From: Lachnospiraceae bacterium
GTDB taxonomy: Bacteria; Bacillota; Clostridia; Lachnospirales; Lachnospiraceae
Direction: 5' to 3'
Length of the DNA stretch: 64,000 nt
Assembly: GCA_017427775.1 (NCBI GenBank)
Contig: JAFRSD010000005.1
Coordinates: 1 to 64,000, forward strand
A program made the position numbers and the translations under genes. The notes below the pieces were generated by a model that saw nothing but the letters and a program-made list of their open reading frames with translations, was not told the DNA's origin and did not search any database. Positions 1 through 64,000 of this stretch are shown here, in pieces (positions within the stretch are counted from its first letter, which is position 1; each line of letters begins with the position of its first letter).

Positions 1-20
1 CATTTTGGGTAAACCTCCTT
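1..20 (-). promoter_or_regulatory. RBS and start codon of the next gene (probably rpsL)
   Basis: The complement of positions 1-3 is ATG, preceded on the minus strand by AAGGAGG about 10 nt upstream. Only the start codon lies in the window, so the product cannot be read. In Firmicutes rpsL usually follows rpoC, which makes rpsL the best guess, but this is inference. Confidence 0.5.
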
Positions 21-24
21 CGGT

Positions 25-59
25 TATAATAGTGCGGTTGGCGAACCAGCACCATTATA
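25..59 (-). repeat. Long inverted repeat in the leader of the next gene
   Basis: Positions 25-39 and 44-59 form a hairpin stem of about 15 bp with one bulged base and a 4-nt loop. Each arm ends in TATAAT read on one strand. It lies between the predicted promoter and the ribosome binding site of the gene that starts at position 3, so it could fold in the 5' UTR or be an operator. Confidence 0.55.
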
Positions 60-82
60 CCTCAGGAGGTTTTTTTCTTGAA
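54..82 (-). promoter_or_regulatory. Candidate promoter for the gene after rpoC
   Basis: On the minus strand TTCAAG (77-82) and TATAAT (54-59) are separated by 17 nt. The -10 is perfect and the -35 is poor. It lies downstream of the rpoC terminator, so the next gene would have its own promoter. Confidence 0.5.
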
Positions 83-102
83 GCTAAAGCTCACTGGGAA
101 CA

Positions 103-127
103 CACCTGCATAGCAGGTGGTTTTTTT
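103..127 (+). terminator. Plus-strand hairpin plus T7, of unknown use
   Basis: CACCTGC (103-109) pairs with GCAGGTG (113-119) and is followed by G and seven T, a good intrinsic terminator for plus-strand transcription. No plus-strand gene precedes it. It may stop antisense transcription entering rpoC. A weaker stem followed by T7 lies at 59-77. Confidence 0.55.
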
Positions 128-139
128 GTATCGTCATAC

Positions 140-171
140 AAGAAAAGCGGGAGCAGGGTTACTGCCCCCGC
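140..171 (-). terminator. rpoC terminator
   Basis: On the minus strand a 10-bp GC-rich stem (162-171 with 147-156, one G-U pair) with a 5-nt loop is followed by TTTTCTT. It lies 56 nt after the rpoC stop. Confidence 0.8.
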
Positions 172-226
172 CTGAGGGACTCCGCACTGCGGCGGAATCC
201 CGGAAAATACTGAACTCAGACGTATT

Positions 227-3200
227 TTATTCGTCCTTCTCTTCATCGGAGTCCTCGAACTCGTCATCGAATTCGAACTCCTCATCCGCAAATTCAGACT
301 CGTAGAAATCGGACTCATCAAATACTTCGGTGAAGTCATCCGCGAAGTCTGCGTCATCAACGCGATCTGCGGTGTCGTCCGCAATCACTTCGGTCTCTTC
401 ATTCAGACCGTTGCGGAACTCATCCTCAAAGCCTTCGATGTTGTCTAAGATCTCATTATCCGTATCAAGACGGATGTTGCGGTACTTCTTCATACCGGTT
501 CCGGCAGGAATCAGTTTACCGAGGATAACATTTTCCTTCAGACCGATCAACGGATCGATACGTCCGCGGATAGCGGCGTCGGTAAGAACCTTGGTCGTCT
601 CCTGGAAGGATGCAGCCGACAGGAAGGAGTTGGTAGCAAGGGATGCCTTGGTGATACCGAGCATAACCTGCTTGCCTTCCGCGGGCTTCTTGCCTTCCGC
701 AACAAGCTTCTCATTAACCTCTTCAAAATCAAGTGCGTCAACACTCGTGCCGGGCAGGAATTCGGAATCACCCTTCTCCTCAACACGAACCTTCTTCAGC
801 ATCTGACGAACGATTACTTCGATATGCTTGTCGTTGATTTCTACACCCTGCAGACGATATACACGCTGAACTTCCTTGGTCATGTAATCCTGTACGTCGC
901 GTACGCCCTTGATCTTCAAAAGATCATGCGGGTTAACGGAACCCTGGGTAAGAGCGTCACCGGCTTCGATCATCTGACCTTCGGTAACCTTCAGTACCGA
1001 ACCGTAAGGGATCAGGTATGTTCTTGCCTCACCGGTCTCCTGGTTGGTAACGGTAACTTCACGCTTCTTCTTGGTATCGCTGATGGTAGCGCGGCCTGCG
1101 AACTCGGAGATGATGGCAAGACCCTTCGGCTTACGAGCCTCGAAAAGCTCTTCTACACGAGGAAGACCTTGTGTGATATCATCACCGGCAACACCACCGG
1201 TATGGAATGTTCTCATGGTAAGCTGTGTACCGGGCTCACCGATGGACTGTGCAGCGATGATACCGATTGCCTCGCCGACCTGAACTGCCTCACCGGTAGC
1301 CATGTTCGCGCCGTAGCACTTGGAGCATACGCCGAAGTGGGACTTACAGGTAAGAACGGTACGGATCTTAATCTTGGCATCGGGTCTCGGACGCATCTCC
1401 TGCTTGTCCTCATCCCAGTAGGTAAATGCCTTCGTAGCCATAATGCGAGCTGCACGCTTGGGAGTGATCATATGATTCTTCTTAACGATCAGATCGCCGT
1501 TGTCATCATAGTAATCCTCGGCTGCGGTGCGGCCTGTGATACGGTCCTTCAGGCTCTCGATCTCTTCCTTGCCGTTCATGAAGGCGCTGATCTCCATTCC
1601 GGGGATCTCCGCTCTGCCTTCCGCACAGTCTGTCTCACGAACGATCAGATCCTGGGAAACGTCTACAAGACGACGGGTCAGATAACCGGAGTCAGCCGTA
1701 CGAAGTGCGGTATCGGAAAGACCTTTACGCGCACCGTGTGCGGAAATGAAGTACTGCAGTACGTCAAGACCTTCACGGAAGTTAGCTTTAATCGGGAGTT
1801 CGATGGTCTTACCGGAGGTATCGGCCATGAGACCACGCATACCGGCAAGCTGTTTGATCTGCTTATCGGAACCACGGGCACCGGAATCGGCCATCATCTT
1901 AATGTTGTTGTAACGGTCAAGGCCGGAAAGGAGCTTCTTGGTAAGTTCCGCATCTGCTTCCTTCCAGGTCTCGATAACTGCACGGTAACGCTCGTCGTCG
2001 GTCATAAAACCGGAACGATAGTAGTCGGCGATCTGGTCAACCGTTTCCTCGGCCTTCGCGATGATCTCCTTCTTCTCGGCAGGTACGGTCATATCTGCGA
2101 TGGATACGGTCATGGCAGCTCTGGTGGAATACTTGTAACCGAGAGCCTTGATGGCATCCAGCGTCTCCGCGGTCTTGGTCGCGCCGTGCGTATTGATGCA
2201 GCGTTCCAGAATCTGCTTCAGTTCCTTCTTCTTAACGAGGAAGTCTACCTCGAGCTTCAGAAGGTTCTCCGGATTGCTTCTGTCAACATATCCGAGATCC
2301 TGGCTGATGATTTCGTTGAAAATGAACCGGCCGAGCGTGGACTCGATCGTACGATATACGACACGTCCTTCCTCGTCTACCGTGCTGCGGCGAACCTTGA
2401 TCTTAGCCTGCAGCGTGATGTCACGGTTCTCATATGCGAGAATAGCTTCGTTCTCACTCTTGAAGAACTTGCCCTCGCCCTTGTCACCCGGCTTCTCCAT
2501 CGTCAGATAGTAAATACCGAGAACCATATCCTGGGAAGGAACGGCTACCGGACCACCGTCTGAAGGCTTCAGAAGGTTGTTCGGGGAAAGCAGGAGGAAA
2601 CGGCACTCTGCCTGCGCCTCAACGGAAAGAGGCAAATGTACAGCCATCTGGTCACCGTCGAAGTCCGCGTTAAATGCGGTACATACGAGCGGATGAAGCT
2701 TGATTGCCTTACCTTCGACAAGGATCGGCTCAAATGCCTGAATACCGAGACGGTGCAGTGTTGGTGCACGGTTCAGCATAACCGGATGCTCGCGGATAAC
2801 GTCCTCGAGAACATCCCATACCTCATCCTGAAGACGCTCAACCATCTTCTTGGCGGACTTGATATTCTGGGCAATTCCTCTTGCGGCAAGCTCCTTCATA
2901 ACGAAGGGCTTGAAGAGCTCAATTGCCATCTCCTTCGGGAGACCGCACTGATAAATCTTAAGTTCGGGACCTACTACGATAACGGAACGGCCGGAGTAGT
3001 CGACACGCTTACCGAGAAGGTTCTGACGGAAACGACCCTGCTTACCCTTTAACATATCGGAAAGGGACTTCAGAGCACGGTTGCCGGGGCCGGTAACCGG
3101 TCTGCCGCGGCGTCCGTTATCATTCAGCGCGTCAACCGCTTCCTGAAGCATTCTCTTCTCGTTGCGGACGATGATGTCGGCCGCGCCGAGTTCAAGGAGT

Positions 3201-4066
3201 CTCTTCAGACGGTTGTTACGGTTGATGATACGGCGATACAGGTCATTCAGGTCGGACGTTGCGAAACGGCCGCCGTCGAGCTGTACCATAGGACGAAGAT
3301 CCGGCGGGATAACCGGGATGCAGGTGAGGATCATCCACTCCGGACGGTTTCCGGACTCGCGGAATGCTTCCACAACCTCAAGACGCTTAACGATTCTTGC
3401 GCGCTTCTGGCCGTTGCTCTCAAGAAGCTCGTTCTTCAGCGCCTCGGACTCCTTGTCGAGATCGATCGCCTTCAAAAGTTCCATGACTGCCTCAGCACCC
3501 ATGCCTACACGGAAAGCGTCCTCGCCCCACTCGTCTACCGCATTGCGGTATTCCTGATCGGTAAGAACATCCTTAACGTTCAGCGTGGTATTACCGGCAT
3601 CAAGAACGATATAGCTTGCAAAATACAATACTTTCTCGAGTACTCTCGGAGAAAGGTCAAGGAGAAGTCCCATACGGCTCGGGATTCCCTTGAAGTACCA
3701 GATATGGGAAACGGGAGCGGCAAGCTCGATATAACCCATACGCTCTCTACGAACGCTGGCCTTCGTAACTTCTACGCCGCAACGGTCACAGACAAATCCC
3801 TTATAACGGATCTTTTTGTATTTGCCGCAATGACACTCCCAGTCCTTGGTAGGTCCGAAAATCTTCTCACAGAACAATCCGTCGCGCTCGGGCTTCAGCG
3901 TTCTGTAGTTGATGGTTTCGGGTTTCTTTACTTCATAATCGGTTACATCGCCCTTACGGCCTGCACGCGCCCACTCTTTGATCTTCTCGGGAGAGGCAAG
4001 GCCGATCTTAATGGCGTCATATGTAATCTCTTTTACTTCTTCGTTATCGAAATCATTTGGCATCAT
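227..4066 (-). CDS. rpoC: DNA-directed RNA polymerase subunit beta'
   Basis: This is the catalytic beta' subunit of RNA polymerase. The 1279-residue product has the N-terminal zinc finger (CxC-x12-CxxC type, CHCG...CDRC), the clamp and bridge regions, the metal-binding NADFDGDQM motif that carries the active-site aspartates, and a second zinc site ([11 protein letters not shown]) near residue 900. It starts at the first ATG of an ATGATG pair, with AGGAAGGAG about 12 nt upstream, 42 nt after rpoB. Both genes form one operon from the promoter at 8101-8129. The last 60 or so residues, after the conserved end, form an Asp/Glu-rich tail not found in E. coli or B. subtilis RpoC. Identity is certain; the role of the tail is unknown. 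Confidence 0.99.
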
Positions 4067-4108
4067 GCTGTTGATTTGCTCCTTCCTAATATTCGTTCAC
4101 GGATGTTG

Positions 4109-7100
4109 TTAGAAATCTTCGCTTTCCGACAGATCATCGCCGCTGCCGTAACTGAACGTTCCGGTAGACGCGTCCGGAGTAACCTCCAGATATCCGTCTG
4201 CAAAATCATCCGTGTTCCTAGGAACATTGTCGCCTTCAATCAGGCTTCTGAGGCTGCGGTCACCGGTATCGATGTCCTCTGCCATAACAACCTCATTGCC
4301 ATCCTCATCGAGAACCGTAACATCCAGCGCAAGAGACTGGAGTTCCTTCAGCAATACCTTGAAGGACTCAGGGATACCGCATTCGGAAATATTATCGCCC
4401 TTGATGATCGCTTCGTAGGTCTTCACACGACCGGTTACATCATCGGACTTAACGGTCAGGATCTCCTGCAGGATGTGAGCAGCGCCGTAAGCTTCCAGCG
4501 CCCAAACTTCCATCTCACCGAAACGCTGTCCGCCGAACTGGGCTTTACCGCCGAGAGGCTGCTGCGTAACGAGGGAGTAAGGACCGGTGGAACGGGCATG
4601 GATCTTATCGTCAACCAGGTGATGCAGCTTCAAATAATGCATGAAGCCGACGGTTACTTCGCCGTCGAAAGGCTCACCGGAACGACCGTCACGGAGCTGA
4701 ACCTTTCCGTCGGGCTTGATCGGAACACCCTTCCACTCTTCTCTGTTCTCCTGATGGGTAAGGAGATATTCCATAACCTCAGGAAGAAGAATATTCTTAT
4801 ATTTCGCCTTGAATTCCTCAAGATCCATGTTGACATAGTCGTTGGCAAGTTCCAGCGTCTCCATAATGTCAACTTCGTTCGCACCGTCAAATACAGGGGT
4901 GGAAACCTTGAATCCGAGTACTGCGGAAGCAAGACTCAGGTGAATCTCCAATACCTGACCGATGTTCATTCGGGAAGGTACGCCGAGCGGGTTCAATACG
5001 ATGTCAAGCGGACGACCGTTCGGAAGGAACGGCATATCCTCAACCGGAAGCACGCGGGAAACAACACCCTTATTACCGTGACGGCCGGCCATCTTATCAC
5101 CAACCTGGATCTTACGCTTCTGCGCGATATAAACGCGAACGCTCTCATTTACTCCCGGAGGAAGCTCATCGCCGTTCTCACGGGTAAATACTTTCGCGTC
5201 AACAATGATACCGAACTCACCGTGCGGAACACGAAGAGACGTATCACGAACTTCGCGTGCCTTCTCACCGAAGATGGCATGGAGCAAACGCTCCTCGGCC
5301 GTCAGCTCGGTCTCGCCCTTAGGCGTTACCTTACCGGCAAGAATATCACCGGCACGAACCTCTGCACCGATGCGGATGATACCTCTCTCATCGAGATCCT
5401 TCAGCGCATCCTCGCCGACACCGGGAACATCACGGGTGATCTCCTCGGGTCCGAGCTTTGTGTCACGAGCCTCTGCCTCATATTCTTCGATATGAATGGA
5501 GGTATATACATCATCCCGTACCAGTCTCTCACTGAGCAGTACGGCATCCTCGTAGTTGTATCCTTCCCAGGTCATGAAACCGATCAGCGGGTTCTTACCG
5601 AGAGCAAGCTCACCGCCGGAAGTGGAAGGACCGTCTGCGATAACCTGGCCTGCCTTAACCGTCTCGCCCTTCTTAACGATAGGTCTCTGGTTAATGCTGG
5701 TACCCTGGTTGCTTCTCGCAAACTTCTGGAGTCTGTACTCATCGCGGGTTCCGTCCTCGGTACGGATCACAATCCGGTTCGCCTCGGAACGCTCAACCAC
5801 GCCTGCCTGCTTGGCAAGTACGCACACGCCGGAGTCTACCGCAACCTTCTCCTCCATACCGGTACCTACAACAGGTGAATCGGTGAAGAGAAGCGGTACA
5901 GCCTGACGCTGCATGTTGGAACCCATGAGGGCACGGTTCGCGTCATCGTTCTGCAGGAACGGGATCATCGCCGTTGCAACGGAAAATACCATCTTAGGCG
6001 ATACGTCCATCAGATCGATCTTGCGCTTTTCGAACAGGGAAGTCTCCGTACGGTAACGTCCGGAAACATTGTTGTTTACGAAATGTCCTTCTGCGTCGAG
6101 GGGTTCGTTAGCCTGAGCAACAATATAACGGTCTTCCTCGTCTGCGGTAAGATATACGACATCGTCGGTTACTACCGGATTCTCGGGATCGTCATGGTTA
6201 ACCTTGCGGTAAGGAGCCTCAACGAAGCCGTACTCGTTGATTCTTGCATAAGAAGCAAGAGAGTTGATCAAACCGATGTTAGGACCTTCGGGGGTCTCAA
6301 TCGGGCACATACGGCCGTAGTGCGTATAATGAACGTCTCGAACTTCGAAACCCGCACGGTCACGGGAAAGACCGCCGGGGCCGAGTGCGGAAAGACGTCT
6401 CTTATGAGTCAGTTCGCCGAGCGGGTTGTGCTGGTCCATGAACTGGGACAGCTGGGAACTTCCGAAGAATTCCTTAACCGCTGCGGTTACGGGCTTGATA
6501 TTGATGAGCGACTGCGGCGTGATCGTGTCGGGATCCTGGGTGGTCATACGCTCACGTACGACACGCTCCATTCTGGACATACCGATACGGTACTGGTTCT
6601 GAAGCAGTTCGCCTACGGCACGGATACGACGGTTTCCGAGATGGTCGATATCGTCCTCGTTGCCGATGCCGTGCTCAAGATGCATGTTATAGTTGATCGA
6701 AGCAAAGATATCCTCACGGGTAATGTGCTTCGGAATCAGGTCGAGAATGTTCTTGTGGATCTCCTCGCAGATTGCTTCCGCATCGGAGTTCTCATCGAGA
6801 ATCTTCTTCAGTACCGGATAGTATACAAGCTCCGTGATACCGAGCTTCTCCTTTGCCTCAGGCGCATAGCACGCAAGGTCAACCATCATGTTGGAAAGAA
6901 TCTTAACGTTGTGCTCCTCGCCCTGCAGCCATACAAAAGGAATGGCAAGGTTCTGGATCTGCTCTGCCAAAGCTTCGGTAGCAACCGTACCGGCCTCGGC
7001 AATCACCTCACCGGTCGTCGTATCGATAACATCCTCGGCAAACTTGTGTCCGGCAATACGGTTCTTGAGCATCAGCTTCTTGTTGAACTTATAACGGCCG

Positions 7101-7921
7101 ACGCGCGCAAGATCGTATCTTCTCGGGTCAAATAACATTCCATGGATCAAAGTCTCCGCGTTCTCAAGTGACGGGGGTTCACCGGGACGCAGTTTCTTAT
7201 ACAGTTCCAGAAGACCGCTCTTATAGTCGTCGGTCGTATCCTTCTGGAAGCTGGCTTCCATCTTCTTCTCTTCGCCGAACAGTTCACGGATCTCTTCGTT
7301 GGTGCCTACGCCGAGCGCACGAACGAGAACGGAGATCGGAACCTTACGGTTTCTATCTACACGAACATAAAAAACGTCGTTGGAATCGGTTTCATATTCA
7401 AGCCATGCACCGCGGTTCGGGATAACGGTACAAGCATATAAAGTCTTTCCGAGCTTATCTCTCGTGATTGCATAATAGATACCAGGAGAACGAACCAGCT
7501 GGCTAACGATTACACGCTCGGCACCGTTGATGACAAATGTGCCGGTCTCCGTCATGAGCGGGAAATCTCCCATGAAGATCGTGTGCTCGTTGATCTCGTC
7601 CGTCTCGGTATTATGAAGGCGTACCTTCACTTTCATCGGTGCGGCATACGTAGCATCTCTTTCCTTGCACTCGTCAATCGTGTACTTCACCTCGTCTTCG
7701 CAAAGCTGATAGTCCACAAATTCCAGGCTAAGGTGTCCGCTGTAGTCATCGATCGGAGAAATATCCTCAAATACCTCGTGCAGTCCTTTCTTCAGAAACC
7801 AGTTATAGGAATCTTTCTGGACCTCAATCAGGTTCGGCATCTCAAGGATTTCCTTCTGTCTCGAATAACTCATTCGAATGCCCTTACCGACTTTAACCGG
7901 ACAAATTCTGTTTTTATCCAT
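4109..7921 (-). CDS. rpoB: DNA-directed RNA polymerase subunit beta
   Basis: This is the beta subunit of RNA polymerase, 1270 residues. The rifampicin-binding region reads [13 protein letters not shown] and [12 protein letters not shown], with the Gln, Asp, His and Ser that commonly mutate in resistance all in the sensitive state. Further conserved blocks are [24 protein letters not shown] and [19 protein letters not shown]. An ATG exists 48 nt further upstream, but the start at 7921 (MDKNR) is preceded by AAGGGGTGA and is preferred. The C-terminus ends in a short acidic, Ser/Asp-rich extension. rplL, its usual upstream partner, is 20 kb away on the other strand. Confidence 0.99.
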
Positions 7922-8094
7922 TGACGTTTTCACCCCTTGAATAGATTTCCTACCGCGCGTTATATACATAAAGAATCAATTCCACCGCATCCGCCCCTTT
8001 TTGAGGCCGGAATGAGGGTCTGAAAAGCAGTTGCTTTTACGCTTTTCATGTGGTATAATTGACATGATTAGGCATATAACACCACAATAGTGCA
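7922..8094 (-). other. rpoB 5' leader
   Basis: About 170 nt of transcript lie between the predicted start site and rpoB. By eye it can form three hairpins: TGTGGT with ACCACA, GAAAAGC with GCTTTTC, and GCCTC with GGGGC just before the ribosome binding site. No known leader family was recognised and no T-tract attenuator is present. Confidence 0.4.
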
Positions 8095-8100
8095 TTTTTC

Positions 8101-8129
8101 ATAGTATCACAACTCTTTCTGATTGTCAA
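8101..8129 (-). promoter_or_regulatory. rpoBC promoter
   Basis: On the minus strand TTGACA (8124-8129) and TACTAT (8101-8106) are separated by 17 nt. The perfect -35 and near-perfect -10 are what a strong housekeeping promoter would have. It gives rpoBC a promoter independent of rplJL. Confidence 0.8.
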
Positions 8130-8207
8130 TCTTGGATTTTCACCAAATGCACACGTGTTTTTGCCCTATTTTTCTCACATTTTACGATTTTTTTACATGA
8201 CAGGTAC

Positions 8208-8249
8208 AAGAAACGGCTGCTGCACCTTTCGGCGCAACAGCCGTACTTT
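8208..8249 (-). terminator. Hairpin after the acidic zinc-ribbon gene
   Basis: Arms starting ACGGCTG and ending CAGCCGT (8213-8244) form a long stem. On the minus strand it is followed by TTTCTTGT, and on the plus strand by ACTTTTT, so it may act in both directions. It lies 34 nt after the stop at 8278. Confidence 0.5.
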
Positions 8250-8277
8250 TTATCTTATCGGTTTTTCAGGCTTCCGG

Positions 8278-10713
8278 TCAGAAATCAATCGGCGTGTCTT
8301 CCTCGTCCGGTTCGTCCTCGTAACCCGAAACGATCAGGTCCGCCAGACTGTAAGCAGCCGCTGCTGCATTGTCCTGCGGCGCGGGATTCTCTGCTTCCTT
8401 TCTGAGATTCATCAGATGCTCGTCGATGTCGAAGGTTTCCTCATTGGTTCCGCTCGGCTCATCATGACCGAAAAACTCTTCCTCATCCTCATCCACGTCG
8501 TAGTCTTCCGAGTGAATGTTAATCTTGAGATCATCCTCGGCAGGCTCTTCCGAAACTTCCTCCTCGATCGTATCTAACGAGATCGGTTCCTCGGCATCCA
8601 TCTTTACGGATTCGTAATCTGCCGCTGTCGGCGCATCCGCGTAAAGCGGAGACTGCTTTCTATGCGGATAATCATCCGTTCTGTCATCGAACAGGCTGTT
8701 AAACAGGAAGTCTTCCGCATCAGGCGTCTGCTGCGGTGCTCCCTCGGAAAGAATATCCTCTAAGGACAGACCTCCGTCAGCCGTCTCCTCCGCCGGTGCT
8801 TCCTCTGCGGTTTCGGCTTCTTCAGAATCGGCCTCTTCGGGAACCGTCATCACATACTCGTCAAGCGGCGCTTCCACAAAGGATCCGAACTTGTCCGCGT
8901 TTCCCTCACCGCGGAACATATCGTCTTCAGCCGGTTCTGCGGCCTTCGCCTCCGGAGCAAAACTCCAATTGGAGAGAAGCTCGTCCACGTTATTGGCGGG
9001 AGCGTCTTCGGATTCCGCCAAATCTTCCGGTTCTTCGGGTTCCTCAGGCTGCTCGGGTTCCTCCATATCTTCGGTTAATTCGGGTTCTTCAGCCTCCTCC
9101 GGCTCTTCGTTATCCGCAAAATCTGCCGCTTCTTCACTATCCTCGGGAAGCGCAGGCTCTTCGTCACCGAAATCGATATCGATCAGATGAGAGGTTTCCC
9201 CGGGCTCAACGGGTTCCTCAGGTAATATAGGCTCTTCGGGCTCCTCGGGAAGTTCAGGTTCTTCAGGTAACTCGGGTTCCTCGGACTCTTCTTCCTCAGG
9301 TAACGAGGGCTCTTCCTCGTCTTCCGGTAATTCCGGTTCGTCAATCTCTATGGATACCGGTGCGCCGGTGTCCTCTTCGTCAAATCCTTCAATCGGAATC
9401 TCAGGTTCTGCTGCTTCCGCGAAGTCTTCCTTCTCAATCTCGACAGAATCAAAGGCGGGTTTCTCAGGTTCCGTCTCACCAAATGCTACCGAAAGAGAAT
9501 CCGCTTCGGCTGCCTCCGGTTCATCGCCGAAATCGATCTTAATCTCGACGGACTCATCGGATTTCACAGGTTCTTCAGGCTCAGCTTCCTTCTCGGGTTC
9601 CTTCTCCGCTTTTCTGAAAGGATTGAACAGGAACGCGAACGGAGTGGCACGCTTCGTCTCTTCCTTCGCTTCGTCAGCTTCCGCAGCCTTTTCTATCTCT
9701 TCCTCGTCGTCCTCATCTTCAGACTCGTCGTCATCCTCGTCTTCGTCAGATTCATCATCGACATCTTCTTCCTCTTCGATATCGTCGTCATCTTCATCTG
9801 ACTCGTCTTCTATATCTTCTTCCTCAGACTCATCTTCTTCGGATTCGTCATCCTCGAGGTCATCTTCTTCGTCGGACTCATCGTCATCGTCTTCATCGTC
9901 GAGATCATCGTCATCCTCCTCAGACTCGTCGTCTAAATCGTCGTCAATGTCCTCCTCATCTTCGTCAGACTCTTCATCATCAAGATCATCGTCATCTTCA
10001 TCCTCTTCGGAATCTTCTTCCTCATCGGATTCGGACTTCGTCTCAGGCTCCTCCAAGAACGAGATCACGGTAATTCCCTCTTCGGGCTCCTCTTCAATCT
10101 CGATCGCAACGCCCTTATCGAGATCCGAGGACTCTTCCTCCGGCTCGTCTGCGGAAGCCTCCTCGGTTTCTTCGGCACTCTCATCGGAAGCCTCTTCGCT
10201 TAACGCCTTCTCCGCTTCCGCCATGATCTCGTTGAAACTGCGCTCAATCTCCGCGGCAGTCTCCTCGACAGACTTCTTCAGGTCGGCAATGGGCTCCTCA
10301 AGGCCGCTTGTGAAGGATTTAACAGCCTCCTCAACGGAATTTCCGACTTCCTTGCAAACCTCTTCTGCCTCACGGACAGCGCGGTCGATGACCTCCTCTG
10401 CTTCCTCTTCGGCGGCTTTGCGCTCAGCGGCATTCTGATCGGTTCCGAAGGAACGGATGGCTTTCAGAATGTCCTCAAAGCCCTTCGTTTCCTCACCGGA
10501 CCAATTCCGGTCCTTCCCGAGAAGGAACTTGAGGTTCAGTAAAACACTTACCCCGAGAGCCGTTCCGAGCAATTTCACAAGGCTGCTCGTCAGCTTCTCC
10601 GTATCGCCGTCTCCGGCTCCGCGCTCTGTATTACATTTCCATATCTGCTCACCGCAGTACGGGCAAAAATTCACATCATTCGGAAAATCAGACCCACATT
10701 TGCTACACTTCAT
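8278..10713 (-). CDS. Zinc-ribbon protein with extreme acidic low-complexity body
   Basis: This 811-residue protein is not of a recognised named family. Residues 3-20 form a zinc ribbon (CxxC, ten residues, CxxC). Residues about 43-66 are a moderately hydrophobic stretch that could be membrane-associated. Residues about 95-190 are Ala/Glu-rich and predicted helical or coiled coil. Residues about 228-340 are almost purely Asp, Glu and Ser. Then come Pro-Glu repeats (EEPELPEEPE type) around residues 430-540 and an acidic C-terminus. ATG at 10713 has AGGAGG 7 nt upstream, and the gene has its own promoter and terminator, so it is a single-gene transcript next to rpoB. The Ser-rich frame on the other strand is a mirror of the acidic codons. 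The function is unknown; a scaffold, a cation buffer or a nucleic-acid mimic are all only guesses. Confidence 0.85.
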   Translation of the reverse strand: MKCSKCGSDFPNDVNFCPYCGEQIWKCNTERGAGDGDTEKLTSSLVKLLGTALGVSVLLNLKFLLGKDRNWSGEETKGFEDILKAIRSFGTDQNAAERKAAEEEAEEVIDRAVREAEEVCKEVGNSVEEAVKSFTSGLEEPIADLKKSVEETAAEIERSFNEIMAEAEKALSEEASDESAEETEEASADEPEEESSDLDKGVAIEIEEEPEEGITVISFLEEPETKSESDEEEDSEEDEDDDDLDDEESDEDEEDIDDDLDDESEEDDDDLDDEDDDDESDEEDDLEDDESEEDESEEEDIEDESDEDDDDIEEEEDVDDESDEDEDDDESEDEDDEEEIEKAAEADEAKEETKRATPFAFLFNPFRKAEKEPEKEAEPEEPVKSDESVEIKIDFGDEPEAAEADSLSVAFGETEPEKPAFDSVEIEKEDFAEAAEPEIPIEGFDEEDTGAPVSIEIDEPELPEDEEEPSLPEEEESEEPELPEEPELPEEPEEPILPEEPVEPGETSHLIDIDFGDEEPALPEDSEEAADFADNEEPEEAEEPELTEDMEEPEQPEEPEEPEDLAESEDAPANNVDELLSNWSFAPEAKAAEPAEDDMFRGEGNADKFGSFVEAPLDEYVMTVPEEADSEEAETAEEAPAEETADGGLSLEDILSEGAPQQTPDAEDFLFNSLFDDRTDDYPHRKQSPLYADAPTAADYESVKMDAEEPISLDTIEEEVSEEPAEDDLKINIHSEDYDVDEDEEEFFGHDEPSGTNEETFDIDEHLMNLRKEAENPAPQDNAAAAAYSLADLIVSGYEDEPDEEDTPIDF

Positions 10714-10809
10714 GACAAATCCTCCTCTGCTGTTGTCAACCGGGTCTCCGAAGAGAACCGATCGCCGCCGCTCGACCGTAACCCCATATGCAATCGAATC
10801 GGTTAATAT

Positions 10810-10839
10810 ATTTTAATCTTTTTTGAATATGTCTGTCAA
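10810..10839 (-). promoter_or_regulatory. Promoter of the acidic zinc-ribbon gene
   Basis: On the minus strand TTGACA (10834-10839) and TAAAAT (10810-10815) are 18 nt apart. It lies just after the stop of the Gfo/Idh gene, so the acidic gene is transcribed separately. Confidence 0.7.
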
Positions 10840-10854
10840 TAGTTTTGCGGGTGT

Positions 10855-11829
10855 TCAATACCCGATTTCGGCAAGAATCCGGTCAATCAGTTCCGCATTC
10901 TTTACGGAAAATGAGGACGTAATATGCGGCGTCTCTCCGTAAAGGATGCATCGGTTCAACTGCGACACCTCAAGCGCGTAATTCTGCGGGGCAAATACGA
11001 TCCGTTCCGTCACCCCGTCCGCGTTGTAAATCGTATAACTCAGGTTCCCTTCCTGGTTATACTCTACGCCCGACCGGATGGACCCTTTCGTCCCGTGGAT
11101 ATACAGCCGGTCATAACGGGAATTGGTATTGTTTCCGAGGTTCATTCCGACATTGAAGGATGCCCGCGCGCCGTTTTCGAACTTCATGATCACTCCGGTC
11201 AGCATATCAACGCCGAGATCGGTAAACTCCGCAACCGCCTTCACGTCCGCCACATCGGAATCGATCAGGCTGAGGATCATCGTCGTGCAATAGCATCCGA
11301 GGTCATACAGTGCTCCGCCGCCATGCTCCTTATGAAGCCGGAAGTCCTCCTTATAGCCCTGGGTGACAAATGCGGTATCGATATAATCCACATCGCCGAT
11401 CACGCCGCCTGCGATATCCTGCTTTAAGCTCTCCATGAACGGGCTGTGCAGGTACGCATACGCCTCCATCAGAAGAACGCCGTTTTTCTTTGCGGTCTCG
11501 AACATCTCCTTTGCCTCCGCCGCGTTCATCGCGAGCGGTTTCTCGCAAAGAACATGCTTTCCGGCTTCCAAAGCCTTCTTCACCCACGGCAGGTGCAGAT
11601 CGTTCGGAAGCGGAATATACACTGCCTGTACCGCCTCATCGGCAAGCAGCTCGTCATAGCTTCCGTATGCCTTTTCAATTCCATATTCCGAGGCAAATGC
11701 CTCCGCCTTCGCCAGACTTCGGCCCGCAATCGCGTAAAGCCTGCATCCCTTTGCCTTCTTCATTCCGGGAATCGTCGCCCACCGGGCAATGTTGGCGGTT
11801 CCGAGAATTCCCCAACTCACTTCACTCAT
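10855..11829 (-). CDS. Gfo/Idh/MocA family oxidoreductase
   Basis: This is a predicted NAD(P)-dependent sugar or polyol dehydrogenase of 324 residues. The N-terminal Rossmann fold begins with WGILGTANIA in place of the classical GxGxxG. The CEKPLA motif near residue 95 supplies the Lys typical of the family. The C-terminal GFO/IDH/MocA domain carries the dimer and substrate surface. Its ATG overlaps the stop of the HD-GYP gene by 4 nt (ATGA), which suggests translational coupling. It is the last gene of the operon that also encodes a sugar-phosphate-isomerase-like protein, which fits sugar or inositol-like substrates. The substrate cannot be told from the sequence. Confidence 0.9.
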   Translation of the reverse strand: MSEVSWGILGTANIARWATIPGMKKAKGCRLYAIAGRSLAKAEAFASEYGIEKAYGSYDELLADEAVQAVYIPLPNDLHLPWVKKALEAGKHVLCEKPLAMNAAEAKEMFETAKKNGVLLMEAYAYLHSPFMESLKQDIAGGVIGDVDYIDTAFVTQGYKEDFRLHKEHGGGALYDLGCYCTTMILSLIDSDVADVKAVAEFTDLGVDMLTGVIMKFENGARASFNVGMNLGNNTNSRYDRLYIHGTKGSIRSGVEYNQEGNLSYTIYNADGVTERIVFAPQNYALEVSQLNRCILYGETPHITSSFSVKNAELIDRILAEIGY

Positions 11830-13538
11830 ACTCTATCCTCCTGCGCAAGATAGTATTCCTCAAGCCGCGGTCTTGCGGCAACATAATATCGCTCTAAAGA
11901 CGGATCGAACTGCGTTCCCATTCCGCTCATGATAATACTGTCGGCCTTTTCAAAGGACATGCTGTCCTTATATACACGCTTTGAAACAAGGGCGTCATAC
12001 ACATCGGCAATTGCCATGATCCGTGCCTCAAGCGGAATCTGCTCGCCGGCGATTCCGTCGGGATAACCCGAACCGTCCCAGCGCTCATGGTGGTAATGCG
12101 CCATATTTTCCGCGACGAGATGGAACGCATCGTCATCGGTTCCGCGAAGGATCGTATGCACGATACGGGCTCCCTCCTTCGCATGCTTCTTCATCTGTTC
12201 AAACTCTTCGGGCTCAAACTTGCCGGGCTTACGGAGAATCTTATCGTCAACCGCGATCTTGCCGAGGTCGTGCATCGGCGCCGCCTTGATCAGGTTCTTG
12301 ATATATTCGTCATCAAGTTTGAACACGTTATCCTTACGGATCTCGTCCGTCAGGATCCGGACGCCTTCGCTCGTTCGACGGATATGGCCTCCGGTCGAAT
12401 TGTCGCGGCTTTCAACCATGGTCGCCATGCCGAGGATCAGATTGTCGTGCATCTCCACGATGTGCCTGGTCTTCTCATCTACCTGCTCCCGAAGCTTCGC
12501 GTTGAATCCGTCCAGAAGTTCAATGTACTGCTGGCGTTTCGTATCGTCGCTGATGAAGAACTGGTAGCCGCGCTTCCGCTTTCCGCTGAACAGATAGGTA
12601 ACGGAAACGAGGTAACTGTTGTCGCCGTGCTTATAGGTAAACTGATTACTCTTCTCGTCTTTAACAAACTTATCAAGCCACTCGTCAATATACGGGGCAA
12701 GCGTATTATCCTCCGGAATAACGCGGTCCACAATGGCTCCGGCAAGTTCGGGAAATACGCCGAGCGCGGTCACGTTACAGCCGAGATAATGTCTTTTAAA
12801 GTCAAAGGAAAGAAAGCCTTTGTCGCCGGTCTGAACAAGGGAATCGATTCCCGAATCCGTGATATCGTAAAGACAGACCTGGTTGATGATGATCAGATAC
12901 ATGATCTGCGCGAACACGTATGCGACCGAGATCAGCTCGATCTTGTCCGTGATCAGGCTCCTGCCGCCGTAAAATGCGAACACCGCGATCATCTCCGGGA
13001 TAAACATCAGAAGAATGATCTTGTTCGGCACGTTCTTCTTTTTGAAGAAGCTGTATACCATCGCTGCGAAGCTGATCGCGAAATAGCCTAAGATCATGGC
13101 GGCAAATACGGTGTGCATCACGCCGTAGTCCTTGTCAATCAGCCTTCCGACTCCGTCCTCGACCACGAACCCGTAAGATTTATAAAAGATTTTGATGTTT
13201 CCGTAGCCGACCGTCAGCGCACTCAGGTAGACGATCATGCTTAATGAGACAAATACCATCCGCACCGCGCGCGGCACCTTGATGTCACATAGGTTCAGTA
13301 TCGTCAGCGTGATGATCAGCATCAGAAACGTCGCGCCGAGATACGTGATCTTGTTGGCAAGCGTCGCCTCTTCTATGGTTTTGGCACGCGCCGTCAGCAG
13401 GTTTCCGAGTATCGCGATTGGGACAAATGTGAAGATCAGCGTGACATGGACGTCAAAGTGCTTATGCCAGCTCATCAGATACACGAGCGTCAGCACAACG
13501 GAAATCAGCAGTAAAATCTGGTAATACGCTAGAATCAT
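11826..13538 (-). CDS. Membrane HD-GYP domain protein (c-di-GMP phosphodiesterase)
   Basis: This 570-residue protein has about seven membrane segments in residues 1-225, like the 7TM sensor modules of histidine kinases, then a PAS-sized cytoplasmic region and a coiled segment. The C-terminal HD-GYP domain (about residues 370-555) contains HDLGKIAVDD and a full HHERWDGSGYPDG, so the metal ligands and the GYP motif are intact. HD-GYP enzymes hydrolyse c-di-GMP or related dinucleotides. It lies third in an operon of sugar-metabolism enzymes, 16 nt after the FMN dehydrogenase gene and overlapping the Gfo/Idh gene. This is an unusual context for a signalling protein. The ligand of the 7TM part is unknown. 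Confidence 0.93.
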   Translation of the reverse strand: MILAYYQILLLISVVLTLVYLMSWHKHFDVHVTLIFTFVPIAILGNLLTARAKTIEEATLANKITYLGATFLMLIITLTILNLCDIKVPRAVRMVFVSLSMIVYLSALTVGYGNIKIFYKSYGFVVEDGVGRLIDKDYGVMHTVFAAMILGYFAISFAAMVYSFFKKKNVPNKIILLMFIPEMIAVFAFYGGRSLITDKIELISVAYVFAQIMYLIIINQVCLYDITDSGIDSLVQTGDKGFLSFDFKRHYLGCNVTALGVFPELAGAIVDRVIPEDNTLAPYIDEWLDKFVKDEKSNQFTYKHGDNSYLVSVTYLFSGKRKRGYQFFISDDTKRQQYIELLDGFNAKLREQVDEKTRHIVEMHDNLILGMATMVESRDNSTGGHIRRTSEGVRILTDEIRKDNVFKLDDEYIKNLIKAAPMHDLGKIAVDDKILRKPGKFEPEEFEQMKKHAKEGARIVHTILRGTDDDAFHLVAENMAHYHHERWDGSGYPDGIAGEQIPLEARIMAIADVYDALVSKRVYKDSMSFEKADSIIMSGMGTQFDPSLERYYVAARPRLEEYYLAQEDRV

Positions 13539-13554
13539 AGCAAAAACCTTCCTA

Positions 13555-14454
13555 TCAATCCTTTACAACAATACAGCTGTCATTGATGTCCGAAACACGG
13601 GCAAATCCGGTACAGCTCATAATAAACCGGAGCTCGTTTCCGACGCCCTGAAGGAATTCCTTCATGCCGGAAACACCGCCTTTTTCAAGGGGCGGCAGCA
13701 TCGAACGGCCGACCGCCGCGGCATCCGCGCCAAGCGCGATTGCCTTATAAACGTCCGCGCCGCTTGCAATCCCGCAGTCCACGATGATCTTCACGTCGTA
13801 ACCTTTGAGCGCCTTCTTAATCTCCGGAAGGATCATCATCGGCGGTACCGCGTAGGGAAGCCGTCCGTGGTGATGGCTTACGAGGATTGCTTTCACGCCG
13901 AGGTCGGCACATTTGACGGCGTCTTCGGCACTCAGCACGCCTTTTACGTAAAACGGGAGTCTGGTCGACTCAACATAAGAACGGATCATCGAAGTCGTCT
14001 GGACCGCCATCTGCTCGCCGATCACGACATCCAACCCCTGGTTTCCGAAGATATGGTCAATATCCATTCCGATTCCGGCCGCGCCTGCTTCTTCGGCAAA
14101 TGCCATCTGGTCGCGGACTTTGCCGTTATCCGCGTACGGCTTCACGATCCGGACGGTCATCGCGCCGGTCGCCGCAATGCGGGCGAACATGTCATTTTCC
14201 ATCATGCCGACAAAATTGAGGATGTTCATCTCCCGTGCCGCGATCGAGTATTCCTCAAGCCCGGTCAGTTCCCGGCCGCCCATCGGTCCGAGGTGGGAAA
14301 ACGCAGGCGTCATCACGGGCATCGAAAACGTATAGCCGAGGAATTCCGTCCGCGTATCGGCAACAACGGAATCGATCAGGCGTTCCTTGATCAGAATCCT
14401 GTCCATATACTGCGCCGTGATCACGTTGGCATCCGACAGTCTATGATATTCCAT
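13555..14454 (-). CDS. FMN-dependent alpha-hydroxy-acid dehydrogenase
   Basis: This 299-residue TIM-barrel flavoprotein belongs to the glycolate oxidase / lactate dehydrogenase family. It would oxidise an L-2-hydroxy acid to the 2-oxo acid. The catalytic His and Arg sit in SHHHGR, a variant of the usual SNHGxR. The FMN-phosphate loop appears as IVDCGIASGADVYKA followed by GADAAAVGR. It is shorter than the 350-400 residues of glycolate oxidases, as is common in Firmicutes members. Its AAAGGAGG ribosome binding site lies inside the end of the upstream isomerase gene, with a 14-nt overlap. The substrate is unknown; the operon suggests a sugar-acid pathway. Confidence 0.88.
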   Translation of the reverse strand: MEYHRLSDANVITAQYMDRILIKERLIDSVVADTRTEFLGYTFSMPVMTPAFSHLGPMGGRELTGLEEYSIAAREMNILNFVGMMENDMFARIAATGAMTVRIVKPYADNGKVRDQMAFAEEAGAAGIGMDIDHIFGNQGLDVVIGEQMAVQTTSMIRSYVESTRLPFYVKGVLSAEDAVKCADLGVKAILVSHHHGRLPYAVPPMMILPEIKKALKGYDVKIIVDCGIASGADVYKAIALGADAAAVGRSMLPPLEKGGVSGMKEFLQGVGNELRFIMSCTGFARVSDINDSCIVVKD

Positions 14455-15265
14455 GGAGAACCTCCTTTAACACGTTGAAATAGGTGATATATTCCTCATC
14501 CGTATGCAGATGCTCTAAGATGACCGACATATCGGGGTCGATCGCGTTCATCGCTTCGACATAACGGCGGAGCGGGAATTCGCCCTTGCCGGGCGCGCAC
14601 TCTTCGAGTTGGAAGGTGTACTCTTCCTTCAGGTGAATGTCCTTAATGTGACAGCTGCGGATCCGGTTTCCGAGAAGCGAAGCGCACCTGTCAACGAACT
14701 CGTCCGCGAAGAAATAGCGGTCCGCGCTCTGCACCATGTTGATGATGTCCATATGTACGGCAAAGCGGTCGCGGTTTACCTCTTCAATCAGGCGGAGATA
14801 ATCCTCAGGGCCGGTCGGAACCATCCAGGGCATCGGCTCAAGCGTAAAGTAAGTATTCTTCACTTCCGCGCGGTCGATGATGTCCTGCACCATCCGAACC
14901 GTCTCGCGTCTTGCATCTTCTGTAAAGTTCTCACGGTAGTGCCCGTCCCAGCGGGGTCCGAACGCGCCCGCCACATTGACCGCGCACCGGGCGCCGAGTT
15001 CTTCGGCAAGCCGCAGCTGCGCTACACTGTAATCGCGGTTTCTCTTACGCTCTTCCGGGTCCTTAGCAAGCGCGTTACGCCAGATCCCGACCTCCGCGAT
15101 CAAAAGTCCGTACTGATCGGCAGCCTTCTTATACTCCGCAATCTTCTCCCGCGGCGCATCGCTCTGAACGGGAAATACGACTGCGCGGCAGCCGAGCTCC
15201 GTCTGCCTCTTCGCCCATTCCTCCGCCGAGGTATGCCGAAGAGGCGATGAAATCCCAAGTCTCAT
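14441..15265 (-). CDS. Sugar phosphate isomerase/epimerase (AP endonuclease 2 fold)
   Basis: This is a 274-residue TIM-barrel protein of the xylose isomerase-like superfamily. Metal-ligand positions are visible as the Glu of TLEPMP, the Asp/His of VHMDIIN, the His of CHIKD and the Glu of ILEHLH. Members isomerise or epimerise sugars or keto-sugars such as tagatose, hydroxypyruvate or inosose. It is the first gene of the four-gene operon, with GGAGGATGGAGC before the ATG and a promoter at 15375-15403. The absence of a linked transporter leaves the substrate open. Confidence 0.85.
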   Translation of the reverse strand: MRLGISSPLRHTSAEEWAKRQTELGCRAVVFPVQSDAPREKIAEYKKAADQYGLLIAEVGIWRNALAKDPEERKRNRDYSVAQLRLAEELGARCAVNVAGAFGPRWDGHYRENFTEDARRETVRMVQDIIDRAEVKNTYFTLEPMPWMVPTGPEDYLRLIEEVNRDRFAVHMDIINMVQSADRYFFADEFVDRCASLLGNRIRSCHIKDIHLKEEYTFQLEECAPGKGEFPLRRYVEAMNAIDPDMSVILEHLHTDEEYITYFNVLKEVLHGIS

Positions 15266-15374
15266 GCTCCATCCTCCTTACCCGTTACACATCCGAAATC
15301 CCCGAAATGACCTTTCAGGGCGCTTCTCTGACAGCTCAGAAAAACCATTTTTCTCACTTTAATTATCTTAAAAA

Positions 15375-15403
15375 ATTGTAGCATGAAAAGGCGGAAAACG
15401 CAA
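15375..15403 (-). promoter_or_regulatory. Promoter of the isomerase/HD-GYP operon
   Basis: On the minus strand TTGCGT (15398-15403) and TACAAT (15375-15380) are separated by 17 nt. The -35 lies inside the terminator hairpin of the preceding gene, so the two signals overlap. Confidence 0.55.
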
Positions 15404-15424
15404 TGAACCATAGCATTTTCCGCC
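15384..15424 (-). terminator. Terminator of the 131-residue gene
   Basis: On the minus strand GGCGGAAAATGC (15413-15424) pairs with the arm at 15390-15401 and is followed by TTTTC. The loop is about 11 nt. Confidence 0.7.
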
Positions 15425-15497
15425 TGTCTTATTTTATCCGATTTTTGTTGACAAAGAACTTGTCAGACCAGGCGTTTCCGCCTTTCAAACCGAAGCG

Positions 15498-15893
15498 CTA
15501 CCACTCCGGCTCATTACTCTCCTCAATCGTTCCCGCCCAGCGGTAACGGCCGTTGGTCGCACACAGGAAGCGCCGCCGGAATTCCGCTTCAATCTGGAAT
15601 CCGTCATAGCGGAAGTTAAGTTCCTCCGCTTCCGCGGGAGTCTCCACCGGAAAATAGTGCGAATAGAACGAATCCGACGAGTCGTCCGTATCGGAATGGT
15701 ATTCCGAACGCTGGTACAAAAGATATCCGCCGCAGCCCTGGCAACGGCACAGCTTCCGCCCGCCATCGTCCCAGATGTGCAGTTTGTGCCCGTGCGCGCT
15801 GCTGCCGTACTCTTCGACCGTCTCCCAGCCGTTGCTCCAATGCTCATGGGCATCTTCAATGTTCTTCATTTGAAACGCAATGCACGATGCCAT
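15498..15893 (-). CDS. Unknown small protein with a possible zinc knuckle
   Basis: This 131-residue soluble protein has no membrane segment or signal peptide. A CRCQGCGG motif near residue 50 could hold a metal, but only one Cys pair is clear and a further Cys is at about residue 109. The second half is rich in Asp, Ser and Tyr, followed by a charged helix. ATG at 15893 has AGGAGG 9 nt upstream, and its own promoter and terminator flank it. I do not recognise the family. Overlapping frames of similar length exist in this GC-rich stretch, but this one has the ribosome binding site and natural codon use. Confidence 0.72.
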   Translation of the reverse strand: MASCIAFQMKNIEDAHEHWSNGWETVEEYGSSAHGHKLHIWDDGGRKLCRCQGCGGYLLYQRSEYHSDTDDSSDSFYSHYFPVETPAEAEELNFRYDGFQIEAEFRRRFLCATNGRYRWAGTIEESNEPEW

Positions 15894-15927
15894 CGGTTAA
15901 TCCTCCTGTCTGATTTCTCCCGACATC

Positions 15928-15956
15928 ATTGTAGCACAGCGCGAAGCCGATGTCAT
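15928..15956 (-). promoter_or_regulatory. Promoter of the 131-residue gene
   Basis: On the minus strand ATGACA (15951-15956) and TACAAT (15928-15933) are separated by 17 nt, each one base off consensus. The -35 is at the end of the DUF4173 gene. Confidence 0.6.
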
Positions 15957-15963
15957 CCGAAAC

Positions 15964-17535
15964 TTACCGGATGGAATCTAACGCCTTCTTCGCCTTATAT
16001 TCCGACACGTTGAAATTCCGGAAATCCTTCTTCTTAAGGTTCAGCCGGTATGTGATCTCATGCCCTTCCATATCCGTGCGGGTGCTCCACAGCACGGGAT
16101 CCCGGTTCCACCGTTCAATGATCACGGGGATCGCATCGGTCGAAAGCATGTCGTGCGTATACTCGCTGCCGTATCCTCGGTCCATGTTATATGCCGCGAT
16201 CCACCGGTCCGGATAACTGAAGGCAAATACGAGCCATGTCGCCGCCACAATCGCCGCCGCGCTCCGAACAAACGGGAATGAAGCGCGGTATACAAGCGCG
16301 ACGGCCGCTGCCACAACAAGCGCGATCACCGCAAGCGCCCACAGCACAAACGCCCGCAGGAACGTAAACCCGTACGCGCCGATATAGAGGATCATCCGGT
16401 AAAGGCTTGAACCGAGCATCACATAGGTGCAGCCGCAGATTCCGGTAAGCATTCCCCGCAGTACCGCATGGTCACGGGAGTATTTTCTGCACACGAGCAC
16501 CAACGCAAGATTGATCAGGCAGACAAATACGAGTTCATAAAATCCTTCGTGAACATATCTTGCATACGTATATCCATCCGGAAGCTTTCCCGCGCCCAGG
16601 AACAGATAGTATACCTGGATCGCGCAATAGAAAAGATACACGATCAGAATCACGGTCATGATCGTGATCGACACAAGCGGGTTGCGGTTCCGTTCATCCT
16701 TCGGCTCGGTGCAGAGCCAGCCGATCTTCTTCGAGAAGCGGGTCATCAGGGCAAAGGAAACCGCGAACATTCCGAAAAGCATGCCGAGGATCACGACGAT
16801 TCCCGAATCGAACCGAAGCTCCGTCATATCCGAAAGCGCATGATAAAAGACGGCATCGGACGACGCAAGAAGCGGCACGATGACAATCAGAAGCGGAATA
16901 CAGAGGACAAGCCCGAGGAAGATGTACCGCATCGGATCCTCCTGCCGTTCCGCCGCGCCATCGCTTCCGGCACGCCGTTCCCTGTGGATGGAAATCGCCT
17001 CCGTCACGATATTCGGAATAAAGGAAATCGCCGAGACAGCCATCTCAAAGATTGCCTTACAGTAACGGGTCACATCCCACTTCGAATCATCATAGAGACT
17101 GCTTAAAAACAACATAAACAGGAGCCCGTACATCAATACCTTGTCGATCACGATCAGATACAGGCTTCCCGTCGTCGCCACGTGTACGGCAAGCGCCATG
17201 ATTCCGACAGCATAATAAACGGCCGATTTCTTAGGCTTCTCTCCCAGCAGTTTCAGCACGGCGAAGAACACGGCAAGCGTTGCCGCCGCGTAGAACGGAT
17301 ACGTGATCCCATTTGGCGCATTATAGAGACAGAACGTAAACACGACCGCATAGCCGATACTCAGAAAGAGTTTCATAAAGAACCGGGATCGTTTCAGCGA
17401 CGGATCCTCCGTCGGTTCCGGCATTGCGGACACGCCCCTCCATACGAATCCCCCTGCAGGCGTACTGTCATTTTCCTTAATCCGGATGATCTCATATTCT
17501 TCGTTCAGATCTGGCATCGCTTTATCATTTTCCAT
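15964..17535 (-). CDS. DUF4173/DUF4153-like multi-spanning membrane protein
   Basis: This 523-residue protein has a charged cytoplasmic N-terminus of about 50 residues, then about 11-12 hydrophobic segments, and a soluble C-terminal tail of about 90 residues containing a WNRDPVLW-type motif and a final YKAKKAL helix. The overall pattern matches the DUF4173/DUF4153 membrane family, whose function is unknown. It is the last gene of the DUF2975-XRE-DUF4173 operon, 38 nt after the XRE gene. Its cytoplasmic segment between the middle helices is Arg/Asp-rich. I infer a regulated membrane function, not a specific activity. Confidence 0.8.
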   Translation of the reverse strand: MENDKAMPDLNEEYEIIRIKENDSTPAGGFVWRGVSAMPEPTEDPSLKRSRFFMKLFLSIGYAVVFTFCLYNAPNGITYPFYAAATLAVFFAVLKLLGEKPKKSAVYYAVGIMALAVHVATTGSLYLIVIDKVLMYGLLFMLFLSSLYDDSKWDVTRYCKAIFEMAVSAISFIPNIVTEAISIHRERRAGSDGAAERQEDPMRYIFLGLVLCIPLLIVIVPLLASSDAVFYHALSDMTELRFDSGIVVILGMLFGMFAVSFALMTRFSKKIGWLCTEPKDERNRNPLVSITIMTVILIVYLFYCAIQVYYLFLGAGKLPDGYTYARYVHEGFYELVFVCLINLALVLVCRKYSRDHAVLRGMLTGICGCTYVMLGSSLYRMILYIGAYGFTFLRAFVLWALAVIALVVAAAVALVYRASFPFVRSAAAIVAATWLVFAFSYPDRWIAAYNMDRGYGSEYTHDMLSTDAIPVIIERWNRDPVLWSTRTDMEGHEITYRLNLKKKDFRNFNVSEYKAKKALDSIR

Positions 17536-17573
17536 TTCATTACTCTCCGTTTCTTTCCCACACAGCTGCCGAT

Positions 17574-17834
17574 TCAGTTCTTCCGGTATTCAAACAGATC
17601 CCCGGGCTGACAGTCCAAAATCTCACACAGTTTCTCGATTGTAGATACCTTTATTGCCTTTGCCTTTCCGCTCTTCAGAATGGACATGTTCGCGAGCGTG
17701 ATGCCGACGCGGTTCGCAAGCTCGGTGACGCTCATCTTCCGTCTGGCGAGCATCACGTCGATGTTGAACACCAGGTGCCCGCTAAGAGGCATCTCCTCGT
17801 CCGTCATCTTTTCCAATTCATCCGTCTGCTTCAT
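17574..17834 (-). CDS. XRE-family regulator, YozG-like
   Basis: This 86-residue protein consists of one Cro/C1-type helix-turn-helix (about residues 22-82) with the segment VTELANRVGITLANMSILKSG and a C-terminal CQPGDLFEY typical of the HTH_26 group. In Bacillus the relative YozG is paired with the DUF2975 protein YoaS, and here the same pair is present, 18 nt apart. The role is probably control of its own operon, perhaps through the palindrome at 18436-18454. There is a short N-terminal extension of about 15 residues, and a start at Met15 is also possible. Confidence 0.88.
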   Translation of the reverse strand: MKQTDELEKMTDEEMPLSGHLVFNIDVMLARRKMSVTELANRVGITLANMSILKSGKAKAIKVSTIEKLCEILDCQPGDLFEYRKN

Positions 17835-17852
17835 TCCTCTTCTCCCGTCCGC

Positions 17853-18332
17853 CTATACCGTAAGCTCATTCTCTTCCTGAATCTCCGCGGCCTTCGTTAC
17901 AAGGTGCGAAAGCGCCGCCGCACATATGGCAAATGCGGTTCCGAAGCAGCAGATCACAACTGCCGCGGCCATCACAAGCGGCCGGGTGACCCGAAGACAG
18001 ATCTCCGCCGTATTGATCACGAAGAAATACACCGTGTCGATCAGAGCCAGATAGCAGATTGCCTTAAGCCGGTCCGCGTTATCGCGGGAAAATGACCGGT
18101 TCGCCCCGATATCGGACGCGATCCCCCATCCCTTCGCCAGCACGAAGAAACACGGCACGGCGGAAATCCATATGGTGATCATCCAAGGCAGGGAGTGTTT
18201 CGCATCCATCAGTTCATTCTCCACCATATACTTTGCCGCAAAAGGAATCAGCAAAGCGTACACCACGATTCCGCACAGCCCCACGCCGATTGCTACGCTT
18301 TTAAGCAGAACTGAAAGTTCTTTCTGTTTCAT
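17853..18332 (-). CDS. DUF2975 membrane protein, YoaS-like
   Basis: This 159-residue protein has four membrane segments (about residues 14-35, 48-65, 96-112 and 119-145) and fits DUF2975. It is first in the operon with the XRE regulator and the DUF4173 protein. By analogy with other membrane-protein/XRE pairs, it may sense a membrane signal and hold or release the regulator. That is inference; nothing is known of a ligand. Confidence 0.85.
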   Translation of the reverse strand: MKQKELSVLLKSVAIGVGLCGIVVYALLIPFAAKYMVENELMDAKHSLPWMITIWISAVPCFFVLAKGWGIASDIGANRSFSRDNADRLKAICYLALIDTVYFFVINTAEICLRVTRPLVMAAAVVICCFGTAFAICAAALSHLVTKAAEIQEENELTV

Positions 18333-18400
18333 TCCTTACCTCCCGAATCATCGGTGCCCAAACGGCTTCCTGTGTATTACAATCGTTCCTGTTTAAGCCG

Positions 18401-18429
18401 AGAATACCACTGAAAAGAACGAAAGTCAA
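18401..18429 (-). promoter_or_regulatory. Promoter of the DUF2975-XRE-DUF4173 operon
   Basis: On the minus strand TTGACT (18424-18429) and TATTCT (18401-18406) are separated by 17 nt. Confidence 0.7.
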
Positions 18430-18435
18430 CAATTA

Positions 18436-18454
18436 TTTATCGAATTACGATAAA
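18436..18454. promoter_or_regulatory. Palindrome just upstream of the DUF2975 promoter
   Basis: TTTATCG, five bases, CGATAAA is a perfect 7-bp inverted repeat whose edge is 6 nt from the -35 element. Its size and position suit a dimeric XRE operator. That the linked YozG-like protein binds it is inference. Confidence 0.5.
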
Positions 18455-18471
18455 TTTTTACTATTTTATCC

Positions 18472-18504
18472 ATAAAGGAAGCGCCGTCCCCATCGGAACG
18501 GCGC
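18472..18504 (-). terminator. Probable copA terminator
   Basis: On the minus strand GCGCCGTTCC and GGGACGGCGC (18481-18504) form a 10-bp stem followed by TTCCTTTAT. The U-tract is imperfect. Confidence 0.55.
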
Positions 18505-18585
18505 CTGCAAACCGCCTTTGATCCTTTATTTTCAGCCAATCCATCACTTTCACGAACATCCTGCTCCGTTTGATCAAAAACTTTA

Positions 18586-18801
18586 TTACGCTTCCAGTAC
18601 GCCGCAATAAGCGTAGTCCTTATCTTCAACGGCCTTTTTAACCGTCTGCTCGTCAAATGCGCCGCAAAGCGTAAGAACGGCCGTGCCCTTCTCATGACTC
18701 ACTTCCGCAAACTCCACGAACGGAAGCGCCTCAAGCGTCTTCTTAACATTAGCCTCACAATGGCCGCACATCATGCCGTCAATCTTAACCGTAACTGTCA
18801 T
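18586..18801 (-). CDS. CopZ-like copper chaperone from an internal start in copA
   Basis: Inside copA, in the same frame, an ATG at 18801 is preceded by GAAAGGAG with 7 nt spacing. Initiation there would give a free 71-residue HMA protein with the GMMCGHC copper site, of the size of stand-alone CopZ chaperones. In many Firmicutes copZ is a separate gene next to copA. Production of the short form is inference; the site itself is clear in the sequence. Confidence 0.5.
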   Translation of the reverse strand: MTVTVKIDGMMCGHCEANVKKTLEALPFVEFAEVSHEKGTAVLTLCGAFDEQTVKKAVEDKDYAYCGVLEA

Positions 18802-21192
18802 CTTATTACTCCTTTCTTCCTTTGCGCCGGCGTTCGTGCCGGATGTTTCCGTGAATTCCTTCCCGCCGGCCGCTTCCGCGCCGGTTCTCACCGTCTCCTT
18901 CGTCCGGTCGTTGTCCGCCGAACTATTCTTTGAACCCGCCTTCCGCGCGGTGATACGGAACCGGTTCAGCCGCAGCGCGTTCATGCAAACCGTAAAGCTT
19001 GAGAGGCTCATGGCCGCCGCGCCGATCATCGGGTTCATCTCCCACCGAAACAGTCCTGCTGCCAGCGGGATGCAGATCATATTATAAAAGAATGCCCAGA
19101 ACAGGTTCTCATGAATATTTCGAAGCGTGGCTCTCGAAAGGCGCACCGCATTCACGACATCCGTCAGGGAATCATTCATCAAAACAACGTCCGCGGAATC
19201 AACCGCAACATCGGTTCCCGCGCCGACGGCGATGCCGATATCGGCCCTTGTAAGTGCCGGCGCATCATTGATGCCGTCACCGACCATGATCGTCCGCCCT
19301 TTTTCGGAAAGTTCCCGGATTACGGCTTCCTTGCCGTCCGGCAGCACGCCCGCGATCACTTCATCGACGCCCGCCGCCTTGCCGATCGCGCCGGCCGTGC
19401 GTTCATTGTCGCCTGTCAACATAACAATGCGGAGTCCCAGTTTCTTCAGTTGCCCGATAGCGTCCGCGGAGTCTTCACGGATCGTATCCGCCACGGCTAT
19501 GATGCCGGCCAGCCTGCCGTCTTCCGCGAAATAAAGCGGCGTTTTGCCCTGTTCCGACAGTTCGCGTGCCCTTTCGGCCAATGCTTCGGATATGACGGCG
19601 ACCGTCCCTATATAGGCAGCGTTTCCGCCGTGAACCGTGTGTCCGTTCCAAACGCCGGTGAGTCCGTTTCCGGGAAGTGCCGTAAAACCGCTGACCTCCG
19701 ATACCGTAATGCCCCGCTCTGCTCCTTCGCTGACAACCGCCTTCGCAAGCGGATGCTCGCTCTTCGCTTCCAGGGAGCATGCTCTCTCAAAGAGTTCCTT
19801 CTCCGTCATTCCTTCGGCCGGGTATACATCGGTCACCCGCGGTTCGCCCGTCGTGATCGTTCCTGTTTTATCAAGCGCGACGATACGCGTCTTTCCCGCA
19901 ACTTCAAGTGCTTCGCTTGTCTTAAAAAGAATGCCGTTCTTCGCGCCGACGCCGTTTCCTACCATGATTGCCACGGGCGTCGCCAGCCCGAGCGCGCACG
20001 GACACGAGATAACAAGCACGGAGATGCCCCTCGCAAGCGCGAAAGCGGCCGTCTTTCCGGCAAGCAGCCATCCGCCCGTTACGATCAGCGCGATCAGGAT
20101 TACCGCGGGAACGAAGATGCCGGATACTTTGTCCGCGATCCTCGCGATCGGTGCCTTGGTCGCCGCCGCGTCGCTCACCATGCGGATGATCTGCGACAGC
20201 GTCGTATCTTTCCCGACTCGTACTGCCCTGCAGCGCATATACCCGGAGGTATTGATCGTCGCCGCACTGACCTGGTCGCCCTCCTTCTTATCCACGGGGA
20301 CGGATTCTCCCGTAAGCGCCGCCTCATTGACCGCGCTCATTCCGGATATCACGATTCCGTCAGCGGGAATGCTGTCACCGGGTCTTACGACGAATACGTC
20401 GCCGGCCATAACCTCTGCAACCGGAACCTCTGTCTCTTCACCGTTTCGAAGAAGCACGGCCGTCTTCGGTGCAAGCCGCATCAGGCTCTTAAGCGCGTTG
20501 GTCGTTCTGCCCTTTGACATGGCTTCGAGCATCTTTCCGACAGTGATCAGTGCCGGGATCATAGCTGCCGATTCAAAATACAGCTGATTATGATACATAT
20601 GCATGAGTCCGCTGTCCGGCGTACCGGAAGTATGCTTCACGCACATCATGATAAAGACATATACGCTCCAGGAAAAGGAAACCGCCGAGCCGAGTGCGAC
20701 AAGCGTATCCATATTGGGTGCCCCGTGCAAAACCGCGCGGAACCCGCTCGTAAAAAACTTCCTGTTGATGACCATCACGATCAGAGCGAGAACCATCTGG
20801 ACAACGGTTAATGCAATATGGTTCCCCGCAAGTCCTGCCGGAAGCGGAAGCCCCAGCATATTATGTCCCATCGTGATATACATGAGGATGGCCAGAAATG
20901 CCGCTGACAGAATAAGACGCCGTTTTAATCGCGGCGTCTCGCGGTCTGCTAACACGTCTCCCGGATCAGCGGCAGCGCCGCCGTCCGGGCTTTCCTCCAT
21001 CAGGCTGGCACCGTATCCGGCTTCCGTGACCGCCTGAATGATATCGGCGCTCGAAGCCGTTCCTGACACTCCCATGGAATTTGTTAAAAGGCTTACCGAA
21101 ACATCCGTTACTCCCGGGACGCCGGCAACAGCCTTCTCGACTCTTGCCTGGCATGCAGCACAGCTCATTCCGGTTACCTGGTATTTGTCCAT
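18586..21192 (-). CDS. copA: Copper-translocating P1B-type ATPase with C-terminal HMA fusion
   Basis: This 868-residue Cu(I) export ATPase acts in the cytoplasmic membrane. It has an N-terminal HMA domain (GMSCAAC, residues 8-14), TGES in the actuator domain, the CPC metal site (SCPCALGLATP), DKTGT with the phosphorylated Asp, and GDGINDAPAL. The normal enzyme would end near residue 745. Here a linker of about 50 residues, rich in Lys, Glu, Thr and Ala, follows. The last 71 residues are a second HMA domain with GMMCGHC. The second domain begins at a Met with its own ribosome binding site, described separately. The gene starts 55 nt after serine acetyltransferase and may be cotranscribed with it; no operator of CsoR or CopY type was recognised. 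Confidence 0.95.
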   Translation of the reverse strand: MDKYQVTGMSCAACQARVEKAVAGVPGVTDVSVSLLTNSMGVSGTASSADIIQAVTEAGYGASLMEESPDGGAAADPGDVLADRETPRLKRRLILSAAFLAILMYITMGHNMLGLPLPAGLAGNHIALTVVQMVLALIVMVINRKFFTSGFRAVLHGAPNMDTLVALGSAVSFSWSVYVFIMMCVKHTSGTPDSGLMHMYHNQLYFESAAMIPALITVGKMLEAMSKGRTTNALKSLMRLAPKTAVLLRNGEETEVPVAEVMAGDVFVVRPGDSIPADGIVISGMSAVNEAALTGESVPVDKKEGDQVSAATINTSGYMRCRAVRVGKDTTLSQIIRMVSDAAATKAPIARIADKVSGIFVPAVILIALIVTGGWLLAGKTAAFALARGISVLVISCPCALGLATPVAIMVGNGVGAKNGILFKTSEALEVAGKTRIVALDKTGTITTGEPRVTDVYPAEGMTEKELFERACSLEAKSEHPLAKAVVSEGAERGITVSEVSGFTALPGNGLTGVWNGHTVHGGNAAYIGTVAVISEALAERARELSEQGKTPLYFAEDGRLAGIIAVADTIREDSADAIGQLKKLGLRIVMLTGDNERTAGAIGKAAGVDEVIAGVLPDGKEAVIRELSEKGRTIMVGDGINDAPALTRADIGIAVGAGTDVAVDSADVVLMNDSLTDVVNAVRLSRATLRNIHENLFWAFFYNMICIPLAAGLFRWEMNPMIGAAAMSLSSFTVCMNALRLNRFRITARKAGSKNSSADNDRTKETVRTGAEAAGGKEFTETSGTNAGAKEERSNKMTVTVKIDGMMCGHCEANVKKTLEALPFVEFAEVSHEKGTAVLTLCGAFDEQTVKKAVEDKDYAYCGVLEA

Positions 21193-21247
21193 TTCCTATC
21201 CTTTCCTCATCGTCAGTGCGCTGTTCGCGCCGCACCTGTCTGCAACT

Positions 21248-22207
21248 TCAGATGATATAGTACCACTCGTTGCCCTGGCTGATCTCCTCGGCATGACGTT
21301 CACCGGCTGTCCGGTATTCCATCTCGAGGTTCTTCATGCTGACTCTCGTGTTGGCATCGATGGACCGCGTAATGAACGTGTTGCCGCCGATGACGGTATT
21401 CTCACCGATCACGGTCTCGCCGCCGAGGATCGACGCATTGGCGTAGATCGTTACATTATCGCAGATCGTAGGATGACGCTTCTTGCCGGAGAGTTTCTGG
21501 CCGCCTCTCGTGGAAAGAGCTCCGATCGTAACACCCTGATAAATCTTCACGTTGTTCCCGATGATCGAAGTCTCGCCGACTACGATACCGGTACCGTGGT
21601 CAATAAAGAAATGCCGCCCGATCTCCGCGCCGGGATGAATATCGATTCCGGTCTCCGAATGCGCATACTCGGTCATAAGTCTCGGAAGTACCGGAACATG
21701 CAGCTTATGAAGCTCATGCGCGATCCGGTATACGGTGATCGCCATGAGACCGGGATACGCGAGAATGATCTCTTCCATGCATGCCGCAGCAGGATCGCCG
21801 TCAAATGCAGCGATCAGGTCGCTTTCGATCAGCTCTCTGACAGCGGGAATCCGCTCAAAGAACCGTTTGCACAGGCGGTAGCCTTCCTCTTCGCGGCTCT
21901 CGTCGTCCATGGTGCCCTTCTTCACAAAAAGCGTAAGCGCAAGCGTTACCTGCTTATGCAGTCTGCAGAAGCAGTCTTCAATGGTAACCGCAAGCGTGTA
22001 TTCCGGACTGTAAGTTGACACGGAACGGTCACGGAAATAGCCGGGGAACACGATCCTGAACAATGCGTTAACCAGTTCCCGGACCTCATCCTTATCCGGA
22101 GAATTCGCGACGGTCAGACCGTCGATCGTCTTGCCGCCTTCCATATCCTTGTATATATTCCGGACGATCTCACTGATTTCTTTCTCTCTGTTCTGATTCA
22201 TAGCCAT
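21248..22207 (-). CDS. Serine O-acetyltransferase (EpsC/CysE type)
   Basis: This enzyme transfers acetyl from acetyl-CoA to L-serine, the first step of cysteine synthesis. It has 319 residues. Residues 1-190 are a helical N-terminal domain longer than that of E. coli CysE, as in the EpsC group. The left-handed beta-helix follows, with hexapeptide repeats such as IDIHPGAEIG, FIDHGTGIVVGE and IIGNNVKIYQGVTIG. The His of DHGTG is the catalytic one, and the GGQKLSGKKRHP loop binds CoA. GGAGG lies 9 nt before the first ATG of MAMN. A -10 like TATAAT is at 22289-22294 but its -35 is poor, and no T-box leader was seen. Confidence 0.93.
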   Translation of the reverse strand: MAMNQNREKEISEIVRNIYKDMEGGKTIDGLTVANSPDKDEVRELVNALFRIVFPGYFRDRSVSTYSPEYTLAVTIEDCFCRLHKQVTLALTLFVKKGTMDDESREEEGYRLCKRFFERIPAVRELIESDLIAAFDGDPAAACMEEIILAYPGLMAITVYRIAHELHKLHVPVLPRLMTEYAHSETGIDIHPGAEIGRHFFIDHGTGIVVGETSIIGNNVKIYQGVTIGALSTRGGQKLSGKKRHPTICDNVTIYANASILGGETVIGENTVIGGNTFITRSIDANTRVSMKNLEMEYRTAGERHAEEISQGNEWYYII

Positions 22208-22288
22208 AGCCGTTTCCTCCGCGTTTATTTCGCCGGCGGCATTGCCCGCCGTATTGCAATCTCATTTTCGGTTAAACAACACTTTTCT

Positions 22289-22294
22289 ATTATA
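22289..22294 (-). promoter_or_regulatory. Possible -10 of the serine acetyltransferase gene
   Basis: The minus strand reads TATAAT about 80 nt upstream of the start codon and just past the flavin reductase terminator region on the plus map. No good -35 is seen at 16-18 nt. Between it and the gene lies a small hairpin of CGGC and GCCG arms. Confidence 0.35.
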
Positions 22295-22311
22295 CGTTAT
22301 AACAGATTTTC

Positions 22312-22345
22312 CCGAAAAAGAAAAGGATTCGAAACCGAATCCTTT
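22312..22345 (-). terminator. Terminator of the FIST-EAL / sensor / flavin reductase operon
   Basis: A perfect 10-bp stem, AAAGGATTCG with its complement, has a 4-nt loop and is followed on the minus strand by TTTCTTTTTC. It lies 22 nt after the flavin reductase stop. Confidence 0.85.
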
Positions 22346-22367
22346 CAGAAATCTTATTCCGGACACT

Positions 22368-22940
22368 TTAGTCCTGTTTCTTAACCGAATAGCCGAACGA
22401 ACCGAGTTTTGCGCCGAGGGCGTGATACACGCCGTGCGAATAGGCAATAAGACCTGCCTTTTCCAGGTCAAACCTGCCGTCCGCGTCCATATAGCGGTCA
22501 TCCACCGTCACGCCGACCACTTCCGCAATATACATGTCATGCGCGCCGAGACGCTCCGTCTTCTTTACTTTGCAGTACAAGTTCACGGGGCTTTCCGCAA
22601 TCGCCGGCGTCTCCATGAAATCCGAAACGTACGGTGTCAGATTCTTCTCGCGGAATTTGTCGAATTTCTTACCGGAACGCACGCCGCACCAGTCACAGGC
22701 TTCGGTCAGTTCCTCGGTTACAAGATTCACGACAAATTCGCCGCTCTCTTCGATGATCTCATGGGAATACCGCTCCGGGCGGACCGAGATGGAAAGCATG
22801 ACCGGATCGGAGCAGATTGTTCCCGCCCACGCTACCGTTACGATGTTCGGGCGCTCGTTCTCTCCTTTCTTCTTGCTGCTTACCATTACGACCGGCACGG
22901 GATAGAGCATGTTGCCGGGTTTCCAGTTCTGCTTAGCCAT
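22368..22940 (-). CDS. Flavin reductase-like domain protein
   Basis: This 190-residue protein has the split-barrel FMN-binding fold of flavin reductases. It starts with a PVPVVMVSS strand, has NIVTVAWAGTICSDPVMLSISV in the FMN site region and SGEFVVNL after it. Members reduce flavins with NAD(P)H or act as FMN-dependent reductases. A Cys-rich spot (CDWCG) lies near residue 80. It follows the LacI-like sensor by 15 nt and ends the operon. A link between flavin or redox state and the c-di-GMP gene upstream is possible but not shown. Confidence 0.88.
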   Translation of the reverse strand: MAKQNWKPGNMLYPVPVVMVSSKKKGENERPNIVTVAWAGTICSDPVMLSISVRPERYSHEIIEESGEFVVNLVTEELTEACDWCGVRSGKKFDKFREKNLTPYVSDFMETPAIAESPVNLYCKVKKTERLGAHDMYIAEVVGVTVDDRYMDADGRFDLEKAGLIAYSHGVYHALGAKLGSFGYSVKKQD

Positions 22941-22955
22941 TGTTATTCCTCCGTT

Positions 22956-24713
22956 TTATGTTTCCGTTTCGTGATTATTCTCGTTAATGTATAAAATCTG
23001 TGCAAGCTGTTTCGCGACAAATTCGCCTCTGTCCGCCACCGTTCCGGTGACCTCGGTAATCAGAACGCCGTATATCCTGCTGCCGTAAAATACGAGCGAA
23101 GCGATGTACGCGCCGCACTTCGGAAGCTCGGTCCGGTCAAGCATCGCATCGAGTCTGCAAAGTCTCCGTTCGGGAGACAGTACTCTCAGCTCACCTCCCT
23201 TTACCACACACATCAGGCGGGCGGTTTCCGGGAACGAAACGCCTCCCTCCTTCGGAACCTGCACCGGCTTTTCAAACAGATACAGGGCCGCGTTGGTGAA
23301 ACTCAGCTTATCCAGGTTCCGGACGATTGTCTCTTCGGTAACGATATTCCCGCCTTCAAACTGGGTTCCGCACACGAAGAAATCACGGATACGTTCCCGT
23401 TCCACCTTGAGGTTGGCATCGAACCGGTTGGCATCGGCCGCCATGGAAACGATCGCGCGGTCCTTCATGTAGGAGAAACACCGGTTCGTCATCATATTGG
23501 CAAGCGGAGATTTCTGGGATTTGTTCATGCCGTTCTGCAGACGCTCGATACACCGTACCATATGCGCCGGATCCGTATAACGCATCGCGCCGTTGGAGAA
23601 GAAGATGTCGATCAAACGCCGGATCTCGGTAAATTCCTCGGTCGACATGGAACTTGTGACCATGGCATGCAGCATTCTCTTGATAAATTCATAGAACAGT
23701 CTGCGAAGATCCACTTCCTCCCGGTCATGAACCTCAGACTGATACCGGTAGAAGCAGTCGTCGAACATACGGTAGACAAATGCCTCGTCGATCCTGAGCA
23801 TTTCCATCACCGTGTATTCATACATCGCGTATTCGAGTGATTCCCTGCCGTAAAGCCTTGTCGGGAGAACCTCGGACTGAACAGTCTCTCCTTTCATCAT
23901 ACGGAGTAACAGTTCAACCGCCTTTTCGCCGAGCGTTATCCCATCGGCACCGATGGAGGCGAGCGGAGGAAGCATGGTTCCCGAGAATTTTGTATTGTCA
24001 AATCCGAACACCTGGATGTCCCGCCCGGGCTTCAGTCCGCGCTCCTTCAGCACGCGGTACAGCGGAACGGCAACCTGGTCATTGACGCAGAAGATTGCTT
24101 CCGCATCGGGATTCCTATCCATCAGCCGGATTGCGGCAGGCATGGCATCAATGGACATATCCGTCTTCTCGTACATATCGTCCGTAAACTCGATATGCTT
24201 CTCTGCAAGGCAGGTCCGGTAGATTTCCTTCCGGTCCTGTGCATCCGCATTATCGTCACGGCCGCCAAGCATGATAAACTTGCGCAGACCCTTCACGTTA
24301 ACAAGATAATCAACCGCTTCCCGGATTCCCTTCTCATTATCGTACCGTACCATGACGCCGTCCGTTACGGCTGTCGAGATGAATACCCTCGGAACACGGG
24401 CATAATTGGAAAACTCCCCGTTGAAAAAACTGTTGCCGCTTACACCGCTGATATTCGGAAGCGTAAGAAGCAGTCCGTCAATCCGGACAACCTCCTCGAG
24501 TCCGTAGATCAAATTATGTACGCGGGTATCGAAATACTTGCTGCTCTTTCCCTTCTCCAGCTGCTCATGAAGTCCCGGAAGCACCAAAAGACGCACGTTC
24601 GGGTATCCGGCTGCGGCAAGCTGCACGCTCCGGATGATTTCCTTCGCATAGTCAATGGCAAGGTCTTCGATAATGAGTCCGATCGTCTTCCGTTCGTCCG
24701 TAAATCGTTCCAT
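22956..24713 (-). CDS. LacI-like periplasmic-binding-protein sensor without HTH or GGDEF
   Basis: This 585-residue cytoplasmic protein begins directly with a type I periplasmic-binding fold (residues about 8-290) as in LacI-family regulators, with FCVNDQVAVPLYRVLKERG and a DIQVFGFDN segment. No DNA-binding domain precedes it. A helical region (about 300-430) and a GAF-like alpha/beta domain (about 430-575) follow. In related clostridial proteins this arrangement normally leads into a GGDEF domain, and here the protein stops before one. It lies 31 nt after the FIST-EAL gene and 15 nt before flavin reductase. I infer a ligand-sensing partner for the c-di-GMP protein; the ligand is unknown. Confidence 0.82.
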   Translation of the reverse strand: MERFTDERKTIGLIIEDLAIDYAKEIIRSVQLAAAGYPNVRLLVLPGLHEQLEKGKSSKYFDTRVHNLIYGLEEVVRIDGLLLTLPNISGVSGNSFFNGEFSNYARVPRVFISTAVTDGVMVRYDNEKGIREAVDYLVNVKGLRKFIMLGGRDDNADAQDRKEIYRTCLAEKHIEFTDDMYEKTDMSIDAMPAAIRLMDRNPDAEAIFCVNDQVAVPLYRVLKERGLKPGRDIQVFGFDNTKFSGTMLPPLASIGADGITLGEKAVELLLRMMKGETVQSEVLPTRLYGRESLEYAMYEYTVMEMLRIDEAFVYRMFDDCFYRYQSEVHDREEVDLRRLFYEFIKRMLHAMVTSSMSTEEFTEIRRLIDIFFSNGAMRYTDPAHMVRCIERLQNGMNKSQKSPLANMMTNRCFSYMKDRAIVSMAADANRFDANLKVERERIRDFFVCGTQFEGGNIVTEETIVRNLDKLSFTNAALYLFEKPVQVPKEGGVSFPETARLMCVVKGGELRVLSPERRLCRLDAMLDRTELPKCGAYIASLVFYGSRIYGVLITEVTGTVADRGEFVAKQLAQILYINENNHETET

Positions 24714-24744
24714 AATTGCCTCCTGCCCGTTCTTTCGGTCAATC

Positions 24745-27357
24745 TCACACAGCTATATCCTGCGCCGGCTTTGAAAACAGATAGCCCTGCGAATAATCCA
24801 CGCCGTACTTGATCAGCATGTCCTGAATCGCCTGATTCTCTACAAACTCCGCCACAACCTGAAGCTTCTGTTTGCTGAGCTGCTTCCAGCCCATGATCAG
24901 CGTGATCAGATTCTGTGCCGCGGGATTCTCGCAGCACTCCTTCACGATGGAGCCGTCAATCTTAATAAAATCGGAATGAATGCTTACGATATGCTGCAGG
25001 TTCGAATACCCGCTTCCGAAATCGTCGATGGATACCAGTCCTCCGAGCTGATGGATGCGGTCCACGAATACCTCCACGGCATCATATGCGTCAACATCTT
25101 CATTCTCCAGAATCTCAAAGATAAAGCTCTCCGGATGGTTCGCGGAAGAGAGAGAGTCATATATGAAATCCGTCATCTCGCGGTTCTTGATGTCACGCAT
25201 TGCCAGATTAATGCTGACGCTGACATCTTCGCAGTTACGGAATTTCTCAAATACCTTACGCACCATGATGAACGATATCGAATCATACAGCAGTCCGTAG
25301 GAACGCGCCACATCAAGGAACCGGTACGGCGTATAGATCGTGCCGTTCTCATCGGCGAGACGCATCAGCGACTCATAGTGGTGTATGGTTCCCGTGGCAT
25401 TATCGTGAATTCCCTGATAATACGGGATGATCGTGTCATGCGCGATCGCGTAATTGATAACGTTCACCATATGATAACGCTCGCGGATGCTCTCCTCGTC
25501 AGACTGAAAGCTTCTCGCATCACAGACATAGAACTGCATATTCCGGTTCATCATTTCGATACGCGCCGAATTATACACGTTCATCAGATTCTCCACCGTC
25601 GCGCCGTTGATGATGCAGAAGATCGGGACGATGGCGATCAGATCCTCGGAAGCCGCAAACAGTTCCTTCTGAAGCTGCTCCATATGCCTTCGCATAGCGG
25701 GAAGGGAACAGGTGTAGGACGGCACGGCGATCGCCGCCATCCAGTCGTTGAGCAGATACATCTTATAATCATGCTTGCGGGCGAAATCGTAGCATTTGCC
25801 GACGAAACTGCGCTGCGTCAGTGAAATCTTATCTGCGTCAAATACGACCTTCATCCCGGATGTGTCCGGAACCTGAATATAGCAGACCCGGTCATATCCG
25901 CGAAGCTTCATGTCCATGCTGAGGGCAGCCTCATTCGGGATGTCCTCCTGCTCGGAATACAGCAGTTTCAATTCACAGTCGCGTACGAAACCGCGTAATC
26001 CCGCGGCTGCGTTTGCAAGCGAAGGCCTCCGCTCGATCCGCGTCTCGATCTCCATCAGGTGACGAAGCAGTGCCTGGTTGTCTGCGGCCAGCGAATCGGT
26101 ATGCGAAAATGCGTACGGATTACACTCCTGCGTCATCGGATTCTCTCCGACGGCTGCTACCGTGAAAGCACCGTCCGCCAGTACATTCTTTTCGCCGGCC
26201 CAGGCGATTTCGCCGTCCATGACGCATCCGCTCATATTGGAATTCTCATAAGCGGAAAGTTCCCATTTGGCGCAGTTCGAATAGATGCGGGAACGCGCGG
26301 CGGCAAGATAAGCGATGATGGTTTCCGCCTTTTCGAAATTCTCAATGCGGCGGAACATCGCGTGGTTATCGGCTATGATCTTGCGGTCGTAGATAAAGGC
26401 ACGTCGCAGACTCCGGCCGATTGTTACATTATGATTGGTAAGCAGACGCTCCCGCTTCGCATCCGGATCAATGTCCGGGCGGGCCTTATAGGCTTCGGCA
26501 TACGCAGGGTCATCCGGCGGGAACAGTTCCGCAAGACTGCAGCCTTCCACGTACCGCATCGGCACGGGGATATCATCCCGGTCGGCATATACAAGCGGGA
26601 ACAGTTCGAAAATCTCCGGGCGTTTCTTCAATGCTTCGCCGATACCGGTACGGTATTCCTTTGCAGCGTCTACTTCCCCGAGTTTCAGGATGCAGTTTCC
26701 GAACGCGTCGGAAATCTCATACGAGTCTCCGATTGCCTGCGCGCCGGTCGCATAATCCGAAATGCAGGAGACCTCTTTGCCCGCAAGCGTGCAGAGGAGG
26801 AGCCCCTGTTCCATATATCCGGTCTCATCAAAGACAAATCCGCCGCTTTCCTTCTGACTTCCGATATCGGAACGGTTCACAATGCCGCCGACCATTCGGA
26901 CGCCGGGAGCACATTGGTTCACATGGTCAACCATCTGCTCGAAATTATAAAACTTTCCCGCAAGAAACGCGAACATCATCTTCATCTCAGACTGCATCAG
27001 CGCAGGCTTTGCGATCATGCATACATTGTCCGCGGACAGCGGTTCGCCGGTCTTTTCATCGCTTGTCGGAAGCATCATCGTACGGATGCTCGCGCCCTGC
27101 GTCTGGGTTACCGAAATGATGCATTGGTCAAGTGAAAGCTTGCCGGCGTTGATGACCGCCGAAGTACTCGTTCCGATGATCTTCGCCTCGGGGATGATGG
27201 ATTTGATGAAACGGGCAAGCTCCACAGCCTCTTCGCCGAGATGGATGGCCGTATGGATCCGGATCAGGATATCCCCTTCATCCGGTTCACGCGTCATCCG
27301 GGAAAGCGTCGTCTCAAGACGCGCTCTCGATATGTATTGAAAACTCCACGTAAACAT
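24745..27357 (-). CDS. FIST sensor - degenerate GGDEF - EAL phosphodiesterase
   Basis: This 870-residue protein has no signal peptide or membrane segment. Residues about 25-390 match the FIST_N and FIST_C sensory domains. Residues about 430-615 look like a GGDEF domain that has lost the GG[DE]EF motif but keeps the tail leading into YYQGI. The EAL domain (about 625-868) retains the metal and catalytic acids: ESL in place of EAL, the Asn of INLAM, the Glu of FEILE, IDDFGSGYS, the Lys of FIKIDGS, and AEFVEN, so it is probably an active c-di-GMP phosphodiesterase. FIST is thought to bind small molecules such as amino acids. It heads an operon with a LacI-like sensor and a flavin reductase; AAAGGAGG precedes the ATG. 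Confidence 0.9.
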   Translation of the reverse strand: MFTWSFQYISRARLETTLSRMTREPDEGDILIRIHTAIHLGEEAVELARFIKSIIPEAKIIGTSTSAVINAGKLSLDQCIISVTQTQGASIRTMMLPTSDEKTGEPLSADNVCMIAKPALMQSEMKMMFAFLAGKFYNFEQMVDHVNQCAPGVRMVGGIVNRSDIGSQKESGGFVFDETGYMEQGLLLCTLAGKEVSCISDYATGAQAIGDSYEISDAFGNCILKLGEVDAAKEYRTGIGEALKKRPEIFELFPLVYADRDDIPVPMRYVEGCSLAELFPPDDPAYAEAYKARPDIDPDAKRERLLTNHNVTIGRSLRRAFIYDRKIIADNHAMFRRIENFEKAETIIAYLAAARSRIYSNCAKWELSAYENSNMSGCVMDGEIAWAGEKNVLADGAFTVAAVGENPMTQECNPYAFSHTDSLAADNQALLRHLMEIETRIERRPSLANAAAGLRGFVRDCELKLLYSEQEDIPNEAALSMDMKLRGYDRVCYIQVPDTSGMKVVFDADKISLTQRSFVGKCYDFARKHDYKMYLLNDWMAAIAVPSYTCSLPAMRRHMEQLQKELFAASEDLIAIVPIFCIINGATVENLMNVYNSARIEMMNRNMQFYVCDARSFQSDEESIRERYHMVNVINYAIAHDTIIPYYQGIHDNATGTIHHYESLMRLADENGTIYTPYRFLDVARSYGLLYDSISFIMVRKVFEKFRNCEDVSVSINLAMRDIKNREMTDFIYDSLSSANHPESFIFEILENEDVDAYDAVEVFVDRIHQLGGLVSIDDFGSGYSNLQHIVSIHSDFIKIDGSIVKECCENPAAQNLITLIMGWKQLSKQKLQVVAEFVENQAIQDMLIKYGVDYSQGYLFSKPAQDIAV

Positions 27358-27408
27358 ACAGACCTCCTTTCCGGCGTGTTAACATGTCGCTTCGGCGCAT
27401 AGTATTAA

Positions 27409-27437
27409 GTATACTTTAGCACATTCCGAATACCCGT
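27409..27437 (-). promoter_or_regulatory. Weak promoter candidate for the FIST-EAL operon
   Basis: On the minus strand TTGTAC and TAAAGT are separated by 17 nt, just after the YbjQ terminator. Both boxes are imperfect, and TATACT lies a few bases downstream as an alternative -10. Confidence 0.35.
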
Positions 27438-27441
27438 ACAA

Positions 27442-27482
27442 TAAAAAACAGAGACCCTCCGGCGAAGCCGAAGGAATCTCTG
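27442..27482 (-). terminator. Terminator of the YbjQ gene
   Basis: On the minus strand a stem beginning CAGAGA and ending TCTCTG (27449-27482), with a GGCTTCGCC tip, is followed by TTTTTTA. Confidence 0.85.
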
Positions 27483-27527
27483 CTCTGCTGACAGATTATC
27501 CGTCACGTCAATGTTTCGGAACCCCTT

Positions 27528-27848
27528 TTACTGTTCCCTGTGACATTTTACCGCGGTACCGTAAGCCATAACCTCGGCTGCTCCCTGCATGATGGCGCTT
27601 GTTGCGTAACGAACGCCGACGATCGCGTCCGCACCGAGGCGGCCCGCATCCTGAATCATGCGCTCGGTAGCTACTCTTCTCGCATCGTCCATCATCTCCG
27701 TGTATCCGCTGATCTCACCGCCGACGATCGTCTTCAGACCGGCCATGAAATCCTTTCCGATGTGCTTCGAATGAACGGTGCTTCCCTTTGCGATTCCGAG
27801 AATCTCCAGCTTCATTCCGTCAATACTTTCCGTAGTGGTAATGATCAT
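27528..27848 (-). CDS. YbjQ/DUF74 family protein
   Basis: This 106-residue protein is of the YbjQ (DUF74) family. The family is sometimes called heavy-metal-binding, but its role is not established. It shows the family pattern: an N-terminal TTTESIDG strand, then GYTEMMDDARRVATERMIQDAGRLGADAIVGVRY, and AEVMAYGTAV near the end. Members are small pentamers with a beta-rich fold. GGAGGG precedes the ATG. It is a single-gene unit with its own promoter and terminator, divergent from rplJ. Confidence 0.9.
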   Translation of the reverse strand: MIITTTESIDGMKLEILGIAKGSTVHSKHIGKDFMAGLKTIVGGEISGYTEMMDDARRVATERMIQDAGRLGADAIVGVRYATSAIMQGAAEVMAYGTAVKCHREQ

Positions 27849-27911
27849 AGTCTTTCCCTCCCATTTTTTCTGGACCGAAGGACCGCTCTCGCGTCTTTTA
27901 GGTCAACGTTC

Positions 27912-27940
27912 ATTATACCGCGAAAATGCCGTCCTGTCAT
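27912..27940 (-). promoter_or_regulatory. Promoter of the YbjQ gene
   Basis: On the minus strand ATGACA (27935-27940) and TATAAT (27912-27917) are separated by 17 nt. Confidence 0.75.
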
Positions 27941-28011
27941 CCGGAAAATCCGTGGAATCTCACGTTTTCCGCAAGAATCGCATATTATTAAGAAATAATG
28001 GATATTTTCGG

Positions 28012-28040
28012 TTGACATCACGCAGAAAATGTGTTATAAA
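28012..28040 (+). promoter_or_regulatory. rplJL promoter
   Basis: TTGACA (28012-28017) and TATAAA (28035-28040) are separated by 17 nt, directly upstream of the L10 leader. Confidence 0.85.
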
Positions 28041-28044
28041 CATC

Positions 28045-28180
28045 GTTGACTGCCGAAGACAGTAGGTGCCGCAAGGCGTAAGCGATTCATGGAAATCCGC
28101 CAACCGAGGATATGTCAGCATTTAATGATGAGTATTTGTGCTGCTTTTCCGCTTCGGAAGAGGAGCATTTTTTTATACCT
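28045..28180 (+). ncRNA. L10 ribosomal protein leader
   Basis: The leader starts GTTGACTGCCGAAGACAGTAGGTG and contains GCGTAAGCG and a distal CCGCCAACCGAGG, which matches the Firmicutes L10 leader bound by L10(L12)4. The family uses an L10-stabilised fold to allow the terminator downstream to form when L10 is in excess. A terminator is present at 28138-28174, so attenuation is likely here. The leader moved together with rplJ when the cluster was rearranged. Confidence 0.88.
28138..28174 (+). terminator. Attenuator in the L10 leader
   Basis: GTGCTGCTTTTCC pairs with the arm at 28156-28168 (one mismatch, two G-U pairs) and is followed by T6. It ends 48 nt before rplJ. Confidence 0.8.
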
Positions 28181-28222
28181 CTGAATGTCGCGACAGTCGA
28201 AACTATACAGGAGGTAATTCAC

Positions 28223-28717
28223 ATGGCTAAGGTTGAGCTGAAGAAACCTATCATCGACGAGATCAGCAAGTATGTTGCCGACGCAAAGGCAGTCGTTCTT
28301 GTTGACTATCGCGGATTGACGGTTGAACAGGACACCAAGCTTCGTAAGTCCCTGAGAGAAGGCGGCGTTGTATACAAGGTATACAAGAACACCTACCTCA
28401 AGAAGGCATTTGCCGGCACGGTTTACGAAGCACTTGCTAAGCATCTCGATGGACCTACCGCCGTTGCATTCGGATTAGAGGATGCAACCGCTCCCGCAAG
28501 ACTTCTTTCCGACGGAATGAAGATCTCGGACAAGCTCGAGTTCAAGGGCGGCGTTGTAGACGGAACCTATTATGATGCAGATGGCTGCAAGGTTGTTGCA
28601 AACATCCCTTCCAAGGAAGTTCTTATTTCCAGACTTCTTGGCAGCTTGCAGTCCCCGATCGCGAATCTTGCTCGCGTTCTCAATCAGATTGCAGAGAAGA
28701 AAGGCGAGGTTGCTTAA
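28223..28717 (+). CDS. rplJ: Ribosomal protein L10
   Basis: This 164-residue large-subunit protein forms the base of the L7/L12 stalk. It shows VVLVDYRGLTVEQDTKLR, VYKNTYLKKAF and a C-terminal helix that carries L12 dimers. The start MAKVELKK at 28223 has AGGAGG 9 nt upstream. An open frame extends upstream through the leader but is not coding. It forms an operon with rplL and is on the strand opposite to all other ribosomal and polymerase genes of the window. Confidence 0.98.
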   Translation: MAKVELKKPIIDEISKYVADAKAVVLVDYRGLTVEQDTKLRKSLREGGVVYKVYKNTYLKKAFAGTVYEALAKHLDGPTAVAFGLEDATAPARLLSDGMKISDKLEFKGGVVDGTYYDADGCKVVANIPSKEVLISRLLGSLQSPIANLARVLNQIAEKKGEVA

Positions 28718-28801
28718 TCTATCTGCACAGTTCGTATGACGCTGTCATACAGTCAGGCCGTATAACGGCATAATCAATTAAAAATTTGGAGGAATTATAA
28801 C

Positions 28802-29173
28802 ATGACTAATCAGGAATTTATTGATGCTATCAAGTCCCTCACTGTTCTTGAGCTTAACGATCTTGTTAAGGCTTGTGAGGAAGAGTTCGGCGTTAGCGCT
28901 GCTGCTGGCGTTGTTGTTGCTGCTGCAGGTGCAGGCGCTGCCGCTGCTGCTGAGGAAGAGAAGACCGAGTTCAACGTAGAGCTTACCGAAGTTGGTGAGA
29001 ACAAGGTTAAGGTTATCAAGGTTGTTCGTGAGATCACCGGTCTTGGCCTCAAGGAAGCTAAGGATCTTGTAGACGGCGCTCCTAAGAACATCAAGGAAGC
29101 TGTTTCCAAGGAAGAGGCTGAGGACATCAAGAAGAAGGTTGAGGCTGAGGGCGCTAAGGTTACGCTGAAGTAA
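28802..29173 (+). CDS. rplL: Ribosomal protein L7/L12
   Basis: This 123-residue stalk protein recruits translation factors. It has an N-terminal dimerisation helix ([22 protein letters not shown]), an Ala/Gly/Val-rich hinge and the C-terminal domain with EIKVIK-like [31 protein letters not shown] precedes the ATG. It ends 37 nt before a strong terminator, so rpoB is not transcribed with it, unlike the usual order. Confidence 0.98.
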
Positions 29174-29210
29174 TTCAGGCATCGGTTTCCAATCAAAAAA
29201 GAATCCTTTT

Positions 29211-29243
29211 ACTGCCGGCAGGTGCATTTGCCGGCAGTTTTTT
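29211..29243 (+). terminator. rplJL terminator
   Basis: ACTGCCGGCA and TGCCGGCAGT form a perfect 10-bp stem with an 8-nt loop, followed by T5. Confidence 0.9.
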
Positions 29244-29265
29244 ATTTCCCTCTCCCGCAGTTGAT

Positions 29266-29294
29266 TTGATTTTCCATTTTTCTTGTAGTATGAT
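29266..29294 (+). promoter_or_regulatory. Promoter of the LRR/SLH gene
   Basis: TTGATT (29266-29271) and TATGAT (29289-29294) are separated by 17 nt. Confidence 0.6.
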
Positions 29295-29296
29295 AA

Positions 29297-29377
29297 AGTT
29301 AACGGGTTTCGGAAACCCGTCTTTAAGCGCGAAATATATGTTTGCGGCTTCGGTCCGCGAAACGGGATGAGGGTGAT
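29297..29377 (+). other. Structured 5' leader of the LRR/SLH gene
   Basis: Two hairpins are visible: ACGGGTTT with AAACCCGT (3-nt loop), then GTTTGCGG with CCGC(G)AAAC closed by a C(UUCG)G tetraloop. No U-tract follows either. No known riboswitch consensus was recognised, including both c-di-GMP classes. Confidence 0.4.
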
Positions 29378-31756
29378 ATGATGAGAAAAACACATAGTAT
29401 TCTTTCTAAGCTTCTTGCCGGTATTCTGGCTCTTCTGATGCTCCTCGGCTGCGGCATTGTGTCTCCGGAGGGCTTTCCGAACACGGCTTCGGCGTCCGAT
29501 TTTCAGCCGATTCCGATCAACGAAACGACTTTCCCCGATGCCAAATTCCGGGCGGTTATTCTGTCGAAAGATTATGACCGCGACGGCGATACATATCTGA
29601 GCGCCGAGGAAATCCGCAAAACCATCAACATTTACTGCGAAGGCAAAGGCATTAAGTCCATTAAGGGCGTTGAGTACTTTACGGCTCTTCAAGGTCTCTG
29701 GTGTAAGAATAACCAGATCTCGACCATGGACCTCACGCACAATAAAGACCTTCACGGCGTATGGTGTTCCGGAAACCTTTTCACTTCTCTGGATTTCTCC
29801 GCCAATCCCGAGCTGGAGTGGGTTTACTGCTTTGACTGCAAGCTGACAAGCCTGAACGTATCCAACAACTCGAAGATGGCATTTATCGAATGCAATACGA
29901 ATCCGCTGACGGTTCTGGATGTATCCTCCAATCCGTTACTGGAGCATCTGACCTGCGGCAGCTGCAAGCTGACAAGTCTGAATCTCTCCAACAATAAGAA
30001 TCTTTCCCATCTGGACGCATTCAGTAACCAGTTAAAATCGTTAGATGTATCGGCAAATACGAAGCTGAAGCGGCTCGACATCTGGAACAATCCCGGTCTC
30101 GGAAGCATTAACATCAACAATAACAAGGGGCTGCAGTATTATAACTGTGCCTATAACGGTGCCACGAACATCAACGTCAGCAATAATCCGGAGCTGCAGA
30201 AACTGATCTGCAGTTATAACAGCATCAAAACGCTCGATGTGTCCAAGAATCCGAAACTCGTTTATCTGGACTGCGCATGCAATAACATCAGCTCGCTGAA
30301 TCTGGCGAACAATTCGAAGCTGTATTTTCTGCAGGCGTTTACCAACAGTTTCAAGACGCTCGATATCAGTAAGAATCCCCTTCTTGTGAAAACCTATAAG
30401 GAAGGCAAGAAGAAATACGAATCCGCTGTCTGCAAGGGACATTCCTGGACGCTCAATTACGGCGGCGACACTTCGACCGGCGGCGACAATATCTATTTCA
30501 TCTGTTTCGACGACGGGGTTAATCTGATCACGGAAGCCGCGACCGAAACACCGAAGGAGAATAACGACAAGCCTTCCGAGATACAGACGGACACCCGGCA
30601 GACCGGCAACAATTCTTCACAGACCAATACGGACACTTCGCAGAATACGCAGACGGCTTCTTATGTTACGCGTGAGAAGGTCGCACAGCGTCTTTATGAG
30701 ATGGCCGGCAAGCCGGCAGTAAGCGGCACCTCCCGCTTCAAAGATGTAAAGAAAGGATCTTCCTACGAGGCCGCTCTTCTGTGGGGCGAAAAATTCGCCA
30801 TCTGCGTCGGCACTCCGGATATTTCCTCCGCTAGTTTCGGTGTTGGCCAGTACATTACACGTCAGGATCTCGCGCTCATGCTGATGCGCTACACGGAATA
30901 TATGGGCTATAAGCGCTCCATCGACTTCGGACGGAGCGACGATTTCAAGGATTACTACGATGTCGACTATTATGCGTGGGAGGCCATCTGCTGGTGTGCC
31001 ACCTATGACATCATGCCCTGGAAGGGCGAAGCCGGTGCCTCAAAGGATAAACTTATGATCGACCCTCACGGCAAAGCGACCCAATCCGATCTTGATACGA
31101 TGATCAAACGCCTTCTTGAGGTCAATAAAGGCGTGACGCCCCATCCCAAGACCGACGCGCAGGCTGTGAACAACCAGAACCAGCAATCCTCGCAGAGCGG
31201 TAATCAGAACCAGCAATCCTCACAGACAAATACCAATCAGAATCAACAGTCTTCTCAGACGAATACCAACCAGAATCAGCAGTCATCGCAGAATTCCGGC
31301 CAATCCGTACAGAGCAAGACCGAACCTTCGACCGGAACCGATAAAAACACGCAGTCTTCCACGCAGGACAAGACCGATTCCGCTCCGAAGACTTCCGAAA
31401 CGCAGACCGGTCAGGACACGGATAATGAACCGGTTCACATCGGTGAGCGGGACGATTCGTCTGTAACGGGCGACACTCCCGGTTCCACGGAACCCAAGAC
31501 GGACAGCGACTCCGCTTCCGCTGACCCCGGTACCATTCTGACAACAGGTGACAATACGGAAGTTCCGGCAACTGACACTACGGATTCCGTGGCGAAAGGA
31601 GATGCCGCGAATGCCCCCGCGGGAACCTCGGATGCGGATTCGGAATCACAAAACAAATTGTTCGTAAACCCGCTGTTTTGGATAGCGATCGGTCTTCTGA
31701 TCTGCTTGCTCACCATAGCAGGGATAATAATCTTTAAACGACGCAGGAAGGAATAA
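29378..31756 (+). CDS. Surface protein: LRR domain, SLH-like domain, Q/N/S-rich stalk, C-terminal membrane anchor
   Basis: This exported protein has about 792 residues. The start is one of two adjacent ATGs (29378 or 29381). A hydrophobic signal segment (residues 10-26, with a possible but weak LLGC lipobox) is followed by a calcium-loop-like DYDRDGDTYLSAEEI, then about ten leucine-rich repeats of 20-21 residues (LxxLxxxxNxLxxLDVSxNPxL, residues about 95-345). Next is a region with two SLH-like units (YVTREKVAQRLYEM, and FKDYYDVDYYAWEAI), then a low-complexity Q/N/S and T/D stalk, and a final membrane helix with KRRRKE. LRR domains of this type usually bind proteins or glycans. A surface adhesin is likely; the target is unknown. 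Confidence 0.88.
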   Translation: MMRKTHSILSKLLAGILALLMLLGCGIVSPEGFPNTASASDFQPIPINETTFPDAKFRAVILSKDYDRDGDTYLSAEEIRKTINIYCEGKGIKSIKGVEYFTALQGLWCKNNQISTMDLTHNKDLHGVWCSGNLFTSLDFSANPELEWVYCFDCKLTSLNVSNNSKMAFIECNTNPLTVLDVSSNPLLEHLTCGSCKLTSLNLSNNKNLSHLDAFSNQLKSLDVSANTKLKRLDIWNNPGLGSININNNKGLQYYNCAYNGATNINVSNNPELQKLICSYNSIKTLDVSKNPKLVYLDCACNNISSLNLANNSKLYFLQAFTNSFKTLDISKNPLLVKTYKEGKKKYESAVCKGHSWTLNYGGDTSTGGDNIYFICFDDGVNLITEAATETPKENNDKPSEIQTDTRQTGNNSSQTNTDTSQNTQTASYVTREKVAQRLYEMAGKPAVSGTSRFKDVKKGSSYEAALLWGEKFAICVGTPDISSASFGVGQYITRQDLALMLMRYTEYMGYKRSIDFGRSDDFKDYYDVDYYAWEAICWCATYDIMPWKGEAGASKDKLMIDPHGKATQSDLDTMIKRLLEVNKGVTPHPKTDAQAVNNQNQQSSQSGNQNQQSSQTNTNQNQQSSQTNTNQNQQSSQNSGQSVQSKTEPSTGTDKNTQSSTQDKTDSAPKTSETQTGQDTDNEPVHIGERDDSSVTGDTPGSTEPKTDSDSASADPGTILTTGDNTEVPATDTTDSVAKGDAANAPAGTSDADSESQNKLFVNPLFWIAIGLLICLLTIAGIIIFKRRRKE
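31168..31293 (+). repeat. NQNQQSSQ repeat tract in the stalk
   Basis: Four imperfect copies of a unit encoding NQNQQSSQ(T/S)(N)T/G follow one another. Two adjacent units are nearly identical. The copy number may vary between strains. Confidence 0.7.
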
Positions 31757-31853
31757 CCCGAAGCCGGTTCCGGTCAGAAGGGCCATCCCGACAGTTGTAG
31801 GGAAATGCAAAGATTTTTTACATTTTCCGTTTCTTTTCTCCGAACTTCGGTGC

Positions 31854-31879
31854 GTGGGAAATGTTTTTCCACATTTTTT
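31854..31879 (+). terminator. Probable terminator of the LRR/SLH gene
   Basis: GTGGGAAA pairs with TTTTCCAC (one G-U pair) and is followed by ATTTTTT. It is about 100 nt after the stop. Confidence 0.55.
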
Positions 31880-31911
31880 GCAAAAACACTACCTTTTTTC
31901 GTTTTATTGTG

Positions 31912-32022
31912 TATAATTCAATATACAAAAGATTTTTCAAATCTTGTTGAACTTTATTGTTTCGCACCGCTTCGGTATCGTTTAGAAGGTCGGTGCGCTA
32001 TCGCTTCTTTCGGAGGATTGCA
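31912..32022 (+). other. Promoter -10 and structured leader of the 189-residue gene
   Basis: TATAAT at 31912-31917 is the likely -10; no good -35 is seen. The transcript would begin with a perfect hairpin AAGATTT-TTC-AAATCTT (31929-31945). Further on, CGCACCG (31963-31969) can pair with CGGTGCG (31991-31997). AGAAG in the loop of that hairpin can instead pair with CTTCT next to the ribosome binding site CGGAGG. These two pairings exclude each other. No known riboswitch was recognised. Confidence 0.4.
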
Positions 32023-32024
32023 GT

Positions 32025-32594
32025 ATGATCCTGGATATCGTAAAACTGAAAGATGAACCTGCAGTAGGGGAATGTGCCATCAAGCGTAACGGTCGTGTCG
32101 TAGGCGGGATTAAAATGGTTAAGTTACCATCGCCGACCGGTTGGGAGATTACTTTCGGAGGAAAGGTGATTCGCGTCACCGAGAACGCCAGCCGTGCAAC
32201 GACTGAGATGATTTCTGCTTCCCAGCTTGATACCGACGGGAACTATTCCGGTCTTTGCTACCAGATTCACAGCGGTTCTTTGTTCAACAAGTATGACATC
32301 TACGAGATGCGTTACCAGAGTCTCTCCTATACCCTGTATCCGATTGCGCCGTCTGACTGTAAAGCACTTCCGGTATTCTACGGAGCCCTTCAGATTGCAT
32401 CGGTGGAGAATGACCTTTCCGATAAGAGCCTTTTCCGTGACGGACAGGTTCTCGCGGAGGACGATCGTGCCGCATTTGTCGGACTGATCTTCCTGTGCTA
32501 TGTGCGCTCCTATCCCGGTCCGCTTGTTTCGGTTACCAATAAGAAGCTGCTCGGCAAGATCGACCGCAGTTTCCCTGACCGGATCCGCATCTGA
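32025..32594 (+). CDS. Unknown cytoplasmic protein, 189 residues
   Basis: The sequence has no membrane segment, signal peptide or familiar motif. It is predicted mostly beta, with alternating hydrophobic and polar residues (ECAIKRNGRVVGGIKMVKL, WEITFGGKVIRV), and ends in a basic tail. It resembles in style the LURP-one/tubby-like barrels, but I would not assign it. CGGAGG lies 8 nt upstream of the ATG. A structured leader and a terminator bracket it, so it is a single-gene unit convergent with rplA. Confidence 0.8.
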   Translation: MILDIVKLKDEPAVGECAIKRNGRVVGGIKMVKLPSPTGWEITFGGKVIRVTENASRATTEMISASQLDTDGNYSGLCYQIHSGSLFNKYDIYEMRYQSLSYTLYPIAPSDCKALPVFYGALQIASVENDLSDKSLFRDGQVLAEDDRAAFVGLIFLCYVRSYPGPLVSVTNKKLLGKIDRSFPDRIRI

Positions 32595-32623
32595 CCGGCA
32601 GAGCCAATCAAAAAGTATTTCTT

Positions 32624-32653
32624 CTCCCGGGGCGGAACGCCCGGGAGTTTTTT
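32624..32653 (+). terminator. Terminator of the 189-residue gene
   Basis: CTCCCGG and CCGGGAG with a GC-rich inner part form a strong stem followed by T6. Confidence 0.85.
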
Positions 32654-32656
32654 ACG

Positions 32657-32687
32657 AAAAAAAGGACCGCGGCATAAGTCGCGGTCC
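32657..32687 (-). terminator. Terminator of the rpmG-secE-nusG-rplK-rplA operon
   Basis: On the minus strand GGACCGCG pairs with CGCGGTCC and is followed by T7. It sits back to back with the plus-strand terminator. Confidence 0.88.
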
Positions 32688-32722
32688 TTTCAGTTGCTAT
32701 GGTTAAGGTTTTTGCAATTGTA

Positions 32723-33415
32723 TTACATGAACTTCGCTGTATTGAGCTTAACGCCCGGGCCCATCGTAGAAGTAAGCGTAATACTTCTGAGATACTGACC
32801 CTTTGCTGCAGCGGGCTTAGCCTTTACAATTGCACCAATCAGAGTATCGAAGTTCTCTGCGAGCTGCTCTTCGGTGAAGGAAGCCTTACCGACAGGGCAG
32901 TGAATGATGTTCGTCTTATCAAGACGATACTCAATCTTACCTGCTTTGATATCATGTACAGCCTTGGTTACATCCATCGTAACGGTACCTGCCTTCGGGT
33001 TCGGCATAAGTCCTTTCGGGCCAAGTACACGTCCGAGCTTACCAACAACGCCCATCATATCAGGTGTTGCAACAACAACGTCGAACTCGAACCAGCCATC
33101 CTTCTGGATTCTGGGAACGAGCTCATCACCGCCGGCATAGTCAGCGCCTGCTGCAAGAGCCTCATCAACCTTGGGTCCCTTCGCGAAAACGAGTACGCGA
33201 ACGGTCTTACCGGTTCCATGAGGGAGCACAACGGCACCGCGGACCTGCTGGTCTGCGTGACGGCCGTCTACGCCAAGACGAATATGTGCTTCAATGGTCT
33301 CGTCAAATTTAGCGGTTGCGGACTTTTTAACTAACGAAATTGCCTCGGCGGAATCGTACTGAACGCTTCTGTCGATCAGCTTCGCAGCTTCCGTATATTT
33401 CTTACCATGTTTCAT
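32723..33415 (-). CDS. rplA: Ribosomal protein L1
   Basis: This 230-residue protein of the L1 stalk helps tRNA leave the E site, and in many bacteria it also represses its own operon by binding the mRNA. It carries the family pattern [31 protein letters not shown] and the C-terminal [22 protein letters not shown] precedes the ATG. An L1-operator-like hairpin lies immediately before this ribosome binding site. Confidence 0.98.
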
Positions 33416-33430
33416 AATTCAAACCTCCTA

Positions 33431-33460
33431 GTGGTATTGTCGGGAGCTTATCCCTCCCAC
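33431..33460 (-). promoter_or_regulatory. L1-operator-like hairpin, copy 2 (before rplA)
   Basis: Read on the minus strand the element is GTGGGAGG, a short loop, CTCCCGAC, AATACCAC. Outer GTG-CAC and inner GGAG-CTCC stems are separated by an asymmetric CGACAAUA-type loop. The UACCAC and GUGGG pieces resemble the L1-binding helix 76 of 23S rRNA. It ends just before the rplA ribosome binding site, as expected for a translational operator. Confidence 0.55.
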
Positions 33461-33467
33461 TTTAATC

Positions 33468-33896
33468 TCAGTCATCTACTACGGTGATACCCATGCTGCG
33501 TGCAGTTCCTGCAATCATGCTGGTTGCAGTCTCAAGGTTTGCAGCGTTCAGATCAGGCATCTTAAGCTCAGCAATCTTAGCTACTTCGGACTTCTTAATG
33601 GTGGCAACCTTCTCCTTGTTGGGCTTGCCGGATGCTTTGTCAATCTTGCAAGCTTTCTTCAAAAGAACGGGAGCCGGAGGAGTCTTCGTGATGAAGCTGA
33701 AGCTCTTATCCTGATAAACCGTGATAACAACAGGAATGATCATACCTTCCTGTCCTGCGGTTCTGGCGTTGAATTCCTTCGTGAACTGTACAATGTTTAC
33801 ACCGTGCTGACCAAGAGCGGGACCTACCGGAGGAGCCGGGGTTGCCTTCGCAGCCGGAATCTGTAATTTGATGTAACCTGTTACTTTCTTTGCCAT
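33468..33896 (-). CDS. rplK: Ribosomal protein L11
   Basis: This 142-residue protein of the GTPase-associated centre binds 23S rRNA next to the L10 base. It shows [23 protein letters not shown] and the C-terminal RNA-binding domain with SMGITV. The start at 33896 (MAKKV) has AGGAGG 10 nt upstream. The ATG three codons earlier is only 1 nt from that site and is unlikely. Confidence 0.98.
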
Positions 33897-33918
33897 AATT
33901 AGCATACCTCCTAAAAAT

Positions 33919-33946
33919 GTGGTGTTATCGGAAGATTTCCTCCCAC
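33919..33946 (-). promoter_or_regulatory. L1-operator-like hairpin, copy 1 (before rplK)
   Basis: Read on the minus strand it is GTGGGAGG, AAAT, CTTCCGAT, AACACCAC. It has the same outer and inner stems as copy 2, and one inner pair differs as G-U versus G-C, which keeps the fold. It lies about 13 nt before the rplK ribosome binding site. Confidence 0.55.
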
Positions 33947-33994
33947 TTACCGGCCGGAGCCGGCAGTTCCTATCCGCTGCCTATACGGACAGGC

Positions 33995-34516
33995 TTAGAA
34001 ACGTTCTACTTTGACGTCTTCAAATGCGATTTCAACCGGAGTCTCGCGGCCGAACATCTCAACCGAAATGGTGAGTGTCTGTTTCGCGGGGTTGATCGCC
34101 TTGATAACGCCCTGGGTGTTGATCCACGCACCGTTCAGTACGGTTACGGTCTCACCCTCAACAAAATCGAGCTGTTCATGCTCGCGATTGATACCCATGT
34201 TATAAACTTCCTGCTCGGTGAGCGGAACCGGTTTCGATCCCGGACCGACAAAGCCGGTCACACCGCGGGTGTTACGTACTACGTACCAGGTATCATCATT
34301 CATGATCATACGAACAAGTACATAACCCGGAAGCATCTTCTTCTGGACAACCTTACGGACACCGTTCTTCACCTCAATGGAATCAATGAGCGGAACGGAA
34401 ACTTCCATGATCACGTCCTGAAGCTTACGGTTTTCAATCGTTTTTTCAAGGTCTACTTTAACTTTGTTCTCATACCCTGAATAGGTATGAACAACGTACC
34501 ACTGCGCTTCTGCCAT
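33995..34516 (-). CDS. nusG: Transcription elongation and termination factor NusG
   Basis: This 173-residue factor binds RNA polymerase and modulates pausing and Rho. It has the N-terminal NGN domain (WYVVHTYSGYENKV, LPGYVLVRM, VRNTRGVTGFVG) and the C-terminal KOW domain (VEGETVTVLNGAW). Two starts are possible: 34528, whose ribosome binding site would touch the ATG, and 34516 (MAEAQW) with GGGTGA 4 nt upstream. The second is chosen. It follows secE by a few bases. Confidence 0.97.
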   Translation of the reverse strand: MAEAQWYVVHTYSGYENKVKVDLEKTIENRKLQDVIMEVSVPLIDSIEVKNGVRKVVQKKMLPGYVLVRMIMNDDTWYVVRNTRGVTGFVGPGSKPVPLTEQEVYNMGINREHEQLDFVEGETVTVLNGAWINTQGVIKAINPAKQTLTISVEMFGRETPVEIAFEDVKVERF

Positions 34517-34530
34517 ATCGTCACCCATTC

Positions 34531-34737
34531 CTACACGCTTAAACCAAGGATCTTGCTAAGACCGAAGTTAATCAGAATGTCGACACCGACAATGATTGCA
34601 CCGAGAACAATCGTAATAACGAGAACCGCGCCGGATTCTTTTGCGACAGTCTGACGGCTGGGCCAGATAATCTTTCTGTACTCGGCTTTCAATCCCTTGA
34701 AGAAGCTCTTCTTGGGTGCCTTTTCATTATCACTCAT
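34531..34737 (-). CDS. secE: Preprotein translocase subunit SecE
   Basis: This 68-residue single-span subunit of SecYEG is of the short form typical of Gram-positive bacteria. FFKGLKAEYRKIIWPSRQTV is the conserved amphipathic helix, and residues about 37-60 are the membrane segment. Confidence 0.96.
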   Translation of the reverse strand: MSDNEKAPKKSFFKGLKAEYRKIIWPSRQTVAKESGAVLVITIVLGAIIVGVDILINFGLSKILGLSV

Positions 34738-34758
34738 AACTCTCTTCCTTTCCGGTCT

Positions 34759-34908
34759 TTACTTGGTTTCCTTGTGCATCGTGTGCTGTTTGCAGAATCT
34801 GCAGTACTTCTTGGTCTCCATCCGGTCAGGATGGTTTTTCTTTTCTTTTGTAGTGTTGTAATTACGCTGCTTGCATTCTGTACATGCTAATGTAATCTTT
34901 ACTCGCAC
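34759..34908 (-). CDS. rpmG: Ribosomal protein L33
   Basis: This 49-residue protein starts with GTG, 9 nt after GGAGG. It reads [17 protein letters not shown] at the start and has a second CxxC (CRFC), so it is the zinc-binding four-Cys form. It is first in the operon, 21 nt before secE. Confidence 0.95.
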
Positions 34909-34969
34909 AACTTACCACCTCCGTATTATTTTTAGGCATAAAAAAAAGACCTCTTCCATAGCCTACTAA

Positions 34970-34998
34970 CTATAACACAAGGTCCCGCACGCCGTCAA
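34970..34998 (-). promoter_or_regulatory. Promoter of the rpmG-secE-nusG-rplK-rplA operon
   Basis: On the minus strand TTGACG (34993-34998) and TTATAG (34970-34975) are separated by 17 nt, about 60 nt upstream of rpmG. Confidence 0.65.
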
Positions 34999-35061
34999 CT
35001 GTTTTTTTGAATCTTTCCGGGAGCTTCCGGCCCCCGTCCCTCCAGGTATCTTTACCGCGCC

Positions 35062-35098
35062 CGGGACTGCTCCGGCATTTGTCTCCGAAACAGTCCCG
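35062..35098 (-). repeat. Hairpin after the transglutaminase gene
   Basis: CGGGACTG (35062-35069) and CAGTCCCG (35091-35098) form an 8-bp stem with a 21-nt loop. It has no U-tract, so it is a weak terminator or an mRNA-stabilising hairpin at the end of the MoxR operon. Confidence 0.4.
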
Positions 35099-35129
35099 AT
35101 ACACGGTCTTATAATCCTTTATCGGAAAA

Positions 35130-37544
35130 TCACACGCCTCCGAACATCTTACAGAAGACGCGTTTCACCGGATTCAGTCCGTCCAAATAAATCTTACGGA
35201 GTCCCCGGTAATAGGTGATCATTGTCTTTCGTTCGTCTTCGGAAATCTTCCCTTCCGCATATGCAGCTCGCTCCGCGATATCCGTGATCACACGGAACGG
35301 ATCCGCTTCCGGAACCTTCGGAAGCTCCTTTCTGAGCCGCGCGTGGAATTCACGGTCCGCCTCATTCGCGCCGCGCGTGATCCCGAATCTTTCCGCAAGT
35401 TTCACGATATCCTCATACGCCGCGATGGTTGCCTTCTTCGTATTGCGGGCAAGAAGTTTGCGTTTTCGTCCCGAGCGGATCAAAGAGGACCTCGTCGCGG
35501 GAATGCCAAACATGAGAAGGATCACGGCACAAGCAAGAACTAACGGCCAGATCTTCGTCTTCGAAACAGTCTTCCCGGCACCGCCGTTCTTCGTTCCCGG
35601 AACGGGTGTCGGCGTTGCGGAGCCGGTAGGTTTCGGCGTAACCGTTCCCGAAGGCGTCACACCGGCCTGGCCGGTCGGTGTCGGCCGGTTGATCTCCCAC
35701 TCGCGGACTGAAGTTTCAAATCCCACGGTCGCCTCAATCGGGAACCAGCCGTAATCGTTAATCCAGATCTCCGCCCATGCATGCGCGTTTCCGTCCGGAA
35801 CCTTTACCATAACGCTTTCTGTAGACTGCGAGGATTCGGGCGTTCCCCAGACTTCCAGCACTTCTCCGTATCCGTCAGCGGTGTTGTCCGACTTGGCGGC
35901 TTTCACGATATCGGATCCATGGATGACATATCCTTCCGCGTAACGGGCGGGAACGCTGAGCAGGCGAAGGATCATGATCGCCGTCGAGGCAAAATGCTGA
36001 CAGTATCCGGCATGACTGTCTTCAATAAAGAACATTACCGGATCCTTATCCTCCGTGTTCTTCGGCGGATGCGTTGTATACAGATAATTCTCCCTGAGGT
36101 ACTGCTTGACGAAATCCACTTTGCCCTGCAGCGTATCCTGGTAGGTAACTGCAGGATGGTTCGGCAGATAATCATTATAGTACTCTTCGATAACGGGTCG
36201 CAGCGCCTCTTCGAACATCGCCGGCACTTCCGTAAACTGCATCATGGCATAATTCCACAGATATTCCTGCGCCGCCTTATGATACCACTCTCCGGAATCC
36301 GTTTCGATCAGCGATGAGGTGTTTTCCAGGATGCTTCCGTCAACCGCGACGCTTCCGGGAATTCCCTGGGTATTATAAATCATCATACCGTTCACTTCGC
36401 TGTAGGTATGATACTGATACGCGCTGGACGCTCCCGCGATCACGATTGTGATATCGCTCTTATAAAGCGGCATTAAAGCATCCCCAGGCGGGAACGCCTC
36501 CCGATTCTGGAACGCCTGATTCAGCAGAACATAGGACATGGTATCTTCAAACCCGTCTTCCATACTCTTCCAGTACTCGCTTTCTTTGCGGTAGAACTCA
36601 TAATAGTCCATGGAATCCTTCCGCCACCCGCCGAACTGGTATTGCTCCCCGGTATAGCCTTTGATATATGTCTGCGGGGCATTGGCCGGAAGATACACGA
36701 TAAGGTCGGTCTTATTCAGCGAGCGGATGCCCGCTTTTCCGATCATGCCGCCGGACATGCCTGCCAAATCGTCTCCGCCCTTATTGATCTTGTTATTCAC
36801 AAAATTTCCGATACGGGTGCCCGCATTGGCATTCCATTCACGTACCTTGTTCCGGATCTTTCCGCTCTCCCAACTTTCTTCGTGCCGGTCCTTATTCCAG
36901 ACTTCCACGCAGACAAGCGTCGCGATCACAAGCACCAGGATCATCAGCACTGAGTGCCCGACGACCGCCTGTGACCCGGCCTTTTCCCAGGACACCGTGA
37001 TCTTCAGATAGACCATCATGACGAAAAATGCGATCACAAGCGCCGGCGAAGGAAAGATATTCAGCACGAGTGCCAGAATAACGGCAGATACCGCGACGGA
37101 GATCCATCCGTAATAATTCTTGTTGGCCGTATAGGCGATTGCCAGCAGCATGCAGGCAAGCATTGCCGCAAGGCTCACGAGGATCAATAACGCCGCCGTT
37201 CCGTCCTTTTCCGACTCCGAGGCGATATCCAGATTGTATGCGGACGCGATCATCTTTGAGAACCGGTTGACGATTTCTTCGACGCCGTCGGCAACACTGC
37301 CCGAAAGCGCAAATCCGATTCCGAAGGTCGCGACAAAATACCCGCAGATCAGCCATGTACGGTATTTTCTCGCCGCGCACACGGCAACCGAGATTACCGA
37401 TGCAATCGCGATTACCGACAGGAGTCCCACCGACAGGTTAATGCCGAACATGTTGATCAAAAATCCGATGGCAACCGTATTACAAAGGAATACGTTAAAT
37501 GCGCGGAGGGACAGCCGCGGGAAGGTATTCTGACCTTTTTTCAC
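35130..37544 (-). CDS. Transglutaminase-like membrane protein (TgpA type)
   Basis: This protein of about 804 residues starts with GTG at 37544, overlapping the DUF58 stop by 4 nt with GGGAGG upstream. Seven or so N-terminal membrane segments (about residues 12-215) are followed by a large extracytoplasmic part. Its transglutaminase core shows GYCQHFASTAIMIL (Cys), NAHAWAEIW (His) and WFPIEAT (acid, Glu in place of the common Asp). A Pro/Thr-rich linker, one more membrane helix (about 680-700) and a cytoplasmic DUF4129-like tail complete it. With MoxR and DUF58 it forms a widespread operon thought to act on envelope proteins; the reaction is not known. Confidence 0.92.
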   Translation of the reverse strand: MKKGQNTFPRLSLRAFNVFLCNTVAIGFLINMFGINLSVGLLSVIAIASVISVAVCAARKYRTWLICGYFVATFGIGFALSGSVADGVEEIVNRFSKMIASAYNLDIASESEKDGTAALLILVSLAAMLACMLLAIAYTANKNYYGWISVAVSAVILALVLNIFPSPALVIAFFVMMVYLKITVSWEKAGSQAVVGHSVLMILVLVIATLVCVEVWNKDRHEESWESGKIRNKVREWNANAGTRIGNFVNNKINKGGDDLAGMSGGMIGKAGIRSLNKTDLIVYLPANAPQTYIKGYTGEQYQFGGWRKDSMDYYEFYRKESEYWKSMEDGFEDTMSYVLLNQAFQNREAFPPGDALMPLYKSDITIVIAGASSAYQYHTYSEVNGMMIYNTQGIPGSVAVDGSILENTSSLIETDSGEWYHKAAQEYLWNYAMMQFTEVPAMFEEALRPVIEEYYNDYLPNHPAVTYQDTLQGKVDFVKQYLRENYLYTTHPPKNTEDKDPVMFFIEDSHAGYCQHFASTAIMILRLLSVPARYAEGYVIHGSDIVKAAKSDNTADGYGEVLEVWGTPESSQSTESVMVKVPDGNAHAWAEIWINDYGWFPIEATVGFETSVREWEINRPTPTGQAGVTPSGTVTPKPTGSATPTPVPGTKNGGAGKTVSKTKIWPLVLACAVILLMFGIPATRSSLIRSGRKRKLLARNTKKATIAAYEDIVKLAERFGITRGANEADREFHARLRKELPKVPEADPFRVITDIAERAAYAEGKISEDERKTMITYYRGLRKIYLDGLNPVKRVFCKMFGGV

Positions 37545-38719
37545 AGTGCACCTCCCATCCCGGAGATGTCCTCCGGAAAATACGACGGCCGAATGGGGAA
37601 TTCTCTCCATTCGCCTTCATCTTTACAGGTGCCGTCCTTAGCAATGACGAAGCAATCCACGAAAGCATCGCCGCGAAGGTTCCGTAATGACTGAAGACCG
37701 GTCTCGTCCTTTGCGTTCGTGATATAGAAGATATTACGGTAACGCTCCCGCGGGTTCTCCGCGAAATAAAGCGGAACCACGCTCTCCTCTTCCTTCGTAA
37801 GCTGACAGCTGAACACCTGCGGAACGATAGCGTATACATCCTCCGCTGTCTCGATCGTCTGTCTGCTGAGAACGCGCCGTACCGTATCGTACCACGCGAA
37901 GCGGTGGCGATGTCCGTCACGTGCAAGATGCTCGCTCAATGAGAATGCGGCTTCGAAAAGCGTCGTGATCTCCTCGTCATCTTCCGTGCGAACCATATCA
38001 AGGAGCACGAGCGAAGCACACTCCACCGGCAGGCCGAGTTCCTTCACGATCAGTTCGTCCTGCTTGGCTGTCAAAGACCAGTGAATACGGTTCCTGCGGT
38101 CGCCCGGCCGGTATTCACGCGTGCCGAACAGTTCGGACGGGTCATCACCCGGCTTTACGGTAGAATACTCTTCCTCTTCAATGTATGCATACGGATTGTG
38201 GCGGAAAGGCGTCTCCGCGATTTCCGAAAGCATCAGCATGATGCTGAACGATACTTCCGCCGCGGATACCCGTCCCGCACAGCAAAAAAGCCCCAGCGGA
38301 TCACACACCCGGACTTTCTTCAGACTGCACGATACGTTGCCGGGGTGATTGAACTCTGCCTGCAGATATTCTTTCGTAGTCCCCCGGGCCGTAACAGCCG
38401 TTTTTACTTTCTTCTGTTTGGATTGATTCTTCTGGACATCGGTCACGGAATAATGTACGATGACATCTCCCGTCGTCAGAAATCCCGTATTCCGGATCAG
38501 GAAGCAAAGCTTCGCGGCATCGGGATTGTCGTCCGTGAATTCGGGATTGCCCCATTCGATATAAACTTTTCCGCTAAGCACCAGGCAATAGACCAGCGCG
38601 GCAACCGGCAGAAGGAAGCTCATGAACAGGATGACATATAATCCGTAATTATTGTAGATCATGGAAACATAGAAGATTCCGATCAGATAGAAGCAATACA
38701 AGAGTCGGTTCTTGTGCAT
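37541..38719 (-). CDS. DUF58 domain protein
   Basis: This 392-residue protein has two N-terminal membrane helices (residues about 6-24 and 28-48). The DUF58 signature, YRPGDRRNRIHWSLTAKQDELIVKE, is near residue 200, followed by a von Willebrand A-like fold lacking a full MIDAS. It is 63 nt after the MoxR gene and is coupled to the transglutaminase gene by a GTGA overlap. It probably acts as an adaptor between the AAA+ ATPase and the membrane partner. Confidence 0.9.
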   Translation of the reverse strand: MHKNRLLYCFYLIGIFYVSMIYNNYGLYVILFMSFLLPVAALVYCLVLSGKVYIEWGNPEFTDDNPDAAKLCFLIRNTGFLTTGDVIVHYSVTDVQKNQSKQKKVKTAVTARGTTKEYLQAEFNHPGNVSCSLKKVRVCDPLGLFCCAGRVSAAEVSFSIMLMLSEIAETPFRHNPYAYIEEEEYSTVKPGDDPSELFGTREYRPGDRRNRIHWSLTAKQDELIVKELGLPVECASLVLLDMVRTEDDEEITTLFEAAFSLSEHLARDGHRHRFAWYDTVRRVLSRQTIETAEDVYAIVPQVFSCQLTKEEESVVPLYFAENPRERYRNIFYITNAKDETGLQSLRNLRGDAFVDCFVIAKDGTCKDEGEWREFPIRPSYFPEDISGMGGAL

Positions 38720-38782
38720 TATATCCCCCTACACAACAAGTCGCACGGCCGGAACCGGCCGCGGACAGAATCTCCGGCGCGC

Positions 38783-39790
38783 CTATTTTCCGGCTGCGGA
38801 AATGCGCGGCGAAGGAACATTCCGAAGAATATCCATAGCGATAAATGCAATCTCCGCCTTCTGCGCTCTTGCGGTCGCCGTCAGAATGAGACGGTGTGCA
38901 ACCGTGCAGACAAATACGTCCGCGACATCCTCCGGCAGAACATAGTTCCGGCCCGAAAGGAATGCCTTCGCCTTTGCCATGGCAACAAGCGCCAGCGATC
39001 CGCGCGGGCTGACACCGAGGGCGATCATCGAATGATTTCTCGTGCGGTTTACAAGCTCTGTGATATAACGATAGATGGAATCATGGACAAATACGCATTC
39101 TGCCGCTTCTCTGCAAGCGAGAAGGCCTTCCTTCGACAGTACGCTTGCAACGCTTTCGAGCGGATCCGCGGTGCTTCTTGCCTTCATCATGGCAATCTCG
39201 GATTCCGCCTGCGGATAGCCCATGCTGAGACGGACCATGAAACGGTCCAGCTGGGAATCCGGAAGCATCTGCGTGCCGGCGGCACCGACCGGGTTCTGCG
39301 TAGCGATTACAATGAACGGATTGGGAAGCGCTCTTGTCTCGCCCTCAACCGTGATATTTCCTTCCTCCATTGCCTCAAGAAGTGCCGACTGCGTCTTCGA
39401 CGAAGTACGGTTGATCTCATCGGCAAGATATAAGTTACAGAGAATGCTTCCCGGAACATAAACCTTCTGCTTCTCGTCCTTATCGTACATACAGAATCCG
39501 ACTACGTCGGACGGCATGATATCCGGTGTAAACTGCGTTCTCTTATAGTCTAAGTTCATGGCTTTGGAACATGCAACGGCAAGCGTCGTCTTTCCTACGC
39601 CGGGGACATCCTCAAGAAGGATGTGGCCGCCTGCAATGATGGCGGTCAAAACATTACGAATAACATCGTCCTTACCGACGATTACTTTCTTAATCTCCGC
39701 TTCGACGCGGGCCATGGCGCCGTAATCCGCACCTTTTCCTTTTCTGCCCGTCGCATCCGCATGGAGACGCTCAAAATTCTCTGAAGTCAT
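38783..39790 (-). CDS. MoxR-family AAA+ ATPase
   Basis: This 335-residue ATPase has Walker A EDVPGVGKTT (about residue 58), Walker B LYLADEINR, sensor 1 IATQNP and the arginine-finger region QLDRFMV. MoxR proteins are chaperone-like and help assemble or activate complexes. It is the first gene of the MoxR-DUF58-transglutaminase operon. No clear promoter was found in the 160 nt upstream. Confidence 0.95.
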   Translation of the reverse strand: MTSENFERLHADATGRKGKGADYGAMARVEAEIKKVIVGKDDVIRNVLTAIIAGGHILLEDVPGVGKTTLAVACSKAMNLDYKRTQFTPDIMPSDVVGFCMYDKDEKQKVYVPGSILCNLYLADEINRTSSKTQSALLEAMEEGNITVEGETRALPNPFIVIATQNPVGAAGTQMLPDSQLDRFMVRLSMGYPQAESEIAMMKARSTADPLESVASVLSKEGLLACREAAECVFVHDSIYRYITELVNRTRNHSMIALGVSPRGSLALVAMAKAKAFLSGRNYVLPEDVADVFVCTVAHRLILTATARAQKAEIAFIAMDILRNVPSPRISAAGK

Positions 39791-39857
39791 ACAATCTCTC
39801 CGTCACATGGCCGCTATCCGGCCGTTAATCGTGCGAAAAACGCACATTTCTTCTTTA

Positions 39858-39896
39858 TCACACAAACCCCGTGCCGGGAATAGAGACGGCACGGGG
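39858..39896 (-). terminator. Terminator of the DUF1508 gene
   Basis: On the minus strand CCCCGTGCCG and CGGCACGGGG form a perfect 10-bp stem with a 10-nt loop, followed by TTTGTGTG. The U-tract is short. Confidence 0.6.
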
Positions 39897-39950
39897 ATTT
39901 CGAATTGTTACTCTCTTATAACCGGGACAGTCCCGCGAAAGAAATTCGGA

Positions 39951-40319
39951 TTAAGCCTCCGTAACAGGTGCCTCGGGAGCATTCTTCTGAACGCTTGCGA
40001 TACCGTTCATGCAGCTTGCCTTCGTCTTATAACCTTCGCTCGTAGCGATGATCTCGCCATTCGTAGCTTTCAGGCGGAAACGGAACTCACCCTTCTTGTC
40101 GTTGTAAACCTCAAACTTCGGATGCTTAGCCTTTTCGAAGCCTTCTACGGTCTGGTCCTCGATGTTAGCGGCAACGGCATTCTTACGAACGCTCTCGATA
40201 CCGTTCTTACAGGACTTCTCGCTGGAATAAACTTCACTTGTTGCAATAACTTCACCATTGCCGGCCTTCAGATCGAACTTAATGCCGCTGGCAACCGTCT
40301 TAATAACAAATTTACCCAT
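39951..40319 (-). CDS. DUF1508 (YegP-like) tandem-repeat protein
   Basis: This 122-residue protein has two DUF1508 repeats (residues about 1-50 and 66-115), each with a strand pattern FxLKAxNGExIATSExY followed by CxNGIxSVxKNA. E. coli YegP is built the same way; its function is not known. It is a single-gene unit with a strong promoter. Confidence 0.9.
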   Translation of the reverse strand: MGKFVIKTVASGIKFDLKAGNGEVIATSEVYSSEKSCKNGIESVRKNAVAANIEDQTVEGFEKAKHPKFEVYNDKKGEFRFRLKATNGEIIATSEGYKTKASCMNGIASVQKNAPEAPVTEA

Positions 40320-40370
40320 AATACTCTTCCTCCTGATTTCTCGGGTTAGATAAATATTACCCTACAGAAT

Positions 40371-40399
40371 AGTATATTTCATAGGGAAAGCCTTGTCAA
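40371..40399 (-). promoter_or_regulatory. Promoter of the DUF1508 gene
   Basis: On the minus strand TTGACA (40394-40399) and TATACT (40371-40376) are separated by 17 nt. Confidence 0.8.
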
Positions 40400-40414
40400 T
40401 CAAAAACTTCCCGA

Positions 40415-40442
40415 TTGACTTTTGCGTAAAATGGGCTATAAT
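40415..40442 (+). promoter_or_regulatory. Promoter of tRNA-Ala(CGC)
   Basis: TTGACT and TATAAT are separated by 16 nt, divergent from the DUF1508 promoter only 15 nt away. Confidence 0.8.
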
Positions 40443-40484
40443 GACACCGTAATCCTTTGTTCCGCCTAGCCGGAACGGCGATTC

Positions 40485-40557
40485 GGGGTATTAGCTCAGC
40501 TGGGAGAGCGCCAGGTTCGCAATCTGGAGGCCAGGGGTTCGATCCCCCTATGCTCCA
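40485..40557 (+). tRNA. tRNA-Ala, anticodon CGC
   Basis: The 73 bases fold as a complete cloverleaf. The acceptor is GGGGTAT/ATGCTCC with two G-U pairs, the D arm is GCTC/GAGC, the anticodon loop is TTCGCAA, and the T arm is AGGGG TTCGATC CCCCT. Anticodon CGC reads GCG (Ala). CCA is not encoded. A terminator follows 25 nt later. Confidence 0.95.
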
Positions 40558-40582
40558 TTGAAAACAGACACGAAATGACAGA

Positions 40583-40617
40583 AAAAAAGGCATATTCTTC
40601 GGGGTTATGCCTTTTTT
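40583..40617 (+). terminator. tRNA-Ala(CGC) terminator
   Basis: AAAAAAGGCATA pairs with TATGCCTTTTTT around an 11-nt loop. Confidence 0.85.
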
Positions 40618-40647
40618 CTTATTCTTCGCGTTTTCCTGCTTTTTCAC

Positions 40648-40676
40648 TTGCAGTTGAATTTTCCTTTTGCTAAAAT
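40648..40676 (+). promoter_or_regulatory. Promoter of the Cys-stalk surface protein gene
   Basis: TTGCAG (40648-40653) and TAAAAT (40671-40676) are separated by 17 nt. Confidence 0.55.
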
Positions 40677-40707
40677 AATCTTATCATCAGGAAAGGATGA
40701 CAACATT

Positions 40708-42063
40708 ATGAGAAAAATGCAAAAAAGTCTGACTGTTCTATTGTCTTTGATTCTGCTTCTTTCTTTGGTTTCACCGGCTGCGGCTGCTGACAAGGTCAAT
40801 CCGTTCGCACCCCCGGCTCCGGAGCATGTCTCCGTAAGATGGATGGAAACCAACGACTCTCCCACATCCTGCTCCTTCTCCTACAGCGTTCCGACAGTGA
40901 TGTCCGATTTCCAGAAGGCATTTGACGATGCTGAGGACAAGGAAGCGTTTCTTGCCCCGTATGGTCTCGATGATGCCTGGTTCACTCTGCAGATAGACTG
41001 GGCTCTCGATGATGTGAACGATCCCGTGTCCGGCTGGCATTATAACAAGTACTGGGACGGTGACTCCTATCACGGTCTCGGCAAGGACAGCGAGGGAAAG
41101 CTCCATTACAGCGAGTGGGATTATGTTGACTGCGGTATCGGCAATATCACCGAAACCGTCAACGATGTCTGGATCCTTCGCGGCGTCCCGAACGACGACC
41201 GCTTAAACGGCAATCCCGAGACCGGTTTGATCGGTGTAAAGGACCAGCTTCGCCCGGATCAGTTTACCTACGATTACGAGAACGAAGCCCTGTATATTGA
41301 CTTTACAAAGCACACGGTATATGTGCGTGCGCGCTTTGTTTTCGTCGCTCGCAAGACCGGCGTTGAAGGGGAACAGTATTACTTCTCCCCTTGGTCCGAG
41401 ACGGCAAGCTGCGGCAAGGATGCCGCCTCCTACACCGTGATCAAGCCCGGCGATATCGCGGCTCCGGAGATTACCGATCTGCATATGACGGATAAGGAAT
41501 TCAACGGCAATCCGGTGGTTGCTTTCACGCTCACGGTTCCGGACGCTCTCGCGAAAATGGGAGTTGACGCTTCCGCCCACGGCGGCTACATCTACATTGA
41601 AACGGAAGCCCGCGTAAAGGGCGACACGGAATGGGTTAACATGAGCAACACCGACCGTGACATTAAGCCCGGCGAAATGGAATGCGCCCTGCTTTCTCTT
41701 CTGAGCGACGAACATCCGTCCATCGACAAGAACACGCCGATTGAGCTGCGATGCCGTTACCGCTGCGACCAGGAGGGTGTGGATGAGGATGTGTTCTCGG
41801 AATACTCGAAGGTGCTGACCTTTGAGACAACCGAGATTGGCAACGATTTGCTGCCGACACCGACGGCTGGGGCCGACGCAGAGGAGCCCAATTCGACGAC
41901 CGAGAATAAGAAAGATGACAAATGTCCCATCTGCCATTTCTGCCCGCAGCCTCTCGGACTTTGCATCTTCATCTGGCTTCTGATCATCATCGTGATCGTC
42001 GTTATTGTTATCGTGATCATCAAAGCGACCAAGAAGGATAAGGATCAGAAAGAAAACAAATAA
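40708..42063 (+). CDS. Unknown surface protein with signal peptide, Cys-rich juxtamembrane motif and C-terminal anchor
   Basis: This protein has 451 residues. An open frame extends 20 codons upstream, but the ATG at 40708 has GGAAAGGATGA before it and opens a clean Sec signal peptide ending in SPAAAA-D. The mature part is acidic and Trp/Tyr-rich, with beta-sandwich-like segments (residues about 60-240 and 255-375) resembling fibronectin III or Ig-like folds. Near the end are CPICHFCPQPLGLC and a very hydrophobic Ile/Val membrane helix, then a Lys-rich tail. The four Cys may bind metal or be acylated. I know no assigned function. Confidence 0.82.
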   Translation: MRKMQKSLTVLLSLILLLSLVSPAAAADKVNPFAPPAPEHVSVRWMETNDSPTSCSFSYSVPTVMSDFQKAFDDAEDKEAFLAPYGLDDAWFTLQIDWALDDVNDPVSGWHYNKYWDGDSYHGLGKDSEGKLHYSEWDYVDCGIGNITETVNDVWILRGVPNDDRLNGNPETGLIGVKDQLRPDQFTYDYENEALYIDFTKHTVYVRARFVFVARKTGVEGEQYYFSPWSETASCGKDAASYTVIKPGDIAAPEITDLHMTDKEFNGNPVVAFTLTVPDALAKMGVDASAHGGYIYIETEARVKGDTEWVNMSNTDRDIKPGEMECALLSLLSDEHPSIDKNTPIELRCRYRCDQEGVDEDVFSEYSKVLTFETTEIGNDLLPTPTAGADAEEPNSTTENKKDDKCPICHFCPQPLGLCIFIWLLIIIVIVVIVIVIIKATKKDKDQKENK

Positions 42064-42088
42064 GACTGTAAAACGCTCTGATACGAAG

Positions 42089-42122
42089 AAAGGTTCCCGC
42101 GCCGACGCACGGGAACCTTTTT
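42089..42122 (+). terminator. Terminator shared by convergent genes
   Basis: AAAGGTTCCCG and CGGGAACCTTT form a perfect 11-bp stem followed by TT on the plus strand (T5 in all) and TTTCTTC on the minus strand. It probably ends both neighbouring genes. Confidence 0.8.
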
Positions 42123-42135
42123 GATTGTATTTGTA

Positions 42136-44154
42136 TTACCAGTTTCCGCCGGTTGCCTTACTGAGGCTGATACCGTTCTCACCGAGCGGGATGGCGTGGT
42201 CAAGTCCGACAAATTTGCCGTTCTGCTGCCAGAGTACCTGCTTCACGAAATTGTATTTCTCGGTGTCCCAGGTCTTAAAGTCATCTAAAAGCAACCCGCC
42301 GGTATCACCGGAGTTGGCGTTCAGACACCAAAAGGTATGGTTCAGATGGTATTTGGCGATCAGCTGACGCATATAGGTCATCCAGGTCAGGTTCGGCTCT
42401 GTCATAAAGCCGCCCCACTCACCGATCAGAAGCGGTGCGATGTTCTCCTCGTAAATGTAGAACCAGTTATCCTTCCAGCAGTCCTTCATCAGGCTGTCAT
42501 AGGTAAACGTACCCTCGAACCACGGCTGTTTATAAACGGTCGGCCCGTAATCGTGCGGCGAATACACGAGTTTGTTCTGGTATTTGCCCAAATTCACAGG
42601 ATACTTCTTTACGCCGCGAAGGTTGCCGCCCCACCAGTTGAAGTAGTAGTCCTTTTCGTTGGTTGAATGGTAATCCGAATTGGTCGACAGATCCATCGGA
42701 AAGATTTCCGTTCCCTCAACCAGGATCAGTACGTTCGGATTCTTCGCAAGAATCTTCGCTGCCGCCGTTTCCGCGACGAATTTCCAGTTGTTCTCGCTCT
42801 TCGAGTCGTTCCAAATTGCTGCCCCGCTGCCCTCATAAGGCTTTCCATGTGGCTCGTTCTTTAAGTCAAATCCGATGATCGTGTCGTTGTTCTTATAGCG
42901 GTCGGCCATCCACTCGAGCGCCGCATAATAATCCATAACCGAAATCTTGGATGTATACCAGAGGTTCACGTTGTGGCCGGAAGCATTGGTTTCCGCGCTA
43001 TGGATATCGGGGATAACCTTGATGCCGTTCGTTTCGGCAAGCACAAGGAAGTAGTCCCAGATCTCCAGGCTGTTCATACTGTTCAGCACCGTATTGTAAG
43101 CGTTGTTGTAGTTTGCCTTCGGATACTCCCCGCGCTTCCACTGAAGGATCAGTTCGGCGGAGATCGGTACCCGGATCAGATTGAAGCCGTGATCCGCGAT
43201 TGCCTTTACCGTCGGCTCCAGCTGGCTGTTCCACAAGCCGTCAAATGTGTTCGTGCCCGTATTGTATCCGAACCAGTTCAGTCCGGTCAGCCATACCTGC
43301 TTGCCGTTCTTATCGTAAATCCTGCGACCGTCCGTATAAAGCCAGTCATCACCCTGAACCGCTTTCTCGGGACGTGTCAAAAGTTTCTTGACATCTACCG
43401 TTCCGCCGTTCTGGCCGTTCTGGTTATTCTGGTTGTTCTGATTATTGCCGTTATTGATGGCGTTCTGATCGACCTTGCCTGCCGTCACGACGCATGCCTT
43501 GCCGTTCAGCGTGGCACCGGTGATCTTCAGGTTACTCTTCGTGCCGAGATTGCAACCGATCGCGATAGCTCCGCCGGCGGGAATATCCGAGTTGTATCCG
43601 GCATCGGTGATCGTCAGCGTGTTGCCTTTTACCGTCCAGGTTCCGTTCCATCCGTTTACGCGGTCCAGTCCCTCGATCGTAAGCACCAGTTTCCACCCCT
43701 TAACGGCGGTCTTGGTATAATTACGGATCGCAATATCAAGGCCGTACATATTGACGTCCTTATCTACCCAGCTGTTGCCTGCGGAATACTCGATCTGATA
43801 ACCGTCCGTCACCTTCGGTGTCGGCGTGGGTTCTTCAGTCGGACCAGGCTCCTCCGTCGGTTCGGGCTCATCCGTCGGCGTCGGCTCCTCAGTCGGTATC
43901 GGGTCGCCCGTCGGGTCCGGCCCATCGGTCGGTGTCGGCTCGTCTGTCGGATGATCAGTCGGGTTTGCCTCTCCCGTTACAACCGGTTTGCCTGACGGAT
44001 TCCCATTCGCACCGTTCTTGTTCTGTTCCTTCTTCAGGCGTCCGGCTTTGCCGATCACGACGATCAAAGCAATCGTGAGACCGATGATCACAACGGCCAT
44101 AGCGGCAATCGCGATCCAAAAGCCTTTCCCTTTCAGTTTGTTCTTCCACTCCAT
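42136..44154 (-). CDS. Membrane-anchored GH5 cellulase with CBM2-like domain
   Basis: This 672-residue enzyme is predicted to cleave beta-1,4-glucan. A single N-terminal membrane helix (residues about 12-36) with no cleavage site makes it a type II surface protein. Then come Pro/Thr/Glu repeats (about 65-115), a carbohydrate-binding domain of CBM2 type (about 118-225, with NGWNGTWTV), an Asn/Gln linker and the GH5 barrel. GFDLKNEPHG carries the acid/base Glu and LLIGEWGG the nucleophile Glu; NWFGYNT and PDIHS are also typical. AGGAGG precedes the ATG and TATAAT is at 44182-44187. It points to a plant-fibre habitat. Confidence 0.94.
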   Translation of the reverse strand: MEWKNKLKGKGFWIAIAAMAVVIIGLTIALIVVIGKAGRLKKEQNKNGANGNPSGKPVVTGEANPTDHPTDEPTPTDGPDPTGDPIPTEEPTPTDEPEPTEEPGPTEEPTPTPKVTDGYQIEYSAGNSWVDKDVNMYGLDIAIRNYTKTAVKGWKLVLTIEGLDRVNGWNGTWTVKGNTLTITDAGYNSDIPAGGAIAIGCNLGTKSNLKITGATLNGKACVVTAGKVDQNAINNGNNQNNQNNQNGQNGGTVDVKKLLTRPEKAVQGDDWLYTDGRRIYDKNGKQVWLTGLNWFGYNTGTNTFDGLWNSQLEPTVKAIADHGFNLIRVPISAELILQWKRGEYPKANYNNAYNTVLNSMNSLEIWDYFLVLAETNGIKVIPDIHSAETNASGHNVNLWYTSKISVMDYYAALEWMADRYKNNDTIIGFDLKNEPHGKPYEGSGAAIWNDSKSENNWKFVAETAAAKILAKNPNVLILVEGTEIFPMDLSTNSDYHSTNEKDYYFNWWGGNLRGVKKYPVNLGKYQNKLVYSPHDYGPTVYKQPWFEGTFTYDSLMKDCWKDNWFYIYEENIAPLLIGEWGGFMTEPNLTWMTYMRQLIAKYHLNHTFWCLNANSGDTGGLLLDDFKTWDTEKYNFVKQVLWQQNGKFVGLDHAIPLGENGISLSKATGGNW
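43391..43460 (-). repeat. Asn/Gln linker repeat of the GH5 gene
   Basis: The tract codes NNQN units (NNGNNQNNQNNQN) joining the CBM and catalytic domains. Confidence 0.6.
43805..43965 (-). repeat. Pro-Thr-Glu repeat tract of the GH5 gene
   Basis: Imperfect 12-nt and 18-nt units encode PTEEP, PTDGP and PTDEP. It is a spacer between the membrane anchor and the binding domain. Confidence 0.7.
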
Positions 44155-44181
44155 ACGAATCCTCCTGTCTTACACGCGCAT

Positions 44182-44187
44182 ATTATA
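44182..44187 (-). promoter_or_regulatory. Possible -10 of the GH5 gene
   Basis: The minus strand reads TATAAT 27 nt upstream of the start codon; the -35 region is GC-rich and shows no match. Confidence 0.4.
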
Positions 44188-44202
44188 ATCCGGCCGGCCC
44201 GG

Positions 44203-45036
44203 TTATAAAACATATTCTTCTATAGCCCTTGCGACACCGTCACTCTCATTGTCCCCGGTGACCGCTGCGGCGGCTTTTTTCACTTCGTCCGTTGCATTTT
44301 CCATCGCGATACCGAATCCGGTCGCCTGAAGCATCGGAATGTCGTTGCAGGCATCCCCGACGGCGGCAGCCTCGCAGGGCGAAACGCCGCACCTTGCCGC
44401 GATCAGCCTGACAGCCTCGGCCTTCGAAACCGAACTTGAAAAGAATTCGAGAAAATCCGGATCCGAAGTAACGATTGTTACGTTCTCAAGCCTTTCAGAA
44501 GGAACGTTCCGCAGATTTGCCGCAGCTTTTCCTCCCGGAATGTACCATAATACCTTCAGAATATCTCTTCCGTCAAGATCCGCCAGCGAACCGATCTTCA
44601 CTGCGGGAATCTTTCCGAACCGGCGGCTGTAATCGTCCGACAGTTCATTGATCCGGCTCGCGTAAAGCCGGTTTCCGCACCACACGATCTGGGTAAAGCC
44701 GAGCTTCTCTCCGAGCGCAAAGACGGTCTCCGCATCCTTTTTCGAAAGGCATCTTTCAAAAAGAATCTCCTCCGTCTCAGGGTTGACAATCAGCGCGCCG
44801 TTACTCGTGATAACCGGGCAGTTCGGTTTGATCTCGGAAGCGAACGCCTTTGCCCCCGGCCAGGCGCGCCCGGTCGCAATGCAGACAAATACGCCCGCAT
44901 CCATCGCTTTTCGAAGCGCCTCCATGTTCCCGGACGAAATCCTCTTATCATTGGTTAGCAGTGTCCCGTCAAGATCGATCGCGATCAGCTTTCTCTTGGG
45001 TTGCGTCTCCGTATTTCTGCTCAATCTTCCCTCCAC
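44203..45036 (-). CDS. HAD-superfamily Cof-type phosphatase
   Basis: This 277-residue protein has the HAD motifs IAIDLDGTLL (nucleophile Asp), ITSNGA (motif II) and VGDACNDIPML (motif IV). The C2 cap domain between residues 95 and 200 is typical of Cof-type sugar-phosphate phosphatases. The first 15 residues are extra, and a start at a later codon is possible. The ArsR gene ends 32 nt upstream, so they may share a transcript. Confidence 0.93.
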   Translation of the reverse strand: MEGRLSRNTETQPKRKLIAIDLDGTLLTNDKRISSGNMEALRKAMDAGVFVCIATGRAWPGAKAFASEIKPNCPVITSNGALIVNPETEEILFERCLSKKDAETVFALGEKLGFTQIVWCGNRLYASRINELSDDYSRRFGKIPAVKIGSLADLDGRDILKVLWYIPGGKAAANLRNVPSERLENVTIVTSDPDFLEFFSSSVSKAEAVRLIAARCGVSPCEAAAVGDACNDIPMLQATGFGIAMENATDEVKKAAAAVTGDNESDGVARAIEEYVL

Positions 45037-45068
45037 AACTTCCTAAATCCATTCCGCATATTTCGGAA

Positions 45069-45437
45069 TTACTTGTGATCCTCCGTGATATGCTCCATTC
45101 CCTGGCTGATGATGGTCCGTACATGTTCATCGGCAAGGGAATAGAATATACTCTTACCCTTGCGGCGGTTTTTGATCAGCTTGCTTTTCTTCAAGATCGC
45201 CAGCTGGTGGCTGATCGCGGACTGGCTCATGCCGAGCGCTTCCGCAATGTCGCAGACACAGACCTCTGCTTCAAACAGAACGAACAGGATCCGGATTCTT
45301 GTAGAATCCCCGAATATCTTAAACAGTTCCGCGAGATCATACAGGTCATCCTCCACCGGCATCGTCTCGCGAACGAGCTTCAGCAAATCCTCATGCACTT
45401 CCACATGTTCACAGCATTGCGCTTTTCCGTTTTTCAT
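45069..45437 (-). CDS. ArsR/SmtB-family metalloregulator
   Basis: This 122-residue winged-helix repressor starts at 45437 (MKNGK) with AAGGGGG upstream; the longer open frame has no ribosome binding site. The recognition helix is MSQSAISHQLAILKKS. EVCVCDIAEAL keeps the alpha-3 CVC pair of CadC/ArsR sensors. The last helix holds DEH, ten residues, H, two residues, E, an exact alpha-5 zinc site as in SmtB/CzrA. An N-terminal CCEH could add ligands. It is therefore probably a Zn (or Co) sensor, but no metal transporter adjoins it. Confidence 0.93.
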   Translation of the reverse strand: MKNGKAQCCEHVEVHEDLLKLVRETMPVEDDLYDLAELFKIFGDSTRIRILFVLFEAEVCVCDIAEALGMSQSAISHQLAILKKSKLIKNRRKGKSIFYSLADEHVRTIISQGMEHITEDHK

Positions 45438-45490
45438 GACATCCCCCTTTGGTTGACCGAGGCGTTTCCGATACCATTCGGCACACGGAA

Positions 45491-45524
45491 TAAAAAATAC
45501 TCCCTCCCCATCCCGGGAAGGGAG
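45491..45524 (-). terminator. Terminator of the XRE-membrane gene
   Basis: On the minus strand a stem CTCCCTTCCC with GGGGAGGGAG is followed by TATTTTTT. Confidence 0.8.
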
Positions 45525-45543
45525 CATCATCATTTCAATTCGT

Positions 45544-46011
45544 TTATTCCTTCTCCAGTCTGGTCACTGCTCTCTTGAACAGAACAAAGAGTGCGATTCC
45601 GACACCGCTTACCGCAAGTCCGGCAAGGAACGGAATAATCTTCTCGGCGAACTGAACGTTAAATGTCCATACCATGATGGCAATAACGATACCGATAATA
45701 ATCAAAGCGATGGAAAGAATGCTGAAAACCTTGAACTGCGGCTTGATTGCAAGAACCGCGCCGGCAGCCTTCTCACCGCGCTCAATCTTATCACTGTCCT
45801 TTAATCTCTTGCCGCTGAGCAATTCAGATACCTGAATATCCAGCACACGGCAGAGAGGCTCATACATATCAGAGCCCGGCATAGAGCTGCCCTCTTCCCA
45901 AGAAGTGATCTTCTTGTCGGAAACTCCGAGACGGCCGCCCAGCATGGCTACAGACAGTTTCTGTTCTTCTCTGCATTTTGCAATAAACTTACCGATTGCT
46001 TCCTGAGTCAT
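45544..46011 (-). CDS. XRE helix-turn-helix protein with two membrane segments
   Basis: This 155-residue protein has an N-terminal Cro/C1 domain (IGKFIAKCREEQKLSVAMLGGRLGVSDKKITSWEEG, residues 5-62). A short basic linker leads to two hydrophobic helices (about 96-116 and 124-145). It is a membrane-tethered regulator of a kind common in Clostridia. The target is unknown. GGAGG is about 10 nt before the ATG. Confidence 0.88.
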   Translation of the reverse strand: MTQEAIGKFIAKCREEQKLSVAMLGGRLGVSDKKITSWEEGSSMPGSDMYEPLCRVLDIQVSELLSGKRLKDSDKIERGEKAAGAVLAIKPQFKVFSILSIALIIIGIVIAIMVWTFNVQFAEKIIPFLAGLAVSGVGIALFVLFKRAVTRLEKE

Positions 46012-46068
46012 GACACTACACCTCCGCTGAATTTACATAGAACGGTTAATCAACAACCTGCTCAAATT

Positions 46069-46097
46069 ATTTTAGCATTGCATTTTCAAATAGGCAA
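46069..46097 (-). promoter_or_regulatory. Promoter of the XRE-membrane gene
   Basis: On the minus strand TTGCCT (46092-46097) and TAAAAT (46069-46074) are separated by 17 nt. The surrounding 160 nt are AT-rich. Confidence 0.6.
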
Positions 46098-46177
46098 GAA
46101 CCAAAAACCAAAAATATAAGATAATACAACACTTTCCTTATCATTTTTGCGGTTTCGGACTGCATTTTACAATAATA

Positions 46178-47197
46178 TCAAAGGAGTTTCAGCCGTTTCA
46201 GCCATGTTTCCGCAAGTTTCGGCCAGAGCTCCACATCCGAAAAATCGGGCATCGGCGGCATCGGAGGACGTTCTCCTTCCTCCTTCGGTCTTTCCTCGCC
46301 TTCGGGATTTCCGAAGAACTGTACCATCAGTTCCGTACGGCGTTTCGCGGATACACGGATGCCTTTATGCTCCCGCACCGCCTGTACGGCAAGGTTAACC
46401 TGCTCCATCGTATACGGTTCGCCGAAATTGCCGGTCTTAAAGCGGTCACTGAACACGGAAAGACCGTGCCAGCCGCTCGGAAACGCATAGTACGCATACG
46501 GTACGCCGGCCTTTCGGCATGCTTCCGCGAACATCATGCTGTTCTCTATGGGAACCAGATTGTCGGTTACCGTCTGCCAGATAAAGCACGGCGGTGTGTC
46601 CTTTGTCACCTGCTTCTCAAGAGAATAATACGCCATCTCTTCTTCACTTGCATTCTGTCCGATCAAAGCCCAGACAGAATAAATATGGGTAAACTCACCG
46701 GTCGTAATAACCGGGTAGGAAAGGATCACGCTGTCGGGCCGGTTGTTCACTTGATTCAGTTCCGGATCCGAATCCGCAATATCCGCAAAGTGCGTTGCTA
46801 CCGAAGCACAAACATGTCCTCCCGCCGAGGATCCGATGATCGTGATACGATCGGGATCCATGCGGAAACGCTCCGTATTGGCACGTACCAGACGGATGGC
46901 ACGGCTTAAATCCTTCATCGGCTGATCCCGAAGCGGTACCGACATCGTGATGTCGGTCGTATAGGTCAGAACGACAACATTCATGCCGAGCTTATAGAAT
47001 ACTTCTCCGACTGCCTCACCCTCCGTATTGACAACCATGCAGTACCCGCCGCCCGGTACAATGATCAGACCGGGACGCAGTTCATCGTCATCATGCAGAT
47101 AGGTGTAAAGGAACGGCGTAAAACCGTACGCAGCCTCATAATCATACTCGCCGTCTTTATAGATCGGTTCCCGGAAACTTACCGCAGTCTCAATCAT
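46178..47197 (-). CDS. Alpha/beta hydrolase, carbohydrate esterase-like
   Basis: This 339-residue hydrolase has the nucleophile elbow GSSAGGH (about residue 117), the oxyanion PGGGY near residue 51 and a late His in SGWHGLS. The architecture is that of acetyl-xylan or acyl esterases of the BD-FAE/Axe type. There is no signal peptide, so it would act on imported oligosaccharides. Its ATG overlaps the stop of the glycosyltransferase by 4 nt. The C-terminal 40 residues, Pro/Glu-rich and then helical, are outside the usual fold. Confidence 0.87.
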   Translation of the reverse strand: MIETAVSFREPIYKDGEYDYEAAYGFTPFLYTYLHDDDELRPGLIIVPGGGYCMVVNTEGEAVGEVFYKLGMNVVVLTYTTDITMSVPLRDQPMKDLSRAIRLVRANTERFRMDPDRITIIGSSAGGHVCASVATHFADIADSDPELNQVNNRPDSVILSYPVITTGEFTHIYSVWALIGQNASEEEMAYYSLEKQVTKDTPPCFIWQTVTDNLVPIENSMMFAEACRKAGVPYAYYAFPSGWHGLSVFSDRFKTGNFGEPYTMEQVNLAVQAVREHKGIRVSAKRRTELMVQFFGNPEGEERPKEEGERPPMPPMPDFSDVELWPKLAETWLKRLKLL

Positions 47198-47934
47198 TTG
47201 CCTGCTCCCTTCATCGCCTTCTTGTCTTTTTTCATATCCTTCTTAAACCGTCTGAAATCGCCGAGCGCCTTCCAGCCGATACCGAAAATCTTACGGATAT
47301 TGATGCTGTTCTTGCCTGCCTGTCTCGGTTTGAACGAGATCGCGCGGAACGCCTGCTTCTCACCGTAGTAAGCATAGTAGGTCGTCATCATGATGTTCGG
47401 AAGATTGTAATCCTCCTGCATCTTATAGAGATACTTCTTTACGACATCGCATTTCATGAGCCGGAACGGCGCATTTGCATCCGGAACCTTTACGCCGAAA
47501 TAAAACCGAAGCAGGAAGCATACGACTTTTTCGACAAATGCTCGGCTCTTGCCGTCGCCTCTTACGGTCCGGTTTCCGAAGATTCCGTCATACTCCGTAC
47601 GGAGCTGCCAGAATGCGTCGAATTCGGCAGGATTCGTCTGTCCGTCCGAGTCGGTCTGGAATACGTAATCAATGCCGCGCTTGATCGCAAGGTCATAAAG
47701 CGCGATTACCTTCGGACCGTGATAACGGTTTGTGTCCGGCAGGATCTCAAGCTGCGGAAACTCCTTCTGCAAATTGGTAAGTACCTCATGCGTACGGTCA
47801 CTGCTTCCGCTGTCCGCGATCACAAGCCGGGACGCTTCTCCTTTCCCTTCGAGAATCGGATACCACTGGCGCACAACGCCTTCAATATTCGCTTCCTCGT
47901 TATAGGCCGGCATAACAATATATAAAGAATCCAT
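47194..47934 (-). CDS. Family 2 glycosyltransferase
   Basis: This 246-residue GT-A enzyme has the N-terminal nucleotide-binding strand IVMPAYNEEANI and the metal motif in QTDSDGQ. The acceptor region includes DANAPFRLMK. It has no membrane helix and a Lys-rich C-terminus that may bind the membrane surface. It resembles polyprenyl-phosphate sugar transferases without the anchor. It is coupled to the esterase gene (ATGA overlap). Confidence 0.92.
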   Translation of the reverse strand: MDSLYIVMPAYNEEANIEGVVRQWYPILEGKGEASRLVIADSGSSDRTHEVLTNLQKEFPQLEILPDTNRYHGPKVIALYDLAIKRGIDYVFQTDSDGQTNPAEFDAFWQLRTEYDGIFGNRTVRGDGKSRAFVEKVVCFLLRFYFGVKVPDANAPFRLMKCDVVKKYLYKMQEDYNLPNIMMTTYYAYYGEKQAFRAISFKPRQAGKNSINIRKIFGIGWKALGDFRRFKKDMKKDKKAMKGAGK

Positions 47935-47962
47935 AATAAACCTCCGTCAATTGACTCTCTTC

Positions 47963-47991
47963 AGTATATCATCAGACATTCGGTGAGTCAA
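47963..47991 (-). promoter_or_regulatory. Promoter of the glycosyltransferase-esterase operon
   Basis: On the minus strand TTGACT (47986-47991) and TATACT (47963-47968) are separated by 17 nt. Confidence 0.8.
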
Positions 47992-48044
47992 TGGGAACGG
48001 TCTTTGGACTTTGCCGGGAAGAGGCACGAAAACGGATAGCAGGC

Positions 48045-49811
48045 TTACTGATTCAGTGCGTAGTACAGGCCCTTCATGGCCATCAGTTCCTCATGGCTGC
48101 CCTGCTCGGCAATGCCCTTGTTGGAAATATAAAGAATACGGTCCGCGCTGCGGATCGTCGAAAGCCGGTGCGCAACCATAAAGGAAGTTTTGCCGGCAAG
48201 GAGCTTCTTGAGTGCCTTCTGAATGAGCGCTTCCGTCTCGGTGTCGATGGAGCTGGTCGCTTCGTCGAGGATCACGACGGACGGGTTCTTCAAAATGATG
48301 CGCGCAAAGGAAAGCAGCTGCTTCTCACCTGCGGACAGACCTGCGCCGCGTTCCTCAAGTTTATGGTTATAGCCATCCGAAAAACGCTCGATAAAACTGT
48401 TCGCGTAAATGCTCTCGGCCGCTTTGATACATTCCTCGTCGGTAGCGTCCGGGCGTCCGTAACGAATATTTTCCATGATGGTTCCCTTAAAGATGAACGG
48501 CTCCTGCATCAAAACGCCGACCTCTTTTCGGAGCGAATCGAGCGTCACTTCGCGGACGTCATGACCGTCGATCCGTACACGGCCTTCGGCCACATCGTAG
48601 AAACGCGTGAGCATATTGATAACGGTCGTTTTTCCGGCTCCCGTCGGTCCTACAAGCGCGATCGTCTCGCCGGGTTTTACGTGCAGGTCAAAATGCTCAA
48701 GGATATTGCCACCCTCGTCGTAGGCAAACGTGACATCATCGAAGTCCACTTTGCCTTCCACCCCGGAAAGCTTCACGCAGTCCTTCTCGTCGTGGATTTC
48801 CACCGGGTAATCTATCGTATCGAATACCTGCTCAAGGTTCGAGCTGACCTGCGCCAGCTGCTGGATCAGGATCGCGATCATTGTAAGCGGGCCGCTGAAC
48901 TGCGACATATAGCTCGTAAATGCTACGACAAGTCCCGCATCCACATACGCCGAGCCTTTGAGGATCAGGTAAAGAGCCATGCCGTAAAGGCATACGGTTC
49001 CGAGGTTCCAGAACGTCTCGACGATCGGCGTATTCAACTCGTTACGGCGGAATATGCGAAGCCACTGCTTCACGCATCCGTCATGGATCTTACTGTAGAT
49101 CTGCTCGCTGCTTTCCGTGCGGTTATAACTCTTGACGATCTTCTCGCCCATGATCGTTTCCACAAGGAACGCGGACCGGTTCGAGTTCTTGGCTCTTAGC
49201 TTCGCGAATTCCTTACGGATCACGTAACGGAGCGTAAAGATGCAGGCCATCATCGGAATGATCACGGCAAATACGATGCCGGTCAGCTGCGGACTGAGGC
49301 CGAGCATGAAGAACGTTACGATGATCAGCTTTACCGCATAGGAAAGCAGGTTCAGCACATAGTTTGAAAAGAAGTTTGCGAGACCGTCCACATACTCGGT
49401 AACACGAACGACAATCTTTCCGTTCGGCTTCGAATCAAAGTAATCAAAGGGCAGTTCCTGCAGTTTATAGAAAACGTCTTTCCGGACATCACAGATGATC
49501 CGGTGTCCGACGATTCCCATGATCCTCTGATGGAAGAAGTTCACGCCGATCTCAAGAATCGCGATCGTAGCCATCGACGCGATCACAAAGGCAAGCGTCC
49601 GATACTCCTCCGTCACGACCACGTTATCAATGATCTCCCTTAAAAGCAGAGGAGTGATCATCGCAAGACCCGCGGAAACAAGCATCAGAATGCCGACAAG
49701 AATGAACGAGCCGCGGTAGGGCTTCATATAGCGGAGCACTCTTCCGAACTGACGGATATCGAATTTCTTACGGATGACTTCATCCTGGAAGTAAGTATTC
49801 TTCTTAGCCAT
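48045..49811 (-). CDS. Heterodimeric ABC exporter, canonical half
   Basis: This 588-residue half-transporter has six membrane segments and an NBD. Walker A is GPTGAGKTT, Walker B is VVILDEATSS with the catalytic Glu, and the H-loop is VAHRLST. Its signature is LSAGEKQ, which departs from LSGGQ. It starts 2 nt after its partner. Together they resemble BmrCD or TM287/288 multidrug exporters, where one ATP site is non-catalytic. The substrate is unknown. Confidence 0.95.
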   Translation of the reverse strand: MAKKNTYFQDEVIRKKFDIRQFGRVLRYMKPYRGSFILVGILMLVSAGLAMITPLLLREIIDNVVVTEEYRTLAFVIASMATIAILEIGVNFFHQRIMGIVGHRIICDVRKDVFYKLQELPFDYFDSKPNGKIVVRVTEYVDGLANFFSNYVLNLLSYAVKLIIVTFFMLGLSPQLTGIVFAVIIPMMACIFTLRYVIRKEFAKLRAKNSNRSAFLVETIMGEKIVKSYNRTESSEQIYSKIHDGCVKQWLRIFRRNELNTPIVETFWNLGTVCLYGMALYLILKGSAYVDAGLVVAFTSYMSQFSGPLTMIAILIQQLAQVSSNLEQVFDTIDYPVEIHDEKDCVKLSGVEGKVDFDDVTFAYDEGGNILEHFDLHVKPGETIALVGPTGAGKTTVINMLTRFYDVAEGRVRIDGHDVREVTLDSLRKEVGVLMQEPFIFKGTIMENIRYGRPDATDEECIKAAESIYANSFIERFSDGYNHKLEERGAGLSAGEKQLLSFARIILKNPSVVILDEATSSIDTETEALIQKALKKLLAGKTSFMVAHRLSTIRSADRILYISNKGIAEQGSHEELMAMKGLYYALNQ

Positions 49812-49813
49812 GC

Positions 49814-51697
49814 TTATGCCCTCCCTTCCGCCAGTTTATCGGCAAGGGCGTCAAAGTTCACACTGCCCTCCTGCGTAATCTGAATATTATAGATTTTTGC
49901 AAATGTGCCGCCGAGTTTCATCAGTTCCTCAAACGAACCGCGCTCGATGATCTCACCGTCGCGAAGATAGATGATCTCATCACAGTCCACAACCGAAGAC
50001 AGTCGGTGTGCGGAGATCAGAAGCGTCTTGTCAGGATAGAACTGTTTGATATCCGCAAGAAGCCTTTTCTCCGTTCCGACGTCAAGCGCCGATGTGGAAT
50101 CGTCGAGAACGAGGATCGGGGCATTCCGAAGAAGCGCTCTCGCGATGGAAACACGCTGCTTCTGACCACCGGATATTCCGAGCCCGCGCTCACCGATGAT
50201 CGTTTCATAGCCTTCCGTAAAGCTTGAGATGAACCCATGCGCCTGCGCGTGTTCCGCAGCCTTCACAACCTGCTGGCGTCCCACCTCGGGCTCCGAATAA
50301 GCGATATTCGATGTGATCGTATTGGAGAACAGAAAGACATCCTGGAACACATAGGAGAACTGTCTTCTTAAGGAATTCAGTTCGTATTCGCGGATATCCG
50401 TGCCGTTTAAAAGAATCTTTCCTTCGGTCATATCGTGAACGCGGATCAGCGACTCAAGAAGCACGCTCTTACCGGATCCCGTACCGCCGACGATACCGAT
50501 TTTCTTTCCGGGCGTAATATCCAGATTAATGTTTTTAAGGATCGTCTGACCGCCGATCGCAAGGCTGCCGTTCACGATCTCGATATGTGCCTCACTAAGA
50601 ACGCCTGTATCGGTGACGGCCTCTTCCGGCGCATACATGATGCCTTCCTTCGGCGTCTCATTTACGCTGATGGGTCCGCTCACGATCTTGCTTTCCGTAT
50701 TCATGAAATCCATCATTTTCCTTCCGGATACGAGCTGCTGCTGCATCTGGAACATGCTGTTGTTGATCTGCGTGATATGGTTCATGATGCGGAACACGTA
50801 ATCACCGCTTGCCACAAGATAACCGATGAGGAGCTGGCCTTTCATGACAAGAACGGCGCTCACGGCAATACTTCCGATGTATGCTGTCTGGCGGATCAGA
50901 CCGAAGATTGCCTCAAAGGAGGATGACAGTCGGATCTGCTTGATGTGCGCATCGCGAAGCGTGTAGTTGGAAGTGTCGAATTTCTTCTTCTCAACGTCCT
51001 CGTTAGTAAACGAACGCACGAGACGGACCGCCTCGATATTCTCCTGAACGGTCAGTGCCATGTTGCTGTTGCATCCGCGGATCGCGCGGAAATTCGCGCG
51101 CGCCAGCTTTCGGAAACGAAGCAGTGATACCGCGAAGAACGGGGACAGGATCAGCGGGATCACAAGGAGTGACCGGTTGATCCCCGCAAGCATGACAACC
51201 GCCACGATCAGAACGAAGATACTGTCGCAGATGTTCGGGATCATTCTGCAGAACAGTTCCTTAAACATGATCGTATCGGAATTGATCGTCGTCAGAAGCT
51301 CACCGGTATTATATTCGGCAATGGTTTCCGAATCGAGTTCCATGAGCTTGTGGAATGTCACTTCGCGAAGATCCGTCTCAAGCGCGAGACCGAGCTTCTG
51401 CAGGATGTAGTTCTTGGCGTAAACGATGATGTCCTTAAAAAGGATCAGACCGAGGAACACTGCCGACAACGTAAAGAACAGCTGCATCGAATGGATCTCG
51501 CCGTATTTGCCGGACAGGAGGAAGGAAAATACCCCTTTCTCCGCCGGCTTGTCCTTGATGATGTGGTTGATGAACATCGCCGTAAGAAGCGGCAGCATCA
51601 GATCTGCCGTCAGTGCCGCAAAGCTCATCAGCTTTGTCAGAATGTCGAGCGGAAGATGCTTCTTCCAATGTTTAAAACCGAATTTGAATACTCCCAT
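49814..51697 (-). CDS. Heterodimeric ABC exporter, degenerate half
   Basis: This 627-residue half-transporter has a six-helix membrane domain. Its NBD has GGTGSGKS (Walker A), the canonical signature ISGGQKQ and Walker B LVLDDSTSALD, where Asp replaces the catalytic Glu. Its nucleotide site would pair with the LSAGEKQ of the partner, so both parts of that site are degenerate. The first gene of the pair, it starts with ATG after AGAAGGA. TATAAT occurs upstream at about 51800, but the -35 is unclear. Confidence 0.95.
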   Translation of the reverse strand: MGVFKFGFKHWKKHLPLDILTKLMSFAALTADLMLPLLTAMFINHIIKDKPAEKGVFSFLLSGKYGEIHSMQLFFTLSAVFLGLILFKDIIVYAKNYILQKLGLALETDLREVTFHKLMELDSETIAEYNTGELLTTINSDTIMFKELFCRMIPNICDSIFVLIVAVVMLAGINRSLLVIPLILSPFFAVSLLRFRKLARANFRAIRGCNSNMALTVQENIEAVRLVRSFTNEDVEKKKFDTSNYTLRDAHIKQIRLSSSFEAIFGLIRQTAYIGSIAVSAVLVMKGQLLIGYLVASGDYVFRIMNHITQINNSMFQMQQQLVSGRKMMDFMNTESKIVSGPISVNETPKEGIMYAPEEAVTDTGVLSEAHIEIVNGSLAIGGQTILKNINLDITPGKKIGIVGGTGSGKSVLLESLIRVHDMTEGKILLNGTDIREYELNSLRRQFSYVFQDVFLFSNTITSNIAYSEPEVGRQQVVKAAEHAQAHGFISSFTEGYETIIGERGLGISGGQKQRVSIARALLRNAPILVLDDSTSALDVGTEKRLLADIKQFYPDKTLLISAHRLSSVVDCDEIIYLRDGEIIERGSFEELMKLGGTFAKIYNIQITQEGSVNFDALADKLAEGRA

Positions 51698-51846
51698 TTT
51701 CTTATTCCTTCTCCGCCTCGCGGCCTTCCATTGAGATTGACACCTGTTGTACTTGCCAGAAGCATATCACATTTGTCTGTATCGGAAAATGAATTATAAT
51801 ATACGGTTTTTACACTTTTTTATACTCTTCAGAAAGAGTCCGAGCA

Positions 51847-51876
51847 TAAAAAAACTCCCCGGATTACTCCGGGGAG
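51847..51876 (-). terminator. Terminator of the phosphofructokinase gene
   Basis: On the minus strand CTCCCCGGA and TCCGGGGAG, a perfect 9-bp stem with a 4-nt loop, are followed by T7. Confidence 0.9.
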
Positions 51877-51889
51877 CGGATTTCAGATC

Positions 51890-53551
51890 TTATCTGCTCT
51901 TTTCAAGAGCAAGGGTTCTCGTGGTCAGGTCGCAAACCTCAGCCGGTCCGTAGTACTGGATGGCACCCGGATAGGTGAAGCAGGTCTTAACGGCCCACTC
52001 CTCACGGTGCTTCTCAAAGTACTTGAACGGCTTGCCGTCAAGCTCTACAAGAGCCTTACGGATAACGGGCTTGTCCTTACCGTTACGACGCTCGATATTC
52101 ATCATCTTCGTGATCGGCATGCCGCCTGCTTTCCACTCTTCAGCAGGCTTCGAAAGGTTGCTAACCTTCGAAAGGTAACCGGTGTATCCGTACTGGATCA
52201 GCATGAAAGCGTTGTAGCCGAGGGAGTAGCAGTAGTCAGCATCGAAGTTCGACGGGAAAGCGCAACGGCCTTCGTAACCGAAGAAGTGATGCTGCGTACC
52301 GAACTTGCCCTTATAGGTGCCGGCTTTCTTTCTCTTTGCAAGCTCCGTCTTAACCATCTCGGAGAAGAGCTTCTCGGACTCAATCAGGGAAACCTGTACG
52401 TTACCGTGAGGATCTCTCTCAAGGAACAACTGCTGCTGAATGCCCTGCGGAAGAATGTCAAATACCTTGAAGGAAGCCTTGGTGAGGCCGGCCTTGATAT
52501 ATTCATACTTGGAATTCCAATCCGGAAGCGCGTTGAACTTCTCGGTCTTCTCGCCTGCAAGGAGCTCGTTGATCTCGGCAATCAGCTTGGAGAACTCGGG
52601 AACGAACTCAACGATACCCTCGGGGATGATCGCAACGCCGAAGTTCTCGCCGTTGTTACCACGGGTCTCAACTGCATCGGCAATGTACTTGGTGATCTGT
52701 GCAAGAGACATCTTCTTAGCGGCAACTTCCTCACCGATCAGGCAAATGTTGGGCTGGGTCTCAAGCGCGCACTCAAGGGCAACATGGGAAGCGGAACGTC
52801 CCATAACCTTGATGAAGTGCCAGTACTTCTTCGCGGAGTTCGCGTCACGCTCGATGTTACCGATCAATTCGCTGTAGGTCTTCGTAGCGGTATCGAAACC
52901 GAAGGAAGCCTCAATGTCCTCGTTCTTAAGGTCACCGTCGATGGTCTTCGGGCATCCGATAACCTGTACACCGGTCTTCTTCGCTGCCATGTACTCGGCA
53001 AGTACGGCTGCGTTCGTGTTGGAATCGTCACCGCCGATGATAACGATGGCGGTAAGTCCGTGCTTCTTCGCAACCTTCTCAACGATTGCAAACTGCTCCT
53101 CGGTCTCGAGCTTGGTACGGCCGGAACCGATGATATCGAAACCGCCGGTGTTGCGGTACGCGTCAATAATCTTGTCGGTGAACTTTACATAATCGTCGTC
53201 AAGAAGTCCGCTCGGGCCGCCCTTGAAACCAAGGAGAACATTGTTCTTGTCGGTTGCCTTAAGGGCATCGTAAAGACCGCATACAACGTTGTGTCCGCCG
53301 GGTGCCTGTCCGCCGGAAAGGATAACGCCGACAACCTGCTTCTTAGCCTGTGATGTATTCGCGCCCTTAACGAACGTGATTTCCTTCTTGCCGTAGGTGT
53401 TCGGGAACAGAGCCTTAATCTTGTCCTGATCCGCTACGCTCTTAGTTGCCTTACCTTCCTTAACGCAGATGTCTGCGATGCCGTTTCTGAGCATCCCGGG
53501 AAGCTTCGGCTGATACTCGTATCTCGCTTTTTGCAGAGGTGAAAGATTCAT
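51890..53551 (-). CDS. pfp: Diphosphate-fructose-6-phosphate 1-phosphotransferase
   Basis: This 553-residue enzyme catalyses fructose 6-phosphate + PPi = fructose 1,6-bisphosphate + Pi in glycolysis. It is the long PPi-dependent form. GGDDS replaces the GGDGS of ATP enzymes, and [10 protein letters not shown] supplies the catalytic Asp and the Lys that blocks [18 protein letters not shown] and [10 protein letters not shown] bind the sugar phosphate. The start at 53551 (MNLSP) has AGGAG 7 nt upstream; an open frame extends further through the promoter but is not coding. Confidence 0.97.
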
Positions 53552-53599
53552 ATTCCTACTCCTTTTTAGGTGATTTTGGGGAAAGCCCATTTGATGTAT

Positions 53600-53628
53600 A
53601 TAGTAAATCATTTTACGGCAAATGTAAA
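53600..53628 (-). promoter_or_regulatory. pfp promoter
   Basis: On the minus strand TTTACA (53623-53628) and TACTAT (53600-53605) are separated by 17 nt. Confidence 0.75.
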
Positions 53629-53671
53629 GACTCTCATCTCTGTTTTTCGAAACCGTCTCCGCCGTAAAATG

Positions 53672-53704
53672 CAAAAATCCGAACCGTCGGAAAACGGCTC
53701 GGAT
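53672..53704 (-). terminator. tRNA-Ala(GGC) terminator
   Basis: On the minus strand ATCCGAGCCG pairs with CGGTTCGGAT (G-U included) and is followed by TTTTTG. It lies between the tRNA and the pfp promoter. Confidence 0.8.
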
Positions 53705-53714
53705 CCTGCCACAA

Positions 53715-53787
53715 TGGAGCATAGGGGACTTGAACCCCTGACCCCAACACTGCCAGTGTTGTGCGCTCCCAACTGCGCTAATGCCCC
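53715..53787 (-). tRNA. tRNA-Ala, anticodon GGC
   Basis: On the minus strand the 73 bases fold with acceptor GGGGCAT/ATGCTCC, D arm GCGC/GCGC, anticodon stem CAACA/TGTTG with loop CTGGCAG, and T arm AGGGG TTCAAGT CCCCT. Anticodon GGC reads GCC and GCU (Ala). CCA is not encoded. Confidence 0.95.
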
Positions 53788-53833
53788 GGGTATCGTAAAA
53801 AGGATCGTCCGACCCTTCATTACCTACAGGTTT

Positions 53834-53861
53834 ATCTTACCGAAAAAAAGGAAAATGTCAA
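53834..53861 (-). promoter_or_regulatory. Promoter of tRNA-Ala(GGC)
   Basis: On the minus strand TTGACA (53856-53861) and TAAGAT (53834-53839) are separated by 16 nt. Confidence 0.7.
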
Positions 53862-53897
53862 GCGGAACTTACTCCCCCGCTCCCGCGGGAGCCCCCG

Positions 53898-55100
53898 TCA
53901 TATATGATCGATCAGCATCCGCACACGGTTGTAGTAATTCAGCTTGGAGCCGCTCGAATCGGGCTCAACGACAACGAGCGAGGCTTTCGGATACGCCCTT
54001 CTGATACGCGGGTAGACGCCGCGGCCGGCGCACACATTTGCCATGCATCCGAACGGAGCGATACATAAGATACGATTGATTCCGTGACGGCAGTAATCCA
54101 CGGCCTCCGCGCCGAGAAGCCAGCCGTCTCCGACCGTCAGATTATGCGTCACAAGCTTGCGTGAGTTGACATCCATCGTCTCATAGCGGCTGAGACAGTG
54201 GAAACCGTTCCGCCGCATTGTTTCGATCATGCTGTCCTGCATATGGATCATCAGCTTCTTCGCCGCCTCGAAGGCAAGACGCTCCGGATTCATTTTGGCC
54301 GGTTTATGCGAGTCCACGTAATAAAGCATATACCAGGAAAGACCGTTAACATGCGCTTCGCAGCCGTTGTCCTCTAAGAATCGCACGATGTCCCAGTTAC
54401 CGAGCGCGCAGTATTTCTCGTAAAACTCCGCAACAATTCCGACTACCTTCCGCTTTTCCGCGGTCCGTTCGATCTTTTTGAAATCCTGCGCCATCCGCTC
54501 GAAATTCTTCTTCATCGCGTGTAACGTCAGATGCTTCGCAAGGCGGATATCCGACGCGACGCGGCGAATCCATTTACGAAGCAGCCGGTCCGTCTCCCCA
54601 TGGTTTACTTCATACGGGCGCGTCTGGTTCGCAAGAAGCATCAGCATGTCCCCGTAGAACATTCCGGCCAGTCCCCGGATTGCCATCCCGAGGGAAATCT
54701 TCAGACTGATCTCATCACATACGTGGCGCACATTGATCGTCATCACTTTTGTGTCTTCGAAGTGGGCCCTCCGTAACGAGCGTTCCATCAGCCCGATGTA
54801 ACAGGCGCCGCGGCACGCGTCCCCGGCGGTGGGCATCAGGATGAACGTCTTCTTCGGATCATAGCGTCCGCTCCGAAGCGCCTTCACGACCTGCCCGGTC
54901 ATCAGAATAAACGGATAGCAGATATCGTGATTTGCGTATTTCAGTCCCTCTTCGCGCACCGCGAATTCATCCTTATCCCGAAGCGGCACCACGCGGTAAC
55001 CCTTGCTCCAGAACATATATTTGATCAACGGAAAATGGCTGTCTAACGTTGCAGGGATCAGAATGGTATTTTCCTCCCTGTTCGTCCGTATCTTATACAT
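53898..55100 (-). CDS. Activase-related protein of the 2-hydroxyacyl-CoA dehydratase family (DUF2229-like)
   Basis: This protein of about 400 residues corresponds to the part of the large CoA-dehydratase activators that lacks the ASKHA ATPase domain. Cys motifs NHDICYPFI, GDACRGACYIG and FGCMANVC could bind an Fe-S cluster. The start at 55100 (MYKIR) has GAGGGG about 10 nt upstream; the open frame before it overlaps a terminator hairpin. Stand-alone members are widespread in anaerobes with no tested role. A second factor for activation of a radical or Fe-S enzyme is plausible. The gene is followed by tRNA-Ala on the same strand. Confidence 0.85.
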   Translation of the reverse strand: MYKIRTNREENTILIPATLDSHFPLIKYMFWSKGYRVVPLRDKDEFAVREEGLKYANHDICYPFILMTGQVVKALRSGRYDPKKTFILMPTAGDACRGACYIGLMERSLRRAHFEDTKVMTINVRHVCDEISLKISLGMAIRGLAGMFYGDMLMLLANQTRPYEVNHGETDRLLRKWIRRVASDIRLAKHLTLHAMKKNFERMAQDFKKIERTAEKRKVVGIVAEFYEKYCALGNWDIVRFLEDNGCEAHVNGLSWYMLYYVDSHKPAKMNPERLAFEAAKKLMIHMQDSMIETMRRNGFHCLSRYETMDVNSRKLVTHNLTVGDGWLLGAEAVDYCRHGINRILCIAPFGCMANVCAGRGVYPRIRRAYPKASLVVVEPDSSGSKLNYYNRVRMLIDHI

Positions 55101-55123
55101 TGTCGTATTCCCCTCAAATCCCC

Positions 55124-55154
55124 GAAAAGAAACACCTCCGGTGCGAACCGGAGG
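55124..55154 (-). terminator. Terminator of the DUF4230 gene
   Basis: On the minus strand CCTCCGGT and ACCGGAGG form a perfect 8-bp stem with a 4-nt loop, followed by TGTTTCTTTTC. The activase-related gene begins right after it. Confidence 0.7.
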
Positions 55155-55167
55155 CATTCATGTAATC

Positions 55168-55797
55168 TTACTTATACTCGATTGTGTAATCCGAAGTAAC
55201 GGATGCTGCTTTTAAGAAGCTCGTGATAACATTCTTGGCTTCCTTAACCGCGCGGTCGAGAAATTCTTCGTCCTTAAGAAGCTGACCTTCCTTCTTATGT
55301 TTCAGGCTGCCCATCAGCGAAGAATATTCCTGAATCTTTGTTTCGGTAAAGATGGAGTTCTTAATCTCATACGCCGTGAAACTGTCCTCGTCGATCTCAT
55401 GCGAAACGATGAACACCGTCGGCAACGTCACGGTAATCTTCTTTGCTTCATTGTCGACTTCAAAATCGACCTTAGAGAGAACGATACCCGCACTGATCAC
55501 GCCCTTATAGGTAAATACTACCTTGTCGGTCGTCAGCGGAAGCTTTGCTCCGAGCAGTTCCTTGTAGTTCTCGAAAGTGTCCACATCCGTATAGTAATAG
55601 CGCTGTGTGATCAAATCGCCGGCCGGCTGCAGGACCTCTTCGATCGTCTTAACGTCAATCGTCGACTTCTCGGTTACCGCCTCGGAAACCTTCTCGAGCA
55701 GCGTCTTCTTGTTGCGACCTGCCCATTTGGCTCCGGCAAATGCGCCTCCCACAATGCAGACAACCAGTGCCGCGATGATAATCGTAACTTTCTTCAT
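55168..55797 (-). CDS. DUF4230 domain protein
   Basis: This 209-residue protein has one N-terminal membrane helix (residues 4-23), likely an uncleaved anchor, and an extracytoplasmic DUF4230 domain with VLQPAGDLITQRYYYTD and a GVISAGIVLSKVDF core. The family has no known function. It has its own promoter and terminator. Confidence 0.87.
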   Translation of the reverse strand: MKKVTIIIAALVVCIVGGAFAGAKWAGRNKKTLLEKVSEAVTEKSTIDVKTIEEVLQPAGDLITQRYYYTDVDTFENYKELLGAKLPLTTDKVVFTYKGVISAGIVLSKVDFEVDNEAKKITVTLPTVFIVSHEIDEDSFTAYEIKNSIFTETKIQEYSSLMGSLKHKKEGQLLKDEEFLDRAVKEAKNVITSFLKAASVTSDYTIEYK

Positions 55798-55900
55798 TTA
55801 CAACCTCCTGTCAACTGAAGCGGGACACTTACCCGCCGTATAACCCAAGTTCTTTCCTTACGTTTCCGGCCGCAATGCCGGATTCATGCCTCACAAGTCT

Positions 55901-55929
55901 ATTATAAAAGAATCGGTATGGGGTGGCAA
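55901..55929 (-). promoter_or_regulatory. Promoter of the DUF4230 gene
   Basis: On the minus strand TTGCCA (55924-55929) and TATAAT (55901-55906) are separated by 17 nt. Confidence 0.75.
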
Positions 55930-56016
55930 GCAGTTATTTCCCCGGGGAGTTGCGGACGGATTATGACAGAAAAACATCCATTTTCCGCCTCAGGAGGTGT
56001 GATTATCACGGTTTTA

Positions 56017-57012
56017 TCACTGAAGGCGGCCCTTCGCGGCAACGCGCTCGGGCGTGAGGATCCGGTCAAGACGTCCCCGGATGCGGTTCTGGATGCTTCT
56101 TGCGATTCCCTCCGGGGCGCTGTTCAGTTCACGGTCCTTTCCGATGAAGAACAGTGCGATCGTATCGGGACCGACGTGGCTTCCCGTACACATGTCATAG
56201 GTCGTGTTGATAAAACCGCGCACCTTAACGCGCTCGGTAATGCGGTCCATGATGTAAAGCGACTCATCATAAGCGTCTGCGTGAGCGATGCCGAGAATCT
56301 GGTTCTCGGGATCGATGACGTTGTTGCATACCAGATCGATCAGGTCATTGATCGCCGCCTTCCGGCCGTGGCACTTTTTGAACGCAACGATATGTCCTTC
56401 GCTGTCGCCGCGCAGGATCGGCTTGATGCTCAGCGTGTTTCCGATCAGTGCGGATGTTTTTGAAATACGTCCGGTTTTGCAAAGATACTTCAGATCGCCG
56501 ACGGTAAAGATTCCGTTCATTCCCGCTGCCAGGTCTTCGATCGCATCGGCCGTTTCATTCACGCTGATGTTCTTTTCTCTCATCTCGGCTGCATAAACGG
56601 CAAGGATACCTGCGGCCAGAGATGCATTCTTCGTATCAACGGTGCGGATCACACGATCGTCTTCACGGTCTTCCAATACATCCCGCGCTGCGATGCATGC
56701 CGAATTGAATGTTCCGCTGATGCCGGAGCTGATTCCGATATACAGAACGTCCTCTCCCGCATCCAGGGCGCGCTCAAACGCCTCCATGAATTCTCCCGTA
56801 CTGATGAGGCCCGTCTTCACGGTCATGCCGCCACGGATGCGGTCATAAAAATCCTTTCCGCGGATACGCTCCTGATTGGGTGAAAGACCGGGCTCATAGC
56901 AGATCTGCATCACACCGTCTATATAATTGACAAAGGATAACACCTCTATTTGATATTTTGCTGCAAGCTGTGCCGGGAGATTGGCCCCGGAATCAACGAT
57001 AATGCGAAACAT
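56017..57012 (-). CDS. DegV family fatty-acid-binding protein
   Basis: This 331-residue protein has the EDD fold. VDSGANLP at the start, TGLISTGEFMEAF and GISSGISGTFNSA are the Ser/Thr-rich ligand loops, and the C-terminal domain has HADAYDESL. FakB-type members hold fatty acids for phosphorylation by FakA. No FakA gene is near. The gene follows a consensus promoter. No clear terminator is seen in the 100 nt after its stop. Confidence 0.93.
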   Translation of the reverse strand: MFRIIVDSGANLPAQLAAKYQIEVLSFVNYIDGVMQICYEPGLSPNQERIRGKDFYDRIRGGMTVKTGLISTGEFMEAFERALDAGEDVLYIGISSGISGTFNSACIAARDVLEDREDDRVIRTVDTKNASLAAGILAVYAAEMREKNISVNETADAIEDLAAGMNGIFTVGDLKYLCKTGRISKTSALIGNTLSIKPILRGDSEGHIVAFKKCHGRKAAINDLIDLVCNNVIDPENQILGIAHADAYDESLYIMDRITERVKVRGFINTTYDMCTGSHVGPDTIALFFIGKDRELNSAPEGIARSIQNRIRGRLDRILTPERVAAKGRLQ

Positions 57013-57033
57013 ATGAACAGCCTCCTATTAGGT

Positions 57034-57090
57034 TTATCGTTCTCGTTTCGATTATACATGGTTTTCAATACTATGTCAAGAGTTATCGTT
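57034..57090 (-). promoter_or_regulatory. degV promoter flanked by two AACGATAA boxes
   Basis: On the minus strand TTGACA (57074-57079) and TATAAT (57051-57056) are separated by 17 nt, an exact consensus. AACGATAA occurs at 57083-57090, just upstream of the -35, and again at 57034-57041, downstream of the -10. They may be operator half sites. The ribosome binding site AGGAGG lies further on. Confidence 0.8.
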
Positions 57091-57204
57091 TTCTTACATT
57101 GTCCGTTAATCAATTCTCTTACAGGCGGTTCTCATTTTTCGGAACATTCCCGGTCATCGGTCTCATAGCGGCGTTTCAGCCGAAGACCGAAGCCTTCGGC
57201 ACAT

Positions 57205-57233
57205 AGAAAAACCGGCAGACTGCTCTGCCGGTT
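57205..57233 (-). terminator. Terminator of the ABC-kinase operon
   Basis: On the minus strand AACCGGCAGA and TCTGCCGGTT form a perfect 10-bp stem with a 4-nt loop, followed by TTTCT. Confidence 0.88.
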
Positions 57234-57250
57234 CTAACCTTATTTCGTTC

Positions 57251-58153
57251 TTATTCCGCAAGCGGAAGCCGCACCGTGATGGAAAATATACTGTCGGTAA
57301 GATTCGCTTCGATCGTTCCGCCGAACCGCTCCGTGAATTCCTTCGCAATCGCCAGTCCGAGGCCGCTGGACACCTGCCTGTGGAAACGGTCAACCGTATA
57401 AAACTGCTCAAACACGCGCTCGATCTGAATGTCCTCCGGATGCTCCACCGGATTTGCGACCGTGATTTCCGCCGTCTTCTCATCCTGCTTCCGAAGCTTT
57501 ATGAAAATCTTCTGATATCCGTGCAGCATCGCGTTCTTCGTTATATTCTGCAGGATTCTCTTCACCGCTAGCTCGTTGGCGTTGACCGGAAGCACTTCTT
57601 CCGTCAGCTCGATCTCGGGCTCCACGCCGGTCTGCTGCCAGGTATCGTAATAAGAAAGCACCGTTTCCGCAACAACGCTCCGAAGAGAGAACACGGAGAG
57701 TTCGGGTTCGTATTTGCCGTTTTTCAGTTTCGTAAAGGTGAAGAGATCCTCTAACAGTTCTTTCAAAGTGTCAATACGCTCGCGGATCACTGCCGTATAA
57801 CGTGCCTGGTCCTCGGCCGACTTCGCATCGCAAAGAAGCTGTACATAACCGTCGAGTGATGTAAGCGGCGTACGGATGTCATGCGAAAGGTTGGCGTACA
57901 CGTCCGCGATCAGTTTCTCCTTTTCCGAAAGGAGATGCTTCCGCTCACGGATATCCTCTAACGTGCGGTTGATCTCGCCCGCCAGTTTCAGTTCGCCGAG
58001 TCCTTCGAAATTGACCGCCACCAGAAGGCTCGAGTCCTCCTCGCGGACAAAGCGAAGCTGGCGACAGATCCGCAGATGCTGCCGCCACAGAACAAATAAC
58101 CAGATTGTTTCCGCAATCAGAAGGATTGCGAGCGCAATGATTATTCCGATCAT
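57251..58153 (-). CDS. Intramembrane-sensing histidine kinase
   Basis: This 300-residue kinase has one clear N-terminal membrane helix (residues 2-22) and no extracytoplasmic domain. The H box is NLSHDIRTPLTSLDGY, the N box is LQNITKNAMLHGY and the G box is SSGLGLAIAKEF. Such kinases usually work with an ABC transporter that detects peptide antibiotics. It is the last gene of the operon, 18 nt after the permease. The response regulator is four genes upstream. Confidence 0.93.
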   Translation of the reverse strand: MIGIIIALAILLIAETIWLFVLWRQHLRICRQLRFVREEDSSLLVAVNFEGLGELKLAGEINRTLEDIRERKHLLSEKEKLIADVYANLSHDIRTPLTSLDGYVQLLCDAKSAEDQARYTAVIRERIDTLKELLEDLFTFTKLKNGKYEPELSVFSLRSVVAETVLSYYDTWQQTGVEPEIELTEEVLPVNANELAVKRILQNITKNAMLHGYQKIFIKLRKQDEKTAEITVANPVEHPEDIQIERVFEQFYTVDRFHRQVSSGLGLAIAKEFTERFGGTIEANLTDSIFSITVRLPLAE

Positions 58154-58171
58154 ATCGCTCTTTTTACTCCT

Positions 58172-59014
58172 TTATACAAGGTCTTTTTTCGTTAGCCAGA
58201 GGCTGCTGCCCAAGCAGAACACCACAGCAAATATCACCGCTACTACAACAGTAGAACCAAGTATTTCTCTGCTGTCTATTCCATACTGCATGATGCGTCC
58301 GCTGACCGTATACTTAAGAATCGAAGCATCCTTCCATCCCAGTTTCTTAAGGCCTTTGTCCGCGAGCTCGTAGAGTGCCGCGAAGACATGCAAAGAGATG
58401 CAGCAGGTGATGATCATGCTGATCAGGTTGCTTCTAATGATCAGGCAGATGCTCATGATGATCCAGCCGAATACAACATGCAACAGCCCCTGGATGCACA
58501 GCACTTCGACAATCTTGCCGGCCGGATCCATAACAATCTTATGTCCGCCGATGTAAACGCCCAGGGATGTGCTCAGAATGAACATCGCGAAGAACAGTGC
58601 GGTGTAGACGATTACGGCCGTTGCTTTGGCACATACCATATGCCAGCGATGTTTCACCGCGCCGCCGTAGTTTTTTATGTAGCCGGTGTTGAAATCAGCC
58701 GTGGCGAAGATAACGGTGAAGATGCCAATGAACAACGCGACCAGCATTCCTTTCGCCGCGGAGGTGATAGTCTCCAGAAAGCTGTAGCTTCCGTCCTCGT
58801 TCTGCTTCATGGAAATGCTCATGCCGATGTTCGCTGCCGCATTGTCCTTTTGGGACTCCGCAGCTTCAATCGCCTGCCTCAATTCAGGATCGCTCATCAT
58901 TGCGTCATCGAGGGAAACCGTGATTACATTAATGACCGCAACAATGAACAGGATTACCCAGAAGCTCTTCATACGTACCATACGGTACAGTTCCATACGA
59001 ATCATATTTAACAT
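58172..59014 (-). CDS. ABC-2 type permease, peptide-antibiotic immunity type
   Basis: This protein of about 280 residues has six membrane segments; the first (about residues 15-33) is followed by an extracytoplasmic loop with many Asp, Gln and Asn. The start is uncertain: TTG at 59035 overlaps the ATPase stop, ATG at 59026 has its ribosome binding site too near, and ATG at 59014 (MLNMIRMELYR) fits best. It is the membrane partner of the BcrA-like ATPase. Confidence 0.85.
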   Translation of the reverse strand: MLNMIRMELYRMVRMKSFWVILFIVAVINVITVSLDDAMMSDPELRQAIEAAESQKDNAAANIGMSISMKQNEDGSYSFLETITSAAKGMLVALFIGIFTVIFATADFNTGYIKNYGGAVKHRWHMVCAKATAVIVYTALFFAMFILSTSLGVYIGGHKIVMDPAGKIVEVLCIQGLLHVVFGWIIMSICLIIRSNLISMIITCCISLHVFAALYELADKGLKKLGWKDASILKYTVSGRIMQYGIDSREILGSTVVVAVIFAVVFCLGSSLWLTKKDLV

Positions 59015-59031
59015 AACTCTCACCATTCCTT

Positions 59032-59937
59032 TCAATCTGCCGTCGTATTTAAGAAGTACGACTCAAGGCTCTCGTTATTGACCGCGATCTTGCTGATCAG
59101 AAGACCCGCCTTATTCAGCTCGCGGTTGATGTACGCCACGTCCTCCAGGCGTTCCGAGATATAAATCGTTTCCTTGTCAACGACCTTGTAATTGCTGATT
59201 CCCAAACCATCCAATACCGTGCATGCCTGCTCCGGACGGTCCACAACCGCTTCAATGCGGAGGCTGCAGCGGTCTGCCAGCTCTTCGGCTGTAAGCTGCT
59301 CCACCAGGCGACCCTTACTCATGATTCCGTAGTGGGTCGCCACTTTGGAAAGTTCTTCCAGAATGTGACTGGAAATCAGAATGGTGATTCCTTTTTCCTT
59401 GCTGATTCTCGTGAGCATGTCGCGGATTTCCACGATGCCTTCCGGATCCAGCCCGTTGATCGGCTCATCCAGCACAAGAAGATCCGGTTCTCCCACCATT
59501 GCGAGAGCAATGCCGAGACGCTGTCTCATACCGAGTGAGAAATGCTTTGCCTTCTTCTTGCCGACTTCTCCGAGTCCGACAAGTTCGAGCATTTTCTTAA
59601 TGTAATCATCGCCTTTAATACCGTAGCAAAGGCATTTGGCTTTCAGGTTGTCATATGCGGTAAGATTTCCGAACAAGCCGGGATCTTCAATCAGGCAGCT
59701 CACGCGCCCTCTTACCTCCGCGAGCTCTGCTCCGCTCTTCCCGAACAGGGAGAAGCTTCCGCTTGTCGGAGCTGAAAGGCCTCCAATCATCTTCAATGTT
59801 GTCGTCTTGCCCGCGCCGTTCTTTCCGATCAGGCCGTAGATGGCTCCGCGCTCAACCTTCAGGTCGATGCCGTCCACCGCTGCCTGCTTGCCGAAAACCT
59901 TCCGCAGTTCATGTGTCTGCAGGATGTATTCACTCAT
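59032..59937 (-). CDS. BcrA/LanF-type ABC transporter ATP-binding protein
   Basis: This 301-residue ATPase has IGKNGAGKTTTLKM (Walker A), the signature FSLGMRQRLGIALA and Walker B LLVLDEPINGLDP, the wording typical of lantibiotic and bacitracin self-protection transporters. About 80 further C-terminal residues follow the NBD. It likely removes peptide antibiotics from the membrane. The promoter at 59972 and following precedes it. Confidence 0.95.
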   Translation of the reverse strand: MSEYILQTHELRKVFGKQAAVDGIDLKVERGAIYGLIGKNGAGKTTTLKMIGGLSAPTSGSFSLFGKSGAELAEVRGRVSCLIEDPGLFGNLTAYDNLKAKCLCYGIKGDDYIKKMLELVGLGEVGKKKAKHFSLGMRQRLGIALAMVGEPDLLVLDEPINGLDPEGIVEIRDMLTRISKEKGITILISSHILEELSKVATHYGIMSKGRLVEQLTAEELADRCSLRIEAVVDRPEQACTVLDGLGISNYKVVDKETIYISERLEDVAYINRELNKAGLLISKIAVNNESLESYFLNTTAD

Positions 59938-59971
59938 GTTGTGTACCGCCTCTCTTGTGGTTTATGGCCTT

Positions 59972-60027
59972 ATCATAACCGGCAGGTTTCAAGACATCGC
60001 TAACAAAAAGTAAAGAAAAGGTAAAGA
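59972..60027 (-). promoter_or_regulatory. Predicted response-regulator-controlled promoter of the ABC-kinase operon
   Basis: On the minus strand TATGAT (59972-59977) is a -10 without a good -35. Immediately upstream are two copies of TCTTTAC (60021-60027 and 60010-60016) and a looser TGTTAGC (59999-60005), starting every 11 bp. Direct repeats with an 11-bp period, touching the -35 region, are the usual site of OmpR/PhoB-family activators. The linked response regulator is the likely binder. Confidence 0.55.
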
Positions 60028-60034
60028 TTGCAAA

Positions 60035-61813
60035 TCACTGTTTTTCAACAATCTTGATGCGTCCGTCACCGAAAGGATCGGCATAAGCCTCGCCGATCTT
60101 TCCTCCCAGGGACTGCGTGATGTAGTCGATCAGAACCTGGTTGTCAATCTTCACGCGGTCCTGCAGAAGTTCAGCTCCCAAGAACATCGAAAAACCGTCT
60201 CCGAGTTCCAAAAGCATATAACTGTGTCCCGCAAGCGTATAGTTCTTTCCGGGATCAACCGGCTGTCCGTTAACGAGAACGTTCTTTACGCGGCGCTCGC
60301 CCTTGATCCCCGTGAACACCTCATTTTCATCCATGCTGCAGGGCGTATCGATATAGGAATGAATTTCATAAGTAATTCCCGACACCTGCGGAAATCCGCC
60401 GCACTCACCGGGTACCGAACGAGCGCCCCATTCGAGCGCGTCAAGAAGCGTCTGCCCGGACACCTCGATCACGCAAAGCGTATTTCCGAACGGGTGCACG
60501 CTCAGAATATGCTGTAAAGTAACATCGCCTGCCGGAATGCTAACGCGGATTCCGCCGCCGTTCACGATGGCAATGTCGGCCCCCGACTGCTCGCGGTATG
60601 CATCCGCGCAAAGGTCGCCGAGATTCGTCTCCGCACGGCGCACCATACGGATGGGCTTTCCGTTCACGTCGACCTCGACAGGATCGTTGATCGTAAGTTC
60701 CACGGATGAAGTTGCTACAGTCTCCGTAAGCTTTTTATTGAGTACGTCACTCGCCTCCGAAACGGCTTTTCGCATTTCATTATCGATTCCGAGCAACTCG
60801 GGTGCCGCAACGGAATTGTTCCATGAATAAAGACCTGCCGTGATCGTTCCGTCGGCTTTGATCCTGCACCAGCCGATTCCTTCCAGTTTCGTTCCGCATG
60901 CCGCGCGGATCACGGTGCGGCCCTCCTTATCCTTTACCTTCACCTGATCCTTATCATGGCTGTGTCCGTCCAGGAATACATCGATTCCGCTCGTATTAGC
61001 GATTACTTCCGCATACGTCCAGGGCGAGCACTCCTCCTCATTGCCGAGGTGTCCCATTACGACAACACAGTCCGCGCCCTCGCCGCGCGCATCGTCCACA
61101 GCCTTCTGGACGGCGTTGTAAACGCCTTCGCCGGTCGCATCCTGACAGAACCCGTAAACAAAGCGGCCGGTTTCATCCATAAAATAGGACGGGCTGGAAC
61201 TCGTCAGCGTCTTCGGCGTCGTTACGCCGACAAATGCGACCTTCTTCCCTGCCATTTCCCTGATCACATAGGGCTGAAAAACATTCTCGCCCTGATAGGT
61301 AAAGTTGCAGCTGATGTATGTAAACTCCGCGCGTTCCGCAAGCGAAAGAAACTGCTTCATTCCGTAATCAAACTCATGGTTTCCGGGGATGGCGATGCTG
61401 TACCCCATCCGGTTCATCAGATCGATCGGCGTCTCGCCGCGCGTCATCGTTCCGAGCGGCTCTCCCTGAATATTGTCTCCGTCATCGACAAGAATGACTT
61501 CGTTGCCCTGTGAAACGAGGTAATCTCGGATCTGCGCAAGTCCCGCATAGCCGAATCCCTGATCGACTCCGCAATGCACATCACTTGTGAACAGGATTAC
61601 AACATCTCCGTTCTTCTCGATCTCCGGCGTCGGTTCCGCAGTCGGTCCGGGTGTCGGCGCCGCGGTCGGGGAAACCGTCAGAGTTACGGTTTCGGTGGGC
61701 GTCGCTTCGCCCGTTCCGCCGTTCTTCCGGCCGCATGCCGTCATTCCGAAGAGAAGGGCAGCTGTTACGACCATCCCGATTGCGGTTTTTATTCGATTTT
61801 TACTATTCTTCAT
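60035..61813 (-). CDS. Lipoprotein 5'-nucleotidase / metallophosphatase (UshA type)
   Basis: This 592-residue surface enzyme has a lipobox MTAC (Cys near residue 27), a Pro/Thr spacer, a calcineurin-like metal domain (FTSDVHCG, VDDGDN, PGNHEFD, GHLGNE, DGHSHD) and the 5'-nucleotidase C-terminal domain (INGGGIRVSIPAG). It would dephosphorylate nucleotides outside the cell. It lies between the response regulator, 12 nt after it, and the ABC operon, an unusual place for it. Confidence 0.93.
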   Translation of the reverse strand: MKNSKNRIKTAIGMVVTAALLFGMTACGRKNGGTGEATPTETVTLTVSPTAAPTPGPTAEPTPEIEKNGDVVILFTSDVHCGVDQGFGYAGLAQIRDYLVSQGNEVILVDDGDNIQGEPLGTMTRGETPIDLMNRMGYSIAIPGNHEFDYGMKQFLSLAERAEFTYISCNFTYQGENVFQPYVIREMAGKKVAFVGVTTPKTLTSSSPSYFMDETGRFVYGFCQDATGEGVYNAVQKAVDDARGEGADCVVVMGHLGNEEECSPWTYAEVIANTSGIDVFLDGHSHDKDQVKVKDKEGRTVIRAACGTKLEGIGWCRIKADGTITAGLYSWNNSVAAPELLGIDNEMRKAVSEASDVLNKKLTETVATSSVELTINDPVEVDVNGKPIRMVRRAETNLGDLCADAYREQSGADIAIVNGGGIRVSIPAGDVTLQHILSVHPFGNTLCVIEVSGQTLLDALEWGARSVPGECGGFPQVSGITYEIHSYIDTPCSMDENEVFTGIKGERRVKNVLVNGQPVDPGKNYTLAGHSYMLLELGDGFSMFLGAELLQDRVKIDNQVLIDYITQSLGGKIGEAYADPFGDGRIKIVEKQ

Positions 61814-61825
61814 ATTGTCAGACTC

Positions 61826-62500
61826 CTATTTTATCCGGTAACCGATTCCCCAGATGGTTTCGATATATTCTTCTTCGCTTACCCGTTTCAGTTTCTTCCG
61901 GAGATTGCTGATATGCACATCGAGCGTCTTCGTCTCTCCCATGTACGGCTCCTGCCATGCATACTCAAATATTGCGTCTTTCGAAAACACCCTCTTCGGA
62001 TTCTGAGCAAGCAGTTCGAGGATGCGGTATTCCTGCCTCGTAAGCGCCGGCGTCTCCGTCCCGTCGATGGTGACCATATGATGCTCTCGGTCCAGTACCA
62101 AAGACCGGTACGTAAGATGCGATGCGTTCCGGGAATCGCCTGCTTTCCGAAGCTGCACGCGGATCCGGGCAACGACTTCTTTGATCTCAAACGGTTTCGT
62201 AACGTAATCGTCCGCGCCTATACTCAGAACATCCACCTTGGAATCAAGATCGTCACGGGCACTGACAACAATAACGGGTGTCGTGATTCCTTTACCACGC
62301 AACGCCTGGAGCACATCCTCGCCGCTCTGACCGGGCAGCGTAAGGTCAAGAAGGATCAGTTGATACTGCTCGAGCGACAGTCTGAGCATGCATTCCGTTC
62401 CGGAAAATGCCTGCCCGCACGCAAATCCCTCGCGCTCCAGCGCCTCCTTCAGCAATACGGAAATCTTATTGTCATCTTCTACGATCAATATGTGTTCCAT
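61826..62500 (-). CDS. OmpR-family response regulator
   Basis: This 224-residue regulator has a receiver domain (ILIVEDD, phospho-acceptor in LLDLTLPG, Lys in DDYVTKPF) and a winged helix with TRQEYRILELLAQNPKRVFSKDAI and TIWGIGYR. It probably pairs with the kinase at 57251-58153 and activates the promoter at 59972-60027. It has a good promoter of its own. Confidence 0.95.
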   Translation of the reverse strand: MEHILIVEDDNKISVLLKEALEREGFACGQAFSGTECMLRLSLEQYQLILLDLTLPGQSGEDVLQALRGKGITTPVIVVSARDDLDSKVDVLSIGADDYVTKPFEIKEVVARIRVQLRKAGDSRNASHLTYRSLVLDREHHMVTIDGTETPALTRQEYRILELLAQNPKRVFSKDAIFEYAWQEPYMGETKTLDVHISNLRKKLKRVSEEEYIETIWGIGYRIK

Positions 62501-62532
62501 GGTCTCCTCCGTCCCGGTTTCATTCGGATTTT

Positions 62533-62561
62533 ATTATGACACCGAAACTATGTTTTGACAA
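62533..62561 (-). promoter_or_regulatory. Promoter of the response regulator gene
   Basis: On the minus strand TTGTCA (62556-62561) and CATAAT (62533-62538) are separated by 17 nt. Two ATGTTG words 11 bp apart overlap and precede the -35 and could be an autoregulatory site. Confidence 0.65.
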
Positions 62562-62612
62562 CATTTTCCCAACATAATAGCAATATTTGAAAGGAATAGC
62601 GCAATAAATAGA

Positions 62613-62641
62613 TTGTCTTCCGGCCTAAACTACATTAATCT
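62613..62641 (+). promoter_or_regulatory. Weak promoter candidate of the GH43 gene
   Basis: TTGTCT and TAATCT are separated by 17 nt. Other pairs with TTGAAA at about 62588 are possible. Confidence 0.35.
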
Positions 62642-62651
62642 ATTCTTAAGG

Positions 62652-62690
62652 TGGTGCACCAGGATGCTTAAAAAGCAATTTTTGTGCATC
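62652..62690 (+). other. Hairpins in the GH43 leader
   Basis: TGGTGCACCA (62652-62661) is a perfect palindrome. GATGC-TT-AAAAA, GCAA loop, TTTTT-GT-GCATC (62663-62690) is a stem closed by a GNRA tetraloop. No known riboswitch was recognised. Confidence 0.4.
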
Positions 62691-62721
62691 TCCCAACTTA
62701 CTCTGTGGAGGAAATACCTTT

Positions 62722-63723
62722 ATGAAGAAGATTAAGTTATCACGTCCGAACGAGAGAACTCCTCTTGTTAAGGAGATTTATACCGCGGATCCTTCCGCAC
62801 ATGTTTTTGATGGCAAGATTTACATCTATCCGTCCCATGACTTTGCCCATGACTGTCCCGACGATGACAACGGCGACCAGTACATCATGAAAGATTATCA
62901 TGTTCTGTCCATGGACAGCCTGGATTCCGAATGTGTTGACAACGGTCTTGCGCTTTCCGAAGACGATATCCCGTGGGTGAAAAACCAGATGTGGGCTCCG
63001 GACTGTGTTAAGAAGAACGGTAAGTACTATCTGGTATTTCCGGCCAAGGACTATAACGGTCAGTTCCATATCGGCGTAGCCGTTTCCGATTCCCCGGTCG
63101 GCCCGTTCAAGCCGCAGGACAATTACATCAAAGGTAGCTACAGCATCGACCCTGCTGTTCTGATCGACGATGACGGACGTACCTACTGCTATTACGGCGG
63201 TCTCTGGGGCGGTCAGCTTGAGATGTGGCAGTCCGGTTCCTTTGACGAGAAAGCACATCGTCCGGAAGGCGATGAGCCCGCTTTGGGACCGATGTTCGCC
63301 GAGTTCAACGACGAGATGGATGCATTTATCACCGAGCCGAAGCACCTTCAGATCCTTGACGAGAACGGAGAGCCTTTGAAGGCAGGCGATGAGGACCGCC
63401 GCTATTTCGAAGGTCCCTGGATGCATAAGTTTAACGGCAAATACTATCTTTCTTACTCCACCGGTACGACACACTATCTCTGCTATGCGGAAGGTGAGAA
63501 GCCGGACGGCCCGTTCACCTATAAGGGCCGCATCATGGAGCCGGTACTCGGCTGGACCACACATCACTCCATCGTTCAGATCGGTAATGACTGGTACCTC
63601 TTCTATCATGACTGTGAGCTTTCGGGCGGCGTAACGCACGAGCGCTGCGTAAAGTACACGAAGCTCAACATCCATGAGGACGGCACGATCGATACGATCA
63701 TCCCTTACGAGTTCGAGCGCTGA
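62722..63723 (+). CDS. GH43 family glycosidase (arabinofuranosidase/xylosidase type)
   Basis: This 333-residue five-bladed beta-propeller has no signal peptide, so it cleaves imported oligosaccharides. The base Asp is in YTADPSAH, the pKa-modulating Asp in YSIDPAVL and the acid Glu in YFEGPWMHK. WAPDCVKKNGKYYL is also typical. Arabino-xylan fragments are the likely substrate. GGAGG is 10 nt before the ATG. A strong terminator follows, shared in position with the converging GNAT gene. Confidence 0.94.
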   Translation: MKKIKLSRPNERTPLVKEIYTADPSAHVFDGKIYIYPSHDFAHDCPDDDNGDQYIMKDYHVLSMDSLDSECVDNGLALSEDDIPWVKNQMWAPDCVKKNGKYYLVFPAKDYNGQFHIGVAVSDSPVGPFKPQDNYIKGSYSIDPAVLIDDDGRTYCYYGGLWGGQLEMWQSGSFDEKAHRPEGDEPALGPMFAEFNDEMDAFITEPKHLQILDENGEPLKAGDEDRRYFEGPWMHKFNGKYYLSYSTGTTHYLCYAEGEKPDGPFTYKGRIMEPVLGWTTHHSIVQIGNDWYLFYHDCELSGGVTHERCVKYTKLNIHEDGTIDTIIPYEFER

Positions 63724-63742
63724 TCATTTCACGGTATAAGGA

Positions 63743-63772
63743 AGTCCCCGGAGCAATCCGGGGACTCTTTTT
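63743..63772 (+). terminator. GH43 terminator
   Basis: AGTCCCCGGA and TCCGGGGACT form a perfect 10-bp stem with a 4-nt loop, followed by CTTTTT. Confidence 0.9.
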
Positions 63773-63775
63773 ATG

Positions 63776-64000
63776 TCATCCTTCTTTCTTTAATTCGTAA
63801 TCGATCAGGGTCATCTTATCGTTTATGATCTTCTCTTCTCCGACGCGGACAAATCCGCATTTTTCGTACAGGTGACAGTTTCTCGGCTCCTGCAGGATCG
63901 TATCCAGTTTCCAGGTCGTCACTTCCGGGAACATCTCAAAAGCCTTCTCTATTGCCACATACCCGAGTCCCTGATTCTGGTATTTCGGAAGGATGAAGAT
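63776..64000 (-). CDS. GNAT-family N-acetyltransferase, C-terminal part
   Basis: The frame is open to the window edge, so the N-terminus is missing. The acetyl-CoA loop is visible as YQNQGLGYVAIE, followed by the motif B region RNCHLYEKCGFVRVGEE. The substrate cannot be told. The GTG at 63958 lies inside motif A and is not the true start. Confidence 0.85.
   Translation of the reverse strand: MFILPKYQNQGLGYVAIEKAFEMFPEVTTWKLDTILQEPRNCHLYEKCGFVRVGEEKIINDKMTLIDYELKKEG

Follow-up and report, generated by a model that had tools for sequence, protein, structure and literature searches.

Two described systems place a sensor and a c-di-GMP output on separate proteins. In Vibrio and Sinorhizobium, the periplasmic polyamine-binding protein NspS is described as controlling MbaA, an enzyme that both makes and degrades c-di-GMP. 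MbaA is a GGDEF-EAL membrane protein, encoded beside nspS. The NosP-NosK/NahK-NarR system, as described, comprises a FIST NO sensor, a kinase, and a c-di-GMP response regulator. FIST domains on c-di-GMP proteins are already known (PMC8846402, PMC10552763); a 2022 review places LacI-type Periplas_BP among the sensory domains with only generic predictions and describes substrate binding and signal propagation by FIST-FIST_C as little known (PMC8846402). Both sensor types thus occur on c-di-GMP proteins and are hardly studied. Judged by titles and the beginnings of abstracts, we found no description of a FIST-EAL/LacI-type pair in the literature.

Such a pair is encoded at positions 22368-27357 of the window (the whole stretch of DNA analysed, 64,000 nucleotides; positions 1-64,000 of contig JAFRSD010000005.1, assembly GCA_017427775.1, Lachnospiraceae bacterium). 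It resembles NspS-MbaA, as that system is described, in that a separate binding protein is paired with a c-di-GMP enzyme, control of the enzyme being proposed here. Unlike NspS and MbaA, the products of genes 1 and 2 do not look like an exported protein and a membrane enzyme by hydropathy; furthermore, gene 2 combines a LacI-type domain with a GAF-like tail, and gene 1 has its own FIST sensor. As in the available descriptions of the NosP system, FIST is tied to c-di-GMP turnover, with sensor and output on separate proteins; however, the FIST protein there consists of a single domain, binds heme and acts on a kinase, whereas the FIST of gene 1 is fused to EAL and the operon is kinase-free.

Organization of the locus

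Three genes lie on the minus strand: gene 1 (24745..27357; 870 aa; FIST_N-FIST_C-GGDEF-like-EAL), identified by ORF, domain, and fold matches; gene 2 (22956..24713; 585 aa), identified by ORF and domain matches; and gene 3 (22368..22940; 190 aa), identified by ORF and a Flavin_Reduct match. Their coordinates bear out the intergenic gaps of 31 nt (gene 1/gene 2) and 15 nt (gene 2/gene 3) reported in an earlier, sequence-only reading of this DNA. A Shine-Dalgarno-like AGGAGG or GGAGG was found upstream of all three starts. The common terminator claimed in that reading is present as a terminator-like hairpin of 11 pairs 3' of gene 3 (22321..22346, minus strand), and the terminator scan placed another between gene 1 and the preceding gene at 27528-27848 (27455..27475, minus strand). 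Any single hairpin is only suggestive, since 14 terminator-like sites were observed in 21000-28800 as compared to 6.6 ± 2.3 in shuffles.

The FIST-EAL protein

Gene 1 begins with a FIST_N domain at residues 44-227 (26677..27228, minus strand; PF08495, 1.2e-15). No Pfam match to FIST_C was obtained in gene 1, but the FIST_C fold was seen by structure comparison: residues 1-407 of the model match FBXO22 (Z 23.5, 258 aligned, rmsd 2.9), and both folds that define FIST sensor proteins are present. Within the FIST part, C79 and C378 were observed in 77/77 aligned sequences and H35 and H39 in 76/77; these four are candidates only for heme/NO-sensing residues of the NosP type. At the other end of the protein is an EAL domain, residues 634-864 (24766..25458, minus strand; PF00563, 7e-48), in which every one of the 77 aligned sequences has E662, N717, E748, E751, D778, D779, K799, E837, and Q857. 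These nine positions align to solved EAL domains at what we take to be the metal- and substrate-binding catalytic residues, and gene 1 is probably a c-di-GMP phosphodiesterase. The FIST sensor with an intact EAL site described from the sequence alone is thereby upheld by both Pfam matches and by the invariant positions; the FIST_C and GGDEF-like folds had been overlooked.

The central domain, residues about 466-615 (25513..25962, minus strand), appears to be a GGDEF-like fold lacking the catalytic motif. Its hairpin turn reads L-N-D-W, with W539 in 77/77 aligned sequences. The GGDEF motif is absent from the turn in all 77, which sets gene 1 apart from diguanylate cyclases; the sole regular-expression match to GGDEF, GSDQL in locus L103, falls outside the turn. 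An hhalign comparison of residues 440-632 with a 6-sequence GGDEF alignment, a weak test, was negative whereas the fold comparison was positive, and the assignment therefore rests on the model. One hydrophobic stretch of the protein reaches 1.84 at residue 566, and the model places it inside the GGDEF-like core.

Residues about 465-870 match GGDEF-like + EAL folds with Z 24-27 and an rmsd of 7-15, the latter because the two domains sit differently. In this fold gene 1 is like the tandem enzymes PA0861, DosP, PA0575, and MorA and like LapD; unlike them it bears a FIST sensor, lacks the GGDEF motif, and is accompanied by a second sensor encoded in a gene of its own. The highest-ranking fold matches include FimX and LapD, both of which have a GGDEF-like domain without the motif, as gene 1 does, along with an EAL domain that has lost some catalytic residues. 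Gene 1 might accordingly be read as a c-di-GMP receptor of the LapD/FimX type rather than an enzyme, with gene 2 as its signalling partner, but the invariance of the nine catalytic positions makes this quite improbable.

The LacI-type partner

Residues 8-295 of gene 2 (23829..24692, minus strand) form a LacI-type binding fold. Peripla_BP_3 matches residues 141-292 (4e-23), and comparison of residues 3-295 with CcpA, LacI, and RbsR gave Z about 25 over 262-266 residues. Three pocket residues, R161 (70/70 aligned sequences), N211 (69/70), and D239 (70/70), line up with LacI positions that we take to contact the inducer; gene 2 thus combines the fold and the inducer-contact residues of a LacI-type ligand-binding domain. 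No HTH domain match was found in gene 2, which does not class as a LacI transcription regulator: NCBIfam LacI-regulator models match it only from profile position 58 onward, and the first element of its model is already strand 1 of the binding fold. Nor did hydropathy reveal an export signal, the 19-residue maximum within the first 40 residues being 0.74. Fold, Peripla_BP_3 match, and a start free of any signal-peptide-like stretch all agree with the cytoplasmic sugar-type binding protein proposed earlier, although that description passed over a C-terminal part of 285 residues.

This part, residues 300-585 (22959..23816, minus strand), is helical and GAF-like in the model and ends in a terminal helix at 559-584. 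The GAF-like character of residues about 455-584 is suggested by topology only; a GAF profile run on the aligned gene 2 relatives gave weak matches in 3/70 (best E 0.097). No GGDEF match was found in gene 2, which is thus not itself a diguanylate cyclase by domain content. In 62 of the 70 aligned rows, 19-43 residues follow position 558; the remaining eight carry GGDEF. Rough dN/dS values of 0.06-0.15 in three comparisons indicate purifying selection on gene 2.

Conservation of the pair

Only the FIST region of gene 1 served as query for collecting loci; 112 FIST-EAL loci were confirmed, of which the best 80 were analysed. A relative of gene 2 (identity cut 30%) adjoins the FIST-EAL gene in the same orientation in 77 of these 80. 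One of the three exceptions, L118, is a true miss, a complete locus without a partner within 6 kb downstream; in L088 the contig ends 487 nt after gene 1, and in L120 there is a 115-aa stub whose identity, 29.5%, falls just below the cut. Among 76 measured gaps between the two genes, 74 were ≤50 nt, 22 were overlaps, and 10 were exactly -4; most-upstream starts were taken for the gene calls, and overlaps such as -110 are thus partly an artefact of start choice. As a control, 502 other neighbour genes were counted: gene 2 occurs in 66 of 69 non-redundant loci, the next commonest neighbour families in 15/69 each, one of them itself a GGDEF/EAL family. In the reverse test, strong matches to gene 1 and to gene 2 fell in the same 5/397 family genomes; a FIST-profile match of any strength was present in 39/397, and neighbours were covered for the five strong and eight weaker ones.

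The 80 loci (best 80 of 112) comprise 32 from Lachnospiraceae, 23 from Oscillospiraceae, and 4 from Eubacteriaceae, with 21 unplaced; Ruminococcus albus 8 and Eubacterium xylanophilum ATCC 35991 are among the named strains with the pair. Ruminant samples appear in 28 titles of these 80 loci, and 26 loci are from RUG/RUI isolates, presumably of rumen origin; in such a habitat attachment to plant fibre is important. The pair thus offers dozens of natural homologues, named strains included, for studying both sensor types together.

Alignment distances of genes 1 and 2 correlate (r 0.76, 69 pairs; L123, L133, L131, L112, and L071 were left out of the alignments), but vertical descent by itself would produce such a correlation. 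From conserved adjacency a common task can be read, though not physical contact; being almost constant in gut and rumen clostridia, it indicates that genes 1 and 2 probably function together as a single unit responding to signals. A shared operon or regulon, for instance in a carbon-source response, could nevertheless house two proteins that act separately, gene 1 as a FIST-controlled phosphodiesterase and gene 2 on another target. The evidence for joint action is, after all, adjacency, and GGDEF-less gene-2-like proteins exist with no FIST-EAL gene nearby (L041, L192). Conversely, no LacI-type partner was found beside eight weaker FIST-EAL relatives (L152, L185-L191), six of which have a visible downstream flank (the contig ends downstream of the gene in L152 and L188), which shows that such an enzyme can do without one. 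Separate action is still unlikely, given a pairing that is almost exclusive across three named families (best 80 of 112 loci) and reading frames that overlap in 22/76 while the other neighbours change.

Origin of the partner

Beyond the pair, the closest kin of gene 2 are for the most part LacI-GGDEF proteins, at 22-38% identity; each of the 10 proteins taken as outgroup has a GGDEF domain. With these LacI-type (Peripla_BP_3)-GGDEF proteins, which come from the same bacterial family, gene 2 shares an N-terminal domain and a related C-terminal part; it differs in having no GGDEF and in being tied to a FIST-EAL gene. Of two LacI-GGDEF genes examined, one (L036) adjoins an acetylesterase and the other (L037) a GH31 glycosidase. 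Among 73 complete gene 2 relatives from the best 80 of 112 loci, a count from which four truncated partners (L079, L089, L122, L125) are excluded, eight carry GGDEF, seven with the motif. The domain directly follows the terminal helix in L078 and L083 and comes about 150 residues later in the other six. These partners fall into three clades nested within the partner tree, which was built without L032, L034, and L035 (same contigs as L130, L103, and L108). In the GGDEF-domain tree, partner domains group apart from those of the LacI-GGDEF outgroup (97*), and the strongly supported branches are compatible with a single origin of the partner GGDEF domains. Membership of gene 2 in a diguanylate-cyclase sensor lineage is supported by these comparisons; that this lineage lost its GGDEF domain and that some relatives later re-acquired it is supported but not forced.

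Given this kinship, gene 2 might have a diguanylate cyclase as its target in trans, perhaps by joining a LacI-GGDEF protein in mixed dimers via the terminal helix; the operon would then join a phosphodiesterase to a cyclase regulator. At least one LacI-GGDEF protein is encoded in the bacterium's own genome (C15), the gene immediately upstream of the pair encodes a LacI-GGDEF protein in L101, L109, L124, and L126, and eight of the 73 complete partners themselves bear GGDEF. However, no cyclase is a constant neighbour: other GGDEF/EAL genes, encoding 30 such c-di-GMP proteins, lie near the pair in only 21/80 loci (best 80 of 112), and it is the FIST-EAL gene used as search query that gene 2 follows in 77 of the 80. 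We regard action on a cyclase as doubtful, slightly more so than separate action.

The flavin reductase

The third gene was correctly recognized from the sequence as an FMN reductase: it is flavoredoxin-like, with a Flavin_Reduct match at residues 13-149 (1.3e-28), and is under purifying selection (dN/dS 0.05-0.11). As a general member of the operon it fared less well. A relative lies near the pair in 8/80 loci (best 80 of 112), all among the nine nearest to the window's own, and in none of the other 72; L067 is among the nine yet lacks it, and in L066 it lies upstream of the pair. Gene 3 is a local, clade-specific addition, as judged from these loci, and the trio as a conserved unit is ruled out. 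The sequence-only reading had itself called for a survey of co-occurrence and named failure of the three families to stay together as evidence against it; that outcome falls on the trio and spares the pair.

A redox switch, in which FIST or GAF would receive flavin or electrons from the flavoredoxin-like protein, could draw on the selection on gene 3, its presence in eight of the nine closest loci, and the conserved cysteines and histidines of the FIST part. The absence of gene 3 from 72 of the 80 loci, L067 included, and its upstream position in L066 leave this with very little to recommend it.

Proposed mechanism

Domain make-up, conserved catalytic residues, conserved pairing, and the kinship of gene 2 with LacI-GGDEF proteins are the observations on which our main reading builds. 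Given the conserved pairing and the placement of gene 2 in a lineage of diguanylate-cyclase sensors, the best reading is that two inputs meet on c-di-GMP breakdown, as first proposed, with genes 1 and 2 as the participants and not the trio. Genes 1 and 2 would form a two-protein, two-input c-di-GMP phosphodiesterase with gene 2 as the controlling sensor subunit, to which we assign a probability of roughly 0.55. Gene 1 would hydrolyse c-di-GMP through its EAL domain and would carry its own FIST sensor and a motif-less GGDEF-like domain. Gene 2 would be what a LacI-GGDEF diguanylate cyclase retains after GGDEF loss, its sensory half; it would bind a small cytoplasmic ligand, probably resembling a sugar, and would alter gene 1 activity by way of the GAF-like end and the terminal helix; direct contact, ligand class, and direction of effect are what we infer here. 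The flavin reductase would be a clade-specific passenger or redox link. AI-2 was considered as ligand and not taken up; one paper on AI-2 in the rumen concerns dCache receptors (PMC9540692).

As for output in the bacterium's own genome, c-di-GMP-I riboswitches controlling large secreted proteins are plausible. No PilZ or flagellin output was found in that genome and no c-di-GMP-II riboswitch matched there, the control genomes being likewise without a match. A more specific version, offered tentatively, is a heteromeric phosphodiesterase in which the 'beheaded' cyclase is an allosteric subunit of FIST-EAL: sugar-like and FIST cues would be integrated in gut and rumen clostridia, riboswitch-controlled surface proteins would be the output, and the GGDEF grafted back in some lineages would place a cyclase within the same complex. 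The pair also offers an example of a cyclase that apparently lost its enzyme domain, stayed on beside the enzyme of opposite activity as its partner, and in some lineages gained the domain anew. A Peripla_BP_3-EAL fusion adjoins one of the pairs.

Conservation of the gene pair

The three genes are co-directional on the minus strand and are separated by gaps of 31 nt (genes 1 and 2) and 15 nt (genes 2 and 3). By Pfam, gene 1 (27357-24745) encodes FIST and EAL domains, gene 2 (24713-22956) LacI-type Peripla_BP domains without an HTH, and gene 3 (22940-22368) a Flavin_Reduct domain. A ribosome-binding-site-like sequence precedes the start of each gene, and terminator-like hairpins flank the operon, one after gene 3 and one before gene 1. 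By these ORF, Pfam, and hairpin checks, the genes, gaps, and domains described in the sequence-only reading were accurate, though incomplete.

Relatives of gene 2 with more than 40% identity occurred in four other genomes among 200 genomes of the family (G180, G079, G089, and G112), in all four with a FIST-EAL gene directly upstream. A species-genome collection was then scanned with the FIST region alone, using five proteins as queries; of the 112 confirmed FIST relatives, the best 80 were retained as loci. A gene-2 relative adjoined the FIST-EAL gene on the same strand in 77 of these best 80. One of them, L123, has a broken FIST-EAL frame, and its distance to the partner hence reads 951; in the remaining 76 the gap was at most 50 nt in 74, the genes overlapped in 22, and the gap was exactly −4 in 10. 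The three loci without a counted partner comprised two contig ends (L088, and L120, where a stub of the partner remains) and a single genuine miss (L118). In a synteny control on 69 loci whose gene 1 sequences shared less than 90% identity, with 502 other neighbour genes, gene 2 was present in 66 loci and the top two other families in 15 each. One of these families, as read from one sequence, appears to begin like an ABC-transporter ATPase; the second was GGDEF/EAL (of its 22 genes, 17 matched the GGDEF model and 12 matched the EAL query).

The reverse test gave the same association: across 397 family genomes, strong matches to the FIST and gene-2 profiles fell in the same five genomes, at FIST scores of at least 480 bits (next best 249; the G180 match was split into pieces of 482 and 480 bits) and gene-2 scores of at least 804.8 bits (next best 405). 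The single other genome of the same genus yielded nothing with the FIST profile at E 0.001, nor with gene 2 at 1e-60. The pair thus has a patchy distribution but is tight where it occurs. The distance matrices for the two genes were correlated (r 0.76 over 69 pairs; none of 1000 permutations reached this value), as expected under co-inheritance.

Gene 3 encodes a flavoredoxin-like reductase (best solved relative flavoredoxin 2d5m, 5.8e-26). Its relatives were found near the pair in 8 of the 80 loci, all within L065-L073: seven of them lie downstream of the pair, and the one in L066 lies upstream. It is an addition at clade level. Of the three-gene unit originally proposed, therefore, genes 1 and 2 stand and gene 3 does not, and the core idea of two sensory inputs on c-di-GMP breakdown persists in sharper form, attached to a conserved two-gene unit.

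Neighbouring c-di-GMP genes

Further GGDEF or EAL genes lay in the flanks of 21 of the 80 loci (30 in 660,555 bases, or 45 per Mb), 8 of the 30 coming from two similar loci, L132 and L141; the 9 distinct GGDEF/EAL frames of the 2.63-Mb genome studied here, 3.4 per Mb, serve as a rough yardstick only. A LacI-GGDEF gene was immediately upstream of the pair in L101, L109, L124, and L126. In L090 the pair is adjoined by a gene (11405-14785, minus strand) for a 1126-aa chain joining a LacI-type Peripla_BP_3 domain to EAL, which, judged from sequence, would be a naturally occurring precedent for an EAL domain under direct LacI-type control.

Eight weaker FIST-EAL relatives were fetched and had no visible LacI-type partner (downstream flank visible in six). 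At one such locus, L190 (2129-8074, minus strand), a FIST-EAL gene is followed after 33 nt by one for a TPR-GGDEF protein of 1116 aa, placing FIST-EAL with a cyclase-type protein; at L189 (5533-8025, minus strand) FIST (549 aa) and EAL (272 aa) are separate adjacent genes, the fusion in split form. Elsewhere in the studied genome (L195, G000:C15:10000-26000), genes for a LacI-GGDEF protein, a galactokinase-like GHMP kinase, and an HTH-PAS-GGDEF-EAL protein stand in a row (4049-10060, minus strand), a putative second link between a sugar-type sensor and c-di-GMP genes.

The predicted FIST-EAL enzyme

An AlphaFold model of gene 1 (mean pLDDT 85.1, pTM 0.60) was built on an alignment of 77 sequences, comprising gene 1 itself and 76 relatives. 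Residues 1-407 matched the FIST protein FBXO22 (8s7d_D, Z 23.5, 258 aligned, rmsd 2.9), and residues from about 465 to 870 matched GGDEF-EAL tandems, best PA0575 (5m3c_B, Z 27.2, 393 residues aligned, rmsd 6.8); in other tandem matches the rmsd reached 15 because the GGDEF and EAL domains are placed differently. These fold matches point to the order FIST_N-FIST_C-GGDEF-like-EAL. At the hairpin of the GGDEF-like domain the GGDEF motif was absent in all 77 sequences, its place taken by a turn in which a tryptophan (W539) is invariant; the sole GGDEF regex match among them was outside the hairpin, and comparing profiles against six GGDEF sequences failed to pick up the relation. Matched by alignment to solved EAL domains, E662, N717, E748, E751, D778, D779, K799, E837, and Q857 were invariant (77/77); we take their roles to be those familiar from EAL enzymes. 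In the FIST part (window 26224-27255, minus strand), H35 and H39 were present in 76 of 77 sequences and C79 and C378 in all, making them candidate ligand or redox residues.

The LacI-type partner and its origin

The gene 2 model (mean pLDDT 85.9, pTM 0.81) has a LacI-type binding fold at residues 8-295, with Z about 25 to CcpA, LacI, and RbsR in a fold comparison that spanned residues 3-295; the best Foldseek match was the cellobiose regulator CelR. R161, N211, and D239, conserved in 70, 69, and 70 of 70 sequences, align with LacI positions that presumably contact inducer. Helices (302-449), a mixed alpha/beta domain (about 455-556), and a terminal helix (559-584) follow; the part from about 455 on looks GAF-like by its modelled topology, though Pfam found GAF in only three sequences out of 70 (best E 0.097). 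No signal-peptide-like start was found in gene 2, and its rough dN/dS was 0.06-0.15 in three comparisons, approximate since dS exceeded 1.

Outside the pair, the proteins closest to gene 2 mostly combine a LacI-type domain with GGDEF, among them the relative on contig C15 of the studied genome; two (L041 and L192) are without it. A tree was built from 75 partners and 10 outgroup LacI-type proteins, all 10 of the latter carrying GGDEF (E 2e-32 or better; L036 by Pfam as well). Among complete partners, 8 of 73 have a C-terminal GGDEF (8 of 70 by Pfam), with the motif in all but L129. In this tree the form without GGDEF lies at the base, and the proteins with it group into three nested clades, each starred; an early loss plus three gains, four changes in total, is as short an account as any. 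In the GGDEF-domain tree, partner domains appear at two distinct positions (2 rows and 6 rows), neither of them with the eight outgroup domains, which make up a single starred clade; this speaks for re-acquisition rather than retention. GGDEF was likely gained more than once in partners, although the well-supported branches of this short tree would also fit a single origin.

Proposed mechanism and possible output

Most likely, gene 1 would be a phosphodiesterase whose sensor subunit is encoded separately by gene 2, a descendant of a cyclase. The nearest system in logic is NspS-MbaA, in which a separate binding protein controls a c-di-GMP enzyme; for FIST it is NosP, a FIST sensor acting via a kinase on c-di-GMP. 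According to the review PMC8846402, FIST-FIST_C is found in a subset of GGDEF, EAL, and HD-GYP proteins, and the Periplas_BP domain of LacI regulators may bind sugars; each architecture alone is thus already known. No report of the pair was found by title or abstract, in searches covering few subscription journals.

PilZ and flagellin were sought in the genome, with no match to either. Three c-di-GMP-I riboswitches occur as one single (G000:C7:4872-4981, L199) and one tandem (C49:26769-27043, L200), lying 117 and 128 nt ahead of genes that encode large proteins; one of these has 1997 aa and InlB-type repeats, and the other is cut at a contig end. By eye, both proteins have similar signal-peptide-like N-termini, and their control by the FIST-EAL/gene-2 module is a possible output. 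Within the window, an ordinary ribosomal protein L10 leader (RF00557; 28035-28182, plus strand) precedes an L10-like reading frame.
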